A stretch of 64,000 bases of DNA, from assembly GCA_038503065.1 (NCBI GenBank), contig JBCAMK010000019.1, forward strand, positions 992,001 through 1,056,000. The letters run 5' to 3'. Shown here piece after piece: positions 1 through 64,000 of this stretch (positions are counted from its first letter, which is position 1; each line of letters begins with the position of its first letter). Made by a program: the position numbers and the translations under genes. Below the pieces are notes generated by a model. That model saw nothing but the letters and a program-made list of their open reading frames with translations. It was not told the origin of the DNA and ran no database searches. This stretch comes from Paragyromitra xinjiangensis (lineage: Eukaryota; Ascomycota; Pezizomycetes; Pezizales; Discinaceae).

Positions 1-623
1 CCAGTGCCTGTAGGGTAGTTGTAGGTATAAATATCAGGCTCGTTAATGAGGGTGTAGTTGAATTCTTCTAGTATAGCTAGAAGTGCTTCATGTCTTTTTG
101 GTGAACAGACTCGTGAGTCCCAGAGAGGATGGTGGGCATTGAAGTCACCTGCCATGATACAGTGTTCTGGTAGCTTTAGTCCCACAAGTACACGTTCAAC
201 TGTGTATTGCGCGTGGCTGTCAGGAGTTCGTTGTGATGCTGCAGGTTGTTCATTGTAGATGTTGAAGAGGATAAAGGAAGGAATGGAGTGGGTTGACAGC
301 TCTATGGCCTGTACATCTTCGTTATTGATGATGTCGGGCCTTGGCTGATATTTCAGGAAGAGGTTGGATTTTGATATAAAGGTCATGGTTCGAGGGCGGT
401 TAATACAGCTCGGAATCATTCTTGCGAATGACCCATGAGATATTGATGTCCAGGAGTTTGGTGGTGCGTCAGGGGAAGTGTCGGGCATAACAAAGGGTTC
501 TTGAATAATAACTATATCAGCCGTTTCTGAGGCTGAGTCGAGGAGGGATAACATAACATTTTGGTTTCTTCGGCAGTTGTGTTGCATCAGGCGAATCTTG
601 TGTGGGTTTGGTTGCACAATCAT
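1..623 (-). CDS. LINE A ORF2, endonuclease N-terminus (partial)
   Basis: An open frame runs from an ATG at 623-621 to the left edge without a stop. It shows the landmarks of an apurinic/apyrimidinic-type (APE) endonuclease: an N-terminal QHNCRRNQ segment, the metal-binding glutamate in IIQEPF, and the GDFNAHH box. In LINEs this domain nicks the target DNA for target-primed reverse transcription. The ATG overlaps the ORF1 stop codon as ATGA, which suggests coupled termination and reinitiation; a second in-frame ATG lies at 587. The reverse transcriptase and RNase H would lie outside the window. Compared with LINE B, the catalytic boxes here are canonical. Confidence 0.85.
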   Translation of the reverse strand, partial: MIVQPNPHKIRLMQHNCRRNQNVMLSLLDSASETADIVIIQEPFVMPDTSPDAPPNSWTSISHGSFARMIPSCINRPRTMTFISKSNLFLKYQPRPDIINNEDVQAIELSTHSIPSFILFNIYNEQPAASQRTPDSHAQYTVERVLVGLKLPEHCIMAGDFNAHHPLWDSRVCSPKRHEALLAILEEFNYTLINEPDIYTYNYPTGT

Positions 624-2224
624 TGTTCCACCATGATGTCTTTTTCAGTTCGGGAGAGGTCTGGGCGTGCAACACAGGATCTGTCAGTGGCTTTATGTGT
701 GCCACCACAGTTGATGCATTTGGGAGGCATGTGGGCGCAGGAGTCAGTGGCTCTGCAAGTCCCACAGAAGTGCTTATTGGTAGCATGGTCGTGTCCACAG
801 TAGGCACAGGCTGGCTTGGTGGAGGGGCATCTCTGGAACTTGTGTCCAAACTTTTGACAGTTAGAACATTGGTCACCAGGGCGCGCAGTCAAATAGGCTC
901 CAGTCCTGTGTCTCTGGCCGAAGATGAGGATTCCGTTTTTGATCAGTTTGTTGTACATGCTTTTGCTGGTGATAGCAATCATTACCAAGCTGTGGGACTT
1001 TCCGTTTCTCTTGTCTGGGTGGGTCATGTAGCGAGGAGGTGCTGCCAGTTTGAGATCACTGTTTTGGTATTCCAGTTCGTTTTGCAGGTCGCTCATGCCG
1101 GTACGATTATCAGGGTATTCCATGATTAGGACTCCGTGAATGGCAACCTTGTGCCAGGACTCCTGTTTGGAGAGAAAGAGAGTTTTCTCATCGCTTTCCT
1201 TCACAACTTTCTCAATGGTGGCCTTGTGCAGGTCAAAATCAGTGCTGGTGAATCCATTGCGAGTGTAAAGCAAGAGGTTGGCTTTCAGGTTCCAGGAGAT
1301 TCCTGAGATCTGGAGGCTTTCTGGTGCTTGAGCAGTCAGGAGTTCTTTGTTGATGGTGTTGCGCAGGACAAGGAGGTTGAGGCTTTCTTCTTTCTGATCA
1401 CCACTGCGCTGGACAATCATGTTCTTTGTGAGTTCTGGGGTTGGGGTTGTGGGGGTGTCAGTGTTGGCCTTCACAGGCTTTCCATCTTTCGCCACAGTGG
1501 CCCAAGTCTTTGGTGCAGGAGGTGAAGGAGGTGGAGGAGGTGCTGGTGCGTTTTCAGTTGCCTTTCCCTTTCCCTTGTTCTTCTTGGGTTGTTGGGGTGT
1601 GTTGGGGAGGGTTGTTGCTGTGATTGCTGGTACTGCTGGAGTTGCTTTCAGGGTGCGGTGGATTGAATCCACTTTCCTGATCACAGTGTGGCTCATGGAG
1701 CCCAGGGAGGTTGAGATTTGGGTGGTGAGGTTGCTAACCATCATCTTGAGCTCAGCGATTTCCTTGTTCAGGTGTTCATTCTGTGCCATGAGGTGTTGGT
1801 TGATATCGTTTTGACTCATTGGGAGTGCAAAGTAGCTGGGAGTGCGTTTGGGAGGGGGAGCAGATTGCTGTTGGTTGCCAAAGGTTCTCTTTGACAGGCC
1901 AGCTGCGGATCTGTTGCTGGTCATTGGTTCTGGCTCGTAGGTGAGGTCAATTCCTCCCAAAGTGTTCCTAAATGATAGAGGATATGTGGGGGAGTTGCCT
2001 GCTGAGGAGAAGAATGGTAGTGGGAGTGTAATCTTGCGAGCAAATGGTGCTGGGAGAGGTTTGGTGGTGGAGAAAATAGGGTCGCTGCTCATGATGTCAG
2101 GAGCATGCTGGCTGACGTTCAGGAATCGGTTGGTGGCCGTCACGGTAGGGCTGGAGGGAGGTGAAGAGGGAGGTACGACGGGAAGTTCTGTATCGTCTTG
2201 CATTTCATCCCCGTGGGCCGACAT
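620..2224 (-). CDS. LINE A ORF1, gag-like CCHC nucleic-acid-binding protein
   Basis: This 534-residue ORF is the first ORF of LINE A. Its N-terminal third is low in complexity and rich in Ser, Pro and Thr. A heptad-like stretch (MAQNEHLNKEIAELKMMVS) suggests a coiled coil for oligomerisation. A proline-rich linker leads to a WATVAKDG segment. The C-terminus carries clustered zinc knuckles: CSNCQKFGHKFQRC is a clean CX2CX4HX4C, followed by further Cys/His pairs. LINE ORF1 proteins of this kind coat the element RNA and act as chaperones. The frame is intact. The start is the first ATG after the leader, and the stop overlaps the ORF2 ATG. Confidence 0.85.
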   Translation of the reverse strand: MSAHGDEMQDDTELPVVPPSSPPSSPTVTATNRFLNVSQHAPDIMSSDPIFSTTKPLPAPFARKITLPLPFFSSAGNSPTYPLSFRNTLGGIDLTYEPEPMTSNRSAAGLSKRTFGNQQQSAPPPKRTPSYFALPMSQNDINQHLMAQNEHLNKEIAELKMMVSNLTTQISTSLGSMSHTVIRKVDSIHRTLKATPAVPAITATTLPNTPQQPKKNKGKGKATENAPAPPPPPSPPAPKTWATVAKDGKPVKANTDTPTTPTPELTKNMIVQRSGDQKEESLNLLVLRNTINKELLTAQAPESLQISGISWNLKANLLLYTRNGFTSTDFDLHKATIEKVVKESDEKTLFLSKQESWHKVAIHGVLIMEYPDNRTGMSDLQNELEYQNSDLKLAAPPRYMTHPDKRNGKSHSLVMIAITSKSMYNKLIKNGILIFGQRHRTGAYLTARPGDQCSNCQKFGHKFQRCPSTKPACAYCGHDHATNKHFCGTCRATDSCAHMPPKCINCGGTHKATDRSCVARPDLSRTEKDIMVEQ

Positions 2225-2763
2225 GGTTCCGGAATTTTTCGGAATTTTTCGTGTAACGGATACTAAAAATAAATTGCCAAGACAAAAGTTGATTGGACAT
2301 TGAAGACCGGAGGCTGATTGGGTTCCACCGGTGGAATGTTCCAGAAGGTAGCAGGTGATGTGCTGTCAGTCAGAATTGCAATATCCCGAGATTTCTGGCG
2401 ATTTTGGGCGATAAAATGAGTACTACTCGGGCGCCTGTTGGCCGATTTGGCTGAAACTTAAAATCCTGGGCCGTAATATGTAGGCGGCGTAGATGTGCAA
2501 GTTTCAAGTCAATCGGACAAGAACTGGTTGACTGGCGACGATTTTGAGGGGGGGCTCGGCGGGTTTTTTGGTGGGGTGAGCCCCAAAGAGGGGAGATGAA
2601 GGGGAAAATCACAACAACTTCTGCAATAGAAGAGATGGATTTCCCAGGAGGTGTAGAAGGGGGTAAAAGGGGGCGCTGATTCCGAATATGAAGTCGGTTT
2701 GATGATATCTCTGTTGGTTGTGGAGTTATTTTCGAAAATTCGTCCTGGTAGAATGGTTGTCGC
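2225..2763 (-). promoter_or_regulatory. LINE A 5' untranslated leader
   Basis: This 539-base stretch has no convincing gene. Read on the minus strand it shares ordered blocks with the leaders of the E elements: a CGACAAC start, a TTCGGAATCAGC block followed by a C-run, a GCAGAAGTTGTTGT block, and a TCCGATTGACT block. The shared order suggests that LINE A and E have a common ancestor or a common internal promoter. The small ORFs here are proline-rich and look fortuitous. Confidence 0.5.
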
Positions 2764-4041
2764 TTCCCCCCACCACCATACAATCCCTACACAACGCACC
2801 CAACTTTGAAGCACAGTGCAACACCTTCAAATCCACCTTCTTCCCACCCATACTCGCCTCCCCCCAGCCATTACCACAAAACTGGCTTCCTCCACCCGCA
2901 TCAGATCAATCTTTCAACACACCTCACATCACTCTGGAGCTAATTTCAAAACTGCTTGCCAAAGCTTCCCCCGCATCTGCACCAGGACCAGACGGAATCC
3001 TCTATCCCCACATACAACATGCTCATCAAGCCGCTCCCCTACTTATTCTTCAAATCTTCACAGCTGCCCTTCACTTCAGCGCCTTCCCTGACATATGGAA
3101 ACAAGCAATTGTCACATCCATACCCAAAACAGGCAAAGACAATTACTCCAAACCCAATGCCTATCACCCCATATCATTATTATCATGCCTTGGCAAGCTC
3201 CTAGAACGCATCATCACCAGACAACTAGAAATTGCTACAGTAAATTCAGGCACAATCAATCACCAACACATGGGTGGGCGCACAGGAATCTCAGCAATAG
3301 GTGCCCTGCAACAAATCATCACACCATCCCAATCCTGGCTTGACACTCCTGCCACAACAGGACATCAAAAACAACTACCACCCCCCATCCTCACCACAGA
3401 CATCGAAGGAGCATTCAATTGCGTCATCCATCAACAAATGACTGCTATCTTCCTTCACTTCAAATTTCCCACATACCTAATACAATGGTACCAAACCTTC
3501 ACCACCAACCGAACGATAGCCTTCCGATTCAACAGCACCATGAGCCCAACATTACCCTTCAACAGTGGACTCCCCCAAGGATCCACTGTATCATCCATCA
3601 CCTTCACCATATACAGTGTTGCGCTAGACACTGAACCACCATCCTCCAACCTCACTCATTCTAACACTTACATTGATGATAACGCTATGTTACAAGCAAG
3701 CTTTTCACAAAAATTTGCGACTATGACACTACAACAACGTTTTAATTCCAAAATTGAAAGAGGTTCACATCTCAACATCCTTTTCTCCCCGCCAAAAACA
3801 GAACTCATGCACTTAAGACTCAGTTCCAGAGTCAAAGATCCTACACCCACCACCATCACACTCTATAACCAAAGTATCCTACCCACTGAACAAAACCGCA
3901 TGCTAGGCCTCATAATTGATTGAAGATTAACCTTCCACCAACATACCCACCACATCATCGCCTCCCTACTCAAAACCAAAGGAGTCATCTATCCCCTTCT
4001 CAAATCCATACACCTCACTCCCGCCACAATACACCATATAT
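2764..4041 (+). pseudogene. LINE Z ORF2 fragment, reverse transcriptase region
   Basis: The frame reads from the pre-RT linker (TTIQSLHNAPNFEAQ) through the RT core: PDGILYPHI, the TDIEGAFNC aspartate motif, LPQGSTVSS, and the catalytic TYIDDNAM box. It belongs to the same family as the LINE B ORF2 proteins. An in-frame TGA at 3921-3923 replaces the CGA arginine of the IIDR motif seen in the other copies, a C-to-T change. Homology continues past it to the E1 insertion at 4041. The upstream endonuclease is missing. It cannot encode a functional enzyme. Confidence 0.85.
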
Positions 4042-4081
4042 ACCGACAACAACAACGCCAAAGTAACTTTTTGGTCACAAC

Positions 4082-4287
4082 TCCACCAATACTACTCCGA
4101 TTAACGAGATTTTTGATTATTCGGAATCAGCTCGCTGCCCCCGTTAGATCCTGCTATTGTACGTCGAAATCGCTCTCGATTTGCAAAAGTTGTTGTCGAA
4201 TTCGCTGTTTTACCCCTCTTTTCCCCCCTACACCTCAAATTTTGAGATTTTGCAAAACCTCATATCTCCACCAATACTACTCCGATT
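4082..4287 (+). repeat. Duplicated leader module in E1
   Basis: The string tccaccaatactactccgat occurs at 4082-4101 and again at 4267-4286, about 185 bases apart. In both modules it is followed by a CGTTCGATC block and then a GCAAAAGTTGT-like block. The same two-module leader is present in E2 to E5. It resembles the tandem promoter monomers known from some LINEs, but a promoter role is inference. Confidence 0.6.
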
Positions 4288-4476
4288 GACTCGACACCGG
4301 GCTTTTTGGAGTCCCCTCACTGTGCCCGTTCGATCGCCCTCTCGTTCGTTCGGATCGGAGCCGATTTGCAAAAGTTGTAGACACTTTCTGCTCCCACCCT
4401 CCCCCACCCGCCAGGGACCCCCCCCAGGGCCCAGCAACACCTCCCCCCACCTCCTGTCGGTTCAGGACCCTTCTCT

Positions 4477-6024
4477 ATGTCTTCCTCTTCATCTAGAGGC
4501 AGAGGGAGAGGCAGAGGCTTCAGGTCTCCCTCTTCTGTGACCAGCTCACCCCAAAACTCGCTCCAAACGCCCTTTGGCGCCCCTACAACACCCCCAAACA
4601 CCCGATTTTCGCCTCTGCTCAATGGAGACCCAGAGTAAACACCCACTCAAGCCCTGCCACTTTGCCCAGCAGTCCCCCTACCTCACTATGCCTCCCTGCC
4701 CGCCACAGAGCCCACAGAGAGTGGCTCTGTCCTCCTGGAAGAGTCTGACTCTGACATGACGGACACAGAGGGACCCCTCACCTTTTCCACCACCCCACCT
4801 TCAGTTATCCAGATGGATGATTCTAACAGCAATTTGGATCGCCTTGGTGCCATTGGTACTGGGGAGAACTACAACCCCTCCCTCTTCGCAGTGATGGATG
4901 AGCAGAACAGGCTCATCAAAGCACTCACCAAACGCGTCAAACAGCTTGAAAAAGCCATCAATACACCCCCACCAGCCCCTACCTTCCACAACAACCCAGC
5001 TCTAGTGGAAAAAGTGGCTACCCTCACCTCCAAGGTTGCAGACTTGGAACAGAAACGGACCCTCACAACCATTCTGACCTCTGCCAACCTTCCCCTACCT
5101 CCAGCAACTGCTCCCCCGCCAGCCACCACCTCCTGGGCTCAGGTTGCCTCAAAAAGGGCTCCTAGACCCGCCAGCAAGGCCTCCAAGCCTACCAAAACAC
5201 CAGCAAACCCCCCAAAACGCGACCGTACTCTCATCATCACCAGGAATGGTCTACCCATCCCTGATGACATCACCCCACTCCTCATTCGCAATGCACTCAA
5301 TGCTGCCCTGGAAAGGCCATTGATTGCAGAGGTGCGATTCACACCAGCTCACCATGTGCAGCTCATTGCTGTCACCTCCACCACCTCTGACTCCCTCCTT
5401 AAGCAAAGACAGAAGCTTGAGGAAGTTGTTCGCAACACCATTCCCAATGCCACCAGCATGGAGAAGGAAGCAGTCCTGACCCAGGCTGTTGTGCACAACA
5501 TTCCCACCTCCATCCCCTCTGGCGAAGAGGGCTTCCAGCAAATCAGATCTGAGGTTGAGCAGTTCAACCCAGGCACCACCCTACTCCGCGACCCCCACTG
5601 GCTCACCAGACCTGAGCAGAGAGAGGGGAAACAGGCATCCTCCATGGTTCTTACCATTGTGGGGAAGCAGCCTGCCACCACTGCCCTTGAGAGATGGATC
5701 TCCATGTTTGGACTTCATCACAAAGTCACCAAATACCTTCGCTTTGGGCCAGACACCCAATGTACTACCTGCCTGGCCTTTGGCCACCCACAACAATGCT
5801 GTACCAGCAAGACACCCTTCTGCAACATCTGTGCTGGGCCTCATACAACATCCTCCCACTCCTGCACAACCTCCTCTTGCACCATCAAGGGAGCTCCCTG
5901 CCTCCACACCATCATCCGTTGCAAGAACTGTAACAAACCGCATCATGGTAACTTCTCTGGTTGCCTCAAACTCACCCTAGCCAAACTTAGTGCCAGCGAA
6001 CATCAGGATCGCATGGTAACTTAA
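4477..6024 (+). pseudogene. E1 ORF1, gag-like CCHC protein with one nonsense codon
   Basis: From ATG 4477 to stop 6024 the frame is 515 codons, the same length as in E2 and E5. The N-terminus is Ser-rich with an RGRGRGRG run. A predicted coiled coil (QNRLIKALTKRVKQLEKAI) follows, then a Pro/Ala-rich linker with WAQVASK, a globular middle, and C-terminal zinc knuckles (CTTCLAFGHPQQC and further Cys/His pairs). TAA at 4636-4638 replaces the CAA of the PEQTP motif of its sisters, a C-to-T change. Downstream an ATG at 4756 opens the remaining 422 codons. The knuckle arginine found in E2 and E5 (HPQQRC) is Cys here. Confidence 0.85.
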
Positions 6025-6345
6025 GTTACACCCCACCCTTATTGATGTATCCAACCTTCAGGGGTCTTCGGACCTGGTGGAAGGAGTGCTATAGGCACAA
6101 AGCAAGCGATGGTAAAGGAAGAATGCCCAGGGTAGTCTTGACACTGTGAGAGGGAGTCACTAGATCAGGGTATTAACACATTCACTGATGACGAGCCTAG
6201 AAGAGGCTGAGTTGGAACTGGCGGAGGATTAGTTAGTTTTGTTTTGTTTTCTTTTATGTTCCTGTTGGGTTTTCTTCTGCTGTACGCCATATCCGTTTCG
6301 GATGCATGCGAGTATGAACAATAAATAAATAAATAATAAATAAAT

Positions 6346-7637
6346 AATACACCATATATTACACATAGTGCACATCCCCAAAATGCTATGAGGCTCCCCC
6401 ATATGGTGGACAGGCACACCCACCATCATAGACAACATCCAACCAGCATATCACAGCCTCGCCCGTCTCATCACGGGCCTTCCCAGATATACCAAAGTTA
6501 CCCACCTATTACGCGAAGCTGCCTTACCACCACTCAACCTATTACTGGATTACCATTCACAAAAATACAGCATTCGCATCCTAAAAAATAATGCACACAA
6601 CCCAGCCTTCCTCCCATTACTCAAGCTCCTCCCACAAACAAAAGAATACAAAGGTACAGGACTCAAAAGAATAGCCTCCTTGCTCCAACCCCTTATCAAC
6701 AACCAACCCCTTGAAAGACTAGAATACCCCTTTCAACCCCCCTTCCTCACATCCAGTTCCCTACAAATTTCCCAACTTTCCAAACAACAAACAGCCACGC
6801 AACACATCAGCTGGACAGGCACACTCAAAAATTCCTGGCTTTTATACACAGATGGTTCCCTCAGTGACAATGGACATTCATCCTCCGCAGCTTACATTGC
6901 CCACATACCCTACGGCATCACTACCCAAACATTCACACATTCTTGCACACTCAGACATCATGCCAAAAACGAAGACACTGAAATTCACGCCATACAAGAA
7001 GCCCTATTCCTCCTGCTCCAACACATCGTCCACCCAACACCCATTTACAAATGCGTTGACAACCAAAATGCCCTGAAGTCACTCGCAGGAGGACCCACAC
7101 ACAACAAAGAATATTTATGGCACGCACTCAACACATGCAATTCACTCCAAAACATAGGATGCTCCATCAATGGAGTATGGACTCCCTCCCATACGCAAAT
7201 CTTTGGCAATGAGAAAACCAATCAATTAGCCACATTCGCCCATAACAAACCCCTTTGCCCATGGCATCGCCTCACCCTTGGACATCTTTCACTTCTACCT
7301 AAAAAAACATCTACTCAAAGTATGGGCCTCCAACACCACAGAGCCCACCACATTCTACATTGCACAACATCTTACACCGCTTTCACGAAAACATTTTTCC
7401 AAACTTGTAAAAATACACAATCAAGCACATTTCATTGATCCCACCGGATTCACCAATCCCCTTACGTGCATATGCGGTGAACAGGATGGCTCCCATCACC
7501 ACATCATGACCTGCAAATTCAGAAATAGTGAACAACAAGATTTCTTTAAAAATTCAGAACCAAATTTCAATATTTTCTTTTCGCCTAAGTTAAATTTTTC
7601 TGATATCTTTTCTTATATTGATTTAATTGGATTATAA
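6346..7637 (+). pseudogene. LINE Z ORF2 C-terminus (connection, RNase H, zinc finger), broken
   Basis: After E1 the ORF2 homology continues with HIVHIPKML, then the RNase H motifs LLYTDGSLSDNG, the acidic EIHAIQEAL, VDNQNALKSL and the SHTQIFGNEK segment. The last catalytic aspartate of the LINE B copies (EKADQ) reads EKTNQ here. The C-terminal CICGEQDGSHHHIMTC zinc finger is kept. A TGA at 6389-6391 replaces the conserved Trp of MLWGSP. An extra A in the lysine run near 7305 shifts the frame, so the last part reads in a different frame up to 7637. Non-functional. Confidence 0.85.
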
Positions 7638-7859
7638 AAAATCACGTGGATAGCAGGGAGATGATTGATTTGTTTTCCTTTCAGTTATTTCTTTTTCGTA
7701 AAATTTTTGTTATTATTTTCCTTTATGATTGTTTAGTTTGTTTGGGAAAGTGGGGAGGAATTATTTGTAGTTGGTGGTGGATGAGGCAATATACTTTAGT
7801 ATCAGGGCCATAGAATTAAAACACTAAAACGCTGGAGGCAGTAACGGCGTACCCATTAC
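7638..7859 (+). other. LINE Z 3' untranslated region and terminus
   Basis: The tail carries GGTGGATGAGGC, the hairpin ATACTTTAGTAT and a run of ACTAAAAC repeats ending in GGAGGCAG. It is followed by gtaacggcgtacccattac (7841-7859), which is also found, with one difference, after LINE B copy 3 at 47379-47397. Confidence 0.75.
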
Positions 7860-8753
7860 ATTACCCACAAAAAAACACTGAAGGCTTGGTTGCACTATAG
7901 GTTACATATAGGTACACCTTTATCGTTTCACACACTATATATCATTATGACAAAGTATTTTGTCATAATTCCAATGATGCAATACACAACATAGTTCTTT
8001 CCTGATGTAAAAGAAATGATCATGATGTAACACATGATTCATAACTTGAATGACATGATGTTCTCAATATCTCTCTTTCTTAGTTCACCAGATCAAGAGT
8101 TTCAAAAGTGCAAATCAAGATCTGTGATACCATTGTTGTTGTATAGTTGACTGTTGATAGTAATTCAGGAGACAAGATAAAGGTAACAGCACTATATTAG
8201 GCTCTGATGTCTTATACTTTGACCATCAAAGCCAAGACTTTGCGAGGTTGCATTTTTTCTTATTTTGGGGTGTATTTTCCTCAAATCAGCACTAAAACCC
8301 ACATTTTTAAAATTCTATTACCTTTTTATAAAAAGTGCAATCGATAAAAGCTCTCTCTACCAGGACTTTATTCATTAACTCATAATGGTCTCTGTAAAGC
8401 GATTTTTTGAAGAAAGTGATTTGGCTTGCTAGAATAGCGCTTTTAAAAGATTGTACACCTTACTCGATTCATCCACCATACACCCGAATAGCCTGCCTAG
8501 GAGTTTCTTGAAACCCCTCTATTTGAGCTCAGAAGTGGTCACTATTTCTAAAAAAAAACTGGTTAGGATCGATTCGGTGTGGCAGGCGGCGGGCAATGCC
8601 CAAAAGCCAAGAGCCCTAGATATCACTCAAATGGGGGCATGGAACGCAGCCGCCCATTCGGGAGAATGGAAGGGGTGTACTACATAGGTGAACCCATAGC
8701 ATACTAGTTCTCAGCCACAATTGCCCCGTTAAAAATGATTTGGGGAATTCCAT
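7860..8753. other. Low-feature region downstream of the acetyltransferase gene
   Basis: No gene or known repeat is recognised in these 894 bases. The only clear structure is an 11-base inverted repeat at 7944-7969, ATTATGACAAA facing TTTGTCATAAT. The part next to 8754 would hold the acetyltransferase 3' untranslated region. A 78-codon open frame at 8451-8687 has no recognisable features and is not called. Confidence 0.5.
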
Positions 8754-10423
8754 TCAATTCTCTAGGAAACGTTTCACGCTACCGCCGATATTTTTTACAT
8801 CAAGCAGAAAGCTATCATGGCCAAAAAGACTAACATCCTCCCCTAGCTCTACATGTGTTACGTTTCTATTCCCTGCCTTTTTCAATGTCTCCGCTACCTC
8901 CCGCTGCTGCCAGGAAGGAAATAAGATATCACTCGTAACGCCCAACACAAGAGTTGGAATATCTTTCATCGGAGCCATGCCAGCAATAAGATCGTGAGGT
9001 ACGATTCCGCCGCCGCTCGGTAAGTGTAGGGAAGAAGTTTGCTCTCGAGGTTGCTCGGTGTAACGCTGTGCCGGAAGGGTCAAGGAACATTGATCGGCTT
9101 GCTCGCCCACAGAAGACTGAACATGACTCGGTTCCAGTTTATGATTATTTTTTTCTCGAAGTTTCTTGATCCCTTCGCAGTTCGCAGCACTAAGGTCGAA
9201 TAAATCCATAGCCTTTGAGACGTACAATAAGCTATTAGCATCATACTCTAGGCAAAATTTTTCGCCTGCATGATCAAGGTACGTTTCTATGAGGAAATCC
9301 GGACAGAGAGCAGGCGGCCGTGAAGGATCTGCTCGCTGCCTACCAAAACGCTGTTCCCATTCGGGTCCAGATCGATAAGTGACAGTTGCAATTTGGCGGG
9401 CAAGCTTGAGCCCAAGATGTGGTGGAACTCCCCCGTAGTAGAATCCTCGATTCCAATTAGGATCCGCCATTAAAACTACCGTTCCTTAGTCTGTGTTCTC
9501 TTGTGTGCAACCCGTAGAATTCTCGAACTCACAAGAACCGAAGAATTCGAAGAAAATAACATACCCTGTCTCTGAGCGTGCCGCATGGCAATACTGTAGG
9601 GATGACTCCTAGCACACCCACTTATGCTCACAATCCTTTCCACCCTTTTTGGAAACAAGACACCCGCTGCCAAGCTTTGCATCCCCCCCATACTGGCACC
9701 GACACTGGCGTATAACTTCTGCACTCCCAGTTCGTCAAGCAGTCGGAATTGGGCGCTGACCATATCCCCCATAGTCAAGATAGGGAATCTAGTCGCATAT
9801 CTCTGACCGTCTGCGGGATCAGTACTGGATGGGCCGGTAGACCCGTAACAGCCACCTAAAACATTTGTGCAGATGACGAAGAAACGATCTGTATCGAGAG
9901 CACACCCGGAGCCGATAAACTTCTCCCACCAACCAAATCTCGGATTATCTGTATTCGACTTTGCATGAGAAGATGCCGAAAGGCCTGTATGTAATAATAT
10001 AGCATTCGATTTGTCCTCGTTCAGTTGACCCCAAGTCTCGTATGCAATAGTGAATTCCTGGAGTATGCCCCCATAATCCAGTAGTGTCGGAGTTTTTGAT
10101 GTGAATGTCTTGTGAGCACCGGTTGTGTATGAAGGTTCGGGACCATTCACCATAGAACGAGATTGGATTTCTTTCGTTCGCAACTCAACAGCGTCAAGGC
10201 ATGGAAATGCCATCTGTGGGTTGGAGGCCACGGATCCTGAGAAGAACTTCGAGGATGTGGCGAAATGGCGAACTGGTCGAAGAGAGAAGTACCGACCGAG
10301 TCTTAGGCGTGAAGATAGCGATTGCGATGCACCGATCCTGGTAACGAAAGGCATGGTGCTTTGCCGTTGAAATCGGATGTGTGAAATGGCTTTTGCCAAC
10401 TGCCAATTTATAGTGCTGACCAT
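8754..10423 (-). CDS. cysA: Serine O-acetyltransferase, CysA/Cys2 type (homoserine acetyltransferase fold), one intron
   Basis: Exon 1 (10423-9565) and exon 2 (9475-8754) join across an 89-base GT-AG intron to give 526 residues, normal for the family. The product is an alpha/beta-hydrolase acyltransferase. The nucleophile is Ser244 in GASMGG; Asp469 (TSDILF) and His506 (LFGHDSF) complete the triad. The segment [10 protein letters not shown]...GWWEKFIG matches my knowledge of fungal serine acetyltransferases (Aspergillus CysA, fission yeast Cys2) rather than Met2, which has ALTGSADV-like sequence there. It would acetylate serine with acetyl-CoA for cysteine synthesis. The Arg-rich N-terminus ([20 protein letters not shown]), with almost no acidic residues, looks like a mitochondrial presequence. 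Alternative starts include the ATG of MPFVTR. Homoserine O-acetyltransferase remains the other reading. Confidence 0.85.
9476..9564 (-). other. Intron of the serine O-acetyltransferase gene
   Basis: On the minus strand the intron starts GTATGT and ends CGGTAG, with a possible branch site in GACTAAG. Splicing joins HAQRQ to VLMADPNW by completing a GTT valine codon (phase 1). Without splicing, translation would end within the intron. Confidence 0.9.
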
Positions 10424-11048
10424 AACGATGTCTGCTGTTTCTCGGGGTGTGTTTGGCTGTTTGTAAGGCTAGGGTAATGACCGGTGATGGTTGTTCAGCT
10501 TCAGGCTACGGCATCCAGAAAAGATCAATGTACGTTTCAGGCCTGAACTGAAAACTCTGAATGACGCGATGTCTCTCCCCTGCATAGCAACCCCACTCCC
10601 GGTTTCCAGAGATCCCCGATTTCCAGAGTAAGTCAAGCCTTACTCTTCCAAACCCAGAATACCGTATAAGTTCGGTGAGAAAAACTGGCCTGGGCAGGAG
10701 TTGTTGGTGGTTCGCCTAGGCCAAATATATAAAGGGTGGAGATTATCAGAGTTAGGATTGACAAAGTCCGCAAGCAACCAAATAGAGAGAAACACCCCCC
10801 GAGTGCAACCAACAAGGCTTGTAAATTAGGGCAAATTGGCGTATACCTCACCTAGTAGTAGTTATTGAAGTAAATGGCTTCAATGGCCAGATCTGGTGAG
10901 GTATATGTACATTTGTGAAGATTCTAGTACAGGAAATAGTAAAAATACTACAGACGCGTGAAAAAAGTGACAAAACGAGGAGTGTTGGCGCGCCTCAACA
11001 TAGTTTGAGTTTTGTGACACCCTGCACTTGACTCCTTACACTGGAGCG
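10424..11048. other. Upstream region of the acetyltransferase gene
   Basis: No gene is recognised in these 625 bases. The part nearest 10424 should contain the acetyltransferase promoter, but no diagnostic element was found. An inverted pair ATACCTCACC (10843-10852) and GGTGAGGTAT (10895-10904) could be the ends of a tiny degenerate transposon or chance. Confidence 0.4.
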
Positions 11049-11180
11049 ATGCCTTTAAATGAGAACAAAAAAAGGTGAGAAGCGAGCCCAGAAGAAATAG
11101 TCACCATTATTGAGACCAAAGCGAAAGGTGAATCATTTGGCAACATTGCAGATCATTTACCAATTTCAATGTTATACCTA
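11049..11180 (+). pseudogene. Tc1/mariner-like transposase N-terminal remnant
   Basis: From ATG 11049 the frame reads MPLNENKKR, a TGA at 11076-11078, then EASPEEIVTIIETKAKGESFGNIADHLPISM. The second part has the pattern of the first helix-turn-helix of Tc1-like transposases, the DNA-binding part that recognises the terminal repeats. The catalytic DDE domain is absent; the sequence passes directly into the long inverted repeat that starts at 11222. It is a dead remnant. The assignment rests on a short motif, so it is moderate. Confidence 0.5.
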
Positions 11181-11475
11181 TGGCTAACGTATAATACTGT
11201 GAAACCGCTCACGACAGGGATCCCGCTCACGCTTGGCAACAGCCGCGCAATGAATAAAAAATGACATATCTCGACAACGAGTCAACGAATTGCTACGAGA
11301 TTTTGAGAGGGTCTTTTCATAGATAGAATGAGTTAAATCTTAGTTCAAATAGATGTACTATGGCTCTGGAGGGTTACCTGCAATGCAAAAACTCATCCCC
11401 AAATGCATACAGGTCCTACTACCCCCCAGCTCATACCATGACCCTCCCAGCAGCCTACAGAGCACCGGAAGATTA

Positions 11476-12031
11476 GGAGACTCTAGAGCAACATAGAAAG
11501 TATATTATTGGTAAGTTATGGGTCTAGCAACCCATAGCCCGTGGTCCTATGGGATTTATTGTAAAACCCTCAATTTCCCATACAAATTTGCAACTTTTTA
11601 GAAAGCCTAGTATAATCATAGTAAGTCATCAGATAGCTATATCTATGGCCAAGAGTTCTTCTAAGTAGTATATTAAATCATTATTAAGCTTGTAGGATAT
11701 GCTCGGCACTTGAATCACTCTTGGCATGCTTCTCTTCATGGGTCCCTATATAAAAAAACTGCTGATAAAGGGTATATTGCCTGATCACAATAACTACCAC
11801 TTTTTCTATCGTGTAAACTAGAATTTAGACTAGATCCAGTATATAGAGGAATATTTAATGGTATATACAACTATCTGGCAGGTAATCTTGACCATATTAG
11901 GCCTCCTAAAAGGCGGCAAATTTGTATGGGAAATTGAGGGTTTTACAACAAATCTCATAGGACCACAGGCTATGGGTTCCTGGACCTGTAACTTACCAAT
12001 AATATACTTTCTATGTTGCTCTAGAGTCTCC
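11476..12031. repeat. Inner inverted-repeat segment (MITE-like, about 120-bp arms)
   Basis: GGAGACTCTAGAGCAACATA at the left end is repeated inverted at the right end, and similarity continues for about 120 bases to CAATTTCCCATACAAATTTG. TA dinucleotides flank both ends (11474-11475, 12032-12033), as expected for Tc1/mariner-type insertion. There is no coding capacity. Confidence 0.65.
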
Positions 12032-12038
12032 TAACCTT

Positions 12039-12458
12039 TCTCAAGGAGCGAAGTTTCGTCAAGCCCTTTGGTATCCCCAAAGGTGAGCAGTGCTACTTGA
12101 AATAGGCTTCGCTACAATGATTATACAGTGTTTTCCACAGGCCTCACGTAGGGTAAGAATTGAGGTAATTCTGGGGGGTGACAGCGACAGCGACGACGAT
12201 GTTTCTGAGGTAGAAACAGAGATGATATTTGGGTAACAGTACAGTAGAAGTAAAGTGAGAAACGTTGCTTAAGGAAAGAAGGAAAAGAACAATCACAACC
12301 ACGGAAATCCATCGCTTATATACCCAATCTTCCTCTTTCTATGACTCATCCATGACTCAACCATTCAAGGCAACCCAACCGAATCACAAAGAAACACAAC
12401 GAAATAATACAATAACTAATCCTTAGCACCCCACATGTGCCTGACCTTATCCATGAAA
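12039..12458 (-). repeat. Gypsy-1 3' LTR
   Basis: It is 420 bases and identical to the other LTR except for one visible base. In element orientation it begins TTTCATGG and ends CTTGAGA, so the repeat boundaries fixed by the acctt duplication are not the usual TG...CA. Confidence 0.9.
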
Positions 12459-12461
12459 GTA

Positions 12462-12474
12462 GCCCCCTCCTTCA
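12462..12474 (-). promoter_or_regulatory. Gypsy-1 polypurine tract
   Basis: Immediately inside the 3' LTR the minus strand reads GAAGGAGGGGGC, the purine run expected to prime plus-strand DNA synthesis. Confidence 0.7.
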
Positions 12475-12493
12475 AGCGTGAGCTCCTGCGAAC

Positions 12494-15400
12494 CTAAGGT
12501 ACCATATCATTAAATTTATCGGGATACCGTTGGTGAAAAATCTCCACGGCCTGTGTTTCTTGATGATCCTTTGCCGACTCCCAGGTAGGTTGAGCATAGC
12601 CCGTCCATTTGACCAAGTATTCCAGTTTTCCATATTGTATCCTCGAATCCAGGATTTCGTCAATGTAATATTCCTCATGATCATTGACTTGTACCGGAGG
12701 TGGTGGTGGAATTATCTGTCCTGGCAAGGGGTCTGTCGCGGTTGGCTTTATCAAGGATACGTGAAAGGTGGAATGATATTTGACTGAGGAGGGGAGGTCA
12801 ATCTCATAAGCGTAGGGTGACACGACTCTTTTAACCGGGTATGGGCCCATCCATTTCCAGTCCAGTTTCTTTGAAGCCCGGGAAGTGCGTATGTTTTTGG
12901 TAGATACAAAAACTTGGTCTCCGACTCGATATGCTGGGGCTGGGATTCGATGCCTGTTGGTGCTTGTTTCATAAACATCTTGGGCCGTCCGGATCTGTGT
13001 TCGTAGGAAGTTTCGAAGTTCTTCCATGCGCTGGGCGAAGTCCTTGGCGTCGCGAGCTTGTGGATCCCGGGATGTTGGCATTATCAAGGTGTTAAAGCGA
13101 GGGTGGTAACCGTAATTGGCAAAAAAAGGTGTCACCTTTGTACTTGCCGATTCTTGATTGTTTGCTGCGAACTCCGCGATTGGTAACCACTTAACCCAGT
13201 CTTCTTGCTGATAAGACACGTAGCACCGGAGATACTGTTCCATTACTGCATTCAATCTCTCGGTTTGTCCATCCGTTTCCGGGTGGAAGGAGGTTGACAA
13301 CCTGGCCTTGATCTGTAGCCGTTGGCATAACTCTTTCCAAAACTTGGCGGTGAACTGTGTACCACGGTCGGAAGTGATATGAGAGGGTAAGCCATGGATT
13401 TTCCAGACATTCAGGAGGTACAAATCGGCCACTTGTCGAGCATTCACAGTAGTGTTGCAAGGAATTAGGTGCCTCATTTTCGACAATCGGTCAACAATAA
13501 CCATTATTGCGTCGAAGCCTTCCGATTCCGGTAACCCTGTCACAAAATCCATTGATAATTCTTCCCAGGGTCTATTTGGAATAGGTAGGGGGCGTAGAAC
13601 TCCTTGCGTGCCTTGCGTTGTTGACTTTGCTCGTTGACAGACATGGCAGTTCCTAATGTATCGGCCAATATACTCCCTCATCTTTGGCCAATAGAAATCC
13701 CTAGATACCAATTCGAAGGTTTTTTCTCGTCCTGGATGTCCTGCTGCTGGTGCATTGTGATATTGTTGCAGGATTTCGAGACGAAGTGAATCGAAGTCGG
13801 GAACGAAAAAGCCTCGACGGTACTTGAGGAGCCCATTGCTGTTGGTGCATTCTGCCAGGGAAATTTCTTTCGATTGTCTATCTCCCTTTTCCAATGCTGT
13901 AAGGATCTTTTCCGGGAATGGGTCAGCTTTATATCCTTCTTTAAATAATGAAAGTAAGGTGGCGTCCAATTCAGCGGGTTCGTTTGATAAAGAACCCGTC
14001 AACAAACTTAGCTTAGAATCCAAATTTTCTTTCTTTAATACCACTTGACTCTGGTGTGCGAGTCTTTCATCCCCTTCTTCAGGGAGATCTCCTGATCTCC
14101 TGGTCAATGCGTCCGGTTTTCCTCCTTGTTTTCCTGGGCGATAAGTGATGACAAAATTAAAACGTGAAAGATACTCAGCCCATCTGGCTTGTCGACGGTT
14201 CAATTGTTTGGTGGTCATAAAATACTCCAAGTTTTTATGGTCTGAAATAACCGAGATGGGGTGCGCCGCTCCTTCCAGTTCCGGTCTCCATTCTTCAAAA
14301 GTGCGAATGATGGCAAGCAATTCTTTATCGTAGATTTCGTAATTGCACTCTGCTGGAGAGTGTTTTTTGGAAAAGAAGGCCACTGGGTGTAATACTCCGT
14401 TGTCATCATACTGAGAGAGAACGCCGGCAGACACATAATCGGAGGCATCTGTTTCCACGAAGATTTTCTTATCGGGGTCAAAGTGCATCAGGATTGGAGC
14501 GGTGGTGAAGGCAAGTTTCAAGTCGTCGAATGCCTGCTGTGCTTTTGGAGACCATTCAAAAGGTGTATCCTTCTTTGTTAGTGCTGTGAGGGGTGACGAA
14601 AGCCGTGAAAACCCAAATATGAACCGTCGGTAAAAATTTGCAAACCCTAAGAAAGCTTGAACGTCTTTGACTGATTTTGGAATTCCCCATTCGCGTACCG
14701 CTTTCAATTTCTCCTCATCCATGCTGATACCGTCTGGTGAGAGAATTAATCCCAAGTACTTTGTTGATTGGGTATGGAATTCGCATTTCTCAGGTTTAAG
14801 GAGAATCCCTTGTTGTTTTAGGGCCTGGAGAACCTTACGAACATGTTCCTTGTGTTCTTCCAAATTGTCGCTGTATATCAAGATGTCATCAAGATAGGCA
14901 GTACAAAAGATGTCCAGGTATTCGGTAAGACAATCATTAACAAAACGTTGGAAGGTGCCAGGTGCGTTGGTGAGTCCAAAGGGCATGACCTTGTATTCAT
15001 AGAGGCCGTAACGGGTGCGGAATGCTGTTTTCCATTCTTCTCCCTCTGCCATCCGTATTTGATTATACCCCATGCGGAGATCCAGCTTGGTGTACCATTT
15101 TGCCTTAGCCAAGCGGTCTAGGGTTTCTCGGATGAGAGGAGAAGTATATCGGTCTTTGATGGTGATGTTGTTTAATCCGCGGTAATCAACACACAGACGG
15201 AGAGATCCATCAGCCTTTTTCACGAAGAGGACCGGGGAACCAGCTGGTGATGAGCTGGCTTGGATGAACCCTTTTCCGAGGTTGTCTTCTATATATTCTT
15301 TTAATACTCGAAGTTCCTCGCGGGACATACCATATAATGGTCCAAAGGGGGGTTCTTTTCCATCGAGAAGTGGTATCTTGTGATCGTAGGGGCGACGTGG

Positions 15401-16155
15401 AGGGAGTCCGTTGGCTTTGGTTTCATCGAACATGTCCAAGAACTCGTGATATTCCAGGGGGATTCGTTTTTTCCATTCCTCCTTGACATTTTTCTTATCG
15501 AGGATCTTATTGATTTCGTCCAAAGAAATGGCATAAATTTGGGAAGTCCGTTTCCTAGCTAGCCGGCTAAAAGCTGCAGCTCCAATGAAATGAACCCTGA
15601 GTTTTTCTGGAAGTTGGATGCCATGAGTGATGACAGGGGGTGCCGTGGGGTTGCAATGGGTACGGCAGCGGCTGGATCCAAAGGTTATTTTGTTGGCCGC
15701 AAATTGCAATGAAATATCATGATGCTTCATCCAAGGGATTCCTAGGACCAGCGGGTAGTGACCGAGTTGTGTCACAAAGAAGGGGGCTTTTTCTTGGTGA
15801 TCCTGAATATCCAGTCTGCAGTGTACAAGGTGAGTGATGGCCCCTGAGGAAATAGGTCTTCCATCGATGACTTCTAGTTGACGGGGATTTTTGAGAGAAA
15901 TAAGAGGAAAATTATGGTGACGCGCGAATTCTTCGTCCATGAATGCAAATCCTGAGGCTCCAGTGTCCAATAGTGCGTGAGTTTGTATGGTTTTATTGTT
16001 ACTCGAAAGGCTACATGAAATAACAAAATGATCCCCATCCAATTGATCCTCCACGCATACATCAGATACCGAAAAACCCGAAATAAAAAATGCAGACAAA
16101 GGAGAAGAAAAAGAAGAAACCAGAGCAGGGTCACGAAGCGACTCTGGTTTTAAAA
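12494..16155 (-). CDS. Gypsy-1 pol: protease, reverse transcriptase, RNase H, integrase, chromodomain
   Basis: The frame is open from the gag overlap to 12494 and has no good ATG near its start, so it is probably made as a Gag-Pol fusion by -1 frameshifting at 16156-16162. Numbering from the TTG at 16099 (1201 residues): aspartic protease LLDTGAS (Asp45); RT with YLDD at 402-405; RNase H with ETDASDY; integrase with an HHCC finger (HPGREKTF...CHVCQRAK) and the D-D-E residues in SMDFVTG, SDRGTQF and HPETDGQTERL; a C-terminal chromodomain near 1143-1195 (YYIDEILDSR, LVKWTGY, TWES). In other chromoviruses this domain directs integration to marked chromatin. No disabling change is seen. Confidence 0.93.
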
Positions 16156-16162
16156 GTTTAAA
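16117..16162 (-). promoter_or_regulatory. Predicted -1 ribosomal frameshift signal between gag and pol of gypsy-1
   Basis: On the minus strand the gag codons TCT TTA AAC contain the slippery heptamer TTTAAAC (16162-16156) in the correct X XXY YYZ phase, two codons before the gag stop. After a 5-base spacer a perfect 9-bp stem, AAACCAGAG (16150-16142 region) pairing with CTCTGGTTT (16125-16117), follows. Pol is in the -1 frame and open through this point. Confidence 0.8.
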
Positions 16163-17439
16163 GACTGGGAGACATCCGCAGCCGTGAAAGAAGGTATCGG
16201 GTCGATGGACCCGGGAGAAGAAGAAGCAGCAGGGGCAGTGTTGACCAAAGCTCCCCTCATTGCCGGTTTTTTTGGCGCGGAGGGGCAGTTGGCGTAGGAG
16301 TGGTTTTCACCTGCGCAAAACATACATTTTCCAGTGGACCGACGCCACTGTTTCTCGAGATCTGAAAGCTTTTTTCGTCCGTTAACCATGGTAAACCGTT
16401 GATCTGGTGCGGGGCGATCCATATTGCTGGTTCTTCCAAAGGAAAGGTCCATGGGGGCCAGTCCTCCCGGGGTGTGGGAAGGATGGGGGGTAAATGAGGC
16501 AGGAGCGGGGGCGACAAATTGTCCCATATTATTTCGGTTGGTGTTTTTCTTCTCCTCCTTGCGGGCCCTGATACGATTATCTAGCCGAAGGAGGAGCGAG
16601 GTGAAGGTGTTGAAGGTGGTAGGAGGATCTACTATAACAACCATTGCTTCCTTTAGTTCCTCCGAAATCCCGTATTCCAAGGCGTCCATTTTTGCGGTTT
16701 CCCCATACTGAAGGCGTCCCATGATACGTTGGAAATCTGCCAGGTAGGCGGAGAACTCCCTCTTTCCTTGTTTCAGTTGGTGGAGTTCCCTCCTCGCTGT
16801 TCCAGTTGGGTCGGGGTCGCCAAAGGCGGTTTCCAGGGCAGTAATGAGTTCGGCGGCATTGGTCCAAGTGGTTGTCCCATTAGGGAGGACAGTGTGACGG
16901 ACCTGTTCAAGAGCGGCCCCCTCCAAACGATTGATGGTATAGAGAATTTTATTATTCTCGTTGGTAAAGCGGTCGTTGTTGACCGATAGCTTGGAGCGGA
17001 GCTGGAGAACAAAGCCGGGGAGTTTATCGCGAGACCCATCGAACTTTTCTGGGTCGGGCATTTTTTCTGACCGGTGTTGATTTACCAATGGGGGGGGTGG
17101 AGGTGGTGCTGGGGAGTGAGGACGTGATTCTCGTTGTGCTCCCAAGCGAGCTTGATCCCTTTCCCTTCGTAAACGGTCGGTGGTTTGGTTGGCTTGTTGG
17201 AGGGTTGCATTGGCGTTGGTGAGCTGTATTTGGGTTGTGCCCAAAGTTTGCTCGACGCCTTCACGGGCCTCATCGCTTGCTTCGATTTGTAGTTCAAGCC
17301 TATGGATGTAGGCGCGGGTATCTTGGTAAAGTCTAGCGATGTCCGTGCTAGCCAGTTCGGTGAAGCGTTCTTGGGTTGGGAAATCCCAAGTTGCAGATGT
17401 TTGGGCATCGGAGGGCGCGGGGTTAGGTACAGCCGACAT
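16150..17439 (-). CDS. Gypsy-1 gag (capsid and nucleocapsid)
   Basis: This 429-residue ORF starts with ATG 17439 and ends in TAA at 16152-16150. It carries an N-terminal coiled-coil stretch (YIHRLELQIEASDEAREGVEQ), a retrotransposon gag core (PEKFDGSRDKLPGFVLQLRSKL through YLADFQRIMGRLQYGE) and a nucleocapsid zinc knuckle CMFCAGENHSYANC, a CX2CX4HX4C with Cys372, Cys375, His380 and Cys385. It would assemble the virus-like particle and package the RNA. The frame is intact, consistent with the near-identical LTRs. Confidence 0.93.
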   Translation of the reverse strand: MSAVPNPAPSDAQTSATWDFPTQERFTELASTDIARLYQDTRAYIHRLELQIEASDEAREGVEQTLGTTQIQLTNANATLQQANQTTDRLRRERDQARLGAQRESRPHSPAPPPPPPLVNQHRSEKMPDPEKFDGSRDKLPGFVLQLRSKLSVNNDRFTNENNKILYTINRLEGAALEQVRHTVLPNGTTTWTNAAELITALETAFGDPDPTGTARRELHQLKQGKREFSAYLADFQRIMGRLQYGETAKMDALEYGISEELKEAMVVIVDPPTTFNTFTSLLLRLDNRIRARKEEKKNTNRNNMGQFVAPAPASFTPHPSHTPGGLAPMDLSFGRTSNMDRPAPDQRFTMVNGRKKLSDLEKQWRRSTGKCMFCAGENHSYANCPSAPKKPAMRGALVNTAPAASSSPGSIDPIPSFTAADVSQSLNF

Positions 17440-17662
17440 GGTGGAGATGTTTTTCTCAGGTGATTTTGGAAATGGTGGAGTGTGTCGAGTTGGTCCTTAG
17501 GTATTCTTGGTCCAACCAGTCGGGTACCACTAGCGTTGGTTCAGGGGTTTTTTGGGCAGTTATGCAAGGGAAAAGGTGAAGGATGGATTGGTAAATCCGC
17601 GACGCGATGCCCATAGAGCGTGTGTTCTTATGGTGAGGGGTGTGGATGAGGAAGCAACGTAA
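17440..17662 (-). other. Gypsy-1 leader between 5' LTR and gag
   Basis: This 223-base leader starts just inside the 5' LTR with TTACGTTGCTTCC. No obvious match to a common tRNA 3' end (TGG start) is visible at the expected primer-binding position, so the primer is undetermined. Self-priming, known in some chromoviruses, is possible. Confidence 0.5.
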
Positions 17663-18082
17663 TCTCAAGGAGCGAAGTTTCGTCAAGCCCTTTGGTATCC
17701 CCAAAGGTGAGCAGTGCTACTTGAAATAGGCTTCGCTACAATGATTATACAGTGTTTTCCACAGGCCTCACGTAGGGTAAGAATTGAGGTAATTCTGGGG
17801 GGTGACAGCGACAGCGACGACGATGTTTCTGAGGTAGAAACAGAGATGATATTTGGGTAACAGTACAGTAGAAGTAAAGTGAGAAACGTTGCTTAAGGAA
17901 AGAAGGAAAAGAACAATCACAACCACGGAAATCCATCGCTTATATACCCAATCTTCCTCTTTCTATGACTCATCCATGACTCAACCATTCAAGGCAACCC
18001 AACCGAATCACAAAGAAACACAACGAAATAATACAATAACTAATCCTTAGCACCCCACATGTGCTTGACCTTATCCATGAAA
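17663..18082 (-). repeat. Gypsy-1 5' LTR
   Basis: It is 420 bases and pairs with 12039-12458. It should contain the promoter for the element transcript on the minus strand. Confidence 0.9.
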
Positions 18083-18310
18083 ACCTTCCAGTGCTCTGCA
18101 GGCTGCTGGTGGGGTCATGGTGCGAGCTGGGGGGTAGGTATGTTGATTGCAGCCCATCCACATCCTAGTCACCTCCAAAGGCATAAGAAGTTTCTTGTGG
18201 CCAAAATTTAATGTATTTTATCTATGAAAAGACTCCCCCAAAATTTCATAGTAATCCATTCACTCATCGTGGAGATATGATATTTTTGTTCGTTGCTAGG
18301 CGTGAGCGGG

Positions 18311-18424
18311 TGTAACGGGGGTAGGCCTAGGTAGGTAGGCTAGGTGTACGGCCGTTGCGAAATGGATATAGATCAAGTTCAGAATCCGATTCTTTCGTGC
18401 AAACTACTCAAGAATCTTAAGGGC
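18311..18424. other. Unassigned spacer
   Basis: A 114-base spacer with a short GGTAGG-type internal repetition; no gene or repeat family is recognised. Confidence 0.4.
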
Positions 18425-20645
18425 TCAATTCAATTCAATTAATATTTTATCGCATTGAAGTACTAAAATACTTATGGCGCGCCTCATCACCCCCAAAGAA
18501 AATTTAAATACAAGCATAACCGGGAAACAATCTTAACCCATGCAAACTGGATAGAGGAAAATAAAGAAACCTCCGCTGAAACGTAAACTTTCCAAATTGT
18601 TCATCAAACTTTAATAAAGGGAAAACAAAGAAACCTTCGATCAATCTGAGTAGGAAACTAGGCCATGTCTACTTCCTTTCCTTTACCCTGCAAGAGGGTA
18701 AGCTTAGCTCGTGCCGGGCAGTTAGGGTCAGTTGCTTTGTGTCCAGGGCTGCCTGGGCAGTTGGCCCATCGAATGGGTGGGTGAGTGCAAGAGTGGCCTC
18801 CTTTACAGAGTTTGCATTCGTGTTGGCGGGTTTGGTGTGGGAGAGCGCAAACTGCGCAGATTCCAGTGGGGTGCTTGCACATCGAGGTAGCGTGTCCGAA
18901 GACGTTGCACTTCTTGCATTGGGTGTCCGGGCTGAAAGAAACATAAGGTTGTACCTTGCAGGTACGATTAAAGATGATGAAGTTCCTGATTCCGAGGGTT
19001 GACATATTGTATGACCCGTTGAGAGAAATCACCATTGAAGAATGTTGTTTATCTTTTCTGACTTCAGGTGAACTGAGCCAGCGGGGTAGTTGGGCGAGGG
19101 TGAGTTTCGGGTAGGATATCTTAAGCTCCGAGGCCATAAGATTACCAGCATCTGTACCTTCTCCGATTGTGGTTGGAACGCCATGGACAATAAATTTTGA
19201 CCAGACTTGGTTGACGTGGATGGAAGAGACTGCTATGCCTGCTTCCTGTAGGGCTTCTCCTATCTCTGCTCCGTATGCTTCCACTGCTGTGGCAGAGATA
19301 TCCATGGGGGTCTCGAGGATAATATTCCGACGTGGGGTGCGCCTGGCCATAATGACTGAGGTGCTGGTGTTTTGCAGGACTTTGTTGACGATGTCTTTAA
19401 TGTCGTCATCGGTAGGAGGGGTGGGTATTTCCCCGTCGACTTGTACCACTAGTTCACGGTTTACCCTGGTGTAATCGGGTTTGATGAGGGGTTCTATCTT
19501 CTTTTTAGGGAGGGGAGGGGCGGCAGCCGCCACTGCTGCCCAGTTGGTATGGTTGGTAGGGTTATCAACATAATTGAGCGGGGGAGGAGCTGCTTTGCCT
19601 TGGGGGGCATTTGGTGCAGGCCTGGGCGGGACTGGGGGAGGGCGGGTGTTTAATTTTGTAACTTGCGACCGTAGGTCGCGTATTTCGGAGTTTAAGCGAG
19701 TAACCTCGCCGCTGAGCTGGGTGACTTGTCTGAGCAACGGAAGTGTGGCGTGGTGTGAGGACCAGGCCTGGAAGTTGGCCATGATCCAGAGGTCGTGTAC
19801 GGGGAAGGTTTCCTTACAACCAGTGTAGTCAACTAACATGTTGAAACCTGAGAGGAAATCATCGTCTGTGGGTGGGCGGATGCCAGTTCTCTCATCCCTT
19901 GGTTCAGTGAGTGGGAGGTCAGATTGTTGTGTCGGGGTTTGGGTTTGCTCTTCGCTCGAGGGTGCCTGAGTTTCTGGGATCTCAGTGCTCATTTCCGTAT
20001 CGGCTGGGAGTAATTGCTGGTTTTGGTGTTGGAGTAGTATGGCCTGTTGTTCGCTAGGTCTCCTGTAGAAGGCGGGGTTTGCTGGGTGTAAATCGGATTG
20101 AATAGTGACAAACATTTTCCCGTTGTTTGCTGCTAGGCATCCATTTGGGAGGGGGTTCTCAGCTGGGATGCTGAACAAGGCGGGTGAGGCTTCTAGAGCC
20201 TTTGCCATCTCGTCGCGGGCTTGCTGAAGTTCTGCTAACTGTTGGGCCTCCTGAGGGGTGGCCTGACGGGAAGCATGCTGGGAGAAGGGGAGTGTAGCTT
20301 GAATGGGAGCCTGAGCTGGTTGGCCCTGGCGTTTATCTTGTGAGGCCTGGCCTCGTTTCTTGTTGGGTGCCATAGCGGCGTAGTCGTCGAAAGTGAATTG
20401 GTACGCCAGGCTGGGAGGCCGACCGTACTAAGAGTAGTGCGTTTGAAAGAGGGAAGAGAGGGCTTTGTAAAGATACTCGCTAGGCGAAACGAAGTTGTTG
20501 TGGTGGCGATAGTTCACCACTTTCGTTGCGTGCGGGGTAGCTTGAAGCCTTTCACTAAAGACTTATCGTGAGATTTTGGTGTGTTGTTGTAGGTTGCGTG
20601 GTGGTTGGGTTTCCTAATGGGGAAGGTGTGGGTTCGGTTCGAAGG
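18425..20645 (-). mobile_element. Element G, second ORF1-only non-autonomous LINE derivative
   Basis: On the minus strand a leader (about 20645-20374), one ORF and a 3' untranslated region (18657-18425) are followed by a short ATTGA-repeat tail. The 3' end has GATGAGGCG (18476-18488 region) and then a hairpin AAGTA-TTTTAG-TACTT (18458-18473), the same order as in LINE B and LINE C 3' ends. There is no ORF2. I infer that G uses the reverse transcriptase of a LINE with this type of 3' end. The 5' boundary is approximate and no clean target duplication was found. Confidence 0.65.
18658..20373 (-). CDS. Element G ORF1, gag-like CCHC protein
   Basis: This 571-residue ORF begins at ATG 20373 and is intact. 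The N-terminal half is rich in Gln, Pro and Thr. A central segment (LPLLRQVTQLSGEVTRLNSEIRDLRSQVTKLN) is a clear leucine-heptad coiled coil. A Pro-rich linker with NWAAVAAAAP leads to a globular part similar in layout to other LINE ORF1 proteins (SSIHVNQVWSKFIVHGVP; LPRWLSSPEVRKDKQHSSMVI). The C-terminus has zinc knuckles, starting with CKKCNVFGHATSMC. Such proteins bind element RNA. No ORF2 follows, unlike in LINEs A, B and C. An open 571-codon frame with no partner ORF suggests the protein matters for this element's own spread. Confidence 0.8.
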   Translation of the reverse strand: MAPNKKRGQASQDKRQGQPAQAPIQATLPFSQHASRQATPQEAQQLAELQQARDEMAKALEASPALFSIPAENPLPNGCLAANNGKMFVTIQSDLHPANPAFYRRPSEQQAILLQHQNQQLLPADTEMSTEIPETQAPSSEEQTQTPTQQSDLPLTEPRDERTGIRPPTDDDFLSGFNMLVDYTGCKETFPVHDLWIMANFQAWSSHHATLPLLRQVTQLSGEVTRLNSEIRDLRSQVTKLNTRPPPVPPRPAPNAPQGKAAPPPLNYVDNPTNHTNWAAVAAAAPPLPKKKIEPLIKPDYTRVNRELVVQVDGEIPTPPTDDDIKDIVNKVLQNTSTSVIMARRTPRRNIILETPMDISATAVEAYGAEIGEALQEAGIAVSSIHVNQVWSKFIVHGVPTTIGEGTDAGNLMASELKISYPKLTLAQLPRWLSSPEVRKDKQHSSMVISLNGSYNMSTLGIRNFIIFNRTCKVQPYVSFSPDTQCKKCNVFGHATSMCKHPTGICAVCALPHQTRQHECKLCKGGHSCTHPPIRWANCPGSPGHKATDPNCPARAKLTLLQGKGKEVDMA

Positions 20646-21215
20646 CTCAACTATCGCTGAAGAATAGAGCAGCAGGGTGGAGCATTCGCGATGTATTTAA
20701 CACCTGCGTTCCGCAGTCCTCGCTCTGCCGTGCTCTAGTGGGGGACTGGGTTTGACCCGGAGTCCCATTGCCAAATGGACTGGTGTTCTACTCCGGAAGA
20801 CCTTTCGTACTTCCGGGGGCTATGCTCCAAGAGCTGCCGCACCTCCATTAGCAATCTGACCACTCTAGACTCTATGAACCACCGGCATAGTCCTGCACAC
20901 TGCAGTCCTACATGCGCGGCACAGTTCAGTCTAATCCGCATGTGTATTATCTGTAGATAGCGCTGCCAGTGCGTTGCCTATCAGCTTCCGCTGATGCATA
21001 CTGCACAGGTTGATTCAGAACTCTACCACTTCCTCGGAGTGGTAGATGCAGCCGTCTATGTGCCGTCAGCTCGTCAGCTTACGCACATGCGGCTCCTCTG
21101 TATCAACCAGATCAGTGGGATGCGGTAGCTCTCTGCATGTGGGAGCAACCCCACCGATGCAGGCTCCTACAGTCCCATCAGTCCGGCCCTGATCTACTAC
21201 GCATACTAGAGGCAG
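20646..21215. other. Unassigned hairpin-rich region upstream of the LINE B array
   Basis: No ORF is convincing in these 570 bases. Several short perfect hairpins stand out: CTACCACT facing AGTGGTAG near 21030-21055, ATCAGC facing GCTGAT near 20982, and GTGGG facing CCCAC near 21140. On the minus strand, GGTCAAACCC near 20750 loosely resembles a tRNA B box. A degenerate SINE or a structured RNA is possible; neither is established. The last bases, CTAGAGGCAG, match the 3' terminus of LINE B. Confidence 0.35.
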
Positions 21216-21551
21216 TATATAATAAGCGACCGCCCACCTCGCTTCTACCTTTCCCTCCATCATCTCCGACCGCAAACTCAACACCACAAACCACCTCTCC
21301 CAGAATCTCACGAAACCAAAAAGTCTCTATCTCTTTGGCCTCGTTCATCATCACACCCCATCTCGCTTCTGGGAACTCATCACTCCCATCGCTCCCCCAT
21401 CAACCTGGCTCCCAATACTCCTCCCAGAGTATCGCCATCACCACCTGCAACTCCCGTCCGACTTGTTTGGGCACCCATCACACCCACACCCCTTGCTGGG
21501 CGCAAACGCACCTCCAGCCACCTCTCCCCCCACCTCACCCGAACTTCCAAC

Positions 21552-22985
21552 ATGTCTGCACCTGAAGGCAGTACTGCCCTCTCTGCCTTCGATCCCGCAG
21601 ACCTTCCAATGGAAGACAAACCTGCCTCCAACCACAGCAGCTCCTCCAGCGAACATGACGATAATGAAAGCGTCGGAGGTCAGGAATTTAATTCCAACCT
21701 CAATTTCACCCAAATTTCCGCCGAAGAAATGGCAAACATGACCAACTCCACCTCCACCAACTATCTTGCCTGGTTCATTCAAAGCCAATTCAATTCAATG
21801 AAAGACGAATCTGAAAGACAAATGGACACTCTCCTAGCACAAATCAAGTTCAACAACATCCAGAACACCAACACCACCTCCAAACTCGCTGAAATCAAAG
21901 CCCAAAACATCTCCCTCCAAAACACCGTACGCTCACTAGACGCCAGACTTCTACATCTCCAAACCAACCAAAGTGCAAAAGCCAACACCCCTGCCGCGAA
22001 CAACAAAACTCCCATCACAAACACCAGCAAACCATCCAACTCCAACAACAAAGCACAAGAAACCTACGCCAGCAAAGCCACAACAGCACCTGGCAAAGCC
22101 AACTTCACCACCGTCACCAACCGCAAAACCCCAAAAATACAACCACTATACAAGCCCGATTTCACCACCGACAAAAGAGAAATCATAATTGAACTTACCG
22201 AACCCCTTCCCGCCTCAGCCACCCCTGATTCCATACTCAATGCCATCAACAATCGTCTAGGAACTGTCAATACATGCATCCTGGCCGTTCGCAAAACCAA
22301 CAACGACAACCTCATCCTCACCACCAAACCCAACGAAGCCGCTGATAAATTCATTGAACAATACGAACATGAAATCACCTCAGCTTGCAATCTCCTCAAG
22401 ATCCCAATCACCAACATCAGAATCAATAGCAGATGGTCCAAATTCATCATTGACGCTGTTCCCCTCAACTTTAATCTTGAACCCGTCACTCCCACTACCA
22501 TCACCAAGGCCCTTCAAGCCGCCCTACCTGATGTACAACTGGCCCAAGCCCCGAGATGGCTATCCACGGAGGAAAAACGCGTTGGCAAAAAAGCCTCCTC
22601 CATCGTCATCGCTCTGCCAGCCAAACACACTCTCAAGACCCTAGGCTTCACATACCTCAACATCCTCAACGCCACCTGCAAAATCCGCGAATACCACCCA
22701 ATCAACCCCACCACCCAATGCCGCAACTGTCAAAAACTTGGACACCACGACGCCACCTGCAAGCAAGAAGTCGCCTGTGCCATATGCGCACTTGCCCACC
22801 ACACCAAAGACCACAAATGCGACCAAATCACATGCAAAGGAGGCGCCAGATGCACACACATGCCACTCAGATGCGCTTGCTGCAACACCAATCAACACAC
22901 TGCTATCGACTGCCCAGAGAAAATCAAGACCAGAGCACTTTACCTTGCTCAACGCGCACAAAAACTGAACAACCGTAATGATTAA
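21552..22985 (+). CDS. LINE B copy 1 ORF1, gag-like CCHC protein
   Basis: This 477-residue ORF starts at the first good ATG after the leader. Residues about 75-140 form a coiled coil (ESERQMDTLLAQIKFNN, SKLAEIKAQNISLQN, VRSLDARLLHLQ). A linker rich in Asn, Thr and Lys is followed by a globular middle (RINSRWSKFIIDAVP; APRWLSTEEKRVGKKASS). The C-terminus has zinc knuckles: Cys390, Cys393, His398 and Cys403 in CRNCQKLGHHDATC, then two more Cys/His clusters. It would bind the element RNA and aid reverse transcription. Its TAA lies within the first codons of ORF2 (ATGATTAA). Confidence 0.9.
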   Translation: MSAPEGSTALSAFDPADLPMEDKPASNHSSSSSEHDDNESVGGQEFNSNLNFTQISAEEMANMTNSTSTNYLAWFIQSQFNSMKDESERQMDTLLAQIKFNNIQNTNTTSKLAEIKAQNISLQNTVRSLDARLLHLQTNQSAKANTPAANNKTPITNTSKPSNSNNKAQETYASKATTAPGKANFTTVTNRKTPKIQPLYKPDFTTDKREIIIELTEPLPASATPDSILNAINNRLGTVNTCILAVRKTNNDNLILTTKPNEAADKFIEQYEHEITSACNLLKIPITNIRINSRWSKFIIDAVPLNFNLEPVTPTTITKALQAALPDVQLAQAPRWLSTEEKRVGKKASSIVIALPAKHTLKTLGFTYLNILNATCKIREYHPINPTTQCRNCQKLGHHDATCKQEVACAICALAHHTKDHKCDQITCKGGARCTHMPLRCACCNTNQHTAIDCPEKIKTRALYLAQRAQKLNNRND

Positions 22986-25900
22986 ACACACAACACAAAC
23001 TACAGGCATAGCCCAAGTGCAACAACTGAATTGCGCTAAAGGAAAGGCCTCCACCCTCTCAGTACTCCACCACGCAAACATTAACACTCAACTCGCCATA
23101 CTCGCATTACAAGACCCATGGTCAGAAGCCCAGGGCCTACTGCCAAACATCACAAACTTTCATCGCTTTTCACCAACAAACCAGAATCCCAAATGCGTCA
23201 CCTACATCAATGCAAACATGAACCTCAACCCACGCATTTCAACCTCCTTCTTCAACAACGCCATCTCCATCATCATCACCACGGCCTTAGGCGACATCGA
23301 AATCTCCAACATATACGCCAATCACACACCAACAACATATACCTATCTCAACATGCATCACTTCCTCCCCATGCACATGATACTAGCAGACACCAATCTA
23401 CACCACACATGGTGGTACGGATTTGAAACCGACACCCACCGCACCTCCATCAACAGAACCAGACTAATAGCCAACCAACTCGTGGACTGGCTAGAAGATC
23501 ACAATTACCAACTCATCAATCACCCAGGAACCCTCACACACTTCCCCAGAAATGGCAACCAGAACTCCATCATCGATCTCACCCTGTTCAAAAACATACA
23601 ACAATATCTCATAACGTGGCAATCCGATCAAGGACTAAGGGATAACTCTGATCACACCCTAATCACAACCACCATATTTCTCCCACCAAAACCCACAGCC
23701 ACACCCAAACGCAACCTCAGCAAAGCAAACTGGAGTCAATTCCACAACATAATAAGACAATCAGCACTCAATAATTCCCAGCCCACCAACGCCAGTGAAA
23801 CCACCAAAGAATGCGAACAGCTCACCTCTCTCATACAATTCGCCACCATAACAGCCATACCTTTATCGAAACCCAGCCAACATTCCAAAGGCTGGTGGAC
23901 CACCGAACTTTCCAAATTAAAAAGGAAAATAAACGCCGTCAATCACATAACCAAACAACCCAATCCACCACAACACGCCAAAAGCCTCCTCAAAAACCTT
24001 CGAGTGCAATGGAAAACCGAAATCAATGAAGCCAAAAAACACCACTGGCACCAACGGCTCTCCACCAACGATCCCAAACAAATATGGCAAGCCATCAAAC
24101 AAACCAATGGACGCAGACCCCCCACTACCATACAACCCCTACACAATGCACCTAATTTCGAAGCACAATGCAATGCTTTTAAATCCACCTTCTTCCCACC
24201 TATCCTCGCCTCTCCCCAGCCTCTACCACAAAACTGGCTTCCCCCACCCGCATCAGATCAATCCATCAACACACCTCATATCACCCCAGAGCTAATCTCT
24301 AAATTGCTCGCCAAAACCTCCGCCGCATCCGCTCCAGGACATGACGGAATCCTTTATCCCCACATACAACATGCCCATCAAGCCGCCCCTCAACTCATTC
24401 CCAAAATCTTCACGGCTGCCCTCCGCTTTGGTGCCTTCCCTGATATATGGAAACAGGCAATTATCACACCCATACCTAAATCAGGCAAAGACGATTATTC
24501 CAAACCCAACGCCTACCGCCCCATTTCACTACTATCATGTCTTGGTAAACTCCTAGAACGCATCATCACCAGACAATTAGAAATTGCAGCAATAAATTCA
24601 GGCGCAATCAACCACCAACAAACAGGTGGACGCACAGGAATCTCGGCAATAGACGCCCTACAACAAATCATCACACCATCCCAATCCTGGCTTGACACTC
24701 CTGCCACAACAGGACACCAAAAACAACTACGACCCTCCATTCTCACCACAGACATTGAAAGAGCCTTCAACTGCGTCATACATCAACAAATGACTGCGAT
24801 CTTCCTTCACTTCAAATTTCCCACATACCTCATACAATGGTACCAAAGTTTCACCACCAATCGAACAATAGCCTTTCGCTTTAACAGCACCACAAGCCCA
24901 ACACTACCCTTCAACAGCGGACTCCCCCAAGGATCTGCCGTTTCATCCATCGCCTTCACCATATACAGTGCTGCGCTAGACACTGAACCATCACCATCCA
25001 ATCTCACTTATTCTAACACTTACATTGATGACAACGCCATGCTACAAGCAAGCTTCTCACAAAAGTTTGCCACCATAACACTACAACAACGCCTCAACCT
25101 CAAAGTTGAAAGAGGTTCACACCTCAATATTCTCTTTTCCCCACCCAAAACGGAATTCATGCACTTAAGACTCAGTTCCAGAACCAAAGACCCCACCCCT
25201 ACCTCCATCACACTCTACGATCAAAGCATATCACCCACCGAACAAAACCGTATGCTAGGTCTTATAATTGATCGAAAATTAACCTTCCACCAACACACTC
25301 ATCACATCGTCGCCTCCCTACTCAAAACTAAAGGAGCCATCTACCCCCTGCTCAAATCCATACACCTCACCCCCGCCACAATACATCACATATTACACAT
25401 AGTCCACATCCCCAAGATGCTACGGGGCTCCCCCATATGGTGGACAGGTGCACCCACCCTAATAGACAACATTCAACCAGCATATCACAGCCTTGCCCGC
25501 CTCATCACGGGCCTTCCCAGATACACTAAAACAACCCATCTACTACGCGAAGCCGCCCTACCACCGCTTAACCTACTGCTTAACTATCATTCACAAAAAT
25601 ATGGCATACGCATTCTAAAAAATAACGCGTACAACCCAGCCTTTCTCCCACTACTCAAGTTCCTCCCACAAACAACAGAATACAAAGGGACAGGACTCAA
25701 AAGAATAGCCTCCCTGCTTCAACCCCTCATCAATAATCAACCCCTCGAAAGACTTGAATTTCCCTTCCATTCTCCATTTCTTACACAAAGCTCCCTACAA
25801 ATTTCCCAGCTCTCCAAACAACAAACAGCCACGCAACACATCAACTGGACAGGCACACTAGAAGATTCCTGGCTCCTTTACACAGATGGCTCCTTCATTG

Positions 25901-26670
25901 ACAACGGACATTCATCCTCCGGCGTATACATCGCTCACATACGATATGGCATCACCACACAAACTTACACACATTCCTGCGCCCTCGGATATCATGCCGA
26001 GAATGAAGACGCCGAAATTCACGCCATACAAGAAGCCTTAAACCTTTTGCTTCAACACATCGTCTACCCTGCTTCCATACACATATGCGTTGACAATCAA
26101 AATGCCCTAAAGTCACTCGCAGGAGGACCCACACATAACAAGGAATACCTGTGGCACGCACTCAACGCGTGCAATTCACTTCAAAACATAGGATGCTCCA
26201 TTAGTGGCATATGGACCCCCTCTCACACACAAATTTTTGGCAACGAGAAAGCCGATCAACTGGCCACACTCGCCCACAACAAACCCCTTTGCCCATGGCA
26301 CCGTCTCACCCTTGGACACCTTTCACTCCTACCCAAGAAACACTTACTCAAATCATGGGCCTCTAACACCCAAGAGCCCGTCGCGCTTCACATCGCGCAA
26401 CACCTCACACCACTATTACGAAAACGATTTTCCAAACTTGCGAGGATACGCAATCAAGCGCACTTCATTGATCCCACCGGATTCACCGATCCCCTCATAT
26501 GCACATGCGGCGAACAGGATGGCTCCTACCATCGCATCATGTCCTGTAAACTCAGAAATAAAGAACGAGAAGATTTCTTTAAAAATTCAGAACCAGATTG
26601 GAGTGTTTTCTTTTCGCCTAAGTTAAATTTTTCCGAGTTCTTCTCCTATGTTAATCTTTTAGGGTTATAA
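22978..26670 (+). CDS. LINE B copy 1 ORF2: endonuclease, reverse transcriptase, RNase H
   Basis: This 1230-residue polyprotein has an APE-type endonuclease (1-235), RT (about 430-760), RNase H (about 960-1090) and a C-terminal finger (CTCGEQDGSYHRIMSC). RT motifs are TDIERAFNC, LPQGSAVSS and YIDD at 682-685. RNase H shows Asp970 in YTDGS, ENEDAEIHAIQE, VDNQNAL and EKADQ. The endonuclease is odd: the usual QEP glutamate is Asp46 (LQDPW) and the usual GDFN box is ADTN (137-140), while SDH (224-226) is kept. All three LINE B copies share this, so it is a family trait rather than decay. ORF2 overlaps the end of ORF1 by eight bases. Confidence 0.92.
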   Translation: MIKHTTQTTGIAQVQQLNCAKGKASTLSVLHHANINTQLAILALQDPWSEAQGLLPNITNFHRFSPTNQNPKCVTYINANMNLNPRISTSFFNNAISIIITTALGDIEISNIYANHTPTTYTYLNMHHFLPMHMILADTNLHHTWWYGFETDTHRTSINRTRLIANQLVDWLEDHNYQLINHPGTLTHFPRNGNQNSIIDLTLFKNIQQYLITWQSDQGLRDNSDHTLITTTIFLPPKPTATPKRNLSKANWSQFHNIIRQSALNNSQPTNASETTKECEQLTSLIQFATITAIPLSKPSQHSKGWWTTELSKLKRKINAVNHITKQPNPPQHAKSLLKNLRVQWKTEINEAKKHHWHQRLSTNDPKQIWQAIKQTNGRRPPTTIQPLHNAPNFEAQCNAFKSTFFPPILASPQPLPQNWLPPPASDQSINTPHITPELISKLLAKTSAASAPGHDGILYPHIQHAHQAAPQLIPKIFTAALRFGAFPDIWKQAIITPIPKSGKDDYSKPNAYRPISLLSCLGKLLERIITRQLEIAAINSGAINHQQTGGRTGISAIDALQQIITPSQSWLDTPATTGHQKQLRPSILTTDIERAFNCVIHQQMTAIFLHFKFPTYLIQWYQSFTTNRTIAFRFNSTTSPTLPFNSGLPQGSAVSSIAFTIYSAALDTEPSPSNLTYSNTYIDDNAMLQASFSQKFATITLQQRLNLKVERGSHLNILFSPPKTEFMHLRLSSRTKDPTPTSITLYDQSISPTEQNRMLGLIIDRKLTFHQHTHHIVASLLKTKGAIYPLLKSIHLTPATIHHILHIVHIPKMLRGSPIWWTGAPTLIDNIQPAYHSLARLITGLPRYTKTTHLLREAALPPLNLLLNYHSQKYGIRILKNNAYNPAFLPLLKFLPQTTEYKGTGLKRIASLLQPLINNQPLERLEFPFHSPFLTQSSLQISQLSKQQTATQHINWTGTLEDSWLLYTDGSFIDNGHSSSGVYIAHIRYGITTQTYTHSCALGYHAENEDAEIHAIQEALNLLLQHIVYPASIHICVDNQNALKSLAGGPTHNKEYLWHALNACNSLQNIGCSISGIWTPSHTQIFGNEKADQLATLAHNKPLCPWHRLTLGHLSLLPKKHLLKSWASNTQEPVALHIAQHLTPLLRKRFSKLARIRNQAHFIDPTGFTDPLICTCGEQDGSYHRIMSCKLRNKEREDFFKNSEPDWSVFFSPKLNFSEFFSYVNLLGL

Positions 26671-27216
26671 AAATTATGCGAATAAGTAGGGGGATGATTG
26701 ATTTGATTTTTCTTTCGATTATTTCCTTCGTTAAAAAATTGTTATTATTTTTCTTTATTATGTTTAAAAATTGGTTCGGAAACGGGGAGGATTTATTTGT
26801 AGTTGGCGGCGGATGAGGCGATATACTTTAGTATCAGGGCCGTAGAATTAAAACACTAAACACTAAAACGCTAGAGGAAGTATATAATAAGCGACCGCCC
26901 ACCTCGCTTCTACTCTTCCCTCCATCATCTCCGACCGCAAACTCAACACCACAAACCACCTCTCCCAGAATCTCACGAAACCAAAAAGTCTCTATCTCTT
27001 TGGCCTCGTTTATCATCACACCCCATCTCGCTTCTGGGAACTCATCACTCCCATCGCTCCCCCATCAACCTGGCTCCCAATACTCCTCCCAGAGTATCGC
27101 CATCACCACCTGCAACTCCCATCCGACTTGTTTGGGCACCCATCACACCCACACCCCTAGCTGGGCGCAAACGCACCTCCAGCCACCTCTCCCCCCACCT
27201 CACCCGAACTTCCAAC

Positions 27217-28650
27217 ATGTCTGCACCTGAAGGCAGCACTGCCCTCTCTGCTTTCGACCCCGCAGACCTTCCAATGGAAGACAAACCTGCCTCCAACCAC
27301 AGCAGCTCCTCTAGTGAACATGACGATGACGAAAGCGTCGGAGGTCAGGAATTTAATTCCAACCTCAATTTCACCCAAATTCCCGCCGAAGAAATGGCAA
27401 ACATGACCAACTCCACCTCCACCAACTATCTTGCCTGGTTCATTCAGAGCCAATTCAATTCAATGAAAGACGAATTTGAAAGACAAATGGACACTCTCCT
27501 AGCACAAATCAAATTCAACAACATTCAAAACACCAACACCACCTCCAAACTTGCCGAAATCAAAGCCCAAAACATCTCCCTCCAAAACACTGTACGCTCA
27601 TTAGACGCCAGGCTTCTACATCTCCAAACCAACCAAAGTGCAAAAGCCAACACCCCTGCCGCAAACAACAAACCTCCCACCACAAACACCAGCAAACCTT
27701 CCAATTCCAATAACAAAGCACAAGAAACCTATGCCAGCAAAGCCACAACAGCACCTGGCGAAGCCAACTTCACCACCGTCACCAACCGCAAAACCCCAAA
27801 AATACAACCACTATACAAGCCCGATTTCACTACCGACAAAAGAGAAATCATAATTGAACTTACCGAACCCCTTCCCACCTCAGCCACCCCAGATTCCATT
27901 CTCAATGCCATCAACAATCGTCTAGGAACTGTCAACACATGCATCCTGGCCGTTCGCAAAACCAACAATGACAATCTCATCCTCACCACCAAACCCAACG
28001 AAGCCGCTGACAAATTCATTGAACAATACGAACATGAAATCACCTCAGCCTGCAATCTCCTCAAGATCCCAATCACCAACATCAGAATCAACAGCAGATG
28101 GTCCAAGTTCATCATCGACGCTGTCCCCCTCAACTTCAATCTTGAACCTGTCACACCCACTACCATCACCAATGCCCTTCAAGCCGCCCTACCTGATGTA
28201 CAACTAGCCCAAGCCCCGAGATGGCTATCTACGGAGGAAAAACGCGTTGGCAAAAAAGCCTCCTCCATCGTCATCGCTCTGCCAGCCAAACACACCCTCA
28301 AGACCCTAGGCTTCACCTATCTCAACATCCTTAATGCCACCTGCAAAATCCGCGAATACCATCCAATCAACCCCACCACCCAATGCCGCAATTGTCAAAA
28401 ACTTGGACACCACGACGCCACCTGCAAGCAAGAAGTCGCCTGTGCCATCTGCGCACTTGCCCACCACACCAAAGACCACAAATGCGACCAAATCACATGC
28501 AAAGGAGGCGCCAGATGCACACACATGCCACTCAGATGCGCCTGCTGCAACACCAACCAACACACTGCCATCGACTGCCCAGAGAAAATGAAGACCAGAG
28601 CACTCTACCTTGCTCAACGCGCACAAAAACTGAACAACCGTAATGATTAA
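27217..28650 (+). CDS. LINE B copy 2 ORF1, gag-like CCHC protein
   Basis: This 477-residue ORF is nearly identical to that of copy 1, with the same coiled coil and the same CRNCQKLGHHDATC knuckle cluster. It differs at few residues, for example DEFERQMD for DESERQMD, GEANFTTV for GKANFTTV and EKMKTRA for EKIKTRA. The frame is intact and ends with the same ATGATTAA overlap into ORF2. It is presumably interchangeable with the copy 1 protein in forming the ribonucleoprotein. Confidence 0.9.
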   Translation: MSAPEGSTALSAFDPADLPMEDKPASNHSSSSSEHDDDESVGGQEFNSNLNFTQIPAEEMANMTNSTSTNYLAWFIQSQFNSMKDEFERQMDTLLAQIKFNNIQNTNTTSKLAEIKAQNISLQNTVRSLDARLLHLQTNQSAKANTPAANNKPPTTNTSKPSNSNNKAQETYASKATTAPGEANFTTVTNRKTPKIQPLYKPDFTTDKREIIIELTEPLPTSATPDSILNAINNRLGTVNTCILAVRKTNNDNLILTTKPNEAADKFIEQYEHEITSACNLLKIPITNIRINSRWSKFIIDAVPLNFNLEPVTPTTITNALQAALPDVQLAQAPRWLSTEEKRVGKKASSIVIALPAKHTLKTLGFTYLNILNATCKIREYHPINPTTQCRNCQKLGHHDATCKQEVACAICALAHHTKDHKCDQITCKGGARCTHMPLRCACCNTNQHTAIDCPEKMKTRALYLAQRAQKLNNRND

Positions 28651-31600
28651 ACACACAACACAAATCACAGGCATAGCCCAAGTGCAACAACTGAATTGCG
28701 CTAAAGGAAAGGCCTCCACTCTCTCAGTACTCCATCACGCAAACATCAACACTCAACTCGCCATACTCGCACTACAAGACCCATGGTCAGAAGCCCAGGG
28801 CCTACCGCCAAACATCACAAACTTTCATCGTTTTTCACCAACAAACCAGAATCCCAAATGCGTCACCTACATCAATGCAAACATGAACCTCAACCCACGT
28901 ATTTCAACCTCCTTCTTCAACAACGCCATTTCCATCATCATCACCACGGCAATAGGCGACATCGAAATTTCCAACATATACGCCAATCACACACCAACAA
29001 CATACACTTATCTCAACATGCACCACTTCCTCCCCATGCACATGATATTAGCAGACACCAATCTACACCACACATGGTGGTACGGACTTGAAACCGACAC
29101 CCATCGCACCTCCATCAACAGAACCAGACTAATAGCCAACCAACTCGTGGACTGGCTAGAAGATCACAATTACCAACTTATCAATCACCCAGGAATCCTC
29201 ACACATTTCCCCAGAAATGGCAACCAAAATTCCATCATCGATCTCAACCTATTCAAAAACATACAACAATACCTCATAACCTGGCAATCCGATCAAGGAC
29301 TAAGGGATAACTCTGATCACACCCTAATCACAACCACCATATTTCTCCCACCAAAACCCACAGCCACACCCAAACGCAACCTCAGCAAAGCAAACTGGAG
29401 TCAATTCCACAACATAATAAGACAATCAGCACTCAATAATTCCCAGCCCACCAACGCCAGTGAAACCACCAAAGAATGCGAACAGCTCACCTCTCTCATA
29501 CAATTCGCCACCATAACAGCCATACCTTTATCAAAACCCAGCCAACATTCCAAAGGCTGGTGGACCAACGAACTCTCCAAATTAAAAAGGAAAATAAACG
29601 CCGTCAATCACATAACCAAACAACCCAATCCACCACAATATGCCAAAAGCCTCCTCAAAAACCTTCGAGTGCAATGGAAAACCGAAATTAATGAAGCCAA
29701 AAAACATCACTGGCACCAACGGCTCTCCACCAACGATCCCAAACAAATATGGCAAGCCATCAAACAAACCAATGGACGCAGACCCCCCACCACCATACAA
29801 CCCCTACACAATGCACCTAATTTCGAAGCACAATGCAATGCTTTCAAATCCACTTTCTTCCCACCCATCCTCGCCTCTCCCCAGCCACTACCACAGAACT
29901 GGCTTCCCCCACCCGCATTAGATCAATCCCTCAATACACCTCATGTCACCCCAAAACTAATTTCTAAATTGCTCACCAAAACCTCCGCCGCATCCGCTCC
30001 AGGACATGACGGAATCCTTTATCCCCACATACAACATGCCCATCAAGCCGCCCCTCAACTCATTCCCAAAATCTTCACGGCTGCCCTCCGCTTTGGTGCC
30101 TTCCCTGATATATGGAAACAGGCAATTATCACACCCATACCTAAATCAGGCAAAGACGATTATTCCAAACCCAACGCCTACCGCCCCATTTCACTACTAT
30201 CATGTCTTGGTAAACTCCTAGAACGCATCATCACCAGACAACTAGAAATTGCAGCAATAAATTCAGGCGCAATTAACCACCAACACACAGGTGGACGCAC
30301 AGGAATCTCGGCAATAGACGCCTTACAACAAATTATCACACCATCCCAATCCTGGCTTGACACTCCTGCCACAACAGGACACCAAAAACAACTACGACCC
30401 TCCATTCTCACCACAGACATTGAAAGAGCCTTCAACTGCGTCATACATCAACAAATGACTGCCATTTTTCTTCACTTCAAATTTCCCACATACCTCATAC
30501 AATGGTACCAAAGCTTCACCACCAACCGAACAATAGCTTTTCGCTTTAACAGCACCACAAGTCCAACACTACCCCTCAACAGCGGACTCCCCCAAGGATC
30601 TGCCGTTTCATCCATCGCCTACACCATATACAGTGCCGCGCTAGACACTGAACCATCACACTCCAATCTCACTTATTCTAACACCTACATTGACGACAAC
30701 GCCATGCTACAAGCAAGTTTTTCACAAAAATTCGCCACCATGACACTACAACAACGCCTCAACCTCAAAGTTGAAAGAGGTTCACACCTCAATATCCTCT
30801 TCTCCCCACCCAAAACGGAACTCATGCACCTAAGTCTCAGTTCCAGAATCAAAGATCCCACTCCCACTGCCATCATGCTCTACAATCAAAGCATATCACC
30901 CACCGAACAAAACCGTATGCTAGGCCTTATAATTGATCGAAAACTAACCTTCCACCAACACACTCATCACATCGTCGCCTCCTTACTCAAAACCAAAGGA
31001 GCCATTTACCCCCTGCTCAAATCCATCCACCTCACCCCCACCACAATACATCACATTTTACATATAGTCCACATCCCCACGATGCTATGGGGCTCCCCCA
31101 TATGGTGGACAGGTGCACCCACCCTAATAGACAACATTCAACCAGCATATCACAGCCTCGCCCGCCTCATCACGGGCCTTCCCAGATACACTGAAATAAC
31201 CCACCTATTACGTGAAGCCGCCCTACCACCGCTCAACCTACTGCTAAACTATCATTCACAAAAATATGGCATACGCATTTTAAAAAACAACGCGTACAAC
31301 CCAGCCTTTCTCCCACTACTCAAGTTCCTCCCACAAACAACAGAATATAAAGGGACAGGACTCAAAAGAATAGCCTCCCTGCTTCAACCCCTCATCAACA
31401 ACCAACCCCTCGAAAGACTTGAATTTCCCTTTCATTCTCCATTTTTAACACAAAGCTCCCTACAAATCTCCCAGCTTTCCAAACAACAAACAGCCACGCA
31501 ACACATCAAGTGGACAGGCACATTAGAAGACTCTTGGCTCCTTTACACAGATGGCTCTCTCATTGACAACGGACATTCATCCTCCAACGCATACATCGCT

Positions 31601-32335
31601 CACATACGATATGGCATCACCACACAAACATACACACATTCCTGCGCCCTCGGATACCATGCCGAGAATGAAGACGCCGAAATTCACGCCATACAAGAAG
31701 CCTTAAATCTTTTGCTTCAACACATCGTCTACCCTGCTTCCATATACATATGCGTTGACAACCAAAATGCCCTAAAGTCACTTGCAGGAGGACCCACACA
31801 TAACAAGGAATACCTGTGGCACGCACTCAACGCGTGCAACTCACTTCAAAACATAGGATGTTCCATCAGTGGCATATGGACTCCCTCTCACACACAAATT
31901 TTTGGCAACGAGAAAGCCGATCAACTGGCCACACTCGCCCACAACACACCCCTTTGCCCATGGCACCGTCTCACTCCTGGACACCTTTCACTCCTACCCA
32001 AGAAACACCTACTTAAATCATGGGCCTCCAACACCCAAAAGCCCGTCGCGCTTCACATCGCGCAACACCTCACACCATTATCACGAAAACGATTCTCCAA
32101 ACTTGCGAAGATACGCAATCAAGCACACTTCATTGATCCTACCGGATTCACCGATCCCCTTATATGCACATGCGGCGAACAGGATGGCTCCTACCATCGC
32201 ATCATGTCCTGTAAACTCAGAAACAAAGAACGAGAAGATTTCTTTAAAAATTCAGAACCAGATTGGAGTGTTTTCTTTTCGCCTAAGTTAAATTTTTCCG
32301 AGTTCTTTTCTTACGTTAACCTTTTAGGGTTATAA
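28643..32335 (+). CDS. LINE B copy 2 ORF2: endonuclease, reverse transcriptase, RNase H
   Basis: This is an intact 1230-residue ORF2, the same length as in copy 1. The endonuclease again has LQDPW and ADTN in place of the canonical QEP and GDFN, with NSDH preserved. RT has TDIERAFNC, LPQGSAVSS and YIDD. RNase H has LLYTDGSLIDNG, EIHAIQEAL, VDNQNALKSL and EKADQLATL. The C-terminal finger CTCGEQDGSYHRIMSC is present. Nothing visible disables RT or RNase H, so this copy and copy 1 are the best candidates for a source of active reverse transcriptase in the window. Confidence 0.92.
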   Translation: MIKHTTQITGIAQVQQLNCAKGKASTLSVLHHANINTQLAILALQDPWSEAQGLPPNITNFHRFSPTNQNPKCVTYINANMNLNPRISTSFFNNAISIIITTAIGDIEISNIYANHTPTTYTYLNMHHFLPMHMILADTNLHHTWWYGLETDTHRTSINRTRLIANQLVDWLEDHNYQLINHPGILTHFPRNGNQNSIIDLNLFKNIQQYLITWQSDQGLRDNSDHTLITTTIFLPPKPTATPKRNLSKANWSQFHNIIRQSALNNSQPTNASETTKECEQLTSLIQFATITAIPLSKPSQHSKGWWTNELSKLKRKINAVNHITKQPNPPQYAKSLLKNLRVQWKTEINEAKKHHWHQRLSTNDPKQIWQAIKQTNGRRPPTTIQPLHNAPNFEAQCNAFKSTFFPPILASPQPLPQNWLPPPALDQSLNTPHVTPKLISKLLTKTSAASAPGHDGILYPHIQHAHQAAPQLIPKIFTAALRFGAFPDIWKQAIITPIPKSGKDDYSKPNAYRPISLLSCLGKLLERIITRQLEIAAINSGAINHQHTGGRTGISAIDALQQIITPSQSWLDTPATTGHQKQLRPSILTTDIERAFNCVIHQQMTAIFLHFKFPTYLIQWYQSFTTNRTIAFRFNSTTSPTLPLNSGLPQGSAVSSIAYTIYSAALDTEPSHSNLTYSNTYIDDNAMLQASFSQKFATMTLQQRLNLKVERGSHLNILFSPPKTELMHLSLSSRIKDPTPTAIMLYNQSISPTEQNRMLGLIIDRKLTFHQHTHHIVASLLKTKGAIYPLLKSIHLTPTTIHHILHIVHIPTMLWGSPIWWTGAPTLIDNIQPAYHSLARLITGLPRYTEITHLLREAALPPLNLLLNYHSQKYGIRILKNNAYNPAFLPLLKFLPQTTEYKGTGLKRIASLLQPLINNQPLERLEFPFHSPFLTQSSLQISQLSKQQTATQHIKWTGTLEDSWLLYTDGSLIDNGHSSSNAYIAHIRYGITTQTYTHSCALGYHAENEDAEIHAIQEALNLLLQHIVYPASIYICVDNQNALKSLAGGPTHNKEYLWHALNACNSLQNIGCSISGIWTPSHTQIFGNEKADQLATLAHNTPLCPWHRLTPGHLSLLPKKHLLKSWASNTQKPVALHIAQHLTPLSRKRFSKLAKIRNQAHFIDPTGFTDPLICTCGEQDGSYHRIMSCKLRNKEREDFFKNSEPDWSVFFSPKLNFSEFFSYVNLLGL

Positions 32336-32884
32336 AAATTATGCGAATAAGCAGGGGGATGATTGATTTGATTTTCCTTTCGATTATTTCCTTCCTAAAA
32401 ATTGTTATTATTTTTCCTTTATTATTATGTTTAAAAGTTGGTTCGGAAACGGGGAGGATTTATTTGTAGTTGGCGGCGGATGAGGCGATATACTTTAGTA
32501 TCAGGGCCGTAGAATTAAAACACTAAAACACTAAAACACGCTAGAGGCAGTATATAACAAGCGACCGCCCACCTCACTTCTACTTTTCCTCCATCATCTC
32601 CGACCGCAAACTCAACACCACAAATTACCTCTCCCAGAACCTCACGAAACCAAAAGTCTTTATCTCTTTGGCCTCGTGTATCACTACACCCCACCTCGCT
32701 TCTGGGAACTCATCACTCTCATCGCTCCCGCGTCATCCTGGCTCCCAATACTCCTCCCAGAGTATCGCCATCACCACCTGCAACTCCCGTCCGACTTGTT
32801 TGGGCACCCATCACACCCACACCTCTCGCTGGGCGCAAACGCACCTCCAGCCACCTCTCTCCCCACCTCACCCGCACTTCCAAC

Positions 32885-34317
32885 ATGTCTGCACCTGAAG
32901 GCAGCACCGCCCTCTCCGCCTTTGATCCCACTGATCTCCCAATGGAAGATAAACCCACCTCCAACCACAGCAGCTCCTCCAGCGAACACGATGACGACGA
33001 AAGCGTCGGAGGCCAAGCATACAATTCCAACCTCAACTTTACTCAAATCCCTGCCGAAGACATGGCGAATATGACCAATGCCACCTCCACCAACTACCTT
33101 GCCTGGTTCATCCAAACCCAATTCAACACCATGAAAGATGAATTTGAAAGACAAATGGACAGTCTCCAAGCCCAGATCAAATTCAACAACATCCAAAACA
33201 CAAACACCACCTCAAAACTCGCCGAAATTAAAGCACAAAACATCTCCCTTCAAAACACAGTCCGCTCCTTAGACGCCAGACTCCTCCACATTCAAACCAA
33301 CCAAAACGTTCAAACCACCCCTTCCAACATGAACAGCAAACCTTCCACCACAAACACCACCAAACCACCCATCAACCCCGCCAAAACACAAGAATCCTAC
33401 GCCAGCAAAATCACAGCTGCACCCGGCGAAGCAAACTTCACAACCGTCACCAACAAAAAGACCCCGAAAATTCAGCCATTATACAAACCTGAGTTCACCA
33501 CCGACAAAAGGGAAATCATCGTCGAACTCACAGAACCCCTACCCACCTCAGCCACTCCAGATTCCATACTAAACGCCATCAACAACCGACTAGGATCCGT
33601 CAACACATGCATCCTAGCAGTCCGAAAAACCAATAATGACAACCTCATCCTCACCACCAAACCAAATGAAGCCGCTGACAAATTCATCGAACAATTTGAA
33701 CATGAAATCACCTCAGCATGCAATCTCCTCAAAATCCCAATCACCAACATCAGAGTCAACAGTAGATGGTCAAATTCATCATCGACGCCGTCCCCCTTAA
33801 CTTCAACCTCGAACCTGTCACACCCACCACTATTACCAATGCCCTCCAAGCCGCCATTCCTGACGTACAGCTAGCCCAAGCCCCAAGATGGCTCTCCACA
33901 GAAGAAAAGCGAGTCGGCAAGAAAGCCTCCTCCATCGTCATCGCCCTACCAGCCAGACACACCCTCAAATCCCTGGGCTTTACCTACCTCAACATCCTAA
34001 ACGCCACATGCAAAATCCGCGAATATCACCCCATAAACCCAACCACCCAATGTCGCAACTGTCAAAAACTAGGACACCATGACGCCACATGCAAACAAGA
34101 AATCGCCTGCGCCATCTGCGCACTTGCTCACCACACCAAAGACCACAGATGCGATCAAATCACCTGCAAAGGAGGCGCCAGATGCACGCACATGCCCTTC
34201 AGATGCGCATGCTGCAACACTAATCAACACACCGCCATCGACTGCCCCGAAAAAATGAAAACCAGAGCACTCTACCTTGCTCAACGCGCACATAAACTCA
34301 ACAACCATAATGATTAA
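32885..34317 (+). pseudogene. LINE B copy 3 ORF1, one-base deletion
   Basis: The frame opens as in copies 1 and 2 (MSAPEGSTALSAF) and keeps the coiled coil. Near 33768 the sequence reads AGATGGTCAAATTC where the sisters have AGATGGTCCAAATTC. The single-base loss moves the rest, from KFIIDAVPLNFN through the CRNCQKLGHHDATC knuckles to the stop at 34317, into another frame. Otherwise the protein would match its 477-residue sisters. Translation would end at 33874, before the zinc knuckles, so RNA binding would be lost. Confidence 0.9.
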
Positions 34318-37300
34318 ACACACAACACAAATCACAGGCATAGCCCAAGTGCAACAACTGAATTGCGCTAAAGGAAAGGCCTCCACTCTTTCAGTACTCC
34401 ATCACGCAAACATTAACACTCAACTCGCCGTACTCGCACTACAGGACCCATGGTCAGAAACCCAAGGCCTACCACCTAACATTCCGAACTTTCACCGTTT
34501 TTCACCAACCAATCAAAATCCCAAATGCGTCACATACATAAACGCAAACATGAACCTAAATCCGCGCATTTCAACCTCTTATTTCAACAACGCCATTTCA
34601 ATCATCATAACCACCGCGATAGGTGAGATCGAAATCTCCAACATCTACGCCAACCACACACCAACAACACACACCTACCTCAACATGCACAACTTCCTTC
34701 CCATGCACATGATACTAGCAGACACTAACCTACACCACACATGGTGGTACGGCTCTGAAACTGATTATCACACTTCCTCCATCAACAACACCAGACCAAC
34801 GGCCAACCAGCTCGTTGACTGGCTCGAAGACCATAATTACCAACTCATCAACCACCCAGGAACCTTCACACATTTTCCTAGAAACGGCAACAAAAATTCC
34901 ATCATCGATCTCACCCTTTTCAGAAACATACAACAATATCTTATAACGTGGCAATCTGATCAGAACCTCAGGGACAACTCCGACCACACCTTAATCACAA
35001 CAACAATATTCCTTCCACCAAAACCCACAGCCACACCCAAACGCAACCTCAGCAAAGCAAACTGGACCTTATTCCACACCATAATACAACAATCAGCACT
35101 CAACAATTCCCAACCCACCAACGCCAGCGAAACCACAAAAGAATGCGAACAGCTCACATCTCTCATACAATTCGCCACAATCACAGCCATACCACTATCA
35201 AAGCCCAGCCAACACTCCAAAGGTTGGTGGACCAACGAACTTTCCAAACTCAAAAGGAAAATAAACACCATAAATCACACACTCAGATTACCCAACCCAC
35301 CACAAAATGCCAGGAAAACTCTCCAATTCCTCCGCACACAATGGAAATCCGAAATCATTGAAGCAAAAAAACATCACTGGCACCAACGCCTTTCCACCAA
35401 CGACCCCAGGCAAATATGGCAAGCCATCAAACAAACCAATGGCCGAAGACCCCCCACCACCATACAAGCATTACACAACGCACCCAATTTTGAAACACAA
35501 TGCAACGCTTTTAAACTTGCTTTCTTTCCCCCCATCACTGCCTCCCCTAAGAACCCTAACCGACAACAACAACGCCAAAGTGACTTTTTGGTCACAACTC
35601 CACCAATTCTACTCCGATTAACGAGATTCTTGAAGATTCGGAATCAGCTCGCTGCCCCCGTTCGATCCTGCTATTGTACGCCTGGATCCGTCCAGTTTTG
35701 CAAAAGTTGTTGTCGAATTCGCTTATTTACCCCTCACTTCCAAAAACCTCACCAAATCTTGAGATTCTGCATCTTCTCATAACTCCACCAGTTTTCGTCC
35801 GATTAGCTCGACCCCGGGCTTTTTGGAACCGCCTCAGCGCGCCCGTTCGATCGCCCTCTCGTTCGTTCGGATCCGACCAGAACTGCAGAAGTTCTGCTCG
35901 ATTTCCCACCCCCCTCCGCCAGGACCCCCCTCCCAGGCCCAGCACCAACCCCCTACACACCCCACCTTCTCCTGTCGGTTCAGGATCCTTCTCTATGTCT
36001 TCCTCTTCATCTAGAGGCAGAGGGAGAGGCAGAGGCTTCAGGTCTCCCTCTTCTGTGACCAGCTCACCCCAAAACTCGCTCCAAACGCCCTTTGGCGCCC
36101 CTACAACACCTCCAAACACCCGTTTTTCGCCTCTGCTCCATGGAGACCCAGAGCAAACACCTACACAAGCCCTGCCACTTCGCCCAGCAGTCCCCCTACC
36201 TCACTATGCCTCCCTGCCCGCCACAGAGCCCACAGAGAGTGACTCTGTTCTCCTGGAAGAGTCTGACTCTGACATGACGGACACTGAGGGACCCCTCACC
36301 TTCTCCACCACCCTACCTCCAGTCATCCAGATGGATGATTCTAACAGCAATTTGGATCGCCTTGGTGCCATTGGTACTGGGGAGAACTACAACCCCTCCC
36401 TCTTCGCAGTGATGGATGAGCAGAACAGGCTCATCAAAGCACTCACAAAACGCGTCAAACAGCTTGAAAAAGCCATCAATACACCCCCACCAGCCCCTAC
36501 TTTCCACAATGACCCTGCTCTAGTGGAAAAGGTGGCTACCCTCACCTCCAAGGTTGCAGACCTGGAACAGAAACGGACCCTTACAACCATTCTGGCCTCT
36601 GCCAACCTCCCCCTACCTCCAGCAGCTGCTCCCCCGCCAGCCACCACCTCCTGGGCTCAGGTTGCCTCTAAAAGGGCTCCTAGACCCGCCAGCAAGTCCT
36701 CCAAGCCTACCAAAACCGACAACAACAACACCAAAGTGACTTTTTGGTCACAACTCCACCAATACTACTCCGATTAACGAGATTTTTGATTATTCGGAAT
36801 CAGCTCGCTGCCCCCGTTCGATCCTGCTATTGTACGTCGAAATCGCTCTCGATTTGCAAAAGCTGTTGTCGAATTCGCCTATTTACCCCTCTTTCCCCCA
36901 AAACCACACCAAATCCTGAGATATTGCAAAACCTCATATCTCCACCAATACTACTCCGATTGACTCGACCCCGGGCTTTTTGGAGTCCCCTCACTGTGCC
37001 CGTTCGATCGCCCTCTCGTTCGTCCGGATCCGAGCAGTTTTGCAGAAGTTGTTGACACTTCCTGCTCCCACCCTCCCCCACCCGCCAGGGACCCCCCCAG
37101 GGCCCCACAGCAACCCCCCCATACACCCCACCTCCTCCTGTCGGTTCAGGACCATCCTCTATGTCTTCCTCTTCGTCCAGAGGCAGAGGGAGAGGCAGAG
37201 GCTATCAGCCCTCCTCTTCTGGTGTCAATTCGCCCCAAAACACCCCTACAACACCCATTATCGCACCTACAACACCCCCATTTTCGCGTTTTTCGGCCTC

Positions 37301-37327
37301 CCACCATGGAGACCCAGAACAAACACC

Positions 37328-39579
37328 GGAACCGACAACAACAACGCCAAAGTGACTTTTTGGTCACAACTCCACCAATACTACTCCGATTAACGAGATT
37401 TTTGATTATTCGGAATCAGCTCGCTGCCCTCGTTCGATCCAGCTATTGTACGTCGAGGTCGCTCTTGATCTGCAAAAGTTGTTGTCGAATTCGCTATTTT
37501 ACCCCTCTTTTCCCCCCTACACCTCAAATTTTGAGATTTTGCAAAACCTCATATCTCCACCAATACTACTCCGATTGACTCGACCCCGGGCTTTTTGGAG
37601 TCCCCTCACTGTGCCCGTTCGATCGCCCTCTCGTTCGTCCGGATCCGAGCAGATTTGCAGAAGTTGTTGACACTTCCTGCTCCCACCCTCCCCCACCCGC
37701 CAGGGACCCCCCCAGGGCCCAGCAACACCTCCCCCCACCTCCTGTCGGTTCAGGACCATCACCATGTCTTCCTCTTCGTCCAGAGGCAGAGGGAGAGGCA
37801 GAGGCTATCAGCCCTCCTCTTCTGGCGTTAATTCGCCCCAAAACACCCCTACAACACCCATTATCGCACCTACAACACCCCCATTTTCGCGCTTTTCGGC
37901 CTCCCACCATGGAGACCCAGAGCAAACACCCACCCAGACTCTCCCACTGCGTCCTGCTGTTGCTCTACAGGACTATGAATCCCTCCCACTCCCCCCAGAC
38001 TCTCAGGATCATGAGATGACTGAATCTGAGAGTGAAACGGAGGAAGAATTCACCCCCCCCATCCTCAACACCACCCCCAAGATTGCAGATGCTGTCCTAC
38101 AACTAGCTGCAACCCTCCACGAATACCGGGCCTGCATCAAGCAGATGCTCAAAACCATCCGCAGGCTTGAAAAAGCAGCCAGGACTCCTCCACCACCTCC
38201 AGTCTTCCACAATGACCCTGCACTTGTGGAAAAGATTGCAACCCTCACAGCCAAAGTAGCAGATCTGGAGCAGAAACGCGCCCTCACTACCATCTTGGCC
38301 TCTGCCTCTGCCTCTGGTCCTGCCTCACTCCCCCTACCTCCAGCAGCTGCCCCAGCGCCTGCACCACACTCCTGGGCCCAGGTTGCCTCCAAAAAGGCTT
38401 CCAGACCCGCCCCCAAGGCCTCCAAGGCCCCCAAAACACCAACAGCCCCCCCCAAACGCGACCGCACACTCATCATCACCAGGAATGGCCTACCCATTCC
38501 TGAGGATGTCACTCCACTCACCATTCGCAATGCAGTCAATGCAGCCCTAGAAAGCGCTTTGATTGCAGAGGTGCGATTTACACCTGCTCACCATGTGCAG
38601 CTCATTGCTGTCACCACCACCACCTCCGACACACTCCTCAAGCAGAGATCAAAGCTTGAGGAGATCGTGAGATCCACCATCCCCAATGCTAACAGCCTAG
38701 AGAAAGAAGTCACTCTCTTCCAGGTTGTTTTGCACAACGTACCCACCTCCATTCCTTCTGGCGAAGAAGGATTTCAACACATCAGGTCAGAGGTTGAACA
38801 GTTCAACCCTGGCACCACCCTCATGCGCGACCCTCGCTGGCTCACCAAACCAGAGCAGAGAGAGGGCAAGCAGGCTTCTTCTATGGTTCTTACCATCCAG
38901 GGGAAACAACCTGCCACCACTGCCCTTGAGAGAGGGCTCTCCCTTTTCGGACGCCGCCTCAAGGTTTCCAAATACCTTCGCTTTGGACAGGATACCCAAT
39001 GCACCCACTGCTTGGCCTTTGGCCACCACCAACAACGCTGTACCAGCAAGACCCCCATCTGTACCATCTGTGCTGGGCCTCATACAGTGTCAACACACAC
39101 CTGCGGCAAACCTTCCTGCCATGTCAAAGGATCTCCTTGCCTCCACACCATCCTCCGCTGCGCCAACTGTGGCGAACAACATCGTGGTAACTCCCCTGAG
39201 TGCCTCAAACTCACAGCAGCAAGACTAGCTGCAAGCGAAAGACAGAATCGCATGCAAATCTAAGTCTCCCCCCCACCCTTACGACTTCATCTCCCTTGAC
39301 AGTGCTCGGATTGTTGGAGGGACGTGCTATAGGCACAAAGCATGAGCTGGTGAAAGAAGAATGCCCAGGGTAGTTTTGTCCTGTGAGAGAGGGCACTAGA
39401 TCGGGGTATTAACACATATACTGAAGAATAGCCGTAGAGGGCTGAGTTGGACCCAGTGGGAGGAATCGGGTAGTTAGTTGCGTTTTGATTTTGTTTTCTG
39501 TTTGGTTTTCTCTATATGTATGCCATATCCGTTTCGGATTTATGCAATATGAAATATAAATAAATAAATAAATAAATAA
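37328..39579 (+). mobile_element. Element E4, innermost and complete
   Basis: E4 is flanked by ccagaacaaacacc at 37314-37327 and 39580-39593, inside E3 ORF1. It is uninterrupted: start CCGACAAC at 37332, leader with two modules, ORF1, 3' region with hairpin 39527-39539 and an AAATAAATAA-type tail. Its length is 2.25 kb. It is the youngest insertion of the nest by position. Confidence 0.92.
37764..39263 (+). CDS. E4 ORF1, intact gag-like CCHC protein
   Basis: This 499-residue ORF is complete. Order of parts: Ser/Arg/Gly-rich start with RGRGRGRG (possible RNA contact), an acidic stretch (EMTESESETEEEF), a coiled coil (YRACIKQMLKTIRRLEKAAR and VEKIATLTAKVADLEQKR), an Ala/Pro/Lys-rich linker with SWAQVASKK, a basic KRDRTLIITRNG segment, a globular domain (LIAEVRFTPAHHVQLIAV), and knuckles (CTHCLAFGHHQQRC, CTICAGPHTVSTHTC, CANCGEQHRGNSPEC). 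It resembles LINE ORF1 proteins, but no ORF2 follows. The intact frame in a non-autonomous element suggests that the protein contributes in cis to mobility. Confidence 0.88.
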   Translation: MSSSSSRGRGRGRGYQPSSSGVNSPQNTPTTPIIAPTTPPFSRFSASHHGDPEQTPTQTLPLRPAVALQDYESLPLPPDSQDHEMTESESETEEEFTPPILNTTPKIADAVLQLAATLHEYRACIKQMLKTIRRLEKAARTPPPPPVFHNDPALVEKIATLTAKVADLEQKRALTTILASASASGPASLPLPPAAAPAPAPHSWAQVASKKASRPAPKASKAPKTPTAPPKRDRTLIITRNGLPIPEDVTPLTIRNAVNAALESALIAEVRFTPAHHVQLIAVTTTTSDTLLKQRSKLEEIVRSTIPNANSLEKEVTLFQVVLHNVPTSIPSGEEGFQHIRSEVEQFNPGTTLMRDPRWLTKPEQREGKQASSMVLTIQGKQPATTALERGLSLFGRRLKVSKYLRFGQDTQCTHCLAFGHHQQRCTSKTPICTICAGPHTVSTHTCGKPSCHVKGSPCLHTILRCANCGEQHRGNSPECLKLTAARLAASERQNRMQI

Positions 39580-42500
39580 CCAGAACAAACACCTACCCAG
39601 GCCCTACCACTGCGCCCTGCAGTTGCTCTGCAGGACTATGAATCCCTCCCACTTCCCCCAGACTCTCAGGACCATGAGATGAGTGAGTCTGAGAGTGAAA
39701 CGGAAGACTACCACCCCCCCACCATGACCACCACCCTGGAGATGGCACAGACAGTCACAGAGCTGTGCAGGAATCTTCACGAATACCGCAGATGCATCAA
39801 GCAGATGATCAAGAAGATTGAAAGGCTTGAAACAGCAGCCAGGAAACCCACACCTCCTGCTACTTACCACAACGACCCTGCTCTTGTGGAAAAGATAGCA
39901 ATCCTCACATCCAAGGTAGCAGACTTGGAGCAGAAACGCGCCCTGACTACCATCTTGGCCTCTGCCTCTGGCCCTGCCTCACTCCCTCTACCTCCAGCAG
40001 CTGCCCCACCACCTGCGCAACACTCCTGGGCTCAGGTTGCCTCCAAAAAGGCCTCCAGACCCGCCCCTAAGGCCTCCAAGGCCCCCAAAACATCCACAAG
40101 CCCCCCCAAACGCGACCGCACACTCATTATCACCAGGAATGGTCTACCCATTCCTGAAGATGTCACCCCACTCACCATTCGCAATGGAATCAATGCAGCC
40201 TTAGAAAGCCCATTGATTGCAGAAGTGCGATTCACACCTGCTCACCGTGTGCAGCTCATTGCTGTCACCACCACCACCTCCGACACACTCCTCAAGCAGA
40301 GATCAAAGCTTGAGGAGATTGTGAGAACCACCATCCCCAATGCCAACAGCCTGGAGAAAGAAGTCACTCTCTTTCAGGTTGTTCTGCACAACGTACCCAC
40401 CTCCATTCCTTCTGGCGAAGAAGGATTTCAACACATCAGGTCAGAGGTTGAACAGTTCAACCCTGGCACCACCCTCATGCGCGACCCTCGCTGGCTCACC
40501 AGACCAGAGCAGAGAGAGGGCAAGCAGGCTTCCTCCATGGTGCTTACCATTCAGGGGAAACAACCTGCCACCACTGCCCTTGAGAGAGGGCTCTCCCTTT
40601 TCGGACACCGCCTCAAGGTTTCCAAATACTTTCGCTTTGGACAGGATACCCAATGCACCCACTGCTTGGCCTTTGGCCACCACCAACAGCGCTGTACCAG
40701 CAAGACCCCCATCTGTACCATCTGTGCTGGGCCTCATACAGTGTCAACACACACCTGCGGCAAACCTTCCTGCCATGTCAAAGGATCTCCCTGCCTCCAC
40801 ACCATCCTCCGCTGCGCCAACTGTGGCGAACAACATCGTGGTAACTCCCCCGAGTGCCTCAAACTCACAGCAGCAAGACTAGCTGCAAGCGAAAGACAGA
40901 ATCGCATGCAAATCTAAGTCTCCCCCCCACCCTTACGACTTCATCTCCCTTGACAGTGCTCGGATTGTTGGAGGGACGTGCTATAGGCACAAAGCATGTG
41001 CTGGTGAAAGAAGAATGCCCAGGGTAGTCTTGTCCTGTGAGAGAGGGCACTAGATCGGGGTATTAACACATATACTAAAGAATAGCTGTAGAGGGCTGAG
41101 TTGGACCCAGTGGGAGGAATCGGGTAGTTAGTTGCGTTTGATTTTGTTTTCTGTTTGGTTTTCTCTATATGTATGCCATATCCGTTTCGGATTTATGCAG
41201 TATGAAATATAAATAAATAAATAATAAGCCTACCAAACCACCAGCAAACCCCCCAAAACGCGACCGTACCCTCATCATCACCAGGAATGGTCTACCCATT
41301 CCTGATGACATCACTCCACTTCTCATTCGCAATGCAGTCAATGCTGCCCTGGAAAGGCCATTGATTGCAGAGGTGCGATTCACACCAGCTCACCATGTGC
41401 AGCTCATTGCTGTCACCTCCACCACCTCTGACTCCCTCCTCAAGCAAAGACAGAAGCTTGAGGAAGTTGTTCGCAACACCATCCCCAATGCCAACAGCAT
41501 GGAAAAGGAAGCAGTCCTGACCCAGGTTGTTGTGCACAACATTCCCACCTCCATTCCCTCTGGCGAAGAGGGCTTCCAGCAAATCAGATCTGAGGTTGAG
41601 CAGTTCAACCCAGGCACCACCCTACTCCGCGACCCCCGCTGGCTCACTAGACCTGAGCAGAGAGAGGGGAAACAGGCATCCTCCATGGTTCTTACCATTG
41701 TGGGGAAGCAGCCTGCCACCACTGCCCTTGAGAGAGGGCTCTCCATGTTTGGACTTCGTCACAAAGTCACCAAATACCTTCGCTTTGGACCAGACACCCA
41801 ATGCACTACCTGCCTGGCCTTTGGCCACCCACAACAACGCTGTACCAGCAAAACACCCTTCTGCAACATCTGTGCTGGGCCTCATACAGCATCCTCCCAC
41901 TCCTGCGCAACCTCCTCTTGCACCATCAAGGGAGCTCCCTGCCTCCACACTATCATCCGTTGCAAGAACTGTAACGAACCGCATCGTGGTAACTTTTCTG
42001 GTTGCCTCAAACTCACCCAAGCCAGACTTAGTGCCAGTGAACGTCAGGATCGCATGGTAACTTAAGTTACACCCCACCCTTATTGATGTATCCAACCTTC
42101 AGGGGTCTTCGGACCTGGTGGAAGGAGTGCTATAGGCACAAAGCAAGCGATGGTAAAGGAAGAATGCCCAGGGTAGTCTTGACACTGTGAGAGGGAGTCA
42201 CTAGATCAGGGTATTAACACATTCACTGATGACGAGCCTAGAAGAGGCTGAGTTGGAACTGGTGGAGGATTAGTTAGTTTTGTTTTGTTTTCTTTTATGT
42301 TCCTGTTGGGTTTTCTTCTGCTGTACGCCATATCCGTTTCGGATGCCTGCGAGTATGAACAATAAATAAATAAATAAATAATAAATAAATAACTGCCTCC
42401 CCTCAGCCACTACCACAAAACTGGCTCCCTCCACCCGCATCAGATCAATCCTTCAATACACCCCACATCACCCCAGAGTTAATCTCAAAATTACTCGCCA

Positions 42501-43407
42501 AAACCTCTCCTGCGTCTGCACCAGGACCAGATGGGATCCTTTATCCTCACATACAACACGTTCATCAAGCCGCCCCCTCACTCATACCCAAAATCTTCAC
42601 AGCCGCCCTCCACTTTGGTGCCTTTCCTGATATATGGAAACAAGCAATCGTTACACCCATACCCAAATCAGGCAAAGATGACTACGCCAAACCCAATGCC
42701 TATCGGCCCATCTCACTGCTATCATGCCTTGGCAAGCTACTAGAACGCATCATTACCAGACAATTAGAACTTGCTGCAATAAATTCAGGCGCAATCAATC
42801 ATCAGCACACAGGTGGACGTACAGGAATCTCAGCAATAGACGCCCTGCAACAAATCATCACACCCTCTCAATCCTGGCTCGACACCCCTGCCACAACAGG
42901 ACACCAAAAACAACTTCGACCCTCCATCCTCACCACAGACATCGAAGGAGCATTCAACTGCGTCATCCATCAACAAATGATTGCCATTTTTCTTCACTTC
43001 AAATTCCCCACGTACCTCATACAATGGTACCGAACTTTTACTACCAACCGAACTATAGCTTTTAGATTCAACAACACCACAAGTCCAACAACATCCTTCA
43101 ACAGTGGACTCCCACAAGGATCCGCCGTCTCCTCCATTGCCTTCACTATATACAGCGCTGCCCTAGATACCGAACCTTCACCCTCCAACCTCACTTATTC
43201 CAACACTTACATTGACGATAACGCCATGCTACAAGCAAGCTTTTCGCAAAAATTCGCCACCATGACACTACAACAACGCCTAAACTCTAAAATCCAAAGA
43301 GGATCATACCTCAACATCCTCTTCTCCCCGCCAAAAACAGAACTCATGCACCTGCGACTTAGCTCCAGAGCAAAAGACCCCACACCTACCCCCATCACAC
43401 TCTATGA

Positions 43408-45704
43408 AACCGACAACAACAACGCCAAAGTGACTTTTTGGTCACAACTCCACCAGTTTTACTCCGATTGCTCTACTTTTTGATTATTCGGACTCGCCTC
43501 GCTGCCCTCGTTCGATCCTGCTATTGTACGTCTGGTTTGCTCCGGATTTGCTAAAGTTGTTATCGAATTCGCCTATTTACCCCTCACTTCCAAAACCCTC
43601 ACCAAATCTTGAGATTCTGCATCTTCTCATAACTCCACCAGTTTTCGTCCGATTAGCTCGACCCCGGGCTTTTTGGAACCGCCTCAGCGCGCCCGTTCGA
43701 TCGCCCTCTCGTTCGTTCGGATCCGACCAGAACTGCAGAAGTTCTGATCGATTTCCCATTCCCAACCGCCAGCCCTCCCCCCCAGGGCACAGCAACCACC
43801 CCCCCCACCTCCTCCTGTCGGTTCAGGACCCTCCTCCATGTCTTCCTCTTCGTCTAGAGGCAGAGGGAGAGGCAGAGGCTTCAGGTCTCCCTCTTCTGTG
43901 ACTAGTTCACCTCAAAACTCGCTCCAAACGCCATTTGGCGCCCCTACAACACCCCCAAACACCCGATTTTCGCCATTGCTCCATGGAGACCCTGAGCAAA
44001 CACCTACTCAAGCCCTGCCACTTCGCCCAGCAGTCCCCCTACCTCACTATGCCTCCCTGCCCGCCACAGAGCCTACAGACAGTGGCTCTGTCCTCCTGGA
44101 AGAGTCTGACTCTGACATGACGGACACAGAGGGACCCCTCACCTTTTCCACCACCCTACCTCCAGTCATCCAGATGGATGACAGCAACAGCAACCTAGAT
44201 CGCCTTGGTGCCATTGGTACTGGGGAGAACTACAACCCCTCCCTCTTCACAGTGACGGATGAGCAGAACAGGCTCATCAAGGCACTCACCAAACGCGTCA
44301 AGCAGCTTGAAAAAGCTATCCTCACACCACCACCAGCCCCTACCTTCCACAATGACCCAGCTCTAGTGGAAAAGGTGGCTACCCTCACCTCCAAGGTTGC
44401 AGACTTGGAACAGAAACGGACCCTCACAACCATTCTGACCTCTGCCAACCTCCCCCTACCTCCAGCAGCTGCTCCCCCGCCAGCCACCAACTCCTGGGCT
44501 CAGGTTGCCTCTAAAAGGGCTCCTAGACCCGCCAGCAAGGCCTCCAAGCCTACCAAACCACCAGCAAACCCCCCAAAACGCGACCGTACCCTCATCATCA
44601 CCAGGAATGGTCTACCCATTCCTGATGATATCACCCCACTCCTCATTCGCAATGCAGTCAATGCTGCCCTAGACAAGCCATTGATTGCAGAGGTGCGATT
44701 CACACCAGCACACCATGTGCAGCTCATTGCTGTCACTTCCACCACCTCCGACTCCCTTCTCAAGCAGAGACAAAAGCTTGAAGAAGTAGTTCGCAACACC
44801 ATCCCCAATGCCACCAGCATGGAAAAGGAAGCCATCCTTACCCAAGTTGTTGTGCACAATGTCCCCACCTCCATCCCCTCTGGCGAAGAGGGATTCCAGC
44901 AGATCAGATCTGAGGTTGAGCAGTTCAACCCAGGCACCACCCTACTTCGCGACCCTCGCTGGCTCACCAGGCCTGAGCAGAGAGAGGGAAAGCAGGCCTC
45001 CTCCATGGTCTTGACCATTGTGGGGAAACAACCTGCCACCACTGCCCTTGAGAGAGGGCTCTCACTCTTTGGACTTCGCCATAAAGTCACCAAATACCTT
45101 CGCTTCGGACCAGATACCCAATGCACTACCTGTCTGGCCTTTGGCCATCCACAACAACGCTGTACCAGCAAAACGCCTTACTGCAACATCTGTGCTGGGC
45201 CTCATACAGCATCCTCCCACTCCTGCGCAACCTCCTCTTGCACCATCAAGGGAGCTCCTTGCCTCCACACCATCATCCGTTGCAAGAACTGTGACGAACA
45301 GCATCGTGGTAACTTTTCTGGTTGCCTCAAACTCACTGAAGCTAGACTTAAGGCCAGCGAACGTCAGGATCGCATGGTTCTTTAAAGTTTCCCCCTACCT
45401 GTATTGATTTATCCAGCCCTCATGGGCCTTCGGGCTTAGTGGAGGGAGTGCTATAGGCACAAAACATGTGATGGTGAGAGAAGAATGCCCAGGGTAGTCT
45501 TGACACTGTGAGAGGGAGTCACTAGATCGGGGTATTAACACATTCATTGACGATGAGCCTAGAAGAGGCTGGGTTGGAACTGGCGGAGGATTAGTTAGTT
45601 TTGTTTTTGTTTTCTTTTATGTTCCTGTTGGGTTTTCTTCTGCTGTACGCCATATCCGTTTCGGATGCATGCGAGTATGAATAATAAATAAATAAATAAA
45701 TAAA
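43408..45704 (+). mobile_element. Element E5, complete copy in LINE B copy 3
   Basis: E5 is flanked by tcacactctatga at 43395-43407 and 45705-45717 in ORF2. The common start CCGACAAC is at 43410, the ORF at 43838-45385, the hairpin at 45654-45666, and an AAATAAATAA-type tail ends it. It is uninterrupted, 2.30 kb, and belongs to the E1/E2 subfamily. Confidence 0.92.
43838..45385 (+). CDS. E5 ORF1, intact gag-like CCHC protein
   Basis: This 515-residue ORF is intact and is the best reference for the E1/E2/E5 subfamily. It has the RGRGRGRGFRSPSS start, an acidic segment (EESDSDMTDTEG), a coiled coil (QNRLIKALTKRVKQLEKAI, then KVATLTSKVADLEQKR), a Pro/Ala linker with SWAQVASKRA, a globular part (DKPLIAEVRFTPAHHVQ; RWLTRPEQREGKQASSMV) and knuckles CTTCLAFGHPQQRC, CNICAGPHTASSHSC and CKNCDEQHRGNFSGC. 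It would bind RNA. The 3' untranslated region after it (45386-45704) carries no further ORF. Confidence 0.88.
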   Translation: MSSSSSRGRGRGRGFRSPSSVTSSPQNSLQTPFGAPTTPPNTRFSPLLHGDPEQTPTQALPLRPAVPLPHYASLPATEPTDSGSVLLEESDSDMTDTEGPLTFSTTLPPVIQMDDSNSNLDRLGAIGTGENYNPSLFTVTDEQNRLIKALTKRVKQLEKAILTPPPAPTFHNDPALVEKVATLTSKVADLEQKRTLTTILTSANLPLPPAAAPPPATNSWAQVASKRAPRPASKASKPTKPPANPPKRDRTLIITRNGLPIPDDITPLLIRNAVNAALDKPLIAEVRFTPAHHVQLIAVTSTTSDSLLKQRQKLEEVVRNTIPNATSMEKEAILTQVVVHNVPTSIPSGEEGFQQIRSEVEQFNPGTTLLRDPRWLTRPEQREGKQASSMVLTIVGKQPATTALERGLSLFGLRHKVTKYLRFGPDTQCTTCLAFGHPQQRCTSKTPYCNICAGPHTASSHSCATSSCTIKGAPCLHTIIRCKNCDEQHRGNFSGCLKLTEARLKASERQDRMVL

Positions 45705-47167
45705 TCACACTCTATGATCAAAGCATCCTACCCTCTGAACAAAACCGCATGCTTGGCCTCATAATCGATCGAAAACTAACCTTTCACCAACACACTCATC
45801 ACATTGTTGCTTCCCTTCTCAAAACCAAAGGAATCATCTATCCCCTTCTCAAATCCATACATCTCACCCCCGCCACGATACATCACATACTGCACATAGT
45901 TCACATTCCCAAAATGCTATGGGGCTCCCCCATATGGTGGACGGGCGCCCCCACCATCATAGACAACATTCAACCAGCATATCACAGCCTTGCTCGCCTC
46001 ATCACTGGCCTCCCCAGGAACACTAAAGTTTCCCAGCTACTACGTGAAGCCTCCTTACCACCACTAAACTTACTCCTGGATTATCACACACAAAAATATG
46101 GCATCCGCATTCTAAAAAACAATGCACATAATCCAGCCTTCCTTCCATTACTAAAATTCCTTCCACAAAAAACAAATTATAAAGGCACAGGGCTCAAAAG
46201 AATAGCCTCCCTACTTCAACCCCTTATCAACAATCAACCCCTCGAAAGACTTGATTTTCCCTTCCAACCACACTTCCTCACACCAAACTCCCTACGAATT
46301 TCCCAACTTTCTAAACAACAAACAGCCACACAACACATCAGCTGGACAGGCACCCTCACAAACGCCTGGCTTCTGTACACTGATGGCTCCCTCAGCAAAA
46401 ACGGACACACATCTTCTGGAGTCTACATCGCCCACATACGCTACGGCATCACCACCCAAACCTACACACACTCTTGCGCTCTCGGACATCACGCCGAAAA
46501 TGAAGATGCTGAAATCCACGCCATGCAAGAAGCTTTATCTTTACTACTTCAACACATTATTTATCCAACACCCATTTACCTACGCGTCGATAACCAAAAC
46601 GCCCTCAAGTCACTTATAGGAGGACCTACACATAACAAAGAATACTTATGGCACGCACTCAACGCATGCAATTCACTCCAGAACATAGGCTGCTCCATTA
46701 ATGGAATATGGACCCCTTCCCACACACAAATATTCGGTAACGAAAAAGCCGATCAATTAGCTACGATCGCCCACAACAAACCCCTCTGCCCATGGCATCG
46801 CCTCACTCTTGGACACCTTTCACTCTTACCCAAAAAACATTTACTTAAAACATGGGCTCTCAACACCACAGAGCCCACCGCATTTCACATTGCACAACAC
46901 CTCATACCGCTTTCACGTAAACGGTTTTCCAAACTCTCGAAAATACGCAACCAAGTACACTTCATTGATCCCACCGGATTCACTGACCCCCTCACATGCG
47001 CATGCGGCGAACAGGATGGCTCCCATCACCGCATCATGTCTTGCAAACTTAGAAATAAAGAACGACAAGATTTCTTTAAAGATTCAGAACCAAATTGGGA
47101 TATTTTCTTTTCGCCTAAGTTAAATTTTTCTGATTTCTTTTCTTATATTGATTCTATTGGATTATAA

Positions 47168-47379
47168 GTATGCGCGAATAGTAGGGAAAGATTGATTTAT
47201 GTTTCTTTCCTTGGGAAATTTTTATTATTATTATTATTTATTTTTTCTTTTTAGTTAGTTATTTTTTTTTTTCTTTAACGGGGAGGATTTATTTTTGTAG
47301 TTGGCGGCGGATGAGGCGATATACTTTAGTATTAGGGCCGTAGAATTAAAACACTAAAACACTAAAACGCTAGAGGCAG
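47168..47379 (+). other. LINE B copy 3, 3' untranslated region
   Basis: After the ORF2 stop comes a T-rich stretch, then GGCGGCGGATGAGGCG, the ATACTTTAGTAT-type hairpin (one loop or stem variant), and ACTAAAAC repeats ending CTAGAGGCAG. It matches the 3' ends of copies 1, 2 and LINE Z. Confidence 0.8.
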
Positions 47380-47397
47380 TAACGGCGTACCCGTTAC
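47379..47397. repeat. 19-base inverted repeat between opposed LINE 3' ends
   Basis: gtaacggcgtacccgttac has arms GTAACGG and CCGTTAC. It separates the 3' end of LINE B copy 3 (plus) from the 3' end of LINE C (minus). The same string with one change follows LINE Z at 7841-7859, so it is linked to LINE B ends or to their target. Confidence 0.6.
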
Positions 47398-49298
47398 ACT
47401 AGCTACTGAATGACACGCGTATATGAAATACATGGTCTCATCCACCGCCAACCTCAACTACCCCATAAACACAATATAACATAAAGAAAATACAAAACAT
47501 AACCATAACCGAACCAACCGAACCAACTAAAACAAAATATAATGTAAGGAAATATCATAACCGAACTTAAACCAACCGGATATAAAAGAAAAACTTCCCC
47601 CGCCCGGATTGCCTTATGATCAATTTATATCTAGCAAATTCGTATTTGATACGCCATAAAGATATTTATTTGTTGAAATAATAGCCATATTGTTTTCGCG
47701 AATAAAATGCAAAACGTCAATGTGGTTCGTGTTGAGAATAATAGCTGAATACCAATCGTTGCCCCAATCTGGGCGAGTGGTGTCGTTGAGTGGGCAAGCG
47801 AGGGCGAGATGTGGAGAGGAGCTAATGGCCCCACATTGGCATGAAAAAGGGGGTGTGAGGGGGTTTGGGTCCGCCTTGGTTTGTTGAGTGCGAAGGGTGG
47901 AAATTGCTTTTGCCTGATTTCGGCGGAGGAAGCGTACGACTTGAGGAGGATGGAGGGCAACAGGAGTTTCAGTTGTAAGTTGCCATAGTTTGAGGAGGTT
48001 GAGTTTGGGCTGGAGGCGAAGCCATCCCAGTGTGGTGCAAGTGTGTTTGCATGGTGCGAGATGAAGGCCTTGTTTGGCCATTTGATCTGCTATTTCGTTT
48101 CCGGGGATGTTTGTGTGTGATGGGGTCCAGCGGCCAAAGACCTCAGAGTTGAGGTTATTTAGTGTGGAAATGTGCGCAAGGGTGTCTTTTAGGTATTGGC
48201 GATTGGAGGTGCTGTGACCCGCAAGTGATAATAAAGCATTTTGATTATCAATGCAAAGATGGATGGTGGAATTGTCAGCAGGTAAGTTGTGAATTAGGAA
48301 ATGTAAGGCTTCTTGAATGCCATGTATTTCTGCGTCTTCGTTCTCGCATTGGTGGCCCAGGTTGCAGTTGCCCTGGTGTGAGGAGGTGGTGATGCCATAT
48401 TGTATGTGTTGGATATTCCAACCGGAGGCAGTGATGCCGTTGTCAGCGCGAGAGCCATCCGAATATAAGATCCAGGCGTCGGCTAAGCTGTGGAGCCAAT
48501 CCATGTGAGTTAAAGAAGCAGATTGTTTGGTGCCTTGAATGTGTATATGAGATGAAGCTAAAAAGGGATGGGTGGGTAGGGACAGGTCTTCGAGTGGCGC
48601 GCCAGATAGCAATCTGGCGATTAGAGAGCCAACTCGTTGGAGTCCTGTTCCTTTGAATTCGGTGGGATGAAGGTGCTGTAACAGTGTCTTGTGTAGGCAG
48701 TGTTTAGGATTGCGGAGAATGCGTAGTCCATAAAGTTGAGTACCCATGTCGAGTAGTAAGTTGAGTGGAGCTAATCCAGCTTCAGGTAGTAATTTGTTTA
48801 TAGGGGTGAATTTTGGTAGGCCAGATATTAGCCTTGCGGCGCGGTGGTATGATGGTGAAAGTCTGTCCAAAATGCTTTGTGAACCAGTCCACCATACCTC
48901 GGAGCCATATAGGGCTGCTGGGAGAATGATGGTGAGGGTGAGTGGGTGCAATAGATTGGGCGTGGGACCCTTGTCTTTGACTAGGTTGTTCACCAGGTAG
49001 AGGGAGGTTCGTAAGCGTGAAGCGGCTTGTTGGCAGTGTGAATGGAAGTTAAGTCTTTGGTCAAGTAATATGCCTAAGACCTTGATGTGAGGGAGGGGAG
49101 GAATTTCTTTATTGAATAGCGATATAGTTTGGGTTGGTGGGTTACTGGTGAAGGGAGTGATTAGGTGAATTAGTTCCGTTTTTGGTTCGGAGAATTTGAT
49201 GTTTAAGTGGGAAGCTCGTTTTTCCTTCGCCTTGTGTCTCTCTGCGAGGCGTATGGTGGCAAAGGCAGGTTTCTTGCTCATTTGTAGGGCAGTGTCGT

Positions 49299-49682
49299 TG
49301 TGGTGGGGCACACGGGAGGTGGAAGAAAGCGATGGATAGTCACGTGCACAGTCACGTGTATAAGGGTTAGGGGTATTGACAGCGGAGGATTTCTATTACT
49401 GTTCAACATTTCCTGTCGATTCACTACTCTATTCTTCTCTAACTATCTATCTACCTATCCATTTTGTATCATATTCCTTTTGTGGCGGGCTCTTGCCTTG
49501 CCTAATTCGTATCGAATATATCCTTCCTATTCGCTCGATTCCACGCCTAATAATCCACATATATGTGCCTCGCTATAGGACATCGAAGTCCGTGTCGACG
49601 CAGTCTCTTCTTCACAGTGCGAAGGCAGCGAATATCAGATCTCTGCGTCAAACTGGCAGAGTCTCCTACGCACTCGCCCACA
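49299..49682 (+). repeat. Gypsy-2 5' LTR
   Basis: It is 384 bases with canonical TG...CA ends and a copy of the CGTGTCGACGCAG palindrome variant at about 49588-49605. Just inside it, TGGTCCCTTCGACCGG (49684 on) starts with TGG, as a tRNA primer-binding site would; the tRNA was not identified. Confidence 0.9.
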
Positions 49683-50237
49683 ATGGTCCCTTCGACCGGA
49701 GAGATTGATACGCTAGGCCTAGGCACGAAGAAAAGCAGTCACGCAGCGAATCGCACACACACGCACACACGGAAGGCACGGGATTTAGAGAGGCTATTCG
49801 GCAGAGAATTCCCACGGCGGAATAGACTGTGGAGCCGCTATAGGACACTAGAAGAGGTTTCTTCGTCAGAGAATTCCCTGTGCGGAATAGGCTGCGAAGT
49901 TACGGGATATAGAGCAATTAAGGCGGCAGAGAAATTCCGCAGCGGATTAGACTGTGCCTATTGCGGCAGAGGTCGGCTTGCTAAGAGCGACGGACTGCGC
50001 AAAGAAAAATTTGTGGCAGGGAAGTCTTCTGAGGAAGGGCTAGGCTGTACAACTAATACGGGATCTCGGAGATTCAGCTGCCGAATCCGCAAGAAGGCAG
50101 CAGACGCCACGGGAGACGTATACCCCCCCAATGCCCCGCGGAAAGGCAAGAAGAAAGATTCAGACTTCGTACAATTCACGGCAGAATTCGCAGCATTCAC
50201 AGTATTCACCGTATTCGCCCTATCAATCGCAGTAAGC
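49683..50237 (+). other. Gypsy-2 leader with three direct repeats
   Basis: The frame is open here but the content is not gag-like. A repeated unit, (G)GCAGAGAATTCC...GCGGAATAGACTG with variations, occurs at 49800-49829, 49865-49894 and 49924-49953. It could be an RNA packaging or structural signal; this is inference. Confidence 0.55.
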
Positions 50238-51260
50238 ATGTCGACTCCACGGTCCACAGTCAACTCCACGCCAACGGCAGGTACGCCAATTACCACTGCC
50301 TCTGCAGATTTGCTTATCGAAGGTCTTCGGAAGCAATTGACGCATATGCCCTTTCCTGGAACCCACGGTGCCCCGCACTTCGACGGAAACGATGCCACGG
50401 ATTTCCTAGAGCATTATGAGCTTCTATACGAAGAATTCGGAGAGTCGGAGAAGGCGGCTGTGAAGAAACTCCCTCTCTATTGCGTCAGCTCTATTGGTGC
50501 CACAATTCGTTATTTGCAGGGATATGTGGATGGAGACTGGCAAGTGTTGCGGAAGGAGATTCTGAAGGAATATAGAGCGCAGGATACGAAACAGCAGATG
50601 TATACGGTAAGATTCCTGGAAGAACTGACTGCCACACAGAAGAAGAAAACAGGCGATATACGCCCCTTTGTGCGTACGTTTACAGCAGTTTCCACTAGTC
50701 TTAAGACCACAGGCATGCTTTCGGAATATCAGGAGATTCAGCTGTTTCTAGGAGGGCTGCAATTAGATCTTGCCAGGAAGCTGATTATCAAATTCAAATT
50801 GGATGTCAACGTGCCCAGCTCTTTTCAAGGCAAATATGCCTTGATTAGGAAAGAGGCTCAGGATTATTGCTTAGGCACGCTTCGCACAGAGGAATTGATG
50901 AAGAAGGGTGAGTTTTCTTCCGAGGTGCTTATTGACCAGCTTTTAGCGCAGGAAACGAAGCCGAAGCCTTCAGTATCAGCTAGTTTCGGAGGCTTGCAGC
51001 CGGTGCAGTCAACGCAGATTGCGCAGACTATGCAGCCAGCTCAACGCCAAAGCCATAGTATTGACGTCACAAGCGCAATTGACGACATTTCGAAGCGCAT
51101 GGAAGCCATGGTTTTACGCCAACAGGCGCAATTTATGGAGAGTTTTAGCAGAGCCAACGTCGGCGCCAGAGCGCCTCCGCCGCAAGCCTACAACACGCCA
51201 GGTCCTGCTTCGGGAGCAAATGCAATTCCGCTTCGGAATCCGCAGCCAGCTCAGCAGTAG
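50238..51260 (+). CDS. Gypsy-2 gag
   Basis: From ATG 50238 (MSTPRSTVNSTP) this 340-residue ORF ends at TAG 51258-51260. The frame is also open upstream into the LTR, but that part looks non-coding, so the internal ATG is preferred. The core (GAPHFDGNDATDFLEHYELLYEEFG; WQVLRKEILKEYRAQDTKQQ; GDIRPFVRTFTAVSTSLK) is a typical gypsy capsid region. No zinc knuckle is visible before the stop. The protease ORF is in the same frame after the TAG, so this codon is either a readthrough site or a CAG/TGG-to-TAG mutation. Confidence 0.85.
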   Translation: MSTPRSTVNSTPTAGTPITTASADLLIEGLRKQLTHMPFPGTHGAPHFDGNDATDFLEHYELLYEEFGESEKAAVKKLPLYCVSSIGATIRYLQGYVDGDWQVLRKEILKEYRAQDTKQQMYTVRFLEELTATQKKKTGDIRPFVRTFTAVSTSLKTTGMLSEYQEIQLFLGGLQLDLARKLIIKFKLDVNVPSSFQGKYALIRKEAQDYCLGTLRTEELMKKGEFSSEVLIDQLLAQETKPKPSVSASFGGLQPVQSTQIAQTMQPAQRQSHSIDVTSAIDDISKRMEAMVLRQQAQFMESFSRANVGARAPPPQAYNTPGPASGANAIPLRNPQPAQQ

Positions 51261-52214
51261 GCGAATTGGTATGTTTCTGCAGTCAAACCGGCGCGTGTGG
51301 AAAAGTGCAGGGCGCCAGCAAAGAAGGAAAAGGTGGAAGATCTCAGGAAGAGAATTGAGAGGCAGGAAGGGTTGCCAAATGCTCGGGCGCCCAGGCCTAG
51401 AGCATATCCTCCAGTAGAGACTGTGGAAGTGGAGATGCAGGAAGATAAGCCTACGAATAAGCCCACGAATAAGCCTGAAAAGAAGGTCGTCGCACCACGC
51501 AGAGCCCTTAGAGATGATGCCATAGGCGCCCCCTCCGAAGAAGAGCTTTTCCACAGATTAGCAACGGAAAAGTCGATCAATATCAGCATTTCGGAATTAG
51601 TCTCTATTTCTCCTCCCTTCAAGAAATATTTATACGGCAGAGGCGTGCCGCCAGCTGCGAAGGTCTCTAAAGCGCAGGCATCTCCACGCGACTCCCAGGC
51701 TCGGAGAATTAGACATCAAGTCGAATACGCTGCTGAGTCAGGATTAATTCCCATTAGTATTAACGGCGTTTTGCTGCAGCCAACAGGGGATAATGGATCA
51801 GAAATCAATCGAATGGGTTGGTCGGAATTCGAGAGTTTGAATTTGCCATACGATGACCAGGTGGATTGGACCATGACTGGAATTACTGGAGATTCCACAC
51901 CTCTGACCTGCTGTATTCATGAAGCGCCCGTTAGTGTGGGAGGTGCCGTGGTTTATACGCCAATATTCGCATCTCCAGGAATGGAAGGCGAATTCGTATT
52001 AGGGCGCCCATTTGAACGCGCTGCCTTACTAAAGTGGACGAATAAGGACGACGGCTCAATGTGGGGCACGATTTGGTCCTCTGATCGCCTAAAGAAAGCC
52101 AAATTCATGGCTGTTCCGCCTGAAGGATATGCGCGCACTTCAGTAAGGGAAGCAAAGGGGCAGTGGATGCGGAGGAGGCGTGAGCAGAGCTCGGGAAATG
52201 GGAGATCTCAGTAA
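51261..52214 (+). CDS. Gypsy-2 protease region, in frame with gag after a TAG
   Basis: The open frame continues in phase with gag and has its first ATG at 51297. The N-terminal part is charged (KKEKVEDLRKRIERQEG) and later shows PISINGVLLQPTGDNGSEINRMG, which aligns in position with the active-site segment of retropepsins, often DPGSEIN in related fungal elements. Here the Asp-(Thr/Ser/Pro)-Gly triplet reads Asp-Asn-Gly, so activity is doubtful. The segment ending VLGRPFERAALLKW fits the protease C-terminus. The frame ends at TAA 52212-52214, inside the frameshift stem-loop. Confidence 0.7.
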   Translation, partial: ANWYVSAVKPARVEKCRAPAKKEKVEDLRKRIERQEGLPNARAPRPRAYPPVETVEVEMQEDKPTNKPTNKPEKKVVAPRRALRDDAIGAPSEEELFHRLATEKSINISISELVSISPPFKKYLYGRGVPPAAKVSKAQASPRDSQARRIRHQVEYAAESGLIPISINGVLLQPTGDNGSEINRMGWSEFESLNLPYDDQVDWTMTGITGDSTPLTCCIHEAPVSVGGAVVYTPIFASPGMEGEFVLGRPFERAALLKWTNKDDGSMWGTIWSSDRLKKAKFMAVPPEGYARTSVREAKGQWMRRRREQSSGNGRSQ

Positions 52215-52235
52215 GCGCGGAGGTGCTTACTGAGA
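52193..52235 (+). promoter_or_regulatory. Predicted -1 frameshift signal between protease and pol of gypsy-2
   Basis: The codons TCG GGA AAT contain the heptamer GGGAAAT (52193-52199) in the X XXY YYZ phase. After a 6-base spacer a perfect 11-bp stem, TCTCAGTAAGC (52206-52216) with GCTTACTGAGA (52225-52235), closes an 8-base loop. The protease stop TAA lies in the stem. Pol is in the -1 frame. Confidence 0.75.
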
Positions 52236-55200
52236 AGAGGCGGCGGAAACCTCCGGAGGAAGTGGTCGGAAGAGTGGCGGAAGTGGTGGAAGAAGTGGGG
52301 GGTGTGGTCGGAAGAGCGCAGGGGACTCCGCGTCGACGCGGAGTCTTGTGAGGTGCGGAAAAAGAGGTGCGGATGCGGCGCTGTATGGCAGTTTGGAATG
52401 AAATTCAGCGAGCGGGAAGTGGAGTTAGCAGCAGGAGGCTGTATAAGAATAAGAAGGAGAAGGTGCGCCCGCAGAACGTCAAAGGGGATGGCGGCGCTGC
52501 AGAAGGAAATCCGAATTGGAAGCAGGATTGCCTGAAGGAAGAAAAGAGGCGAGGGCTGGATAAGCCCGTTGGCCCTTTCGATCACATCCTTACGCCCAAA
52601 TTCAGCAGTGTTCCACGAGGGTCTCGTCTCACGAAAGAAAGAATAGCGGAAATGGATATAGGGCACCTTCAGCCAAAAGAACGAGAGCTTTTGATGGAAA
52701 TGCTGTACAATAGGGAGGCTGCTGTGGCATTCGAATTCACAGAAATTGGCTTATTCAAGTCGGAAGTTGAGCCTCCACACGTAATTCGGACGATTCCACA
52801 CGTGCCTTGGCAGGAAGCTCCCTTCAAGACACCCAGAGCCCTGGAAGGGGAGGTTATTGAAATCCTGAAGGCGCGGATGGCAGGAGGCACTCTAGAGCGC
52901 TGCCGCGGACCGTATCGAAATCCTTGGTTTCTAGTAAAGAAAAAGCAGGGCGGGCATCGATTGGTCGCCTCTTTCACTAAAGCCAACAGCCATACGATAT
53001 TAGATGCGGCACTGCCTCCTAGGGTTGACGAATTCAGCGAAGAATTCGCTGGAATGGCAATAGCCTTGATTATAGATCTATTCTCCGGCTACAACCAGGT
53101 CGATTTAGCGGAAGAAAGCAGAGATATGACTGCTATTCAGACACCTTTAGGCCTGCTTCGGTATACTTGAATGGTGCAAGGAGGCACGAATTCAGTGCAG
53201 GCATTTCAGCGAATCAATTCCAAAGCGCAGCATGACAATATTCCGGAACGCTGCAGAGTCTTTCTCGACGATGTGGGTGTAAAAGAGCCAACTTCGCGGT
53301 ATGATGATGAGGAAATAAGCCCTGGAATTCGAAGGTTCGTACAAGAGCATATCGTCAATTTGGACCGAGTCCTAGCAGATTACGAAAGGGCAGGCGCCAC
53401 AGTGGCGGGAATTAAATCTTTTTGGTGCAAGCCTGGAATCAAGATCGTGGGATTCGTTTGTACGGAAGAAGGGCGATTTCCTGATGCAAAGAAAGTGGAA
53501 AAGATCGTACTTTGGCCTGCCTGCGATTCAGTTACGGAAGTCCGAGCCTTCCTAGGAGTTGCCACCTATTATAGGATTTGGATCGAAGGATTTGCGATTA
53601 TCGCCGCGCCGTTATTCTTCCTGCAGCGAAAAGGGGTGGTTTTCGTATGGGCGGAAGAGCAGGAGGAAGCAATGGAAACGATCAAAAAGGCACTGACTAC
53701 TGCACCAGCGCTGGCTACACCACAATATGGTCCTTTGGCAGGCCTGCTGATTTTAGGAGTGGATGCCGGAGGAGAAGGTTGGGGCGCAGTGTTGATGCAG
53801 TTGCTGGGAGATATAAGGCATCCTTGCAGGTATGAGAGCGGGTTGTGGGCGCCTGCAGAGAGGCAGTATGATGCGGGGAAGAAAGAGTGCAAAGGACTGC
53901 TTAAAGCGCTGAAGAAGATGCACTTTTGGCTCTATGGAGTTAGATTCCGTGTGGAAATCGACGCCCGTACGCTGGTTCACCAATTTAATCTTCCTGCCAA
54001 TGATCTTCCAGGCGCAATGGTCACCCGTTGGATTGCGTGGATTCGCCTCTTTGATTTCGATGTGGTCCACGTCCCAGGAAAGCAGCATACTGCAGCAGAT
54101 GGACTATCGAGGCGTAAGGGGACTGAAGAGGATGTGGCGGAAGCAGAGGCGGAAGATGTGGAGGAATTAGAGGAATTCCTCGATGATCAACTATTCGCCT
54201 GCCGGGTAACCGCAGGAGAGTCCGCGTCGACGCGAGGTCCTGTTAATCCTTTTGTATGCTTAGCCAAAGGAGAGTATAGTGGGCGTTGGCAGCAGATTGG
54301 TGAATTCCTGGAATCTCTAACTATGCCGGAGGACCTCTCGGAGAAGCAGCGGAAGGCGTTTAGGCGAGAAGCAACCAAATTCCTAATTCGAGACGGGCAT
54401 CTATTCCGGAGAGGTCGTGAGAATCAGCCGCCAAAGCGAGTGATATGCCATGGACCAGAAAAGCAACAAATCCTGAAGGATCTCCACGACGAATCAGGGC
54501 ATAGAGGCAGAGAAGGCACGTTTAAGAAGATTTCTCAACGCTTTTGGTGGCGTGAACTAGCCAAGGATGTGGAGGAATTCGTTTGGACCTGCGAGCAATG
54601 CCAACTGCGAGCCTCGGCCAGATATCCTGACGAATTACACCCTACATTTGGCACTTCGCTATTCGAGAAGGTCTGTGTGGATATCGTGCATATGCCTGCT
54701 GGAAGTGATCGAAATCGGTATCTAGTTCTCGCTAGAGATGATTTCTCAGGCTGGGCGGAAGGGCGTGCTTTGACTAGAGGGAGCTCGGAGAAAGTGGCGG
54801 ATTTCCTATTCCAGGAGGTGATTTCGCGATTCGGATGTCCTAGGAAGATTGTGGTGGATGGAGGGCCAGAGAATAAGGCATTTACGGAGCGCCTGTGCAA
54901 TCGGTATAATATCAACAGGAAGGTCGTTTCCGCATATCATCCGCAGGCAAATGGACTGGTCGAGCGTGGGCATCAGCAAATAGTGGATGCTTTGCAGAAG
55001 ATCTCCTAACAACCGAAAGATTGGCCTAATCATCTCCACTCTGTGCTTTGGGCTGATCGAATTACGGTCAGAAGATCCACAGGAAAGGCGCCTTTTGAGC
55101 TCGTTTTTGGTTGGCAGTGTGTGCTTCCTGTGGAAATAACCTTGAATTCGTGGGGCAGTATTGAGTGGCGGGATATCCACTCTAGGGCGGATTTATTGGC

Positions 55201-55771
55201 AGCTCGAGCCAGGCAATTGGAAATGCGGGATGAAGATATCGAGGAGGCGGCAATTCGGCTGAGAGAAAGCAGGTCGGAGAATAAGCGGTATTTCGACTCC
55301 CACAGGAGAAAACGGCCTAATTCACAGACTTTGAGCGTTGGAGATCTCGTGCTTCTCCACAATACGAAGCTGGAAAAGCAGTGGAGTGATAAGCTGGCGA
55401 ATAGATGGCGTGGACCCTTTCGAATTCGTGAAATATCTCCTGTAGGCACTGTGGTTTTGGAGGAGCTTGATGGCACGCTTTTAGACGGTACTACGCCTCC
55501 AGATCGTGTTAAACGCTTCTTTCAACGCGCAGGGGAAATCGCAGAGGAATTCGCAGAGGATCTCGCTGAAGACCTCGAAGGGGGTCTCGCCGAAGATCTC
55601 GCAGAGGAGTCCGCTGAAAAGTTAGGAGAGGAGGACGCGGAGGTGTCCGCGTCGACGCGGGAACTGCCAGAGGAGGCTGAAGCTGTGGAAATGGAGGAAG
55701 CTGTTTCTGTGGTTGATGGTAAGCGTGTGAAGCCTAAGAAAGACTGGGGCTTCTACGTGCAGTTGCCTTAA
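52214..55771 (+). pseudogene. Gypsy-2 pol: reverse transcriptase, RNase H, integrase, with three stops
   Basis: One frame carries all of pol: RT (LVASFTKANSHTI, LIIDLFSGYNQ, catalytic FLDD in RVFLDDVGV), RNase H (LGVDAGGEGWGAVL), and integrase with an HHCC finger (HDESGHRGREGTF...CEQCQL), DDE residues in VDIVHMP, VDGGPENK and NGLVERGH, and a C-terminal GPF module (NRWRGPFRIREI). No chromodomain follows. In-frame stops are TGA 52349-52351, TGA 53168-53170 (in place of a Trp after LLRYT) and TAA 55007-55009 (QKIS*QPKDW). The copy cannot make full pol without suppression. An acidic tail with SASTR precedes the final stop. Confidence 0.88.
52324..52345 (+). repeat. Perfect 22-base palindrome (core TCCGCGTCGACGCGGA)
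   Basis: GACTCCGCGTC|GACGCGGAGTC is its own reverse complement. It lies between protease and RT. Variants with the same TCCGCGTCGACGC core or a close relative occur at 49588-49605, 54218-54240, 55645-55662, 57388-57411, 59438-59463 and 59981-60006, all in gypsy-2 and none elsewhere in the window. Confidence 0.9.
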
Positions 55772-56482
55772 AATACCACTAAAGGGGGGTCCCTTACGAG
55801 TCTCTTTTGTATCGTTTCTTTGGCTCTTACTCGTTGTTTCTTCGTTTCTTGCTATATTCCTTTGTGTATTCCTTTTGCTACTATTCGTCGCTTCTTTCGT
55901 ATATTCCTCGTCAATTCGTCAGTTGATTCGTTTCTATTTCCCTGTATTTCCTTCGTATACTCCTTCGTCGTTTCCTTCGTATCTATTCGACTATTCCTCG
56001 TCAACTCGTCGTTTCTTTCATATATTTATCTGTATTTCCTTCTTCTATTCCTCAGTCAATTCCTGTTTAATTCCTTCGGATATCTATGTTTCTATTAGCT
56101 GTATTTTCATCTATATACCTGTATTTGGCGGATTTAGTGTATTTTCCTATGTTTTAGTGGAAGAGGTGTATTTGCGGTGGTCGGGAGTTGAAATAAGGTT
56201 GGGGCTCTGCGGGAATCGCCGGCGGAATAGGGCTTAGGGCTATGACGCAGAGGTATCAGAAACGCCATGACCTCTTCTTTATTAGGAGGGGAGGGGGAAG
56301 CAAACCTGCTTCCTAGGACTAATCCCTTACATCTCTCGCCTAAAGGAAGGATCTCGTCGAAAGCCTTCACTGCCAGTTTGATCCCTCGATATCAAGTTGA
56401 CCCTCGCTATCAAGCTGGCCCTCGACGCATATATATCAGCGCTTTCAAGTTGGGCACCATTTCTTTGTTCTACTACGTCATC
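55772..56482 (+). other. Gypsy-2 spacer between pol and accessory ORF, with TATA-like box
   Basis: The first 330 bases are a pyrimidine-rich, TTCGT/TTCCT-repetitive tract with no convincing gene. The rest leads to the accessory ORF. CATATATATC at 56428-56437 lies about 46 bases before ATG 56483 and could be a TATA box for separate transcription. The frame is open from 56267, but that N-terminus looks like translated leader. Confidence 0.5.
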
Positions 56483-59400
56483 ATGAAACAGCAGCGCGCC
56501 ATGTTTACTCCCATAAATGAGCCGGCTGGCCCCAGTACTCCAGAGGGCAGAAAAGCGAGAGGCAGCAGCAAATCAGAGTCGCCGAATACAGTCAAGAAAA
56601 TGGTACACAGAGCGCCAAAAACCTCAGGCCATACGGGCACCAACGAAATCGTCGAGATTATGAGGGAGAGTGTGCTGCAGCAGCGCGCCAAACATGGCCT
56701 GCGCAGCCTAATCGAAAAGACCATGGCAGCCCACAAAGACCCGGTATCACGAGCTGCGGTTGCTAAGGACGCCCTGGAGGTGTTTGCAGAAGCGCGGGAG
56801 GTTTCGGATGAAGGAATCTCGAGGATTTGGGCGGATTATGTGGAGAAAGAAGGGCTATGGGATCAGTTTGGTGGAGAAGAGGCGTTTAGGGCTATGATGG
56901 ACTATGATAATGTGATTGCGCCGGTGCAAGAGCGTCATAGAGCCACAGATGGCAGGAAGGAGAGGGCGAGGAAGTTGATTTGTGAGAAGTGGGGCGACCA
57001 ATGGGAGGAGGAGTTTGATCCACAAGAGTACCGCCTGCGCCAATTCTCAGAGCATTTCCTACGTCAATTAGCGGCAATTGCTCGAGATGGGTGGTCAATG
57101 AGCCAAGCCTGGAAGGCGCTGGATGCAGGCTATCGAATGCGCCTGCAGGATCGAACCTCTGGCCAACAGAAAGCCTTGGTATTCATGCCTAAAGATGTGG
57201 CATATGCCAAGGAATGGTTAACGAAGGCAGGAGAGGGGAAGGAAACGAAAGAGGAGGTTCGGGATGAGGATTTGGTGTTGGCGTGGCCTGTGGAAGTTAG
57301 GCCGAAGCAGATTAAGCCAAAGGCTGCTAAGAAGGGGAAGTCGCTGGAGAGAGTGGTGGAGGAAGTGGAGAGTGGGGCGGAAGATCAGGACTCCGCGTCG
57401 ACGCAGACTCCTCGCTTGGTGCCGGAGGAGGATGAGGTGGTTGGTAAGGCTGTGGAGGCGCAAGCGCAGCGCCAATTGGAAAAAGGAAAGGGGAAGGAAG
57501 TGGCGGAAGAAGAAGCGGAAGAGGTGCAGAAAGGTGTGGAATTGGAAGAGGAAGAGGAAGAGGATATCCATAAGTCTGAAGCATGTGGTTGTGGAGGATA
57601 TCTCTCCAAGGCATGGGTTTCTAATCTGCGCAAATATCGAAGTGCAGAGGTGGTACCGCTTGCCTCGCAGGGCAAATATCTACTGGATGGCGTGGAGGCA
57701 GGGCTTGATAATCTGTGCTGGGAGCACTTACAGCGGCTGGCATCGTACGTTGGCCTGTATGTCAAGCGCCTGAACCGCGCGGAGATGACGCTGCGCCTGC
57801 AGCACATCCACAGGCAGTGGGATTCAATAGGGAATCTTCACGCTGCCGCAGCGACTTATGGCTGGTTTAGGAAAGGAGCGAGGGCTAGAGTGGAGGCGGA
57901 CGATTTGGGATCTTTGCTGTGGAAGCCAATTCCGTGGGAACTTCCGCAGTTTGATAGAGGGGAAATCTTTGCGCGCTTTGGCAGTCAGGAGGCTTGGGAT
58001 GCGTTTCTGGAGAAAGGCAATTGCGTGGTTCCGGCGTTTAGGTGGTTGACGGAGGAAACGGAGCTTTGGGCTAAGATCTCGGAGGAATTCGACCTATATC
58101 TCCACCATCAACGGAGTGATTCAACGGGCTGGCTGCGGAATTGCTATCATTCCGTATTACAGCAGGCAATTAGGCAAGACCCCGTGTATTACGTTTTGGT
58201 GTTGGCTGCGAGGTCGGACCGCGCCTATCGTATGCTGGCATTTCCTCACTATGCCAAGTTTTCGTTGCCTGGAGATTATACGCAATTCCGCCATATAGAT
58301 CAGAATCCTCGGAAGGCTCTAGATACGGGCGTGGGAGTGGATCACATCCAGACCTCACTCTCGCTGGATCAGGAGATCCCGGAAGGCTGTACCGCGGTCG
58401 TCGAAGGCTTCCAGAATCACCTCGGGGATTGGTGGGCTCGTGTGGAAGCGCGTGGAGATGCCAAAGACGGCAACTCTTTCCGAACCACTAAAACGTATCT
58501 GCAGGAGGATGAAGCTTCGTTTGGCAAGGAAACGAATATCGTCTGCGCGCCTGGAGATCTCCGAATTACGCTGCCGCATCTAATTCACGGGGCAACTGCT
58601 GGCGCCAAGGATAAGGCAATTCTGCAGCGAAGAACGGTGAATAATTGGCCCACAGCCATCCAGGGAGACGGAGAAGCCATGGAATTCCTGGAGATGGGCT
58701 CACGTGCCGATATCGCCAAAGCACATCGTTCGCTGACCGTACTGCCGCGGAATCCTACTGGGCAAATCAATGCCCATAGCCGCCCTGAAGCACGTTTTGC
58801 GAGTACTCCGGAGGTCCGAGGCGTGTGGGGAATTGGAGATGCGCTGTTGGGATTGGTGGATTGGGAGTCGGCTCGTGTGCGTTGGGAGTTGGAAATCTTG
58901 CTGGGGGCAGATGAGCGGAAGGCGTGGAAATTGGTGAGAAAGGTGCGGAGGAAGTTGAGGGAGGCTATGTGGGAGGGGTATAAGGTCCAGGAGTGGGCGG
59001 AGAGGCGAGATTTCGGCCCGAACTCCTATTTCCACGCCAGAGATACGGGCACTTGGGAACCTCCCATGCGAATTACCAAGGAAAGCAAGGAGTCGTTGCT
59101 GCGTGGAGGTTATTCGCTGGCAGGATTTGGCTCGGATGTGGAATCGGAAGTGGAGGTGGAGTCGGAAGTAGAGGTGGAGTCTCCTATTGGGGAGGAGTTA
59201 GATGGTGTGGAGGATTCGGAGGTGGAATTGGGCTCTCCTATTAGGGAGGAGTTAGAGGTGGAAAAGGAAATAGAGCCCGAATTGGAGGACTCGGAGAAGG
59301 GATTGGAGGAATTGGAGGATCCGCCGGTTGATGTCGCCGCCGCAGCTGCTGTTGCTGCTAAGGATTCGTCTGCTGCTGACGTTGCCCCGCCTGCTGCTAA

Positions 59401-59533
59401 TGAGGGTATGCCTCCTCCGGAACCTTGCGTTTTGGCAGAAGACTCCGCGTCGACGCAGTCTCCTGCTAAGCGGAAGCTTTCTACGGCGTCGGAAGGGAAG
59501 AAGAAGCGACGGAGGAAGCGGATGAATTGGTAG
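56483..59533 (+). CDS. Gypsy-2 accessory ORF, candidate 2OG-Fe(II) dioxygenase-like nuclear protein
   Basis: This intact ORF gives 1016 residues from ATG 56483 (MKQQRAMFTPINEP); an in-frame ATG at 56267 would add 72. The N-terminal third is helical and charged, followed by an acidic tract. A later region shows the order expected for a double-stranded beta-helix oxygenase: FRHIDQN with His604-x-Asp606, IQTSLSLDQEIPEGC, then APGDLRITLPHLIHG with distal His702 (or His699) and Arg716/717 in QRRTVNNW. HxD...H binds Fe(II) and the Arg would bind 2-oxoglutarate. The C-terminus has acidic repeats (SEVEVE) and a basic KKKRRRKR tail resembling a nuclear localisation signal. Substrate unknown. It could also be an unrelated fold. 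Confidence 0.6.
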   Translation: MKQQRAMFTPINEPAGPSTPEGRKARGSSKSESPNTVKKMVHRAPKTSGHTGTNEIVEIMRESVLQQRAKHGLRSLIEKTMAAHKDPVSRAAVAKDALEVFAEAREVSDEGISRIWADYVEKEGLWDQFGGEEAFRAMMDYDNVIAPVQERHRATDGRKERARKLICEKWGDQWEEEFDPQEYRLRQFSEHFLRQLAAIARDGWSMSQAWKALDAGYRMRLQDRTSGQQKALVFMPKDVAYAKEWLTKAGEGKETKEEVRDEDLVLAWPVEVRPKQIKPKAAKKGKSLERVVEEVESGAEDQDSASTQTPRLVPEEDEVVGKAVEAQAQRQLEKGKGKEVAEEEAEEVQKGVELEEEEEEDIHKSEACGCGGYLSKAWVSNLRKYRSAEVVPLASQGKYLLDGVEAGLDNLCWEHLQRLASYVGLYVKRLNRAEMTLRLQHIHRQWDSIGNLHAAAATYGWFRKGARARVEADDLGSLLWKPIPWELPQFDRGEIFARFGSQEAWDAFLEKGNCVVPAFRWLTEETELWAKISEEFDLYLHHQRSDSTGWLRNCYHSVLQQAIRQDPVYYVLVLAARSDRAYRMLAFPHYAKFSLPGDYTQFRHIDQNPRKALDTGVGVDHIQTSLSLDQEIPEGCTAVVEGFQNHLGDWWARVEARGDAKDGNSFRTTKTYLQEDEASFGKETNIVCAPGDLRITLPHLIHGATAGAKDKAILQRRTVNNWPTAIQGDGEAMEFLEMGSRADIAKAHRSLTVLPRNPTGQINAHSRPEARFASTPEVRGVWGIGDALLGLVDWESARVRWELEILLGADERKAWKLVRKVRRKLREAMWEGYKVQEWAERRDFGPNSYFHARDTGTWEPPMRITKESKESLLRGGYSLAGFGSDVESEVEVESEVEVESPIGEELDGVEDSEVELGSPIREELEVEKEIEPELEDSEKGLEELEDPPVDVAAAAAVAAKDSSAADVAPPAANEGMPPPEPCVLAEDSASTQSPAKRKLSTASEGKKKRRRKRMNW

Positions 59534-59694
59534 GGGTGCGGAGTCTTAGGAGGAGAGGTTTCTTCGGTCTGTTTTCTCGTTTCGTTGGCTGTTTCTCGTG
59601 TTTCCTACGTATAGATTAGCATATGATTCCTTTGTTTTCTCTGTTTTGGTAGGGGGTTAATGGCCAGGGGACGGCCATTGTAGGAGGGGAGGAT
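59534..59694 (+). promoter_or_regulatory. Gypsy-2 3' non-coding end with polypurine tract
   Basis: After the accessory ORF stop there is no further gene. GGAGGGGAGGA ends just before the 3' LTR (59684-59694 region) and fits the plus-strand primer. Confidence 0.65.
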
Positions 59695-60078
59695 TGTGGT
59701 GGGGCGCATGGGAGGTGGAAGAAAGCGATGGATAGTCACGTGCGCAGTCACGTGTATAAGGGTTAGGGGTATTGACAGCGGAGGATTTCTATTACTGTTC
59801 AACATTTCCTGTCGATTCACTACTCTATTCTTCTCTATCTATCTATCTACCTATCCATTTTGTATCGTATTCCTTTTGTGGCGGGCTCTTGCCTTGCCTA
59901 ATTCGTATTGAATATATCCTTCCTGTTCGCTCGATTCCACGCCTAATAATCCACATATATGTGCCTCGCTATAGGACATCGAAGTCTGCGTCGACGCAGT
60001 CTCTTCTTCACAGCGCGAAGGCAGCGAAAATCAGATCTCTGCGTCAAACTGGCAGAGTCTCCAACGCACTCGCCCACA
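59695..60078 (+). repeat. Gypsy-2 3' LTR
   Basis: It is 384 bases, TGTGGTGG...CGCCCACA, and pairs with 49299-49682. The palindrome copy here reads TCTGCGTCGACGCAG, a more symmetrical variant than the one in the 5' LTR. Confidence 0.9.
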
Positions 60079-62137
60079 TCGTCATCTATATAGATGGTGG
60101 AAATTTCAGAAGGGTGTGGGTTGAGGGGGTCCAATGCTGCAGCATATATGACGAAGGTGATAGATGAAAGGGGGGAGCCTTGGGGAAGGCCCACTGTTAG
60201 GGGTTGAGGTGCTTCCAGTTCATTATTGATCCGGAAGGCGAGTGTGCGGTTGGAAGTGAAACTTTGCATCCATTTGATGCACCATTGGGGAAAAGTGTAG
60301 TGTTCCAGAATTCTAATGAGGTGGGGATGTGAGATGCAGTGGAATGCGCCATCAATGTCCGTCACTAGAATGGAAGGGCGGGAGGGACGTTTTATGGCTC
60401 TTTTATCGTTGTGTGGGACAGGTATTAGTAATTGCCTTTGTGCCGGTGTGAGGATGAGGTGGAGGGAATCAGTGGCGGAAACGCCAGTTCTTGCTCCTGT
60501 GTGGTGTGGTTGAATTGCGCCATTTATTGTTGCACAAGTTTTGAGTTTTCTGGCGACAATTTTCTCCAGAAGTTTGCCAAAGCAAGAGAGTAGTGAAACG
60601 GGATGGTAGCTTTTGGGGGATGAATAATCCGCTTTGTTCGATTTGGGGATAGGAACACAATGGGTTATTTTCCAAGATGTTGGCATGATCCCTAAGCGCA
60701 GAAGATTGTTGAAGAGAGAAGTGAGGATGGAGGGACGGGCACGATGTACCTCCCTGAGTGTGATGTAATTGATCCCATCCGGACCGACTGCGGTGCGTAT
60801 GTTGGATTTTTGAAGAAGGGATTCAATTTCCTTTTCTGTAACTAGAAAAGGGAGGAATTCGGTACTGGTGGAGGGAGGAGGCAAGAAATTTGGGGGGAAA
60901 TCAGGTGGGGTGGGTTGTGGGGGAAAGAAGGTGCGACGAAAGGCTTTGCCAATTTCTTCGTTACTTTCTTGCTTTTCAATTGGAGGGATGTTGGGCTTAT
61001 TGCGTGCAGTGCTCCTGTTCATGAGATTCCAGGCGGAGCTGGGGGTTATGTCCTTAAGGGTGCGGTGCCAATGGTCCCATTTGGCTAGCATGATTTCAGT
61101 TTTGTATTCTTTCCTTGTGGAGTTGGCGAGGGTTCGCCAGTGAGGAAGGGCATTGGGTTTCCGTGCTTGAGTTTCGGCCCATGAGAGTTTTCTTTTTAGG
61201 GATTTGAGATTGGGTGTCCACCAGGATTTGGAGTATGGTCGAGGTTTGGACAGGGGTACTGTTGATTCTATGGCCAGGTTAATGGTGTTTGTGATGAGCG
61301 TGAGGGTGGAATTGGCTTTCTCTTTGTTGGAGTAGTTGAAGGGAATGGCTGCTTCCTGGATAATGTTATGGAAAAGAGGCCAATTTGTTTTGGAATATAG
61401 CCGTCGACTGGAATATTCTGGAGGATGAATGTAGAGTGTGGTGTGTAGGGAAACATGGTCGGAGTTGTGTGGACAATTGGGGGGGGCTGACCAAGGTCCG
61501 CAGGTGTCAGTGAAGCCTCTTACCATGGTGAGGTCGACGATGCTGGGTCTTTGTCCATTTCTGGGGAAGTGGGTGAAGATTCCTGGTTTGTTGAGGAGGC
61601 GGAAATTGTTGGTATCGAGCCAATTTATGATTTGTTCCGTTAATGCAATGCGGTGCGAGAATAGGTGTTGATAGCTTTCGGAGATGGGACCATACCACCA
61701 AGGGTGGTGTAGGTTGAAGTCCCCTGCTAGGATTGTGTTTTGATGAAAATGATGAAAAAGGAGCGGAAGATGGTGATTGTTGGCGCTACTGCGAGGTTGT
61801 ATGTAGATGTTGCAGATCTCGAATGTGAGATGAGGAATCTTAATGAGAATAGAAATTATATTGGGATTGGGTGAAAGTGTGGTAATTATTTTTTTGTTTT
61901 TTAGATTTTTCTTGATATAAATAATAACTTTGGGTGACGGGGAAGGGTAATATGCGTCCGCAGTTCTGGAATTGGGTGGGAGTGTGTTATGGTCGAGCCA
62001 TGGTTCTTGTAGCATAAGGATGAGGATGTGTTGGGAATGGTCAAAGTGTGAAATGGCTGAGAGAGTGGAGGCCTGTCCTTTGGCGCAGTTCAGCTGCTGC
62101 ACCATGGCTATGCCTGTTGTGAGAGGTTGTGTCTCCA

Positions 62138-63664
62138 TTAAGCGTTGGTATTGTTAATTCGGGAGGATTTGAGGCTCTCAGTGAGCTTAGTGTATGCGAT
62201 GCAGACTTTGCGTTCGTAGGCTTTGTGGCCTTGATTGCAGTTGGCACAGCGGATGGGTGGGTGGGTGCATTTTGTGCCAGTTGGGCAGCCTGCTGTAGCG
62301 CAAGGGTGCTTGATGGTTTCGTGGGCTTCTGCGCAAATTGCGCATTTGAAGTCTTTTTTGCAGGTTTGTTGGTGATGTCCGAATTCTTGGCATTTACGGC
62401 ATTGGGTGGTGGGAGAAACGGCAATGTACTCCTGTATGCGGCAGAAAGAGTTGAAGAGTGGGATTTGGTGGAGACCAAGGGTTTCCATGGTGAATTTTTG
62501 GGGGAGGGCAATGACGATGGCGGAGTGGGTCTTGCTGGCTCTTGCTTCTGGGGTGGTGAGCCATCTGGGGACTTGGGCGAGGGTGAAAGTGGGGACTGAA
62601 ATGGCCATTTGTTCTGCTACCTCCGTCATGGTTGCTTTGGTAGGGATGCCATGAATGATGAATTTGGACCATTTAGAATTAGGTCGAGCTTCGGAGAGAG
62701 GGATTTGTAGCAGGGTGCAAGCTGTTTCGATCTCTTTGGAGTAGGCTGAGCATATTTGTTCAGCGGATTCGTCGGGGCGTGTGGTGAGCACAAAGTTGTG
62801 TCTTGCAGTCTTAGTGCAGATGAGGATTGAAGTATTGCGTGGGGCGAGTTCCTTGTTTATGGCGGCGAGTAAGGAATTGTTGGTGAGGGCTGGGGGGAGG
62901 TCGCCTGAGGTTTCCAAGATGATTTGACGGTTTATGGCCGTGAACTGTGGTTGGAATAGTTTGGGGGGGAGGGCCTTCTTCTACTTGTTGCCCTTGTTGA
63001 CTTTGGTGAATGGGTCTGCGGGAGCGTTGGCTGCTTGAGCATAGGTCATGGGTTTGCCATTGTTTAGCAGGGGGACCTGGGGTTTTTGGGCTGTTTGGGG
63101 TGGCTTTTGCTGTTGGTTGCTGGCAGGTGCGGAGGTGCGGGCAGGTAGGGAGGTATTTTTATCGATGGTTTGAAGTGATCTGGCCATGTTGTTGAGGGTG
63201 GTGGAGAGTTTTCCGACCATTTCTTGAAGGATCTTAGTTTGATCCGTGAGCCTGAGGATGTCGTTTTCCTGCATGGCTACTTTTGCGAGAAGGAGGGTGT
63301 TGTTTTCCTCCGTTTGTGAGTTGAGGCGAGCAAAGCTGGATTTCAGGAGCCAGGTTGTAAATTGCTCAGTGTTGCCTTCATCAGGGATTTCAGGCATGTA
63401 GTCCTCGGTGGCCGAGAAGTCGCGAAGCCAGTTTGGGGTGGAGTCGTCGGGGAGTTCGTGCATCAAAGCTTCGTCTTGATACTGTGAGTCGGTGGTGAGG
63501 CCTTGAGGGCCGGTGTCAAAGAGGGACTGTGCAGTGGAGGGTCCAGGTTGAGCCATCTTAGTGGGTGATCCTGAGCGAGCAGGAGCTGGTGAGGGGTTGG
63601 AGAGGGTTCTTTTCTTGCCGATGAGGGGGAGAGTGAAGTTGGTGCCAAAGGTCACCAGCTTCAT
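62138..63664 (-). pseudogene. LINE C ORF1, gag-like CCHC protein with one TAG
   Basis: The frame runs from ATG 63664 (MKLVTFGTNF; an in-frame ATG at 63556 is an alternative, and the frame is open upstream to about 63877) to the stop at 62140-62138. A single TAG at 62983-62981 follows KVNKGNK. Before it lie a Pro/Ser-rich start and a coiled coil (KVAMQENDILRLTDQTKILQEMVGKL). After it come the globular part (NSKWSKFIIHGIP; VPRWLTTPEARASKTHS) and knuckles CRKCQEFGHHQQTC and CAICAEAHETIKHPC. With the TAG read through it would match LINE ORF1 proteins. The stop overlaps the ORF2 ATG as TAATG. Confidence 0.85.
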
Positions 63665-63919
63665 GGGGGATGGGGAGGGTGTGCGGGATCTCCTGGGAGG
63701 AGTTTGGGGCAGATCCAGGATGATTTGGGGCAGAGCGCCCGATGAAAGGGTGCGAGTGCGGGGAAGTGGTGAGAAATGAAGCCGAAGAGTTAAAGACTTT
63801 TTGCTGTGTGTAACGCCGTTGCAACGTAGAACTGGTGTTTTGCAGGGATCTTTTTGCTCGTGCAGGATGAGGTCCAATTTCCAATTTCCAATTTCATTTA
63901 ATTTTAGACAGTCGCTAAC

Positions 63920-64000
63920 CTAACTAGCTACTGAATGACGCGCGTATATGAAATACATGGTCTCATCCACCGCCATCCTCAACATCCCCGTAAATATAAC
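63920..64000 (-). mobile_element. 3' end of a further LINE C-family copy (runs off right edge)
   Basis: CTAGCTACTGAATGACGCGC and the following bases, including the ATGGTCTCATCCACCGCC block, match the LINE C 3' end at 47398-47450 with few differences. LINE C therefore lies directly behind another copy in the same orientation, a head-to-tail arrangement like that of LINE B. Confidence 0.75.

Follow-up and report, generated by a model that had tools for sequence, protein, structure and literature searches.

Two questions are raised by a large open reading frame lying between the integrase and the 3' LTR of a fungal retrotransposon: whether it is a gene of the element, and whether it encodes an Fe(II)/2-oxoglutarate (2OG) oxygenase, as a preliminary description had proposed from the spacing of a few residues. 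The window, the whole stretch of DNA that was analysed, comprises 64,000 nucleotides of Paragyromitra xinjiangensis (contig JBCAMK010000019.1, positions 992,001 to 1,056,000). Within it, a 10,780-bp Ty3/gypsy-type element is nested in a LINE. Its two LTRs are 97% identical (12 mismatches in 384; 373 of 385 aligned bases the same in a self-comparison), and when a script joined the flanks, the minus-strand frame of the LINE, broken by the insertion, became continuous over 1249 codons. The element is laid out as follows.

49295..49298, no strand: left copy of the target site duplication (TSD) TCGT, flank sequence; the right copy is at 60079-60082
49299..49682, plus strand: 5' LTR, 384 bp, TG...CA
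49563..51260, plus strand: gag-like frame (Retrotrans_gag, E 0.098, under the Pfam cut-off)
49684..49702, plus strand: putative primer binding site (PBS), starting with TGG one base past the 5' LTR
51297..52214, plus strand: tentative protease-like frame (Asp_protease_2, E 0.27, under the Pfam cut-off)
52367..55771, plus strand: reverse transcriptase (RT), RNase H and integrase (IN) in a single reading frame, with two in-frame stops in this copy
56483..59533, plus strand: extra ORF of 1016 aa, counted from the probable start M73, placed by the indel phase among copies
59681..59692, plus strand: putative polypurine tract (PPT), adjoining the 3' LTR
59695..60078, plus strand: 3' LTR, 384 bp

The true start of gag is probably later than 49563, because the first 40 codons of this frame fall within the LTR. 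In pol, RT_RNaseH_2 (2.8e-19), RT_RNaseH (2.7e-15), Integrase_H2C2 (3.7e-18) and rve (1e-9; residues 499-591 of the frame 53171-55009) scored above the Pfam cut-off, and RVT_1 (E 0.0055) fell under it. The order RT, RNase H, integrase, together with the LTR pair, the TSD, and a PBS and PPT recognized from sequence only, is that of a Ty3/gypsy element, an assignment made by domain order. Three stops had been counted in pol, a roughly correct figure for this copy, which has two in-frame stops within RT-IN (at the ends of the frames closing at 53170 and 55009) in addition to those that close the gag and protease frames. In other copies of the family, RT-IN is open over some 1,190-1,210 codons.

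The extra frame is open for 1088 codons at 56267-59533 on the plus strand, downstream of the integrase and upstream of the 3' LTR as originally described, and the LTRs, TSD, PBS and PPT place it inside the element. In a comparison with seven further copies, all 44 indels downstream of codon 73 have lengths divisible by three, as against 2 of 16 upstream of it (a shared indel was scored once per copy, and one 1,494-nt alignment-end artefact was excluded). M73 at 56483 is therefore the better start, and seven of the eight full-length copies are open from it. At all 19 family pol loci (identity of at least 72%), the ORF was present downstream, within 5 kb and on the same strand, and 19 of the 23 ORF loci have a family pol nearby. 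We therefore read the extra ORF as a true gene of this fungal family of Ty3/gypsy-type LTR retrotransposons.

The ORF is under purifying selection, with a pN/pS of 0.115 for the whole frame when pooled over the 28 pairs of eight copies. Values by region were 0.050 for the N-terminal region, 0.067 for the putative oxygenase domain (residues 555-800), 0.164 for the linker, 0.112 for the C-terminal region (839-935), and 0.262 for the tail. An intact ORF beside a decayed pol had been taken as a hint of selection on the ORF or of recent capture. The contrast holds for this copy but not for the family, in which pol is at least as constrained (pN/pS 0.032, pooled over six copies). Recent capture is not supported, because a 40% identical homologue is predicted in another fungus and dS between ORF copies is 0.02-0.31, mostly 0.2-0.3. 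Among the copies, C-to-T rates per site, computed without a control for codon bias, were 0.016 at CpA, 0.016 at CpC, 0.037 at CpG, and 0.041 at CpT, and therefore show no CpA excess of the classical RIP kind.

What, then, does the ORF encode? Numbered over the full frame, it contains the following features.

56639..57301, plus strand: conserved N-terminal region (residues 125-345), aligned with the Maublancomyces gigas homologue P0001
57983..58612, plus strand: predicted PhyH-like 2OG-oxygenase domain (residues 573-782 by hhalign), from hhalign and hmmsearch
58292..58300, plus strand: candidate HxD motif, H676 and D678, aligned with HqD in the PhyH model
58586..58588, plus strand: candidate distal His, H774, aligned with the corresponding His in the PhyH model
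58628..58633, plus strand: R788/R789, candidate 2-oxoglutarate-binding Arg, adjacent to the Arg of PhyH in the global hhalign alignment
58781..59071, plus strand: conserved C-terminal region (residues 839-935), aligned with P0001
59468..59521, plus strand: basic, NLS-like tail (residues 1068-1085)

No Pfam family matched the ORF at E<=1, or the domain and P0001 at E<=10; NCBIfam likewise gave no match, and comparison of the ORF with PDB sequences gave no convincing one. The N-terminal region (residues 125-345) matched no Pfam family above the cut-off, and a SAP-like appearance noticed by eye at residues ~470-515 was dropped, residues 441-544 having no Pfam support. The PhyH family (PF05721) was picked for testing after a resemblance seen by eye. 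A broad profile built from 26 bacterial PhyH proteins matched residues 575-779 at 16.5 bits in hmmsearch, a score reached by none of 1000 shuffles (largest 8.5 in one run and 4.5 in another). Among 196 real protein tiles, three exceeded it, all at PhyH loci of the same genome, and the next-best tiles (14.0, 12.2, and 11.5) came from loci of PF13640, another 2OG family. With the same 26-protein profile, hhalign gave a probability of 72.6 over 194 columns and a score of 38.3, against no more than 19.7 in 25 column shuffles. Residue spacing alone is weak evidence, and these profile tests lift the oxygenase reading above chance. With 16.5 bits, an hhalign probability of 73%, and catalytic columns in register, the 2OG-oxygenase-like domain and its named residues find support at the level of sequence, and a 2OG-type fold, predicted to be a double-stranded beta-helix, is quite probable. 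Because the curated Pfam score is not reached, we call the domain PhyH-like rather than a member of PF05721.

The residues first listed as 604/606, 699/702, and 716/717 were counted from M73 and correspond to H676/D678, H771/H774, and R788/R789. H676, D678, H774, and R789 are unchanged in all 15 stop-free copies of this genome, and R788 in 14 of them, so that the copies carry the superfamily motif of HxD/E, a distal His, and a downstream Arg. Invariance of the triad is nevertheless weak evidence, because 232 of 271 domain positions are unchanged too. It seems somewhat probable that the ORF protein is an active enzyme.

The most serious alternative is that the fold derives from PhyH but is catalytically dead, its role being one of binding or structure, such as that of an accessory nucleocapsid or a chromatin tether, with selection acting on fold and surfaces rather than on turnover. 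Protein searches, two of which scored just the 7,996 and 7,995 candidates with the greatest word overlap, returned a single outside homologue, P0001 (M. gigas hypothetical protein Q9L58_008678), and no relative was found in viral contigs or prokaryote genomes. P0001 is 40% identical to the ORF over an 843-column alignment that spans the N-terminal region, the domain, and the C-terminal region, but it has QxN where the ORF has HxD and thus lacks the superfamily motif, although the distal His and both Args are present. The expected conservation of His and Asp therefore held within this genome and failed in the one outside homologue, and activity need not be general. The N-terminal region is also at least as constrained as the domain (0.050 versus 0.067). 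On the other hand, P0001 may itself be a decayed copy, and the triad is invariant in the P. xinjiangensis copies, with the reservation given above. We regard a dead fold as unlikely, yet as a reading of some weight.

Less likely still, though not negligible, is the reading that the ORF encodes some unrelated accessory protein specific to retrotransposons, its HxD...H...R spacing and its similarity to PhyH being fortuitous. Besides the missing curated family, several tests lean this way. Two AlphaFold models (pLDDT 38.8 and 33.8) contained no strands and were too poor to judge the fold. Random halves of the 26-protein set (six) scored 1.3 to 10.7 bits for the domain. In the reverse search, a PhyH protein was the best of 193 at 9.6 bits, yet the 26 PhyH proteins averaged -3.97 against a background of -3.95. 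Counting against the PhyH-like reading as well, a narrow PhyH set (n=28) gave a best hhalign score of 23.6 (95% of shuffles at 21.4, largest 26.2), with two shorter queries negative and the longest borderline, and a profile of six narrow-group PhyH proteins did not match the domain of this copy. Against coincidence stands a collinear match of about 200 residues, obtained by two methods with controls and with the catalytic columns in register.

A captured TET/JBP-type DNA oxygenase with 5-methylcytosine as its target, the action put forward for fungal DNA transposons and the kinship first suggested, is very improbable. The idea had some basis: in Pezizomycetes, TET/JBP genes are carried by DNA transposons (PMC12730594), and the P. 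xinjiangensis genome itself has eight PF12851 matches at E<=10, two of them above the cut-off. However, the ORF has no Pfam match to PF12851 and matches PhyH instead; a TET profile from its own genome scored -1.2 bits, which 47 of 1000 shuffles equalled or exceeded in one run and 38 in another, and hhalign was about at shuffle level (local 20.2, shuffles up to 20.1; global 4.2, shuffles up to 7.5). Two other 2OG families were also tried and rejected: AlkB (PF13532), without a Pfam match (a six-protein profile scored -1.9 bits, and 242 of 1000 shuffles did as well or better), and the P4H-like family (PF13640; a nine-protein profile scored -1.8 bits, with 404 of 1000 shuffles doing as well or better), hhalign scores lying within the shuffles for both. 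Finally, LTR elements commonly capture host sequence, but a passively transduced fragment without function for the element is hardly credible given the presence of the ORF at every family pol locus, its in-frame indels, strong purifying selection over dS of mostly 0.2-0.3, and the finding of no separate host homologue of the domain in six-frame searches.

Our preferred reading, which we hold with moderate confidence, is that the element has maintained, as a functional gene, an ORF for a divergent Fe(II)/2OG oxygenase of PhyH-like type that has a conserved N-terminal region and an NLS-like tail. The protein would be made along with or after Gag-Pol. The basic C-terminus noted originally is real, KKKRRRKR being the same in eight of eight copies compared, and could direct nuclear entry; the element may thus carry its own modifying enzyme into the nucleus. 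There, H676, D678, and H774 would hold Fe(II) and R788 or R789 would hold 2-oxoglutarate, and the enzyme might hydroxylate or demethylate a partner belonging to chromatin, taking part in silencing, or bound to the element, to the advantage of the element. Small molecules are the main substrates of known PhyH enzymes, and we know of none that targets nucleic acid or a chromatin protein. That the protein acts on nucleic acid or protein, whether of the nucleus or of the element, is a tentative proposal. Self-directed modification of DNA, RNA or histones, raised in the preliminary description, is likewise a hypothesis. More doubtful is the full scenario, in which a fungal LTR lineage recruited a PhyH-like oxygenase as a regular gene that modifies nucleic acid or chromatin protein in the nucleus, against silencing or for integration. 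A PhyH-like oxygenase under strong selection inside a fungal LTR retrotransposon would point to a substrate, so far unrecognized, in the life cycle of the element. The oxygenase reading is directly testable, because the predicted catalytic residues can be mutated individually in a laboratory host.

Compared with the PhyH family, the domain is collinear, with HxD and the distal His in register, but the ORF has extra N- and C-terminal regions and no Pfam listing; its basic tail is absent from P0001. LTR elements with a 2OG domain are already known, whereas a PhyH-like kind was not found in the literature searched. In one such case, 25-kb Ty3/Gypsy elements of the orchid Phalaenopsis, placed beside Ogre, carry an ORF2 of 565 aa with a C-terminal AlkB domain (PF13532), a 2-ODD with m6A RNA demethylase activity in vitro (PMC9289625). 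Both systems are gypsy elements with a separate extra ORF and a 2OG domain behind an N-terminal extension, but the present element is fungal, 10.8 kb long, and PhyH-like, and the AlkB profile did not match. Fungal DNA transposons and Helitrons, including those of Pezizomycetes, carry TET/JBP genes (PMC12730594); they share with our case a fungal mobile element bearing a 2OG oxygenase gene, but here the carrier is an LTR retrotransposon and the ORF is not TET/JBP by sequence. Oxygenase-carrying mobile elements are a natural probe of host silencing and, if our reading is correct, this family would represent a third branch of the 2OG superfamily to be independently recruited, besides the TET/JBP and AlkB cases met in the literature searched.

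A complete-looking LTR element was found in the window. It is bounded by LTRs of 384 bp each, which have TG...CA ends and 12 mismatches between them; TCGT is duplicated on either flank, and a putative primer site starting with TGG and a purine tract are also present. In a Pfam scan, RNase H, integrase zinc, and rve domains were over the cut-offs and the matches to RT, protease, and gag were below them, and the domain order RT - RNase H - integrase matches the Ty3/gypsy arrangement. The insertion target was a LINE, whose frame runs for 1249 codons without a stop once the flanks are joined. A pyrimidine-rich stretch of roughly 500 bases separates pol from the frame of the extra ORF, which precedes the 3' LTR.

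Main features (window positions)
47620-49311, minus strand: one part of the LINE frame split by the element
49299-60078: LTR element
56267-59533: frame of the extra ORF, 1088 codons open
59943-62138, minus strand: other part of the LINE frame

We aligned seven further full-length copies to the window frame and found that all 44 indels after codon 73, and two of the 16 before it, were multiples of three. Because of this pattern, M73 (56483) is the most likely translation start; the preliminary description had taken it as residue 1. From M73, seven of the eight copies are stop-free, the window copy among them, and the remaining one is interrupted at codon 883. We then examined linkage to pol in the whole genome (48.2 Mb, 22 contigs; the window is C19:992001-1056000). 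The extra ORF lies within 5 kb on the same strand at 19/19 listed pol loci of the family (identity of 72% or more), and pol lies upstream at 19 of the 23 listed ORF loci; of the other four, two are longer pieces and two are short fragments. These copy numbers are lower bounds, being drawn from the best-scoring candidates.

Nei-Gojobori counts pooled over 28 pairs of the eight copies, which share history and are not independent, gave a pN/pS of 0.115 for the whole extra ORF (codons 73-1087).

pN/pS by region of the extra ORF (28 pooled pairs)
Residues 125-345: 0.050
Residues 346-545: 0.164
Residues 555-800: 0.067
Residues 801-838: 0.120
Residues 839-935: 0.112
Tail: 0.262

Among three copies (L005, L007, and L008), pairs had very low dS and ratios between 0.51 and 1.03 for the domain, as decay following insertion would produce. 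The pN/pS of pol was 0.032 in six copies picked from the best matches. Together, these ratios argue that the extra ORF acts as a regular gene of the element. An intact ORF beside a decayed pol had been read as a hint of selection; the constraint on the ORF bears this out, but the contrast with pol is particular to the window copy.

Pfam, NCBIfam, and PDB sequence searches of the extra ORF returned nothing usable, and AlphaFold models (pLDDT 38.8 with 12 sequences and 33.8 with three) were too poor to use. The sole relative among the listed matches of 5.8 billion proteins was P0001, a hypothetical protein of Maublancomyces gigas (Pezizales), with 40% identity over an 843-column alignment; the host of the element is therefore probably a fungus related to it. 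In P0001, QxN stands in place of the family's HxD, and the distal His and both Args are retained; this one predicted protein may represent a decayed copy, or else the enzyme may be dispensable.

PhyH was picked for testing after its motif order had been noticed by eye in the domain. A profile built from 26 diverse PhyH proteins of bacteria (30 loci fetched, four dropped because the wrong frame had been taken) matched residues 555-812 with 16.5 bits (single-comparison E 2e-7), a score reached by 0/1000 shuffles, the largest being 8.5 in one run and 4.5 in another. Only three of 196 real protein tiles outscored the domain, all of them from PhyH loci of the same genome and two of them from overlapping loci on contig C7, and the next three below it came from loci of PF13640, another 2OG family. 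By hhalign, the ORF family aligned with this profile over 194 columns (residues 573-782) with a probability of 72.6 and a score of 38.3, against a ceiling of 19.7 in 25 shuffles; the global mode gave 26.0, and shuffles at most 7.6. In the alignment, the model HqD falls on H676-I-D678 and the model's distal His on H774, and R788/R789 adjoin the PhyH Arg.

Other PhyH comparisons were weaker. No clear signal for the ORF emerged from a narrow set of 28, and a profile of six narrow-group proteins alone did not match the window domain; the profile without this group (20 proteins) gave 15.3 bits for the window domain and 12.8 for P0001. Six random halves of the PhyH set gave 1.3, 5.7, 6.2, 6.9, 8.9, and 10.7 bits. 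In a reverse search of 193 proteins, a PhyH ranked first (9.6 bits), followed by TET (4.7) and background (4.0), and the PhyH group was indistinguishable from background.

The TET/JBP link raised in the preliminary description was not supported at the sequence level, the hhalign score for TET being 20.2 locally against at most 20.1 in shuffles and 4.2 globally against at most 7.5. P4H and AlkB scored within their own shuffles. The best-supported reading from sequence comparison is that the extra ORF encodes a divergent PhyH-like Fe(II)/2OG oxygenase with a conserved N-terminal region and a basic tail. This tail, KKKRRRKR, is identical in 8/8 copies and suggests that the protein works in the nucleus. 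The predicted oxygenase would reach the nucleus via the tail, and the retrotransposon could profit if silencing, chromatin, or the element's integration complex were acted on there.

The palindrome GCGTCGACGC occurs six times in the element and is absent from the window's remaining 53,220 bases.

Starts of the 10-bp palindrome (window positions)
52330, 54224, 55649, 57395, 59447, 59988: GCGTCGACGC
49592: variant GTGTCGACGC, in the 5' LTR

Two sites lie in the extra ORF and one each in the RNase H-integrase linker, the integrase tail, the protease-RT gap, and the 3' LTR; where it is coding, at four places, it is read as SAST with identical codons. The surrounding 20-mer, allowing at most one mismatch, is present at 23 places in the genome, 22 of which fall in spans of element-family copies (two judged by position alone). 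A protein of the element could bind at this palindrome.

Elsewhere in the window, a second gypsy-type pol at about 13250-14863 on the minus strand (C19:1005250-1006863) belongs to a multicopy family and is 27% identical to that of the first element, and 40000-45703 holds repeat blocks (two or three copies, 67-96% alike) whose starts lie 1148 and about 3320 bases apart. On contig C9, positions 2004544-2005008 (plus strand), within a 310-codon open frame, weakly match P0001 residues 87-243 in the N-terminal region (E 0.01, 25% identity), possibly as a host or other-element relative. The genome also has eight Tet_JBP (PF12851) matches at E<=10 (L043-L050, on C6, C15, C1, C12, C13, C8, C15, and C9, respectively), two of them over the cut-off. 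Close similarity within the groups L045/L046 and L047/L048/L049 suggests that some of these loci are carried by mobile elements.

In listings of open-licence PMC papers, our literature search found no PhyH-like oxygenase in an LTR element. PMC12730594 describes TET/JBP carried by fungal DNA transposons, including those of Pezizomycetes. In orchid Ty3/gypsy elements, a separate ORF bears an AlkB-type 2OG domain that has m6A demethylase activity in vitro (PMC9289625). By sequence, the extra ORF described here is not of the TET/JBP type, and it differs from AlkB; thus, an LTR element with its own 2OG-type oxygenase is a known arrangement, and the type predicted here appears to be new.
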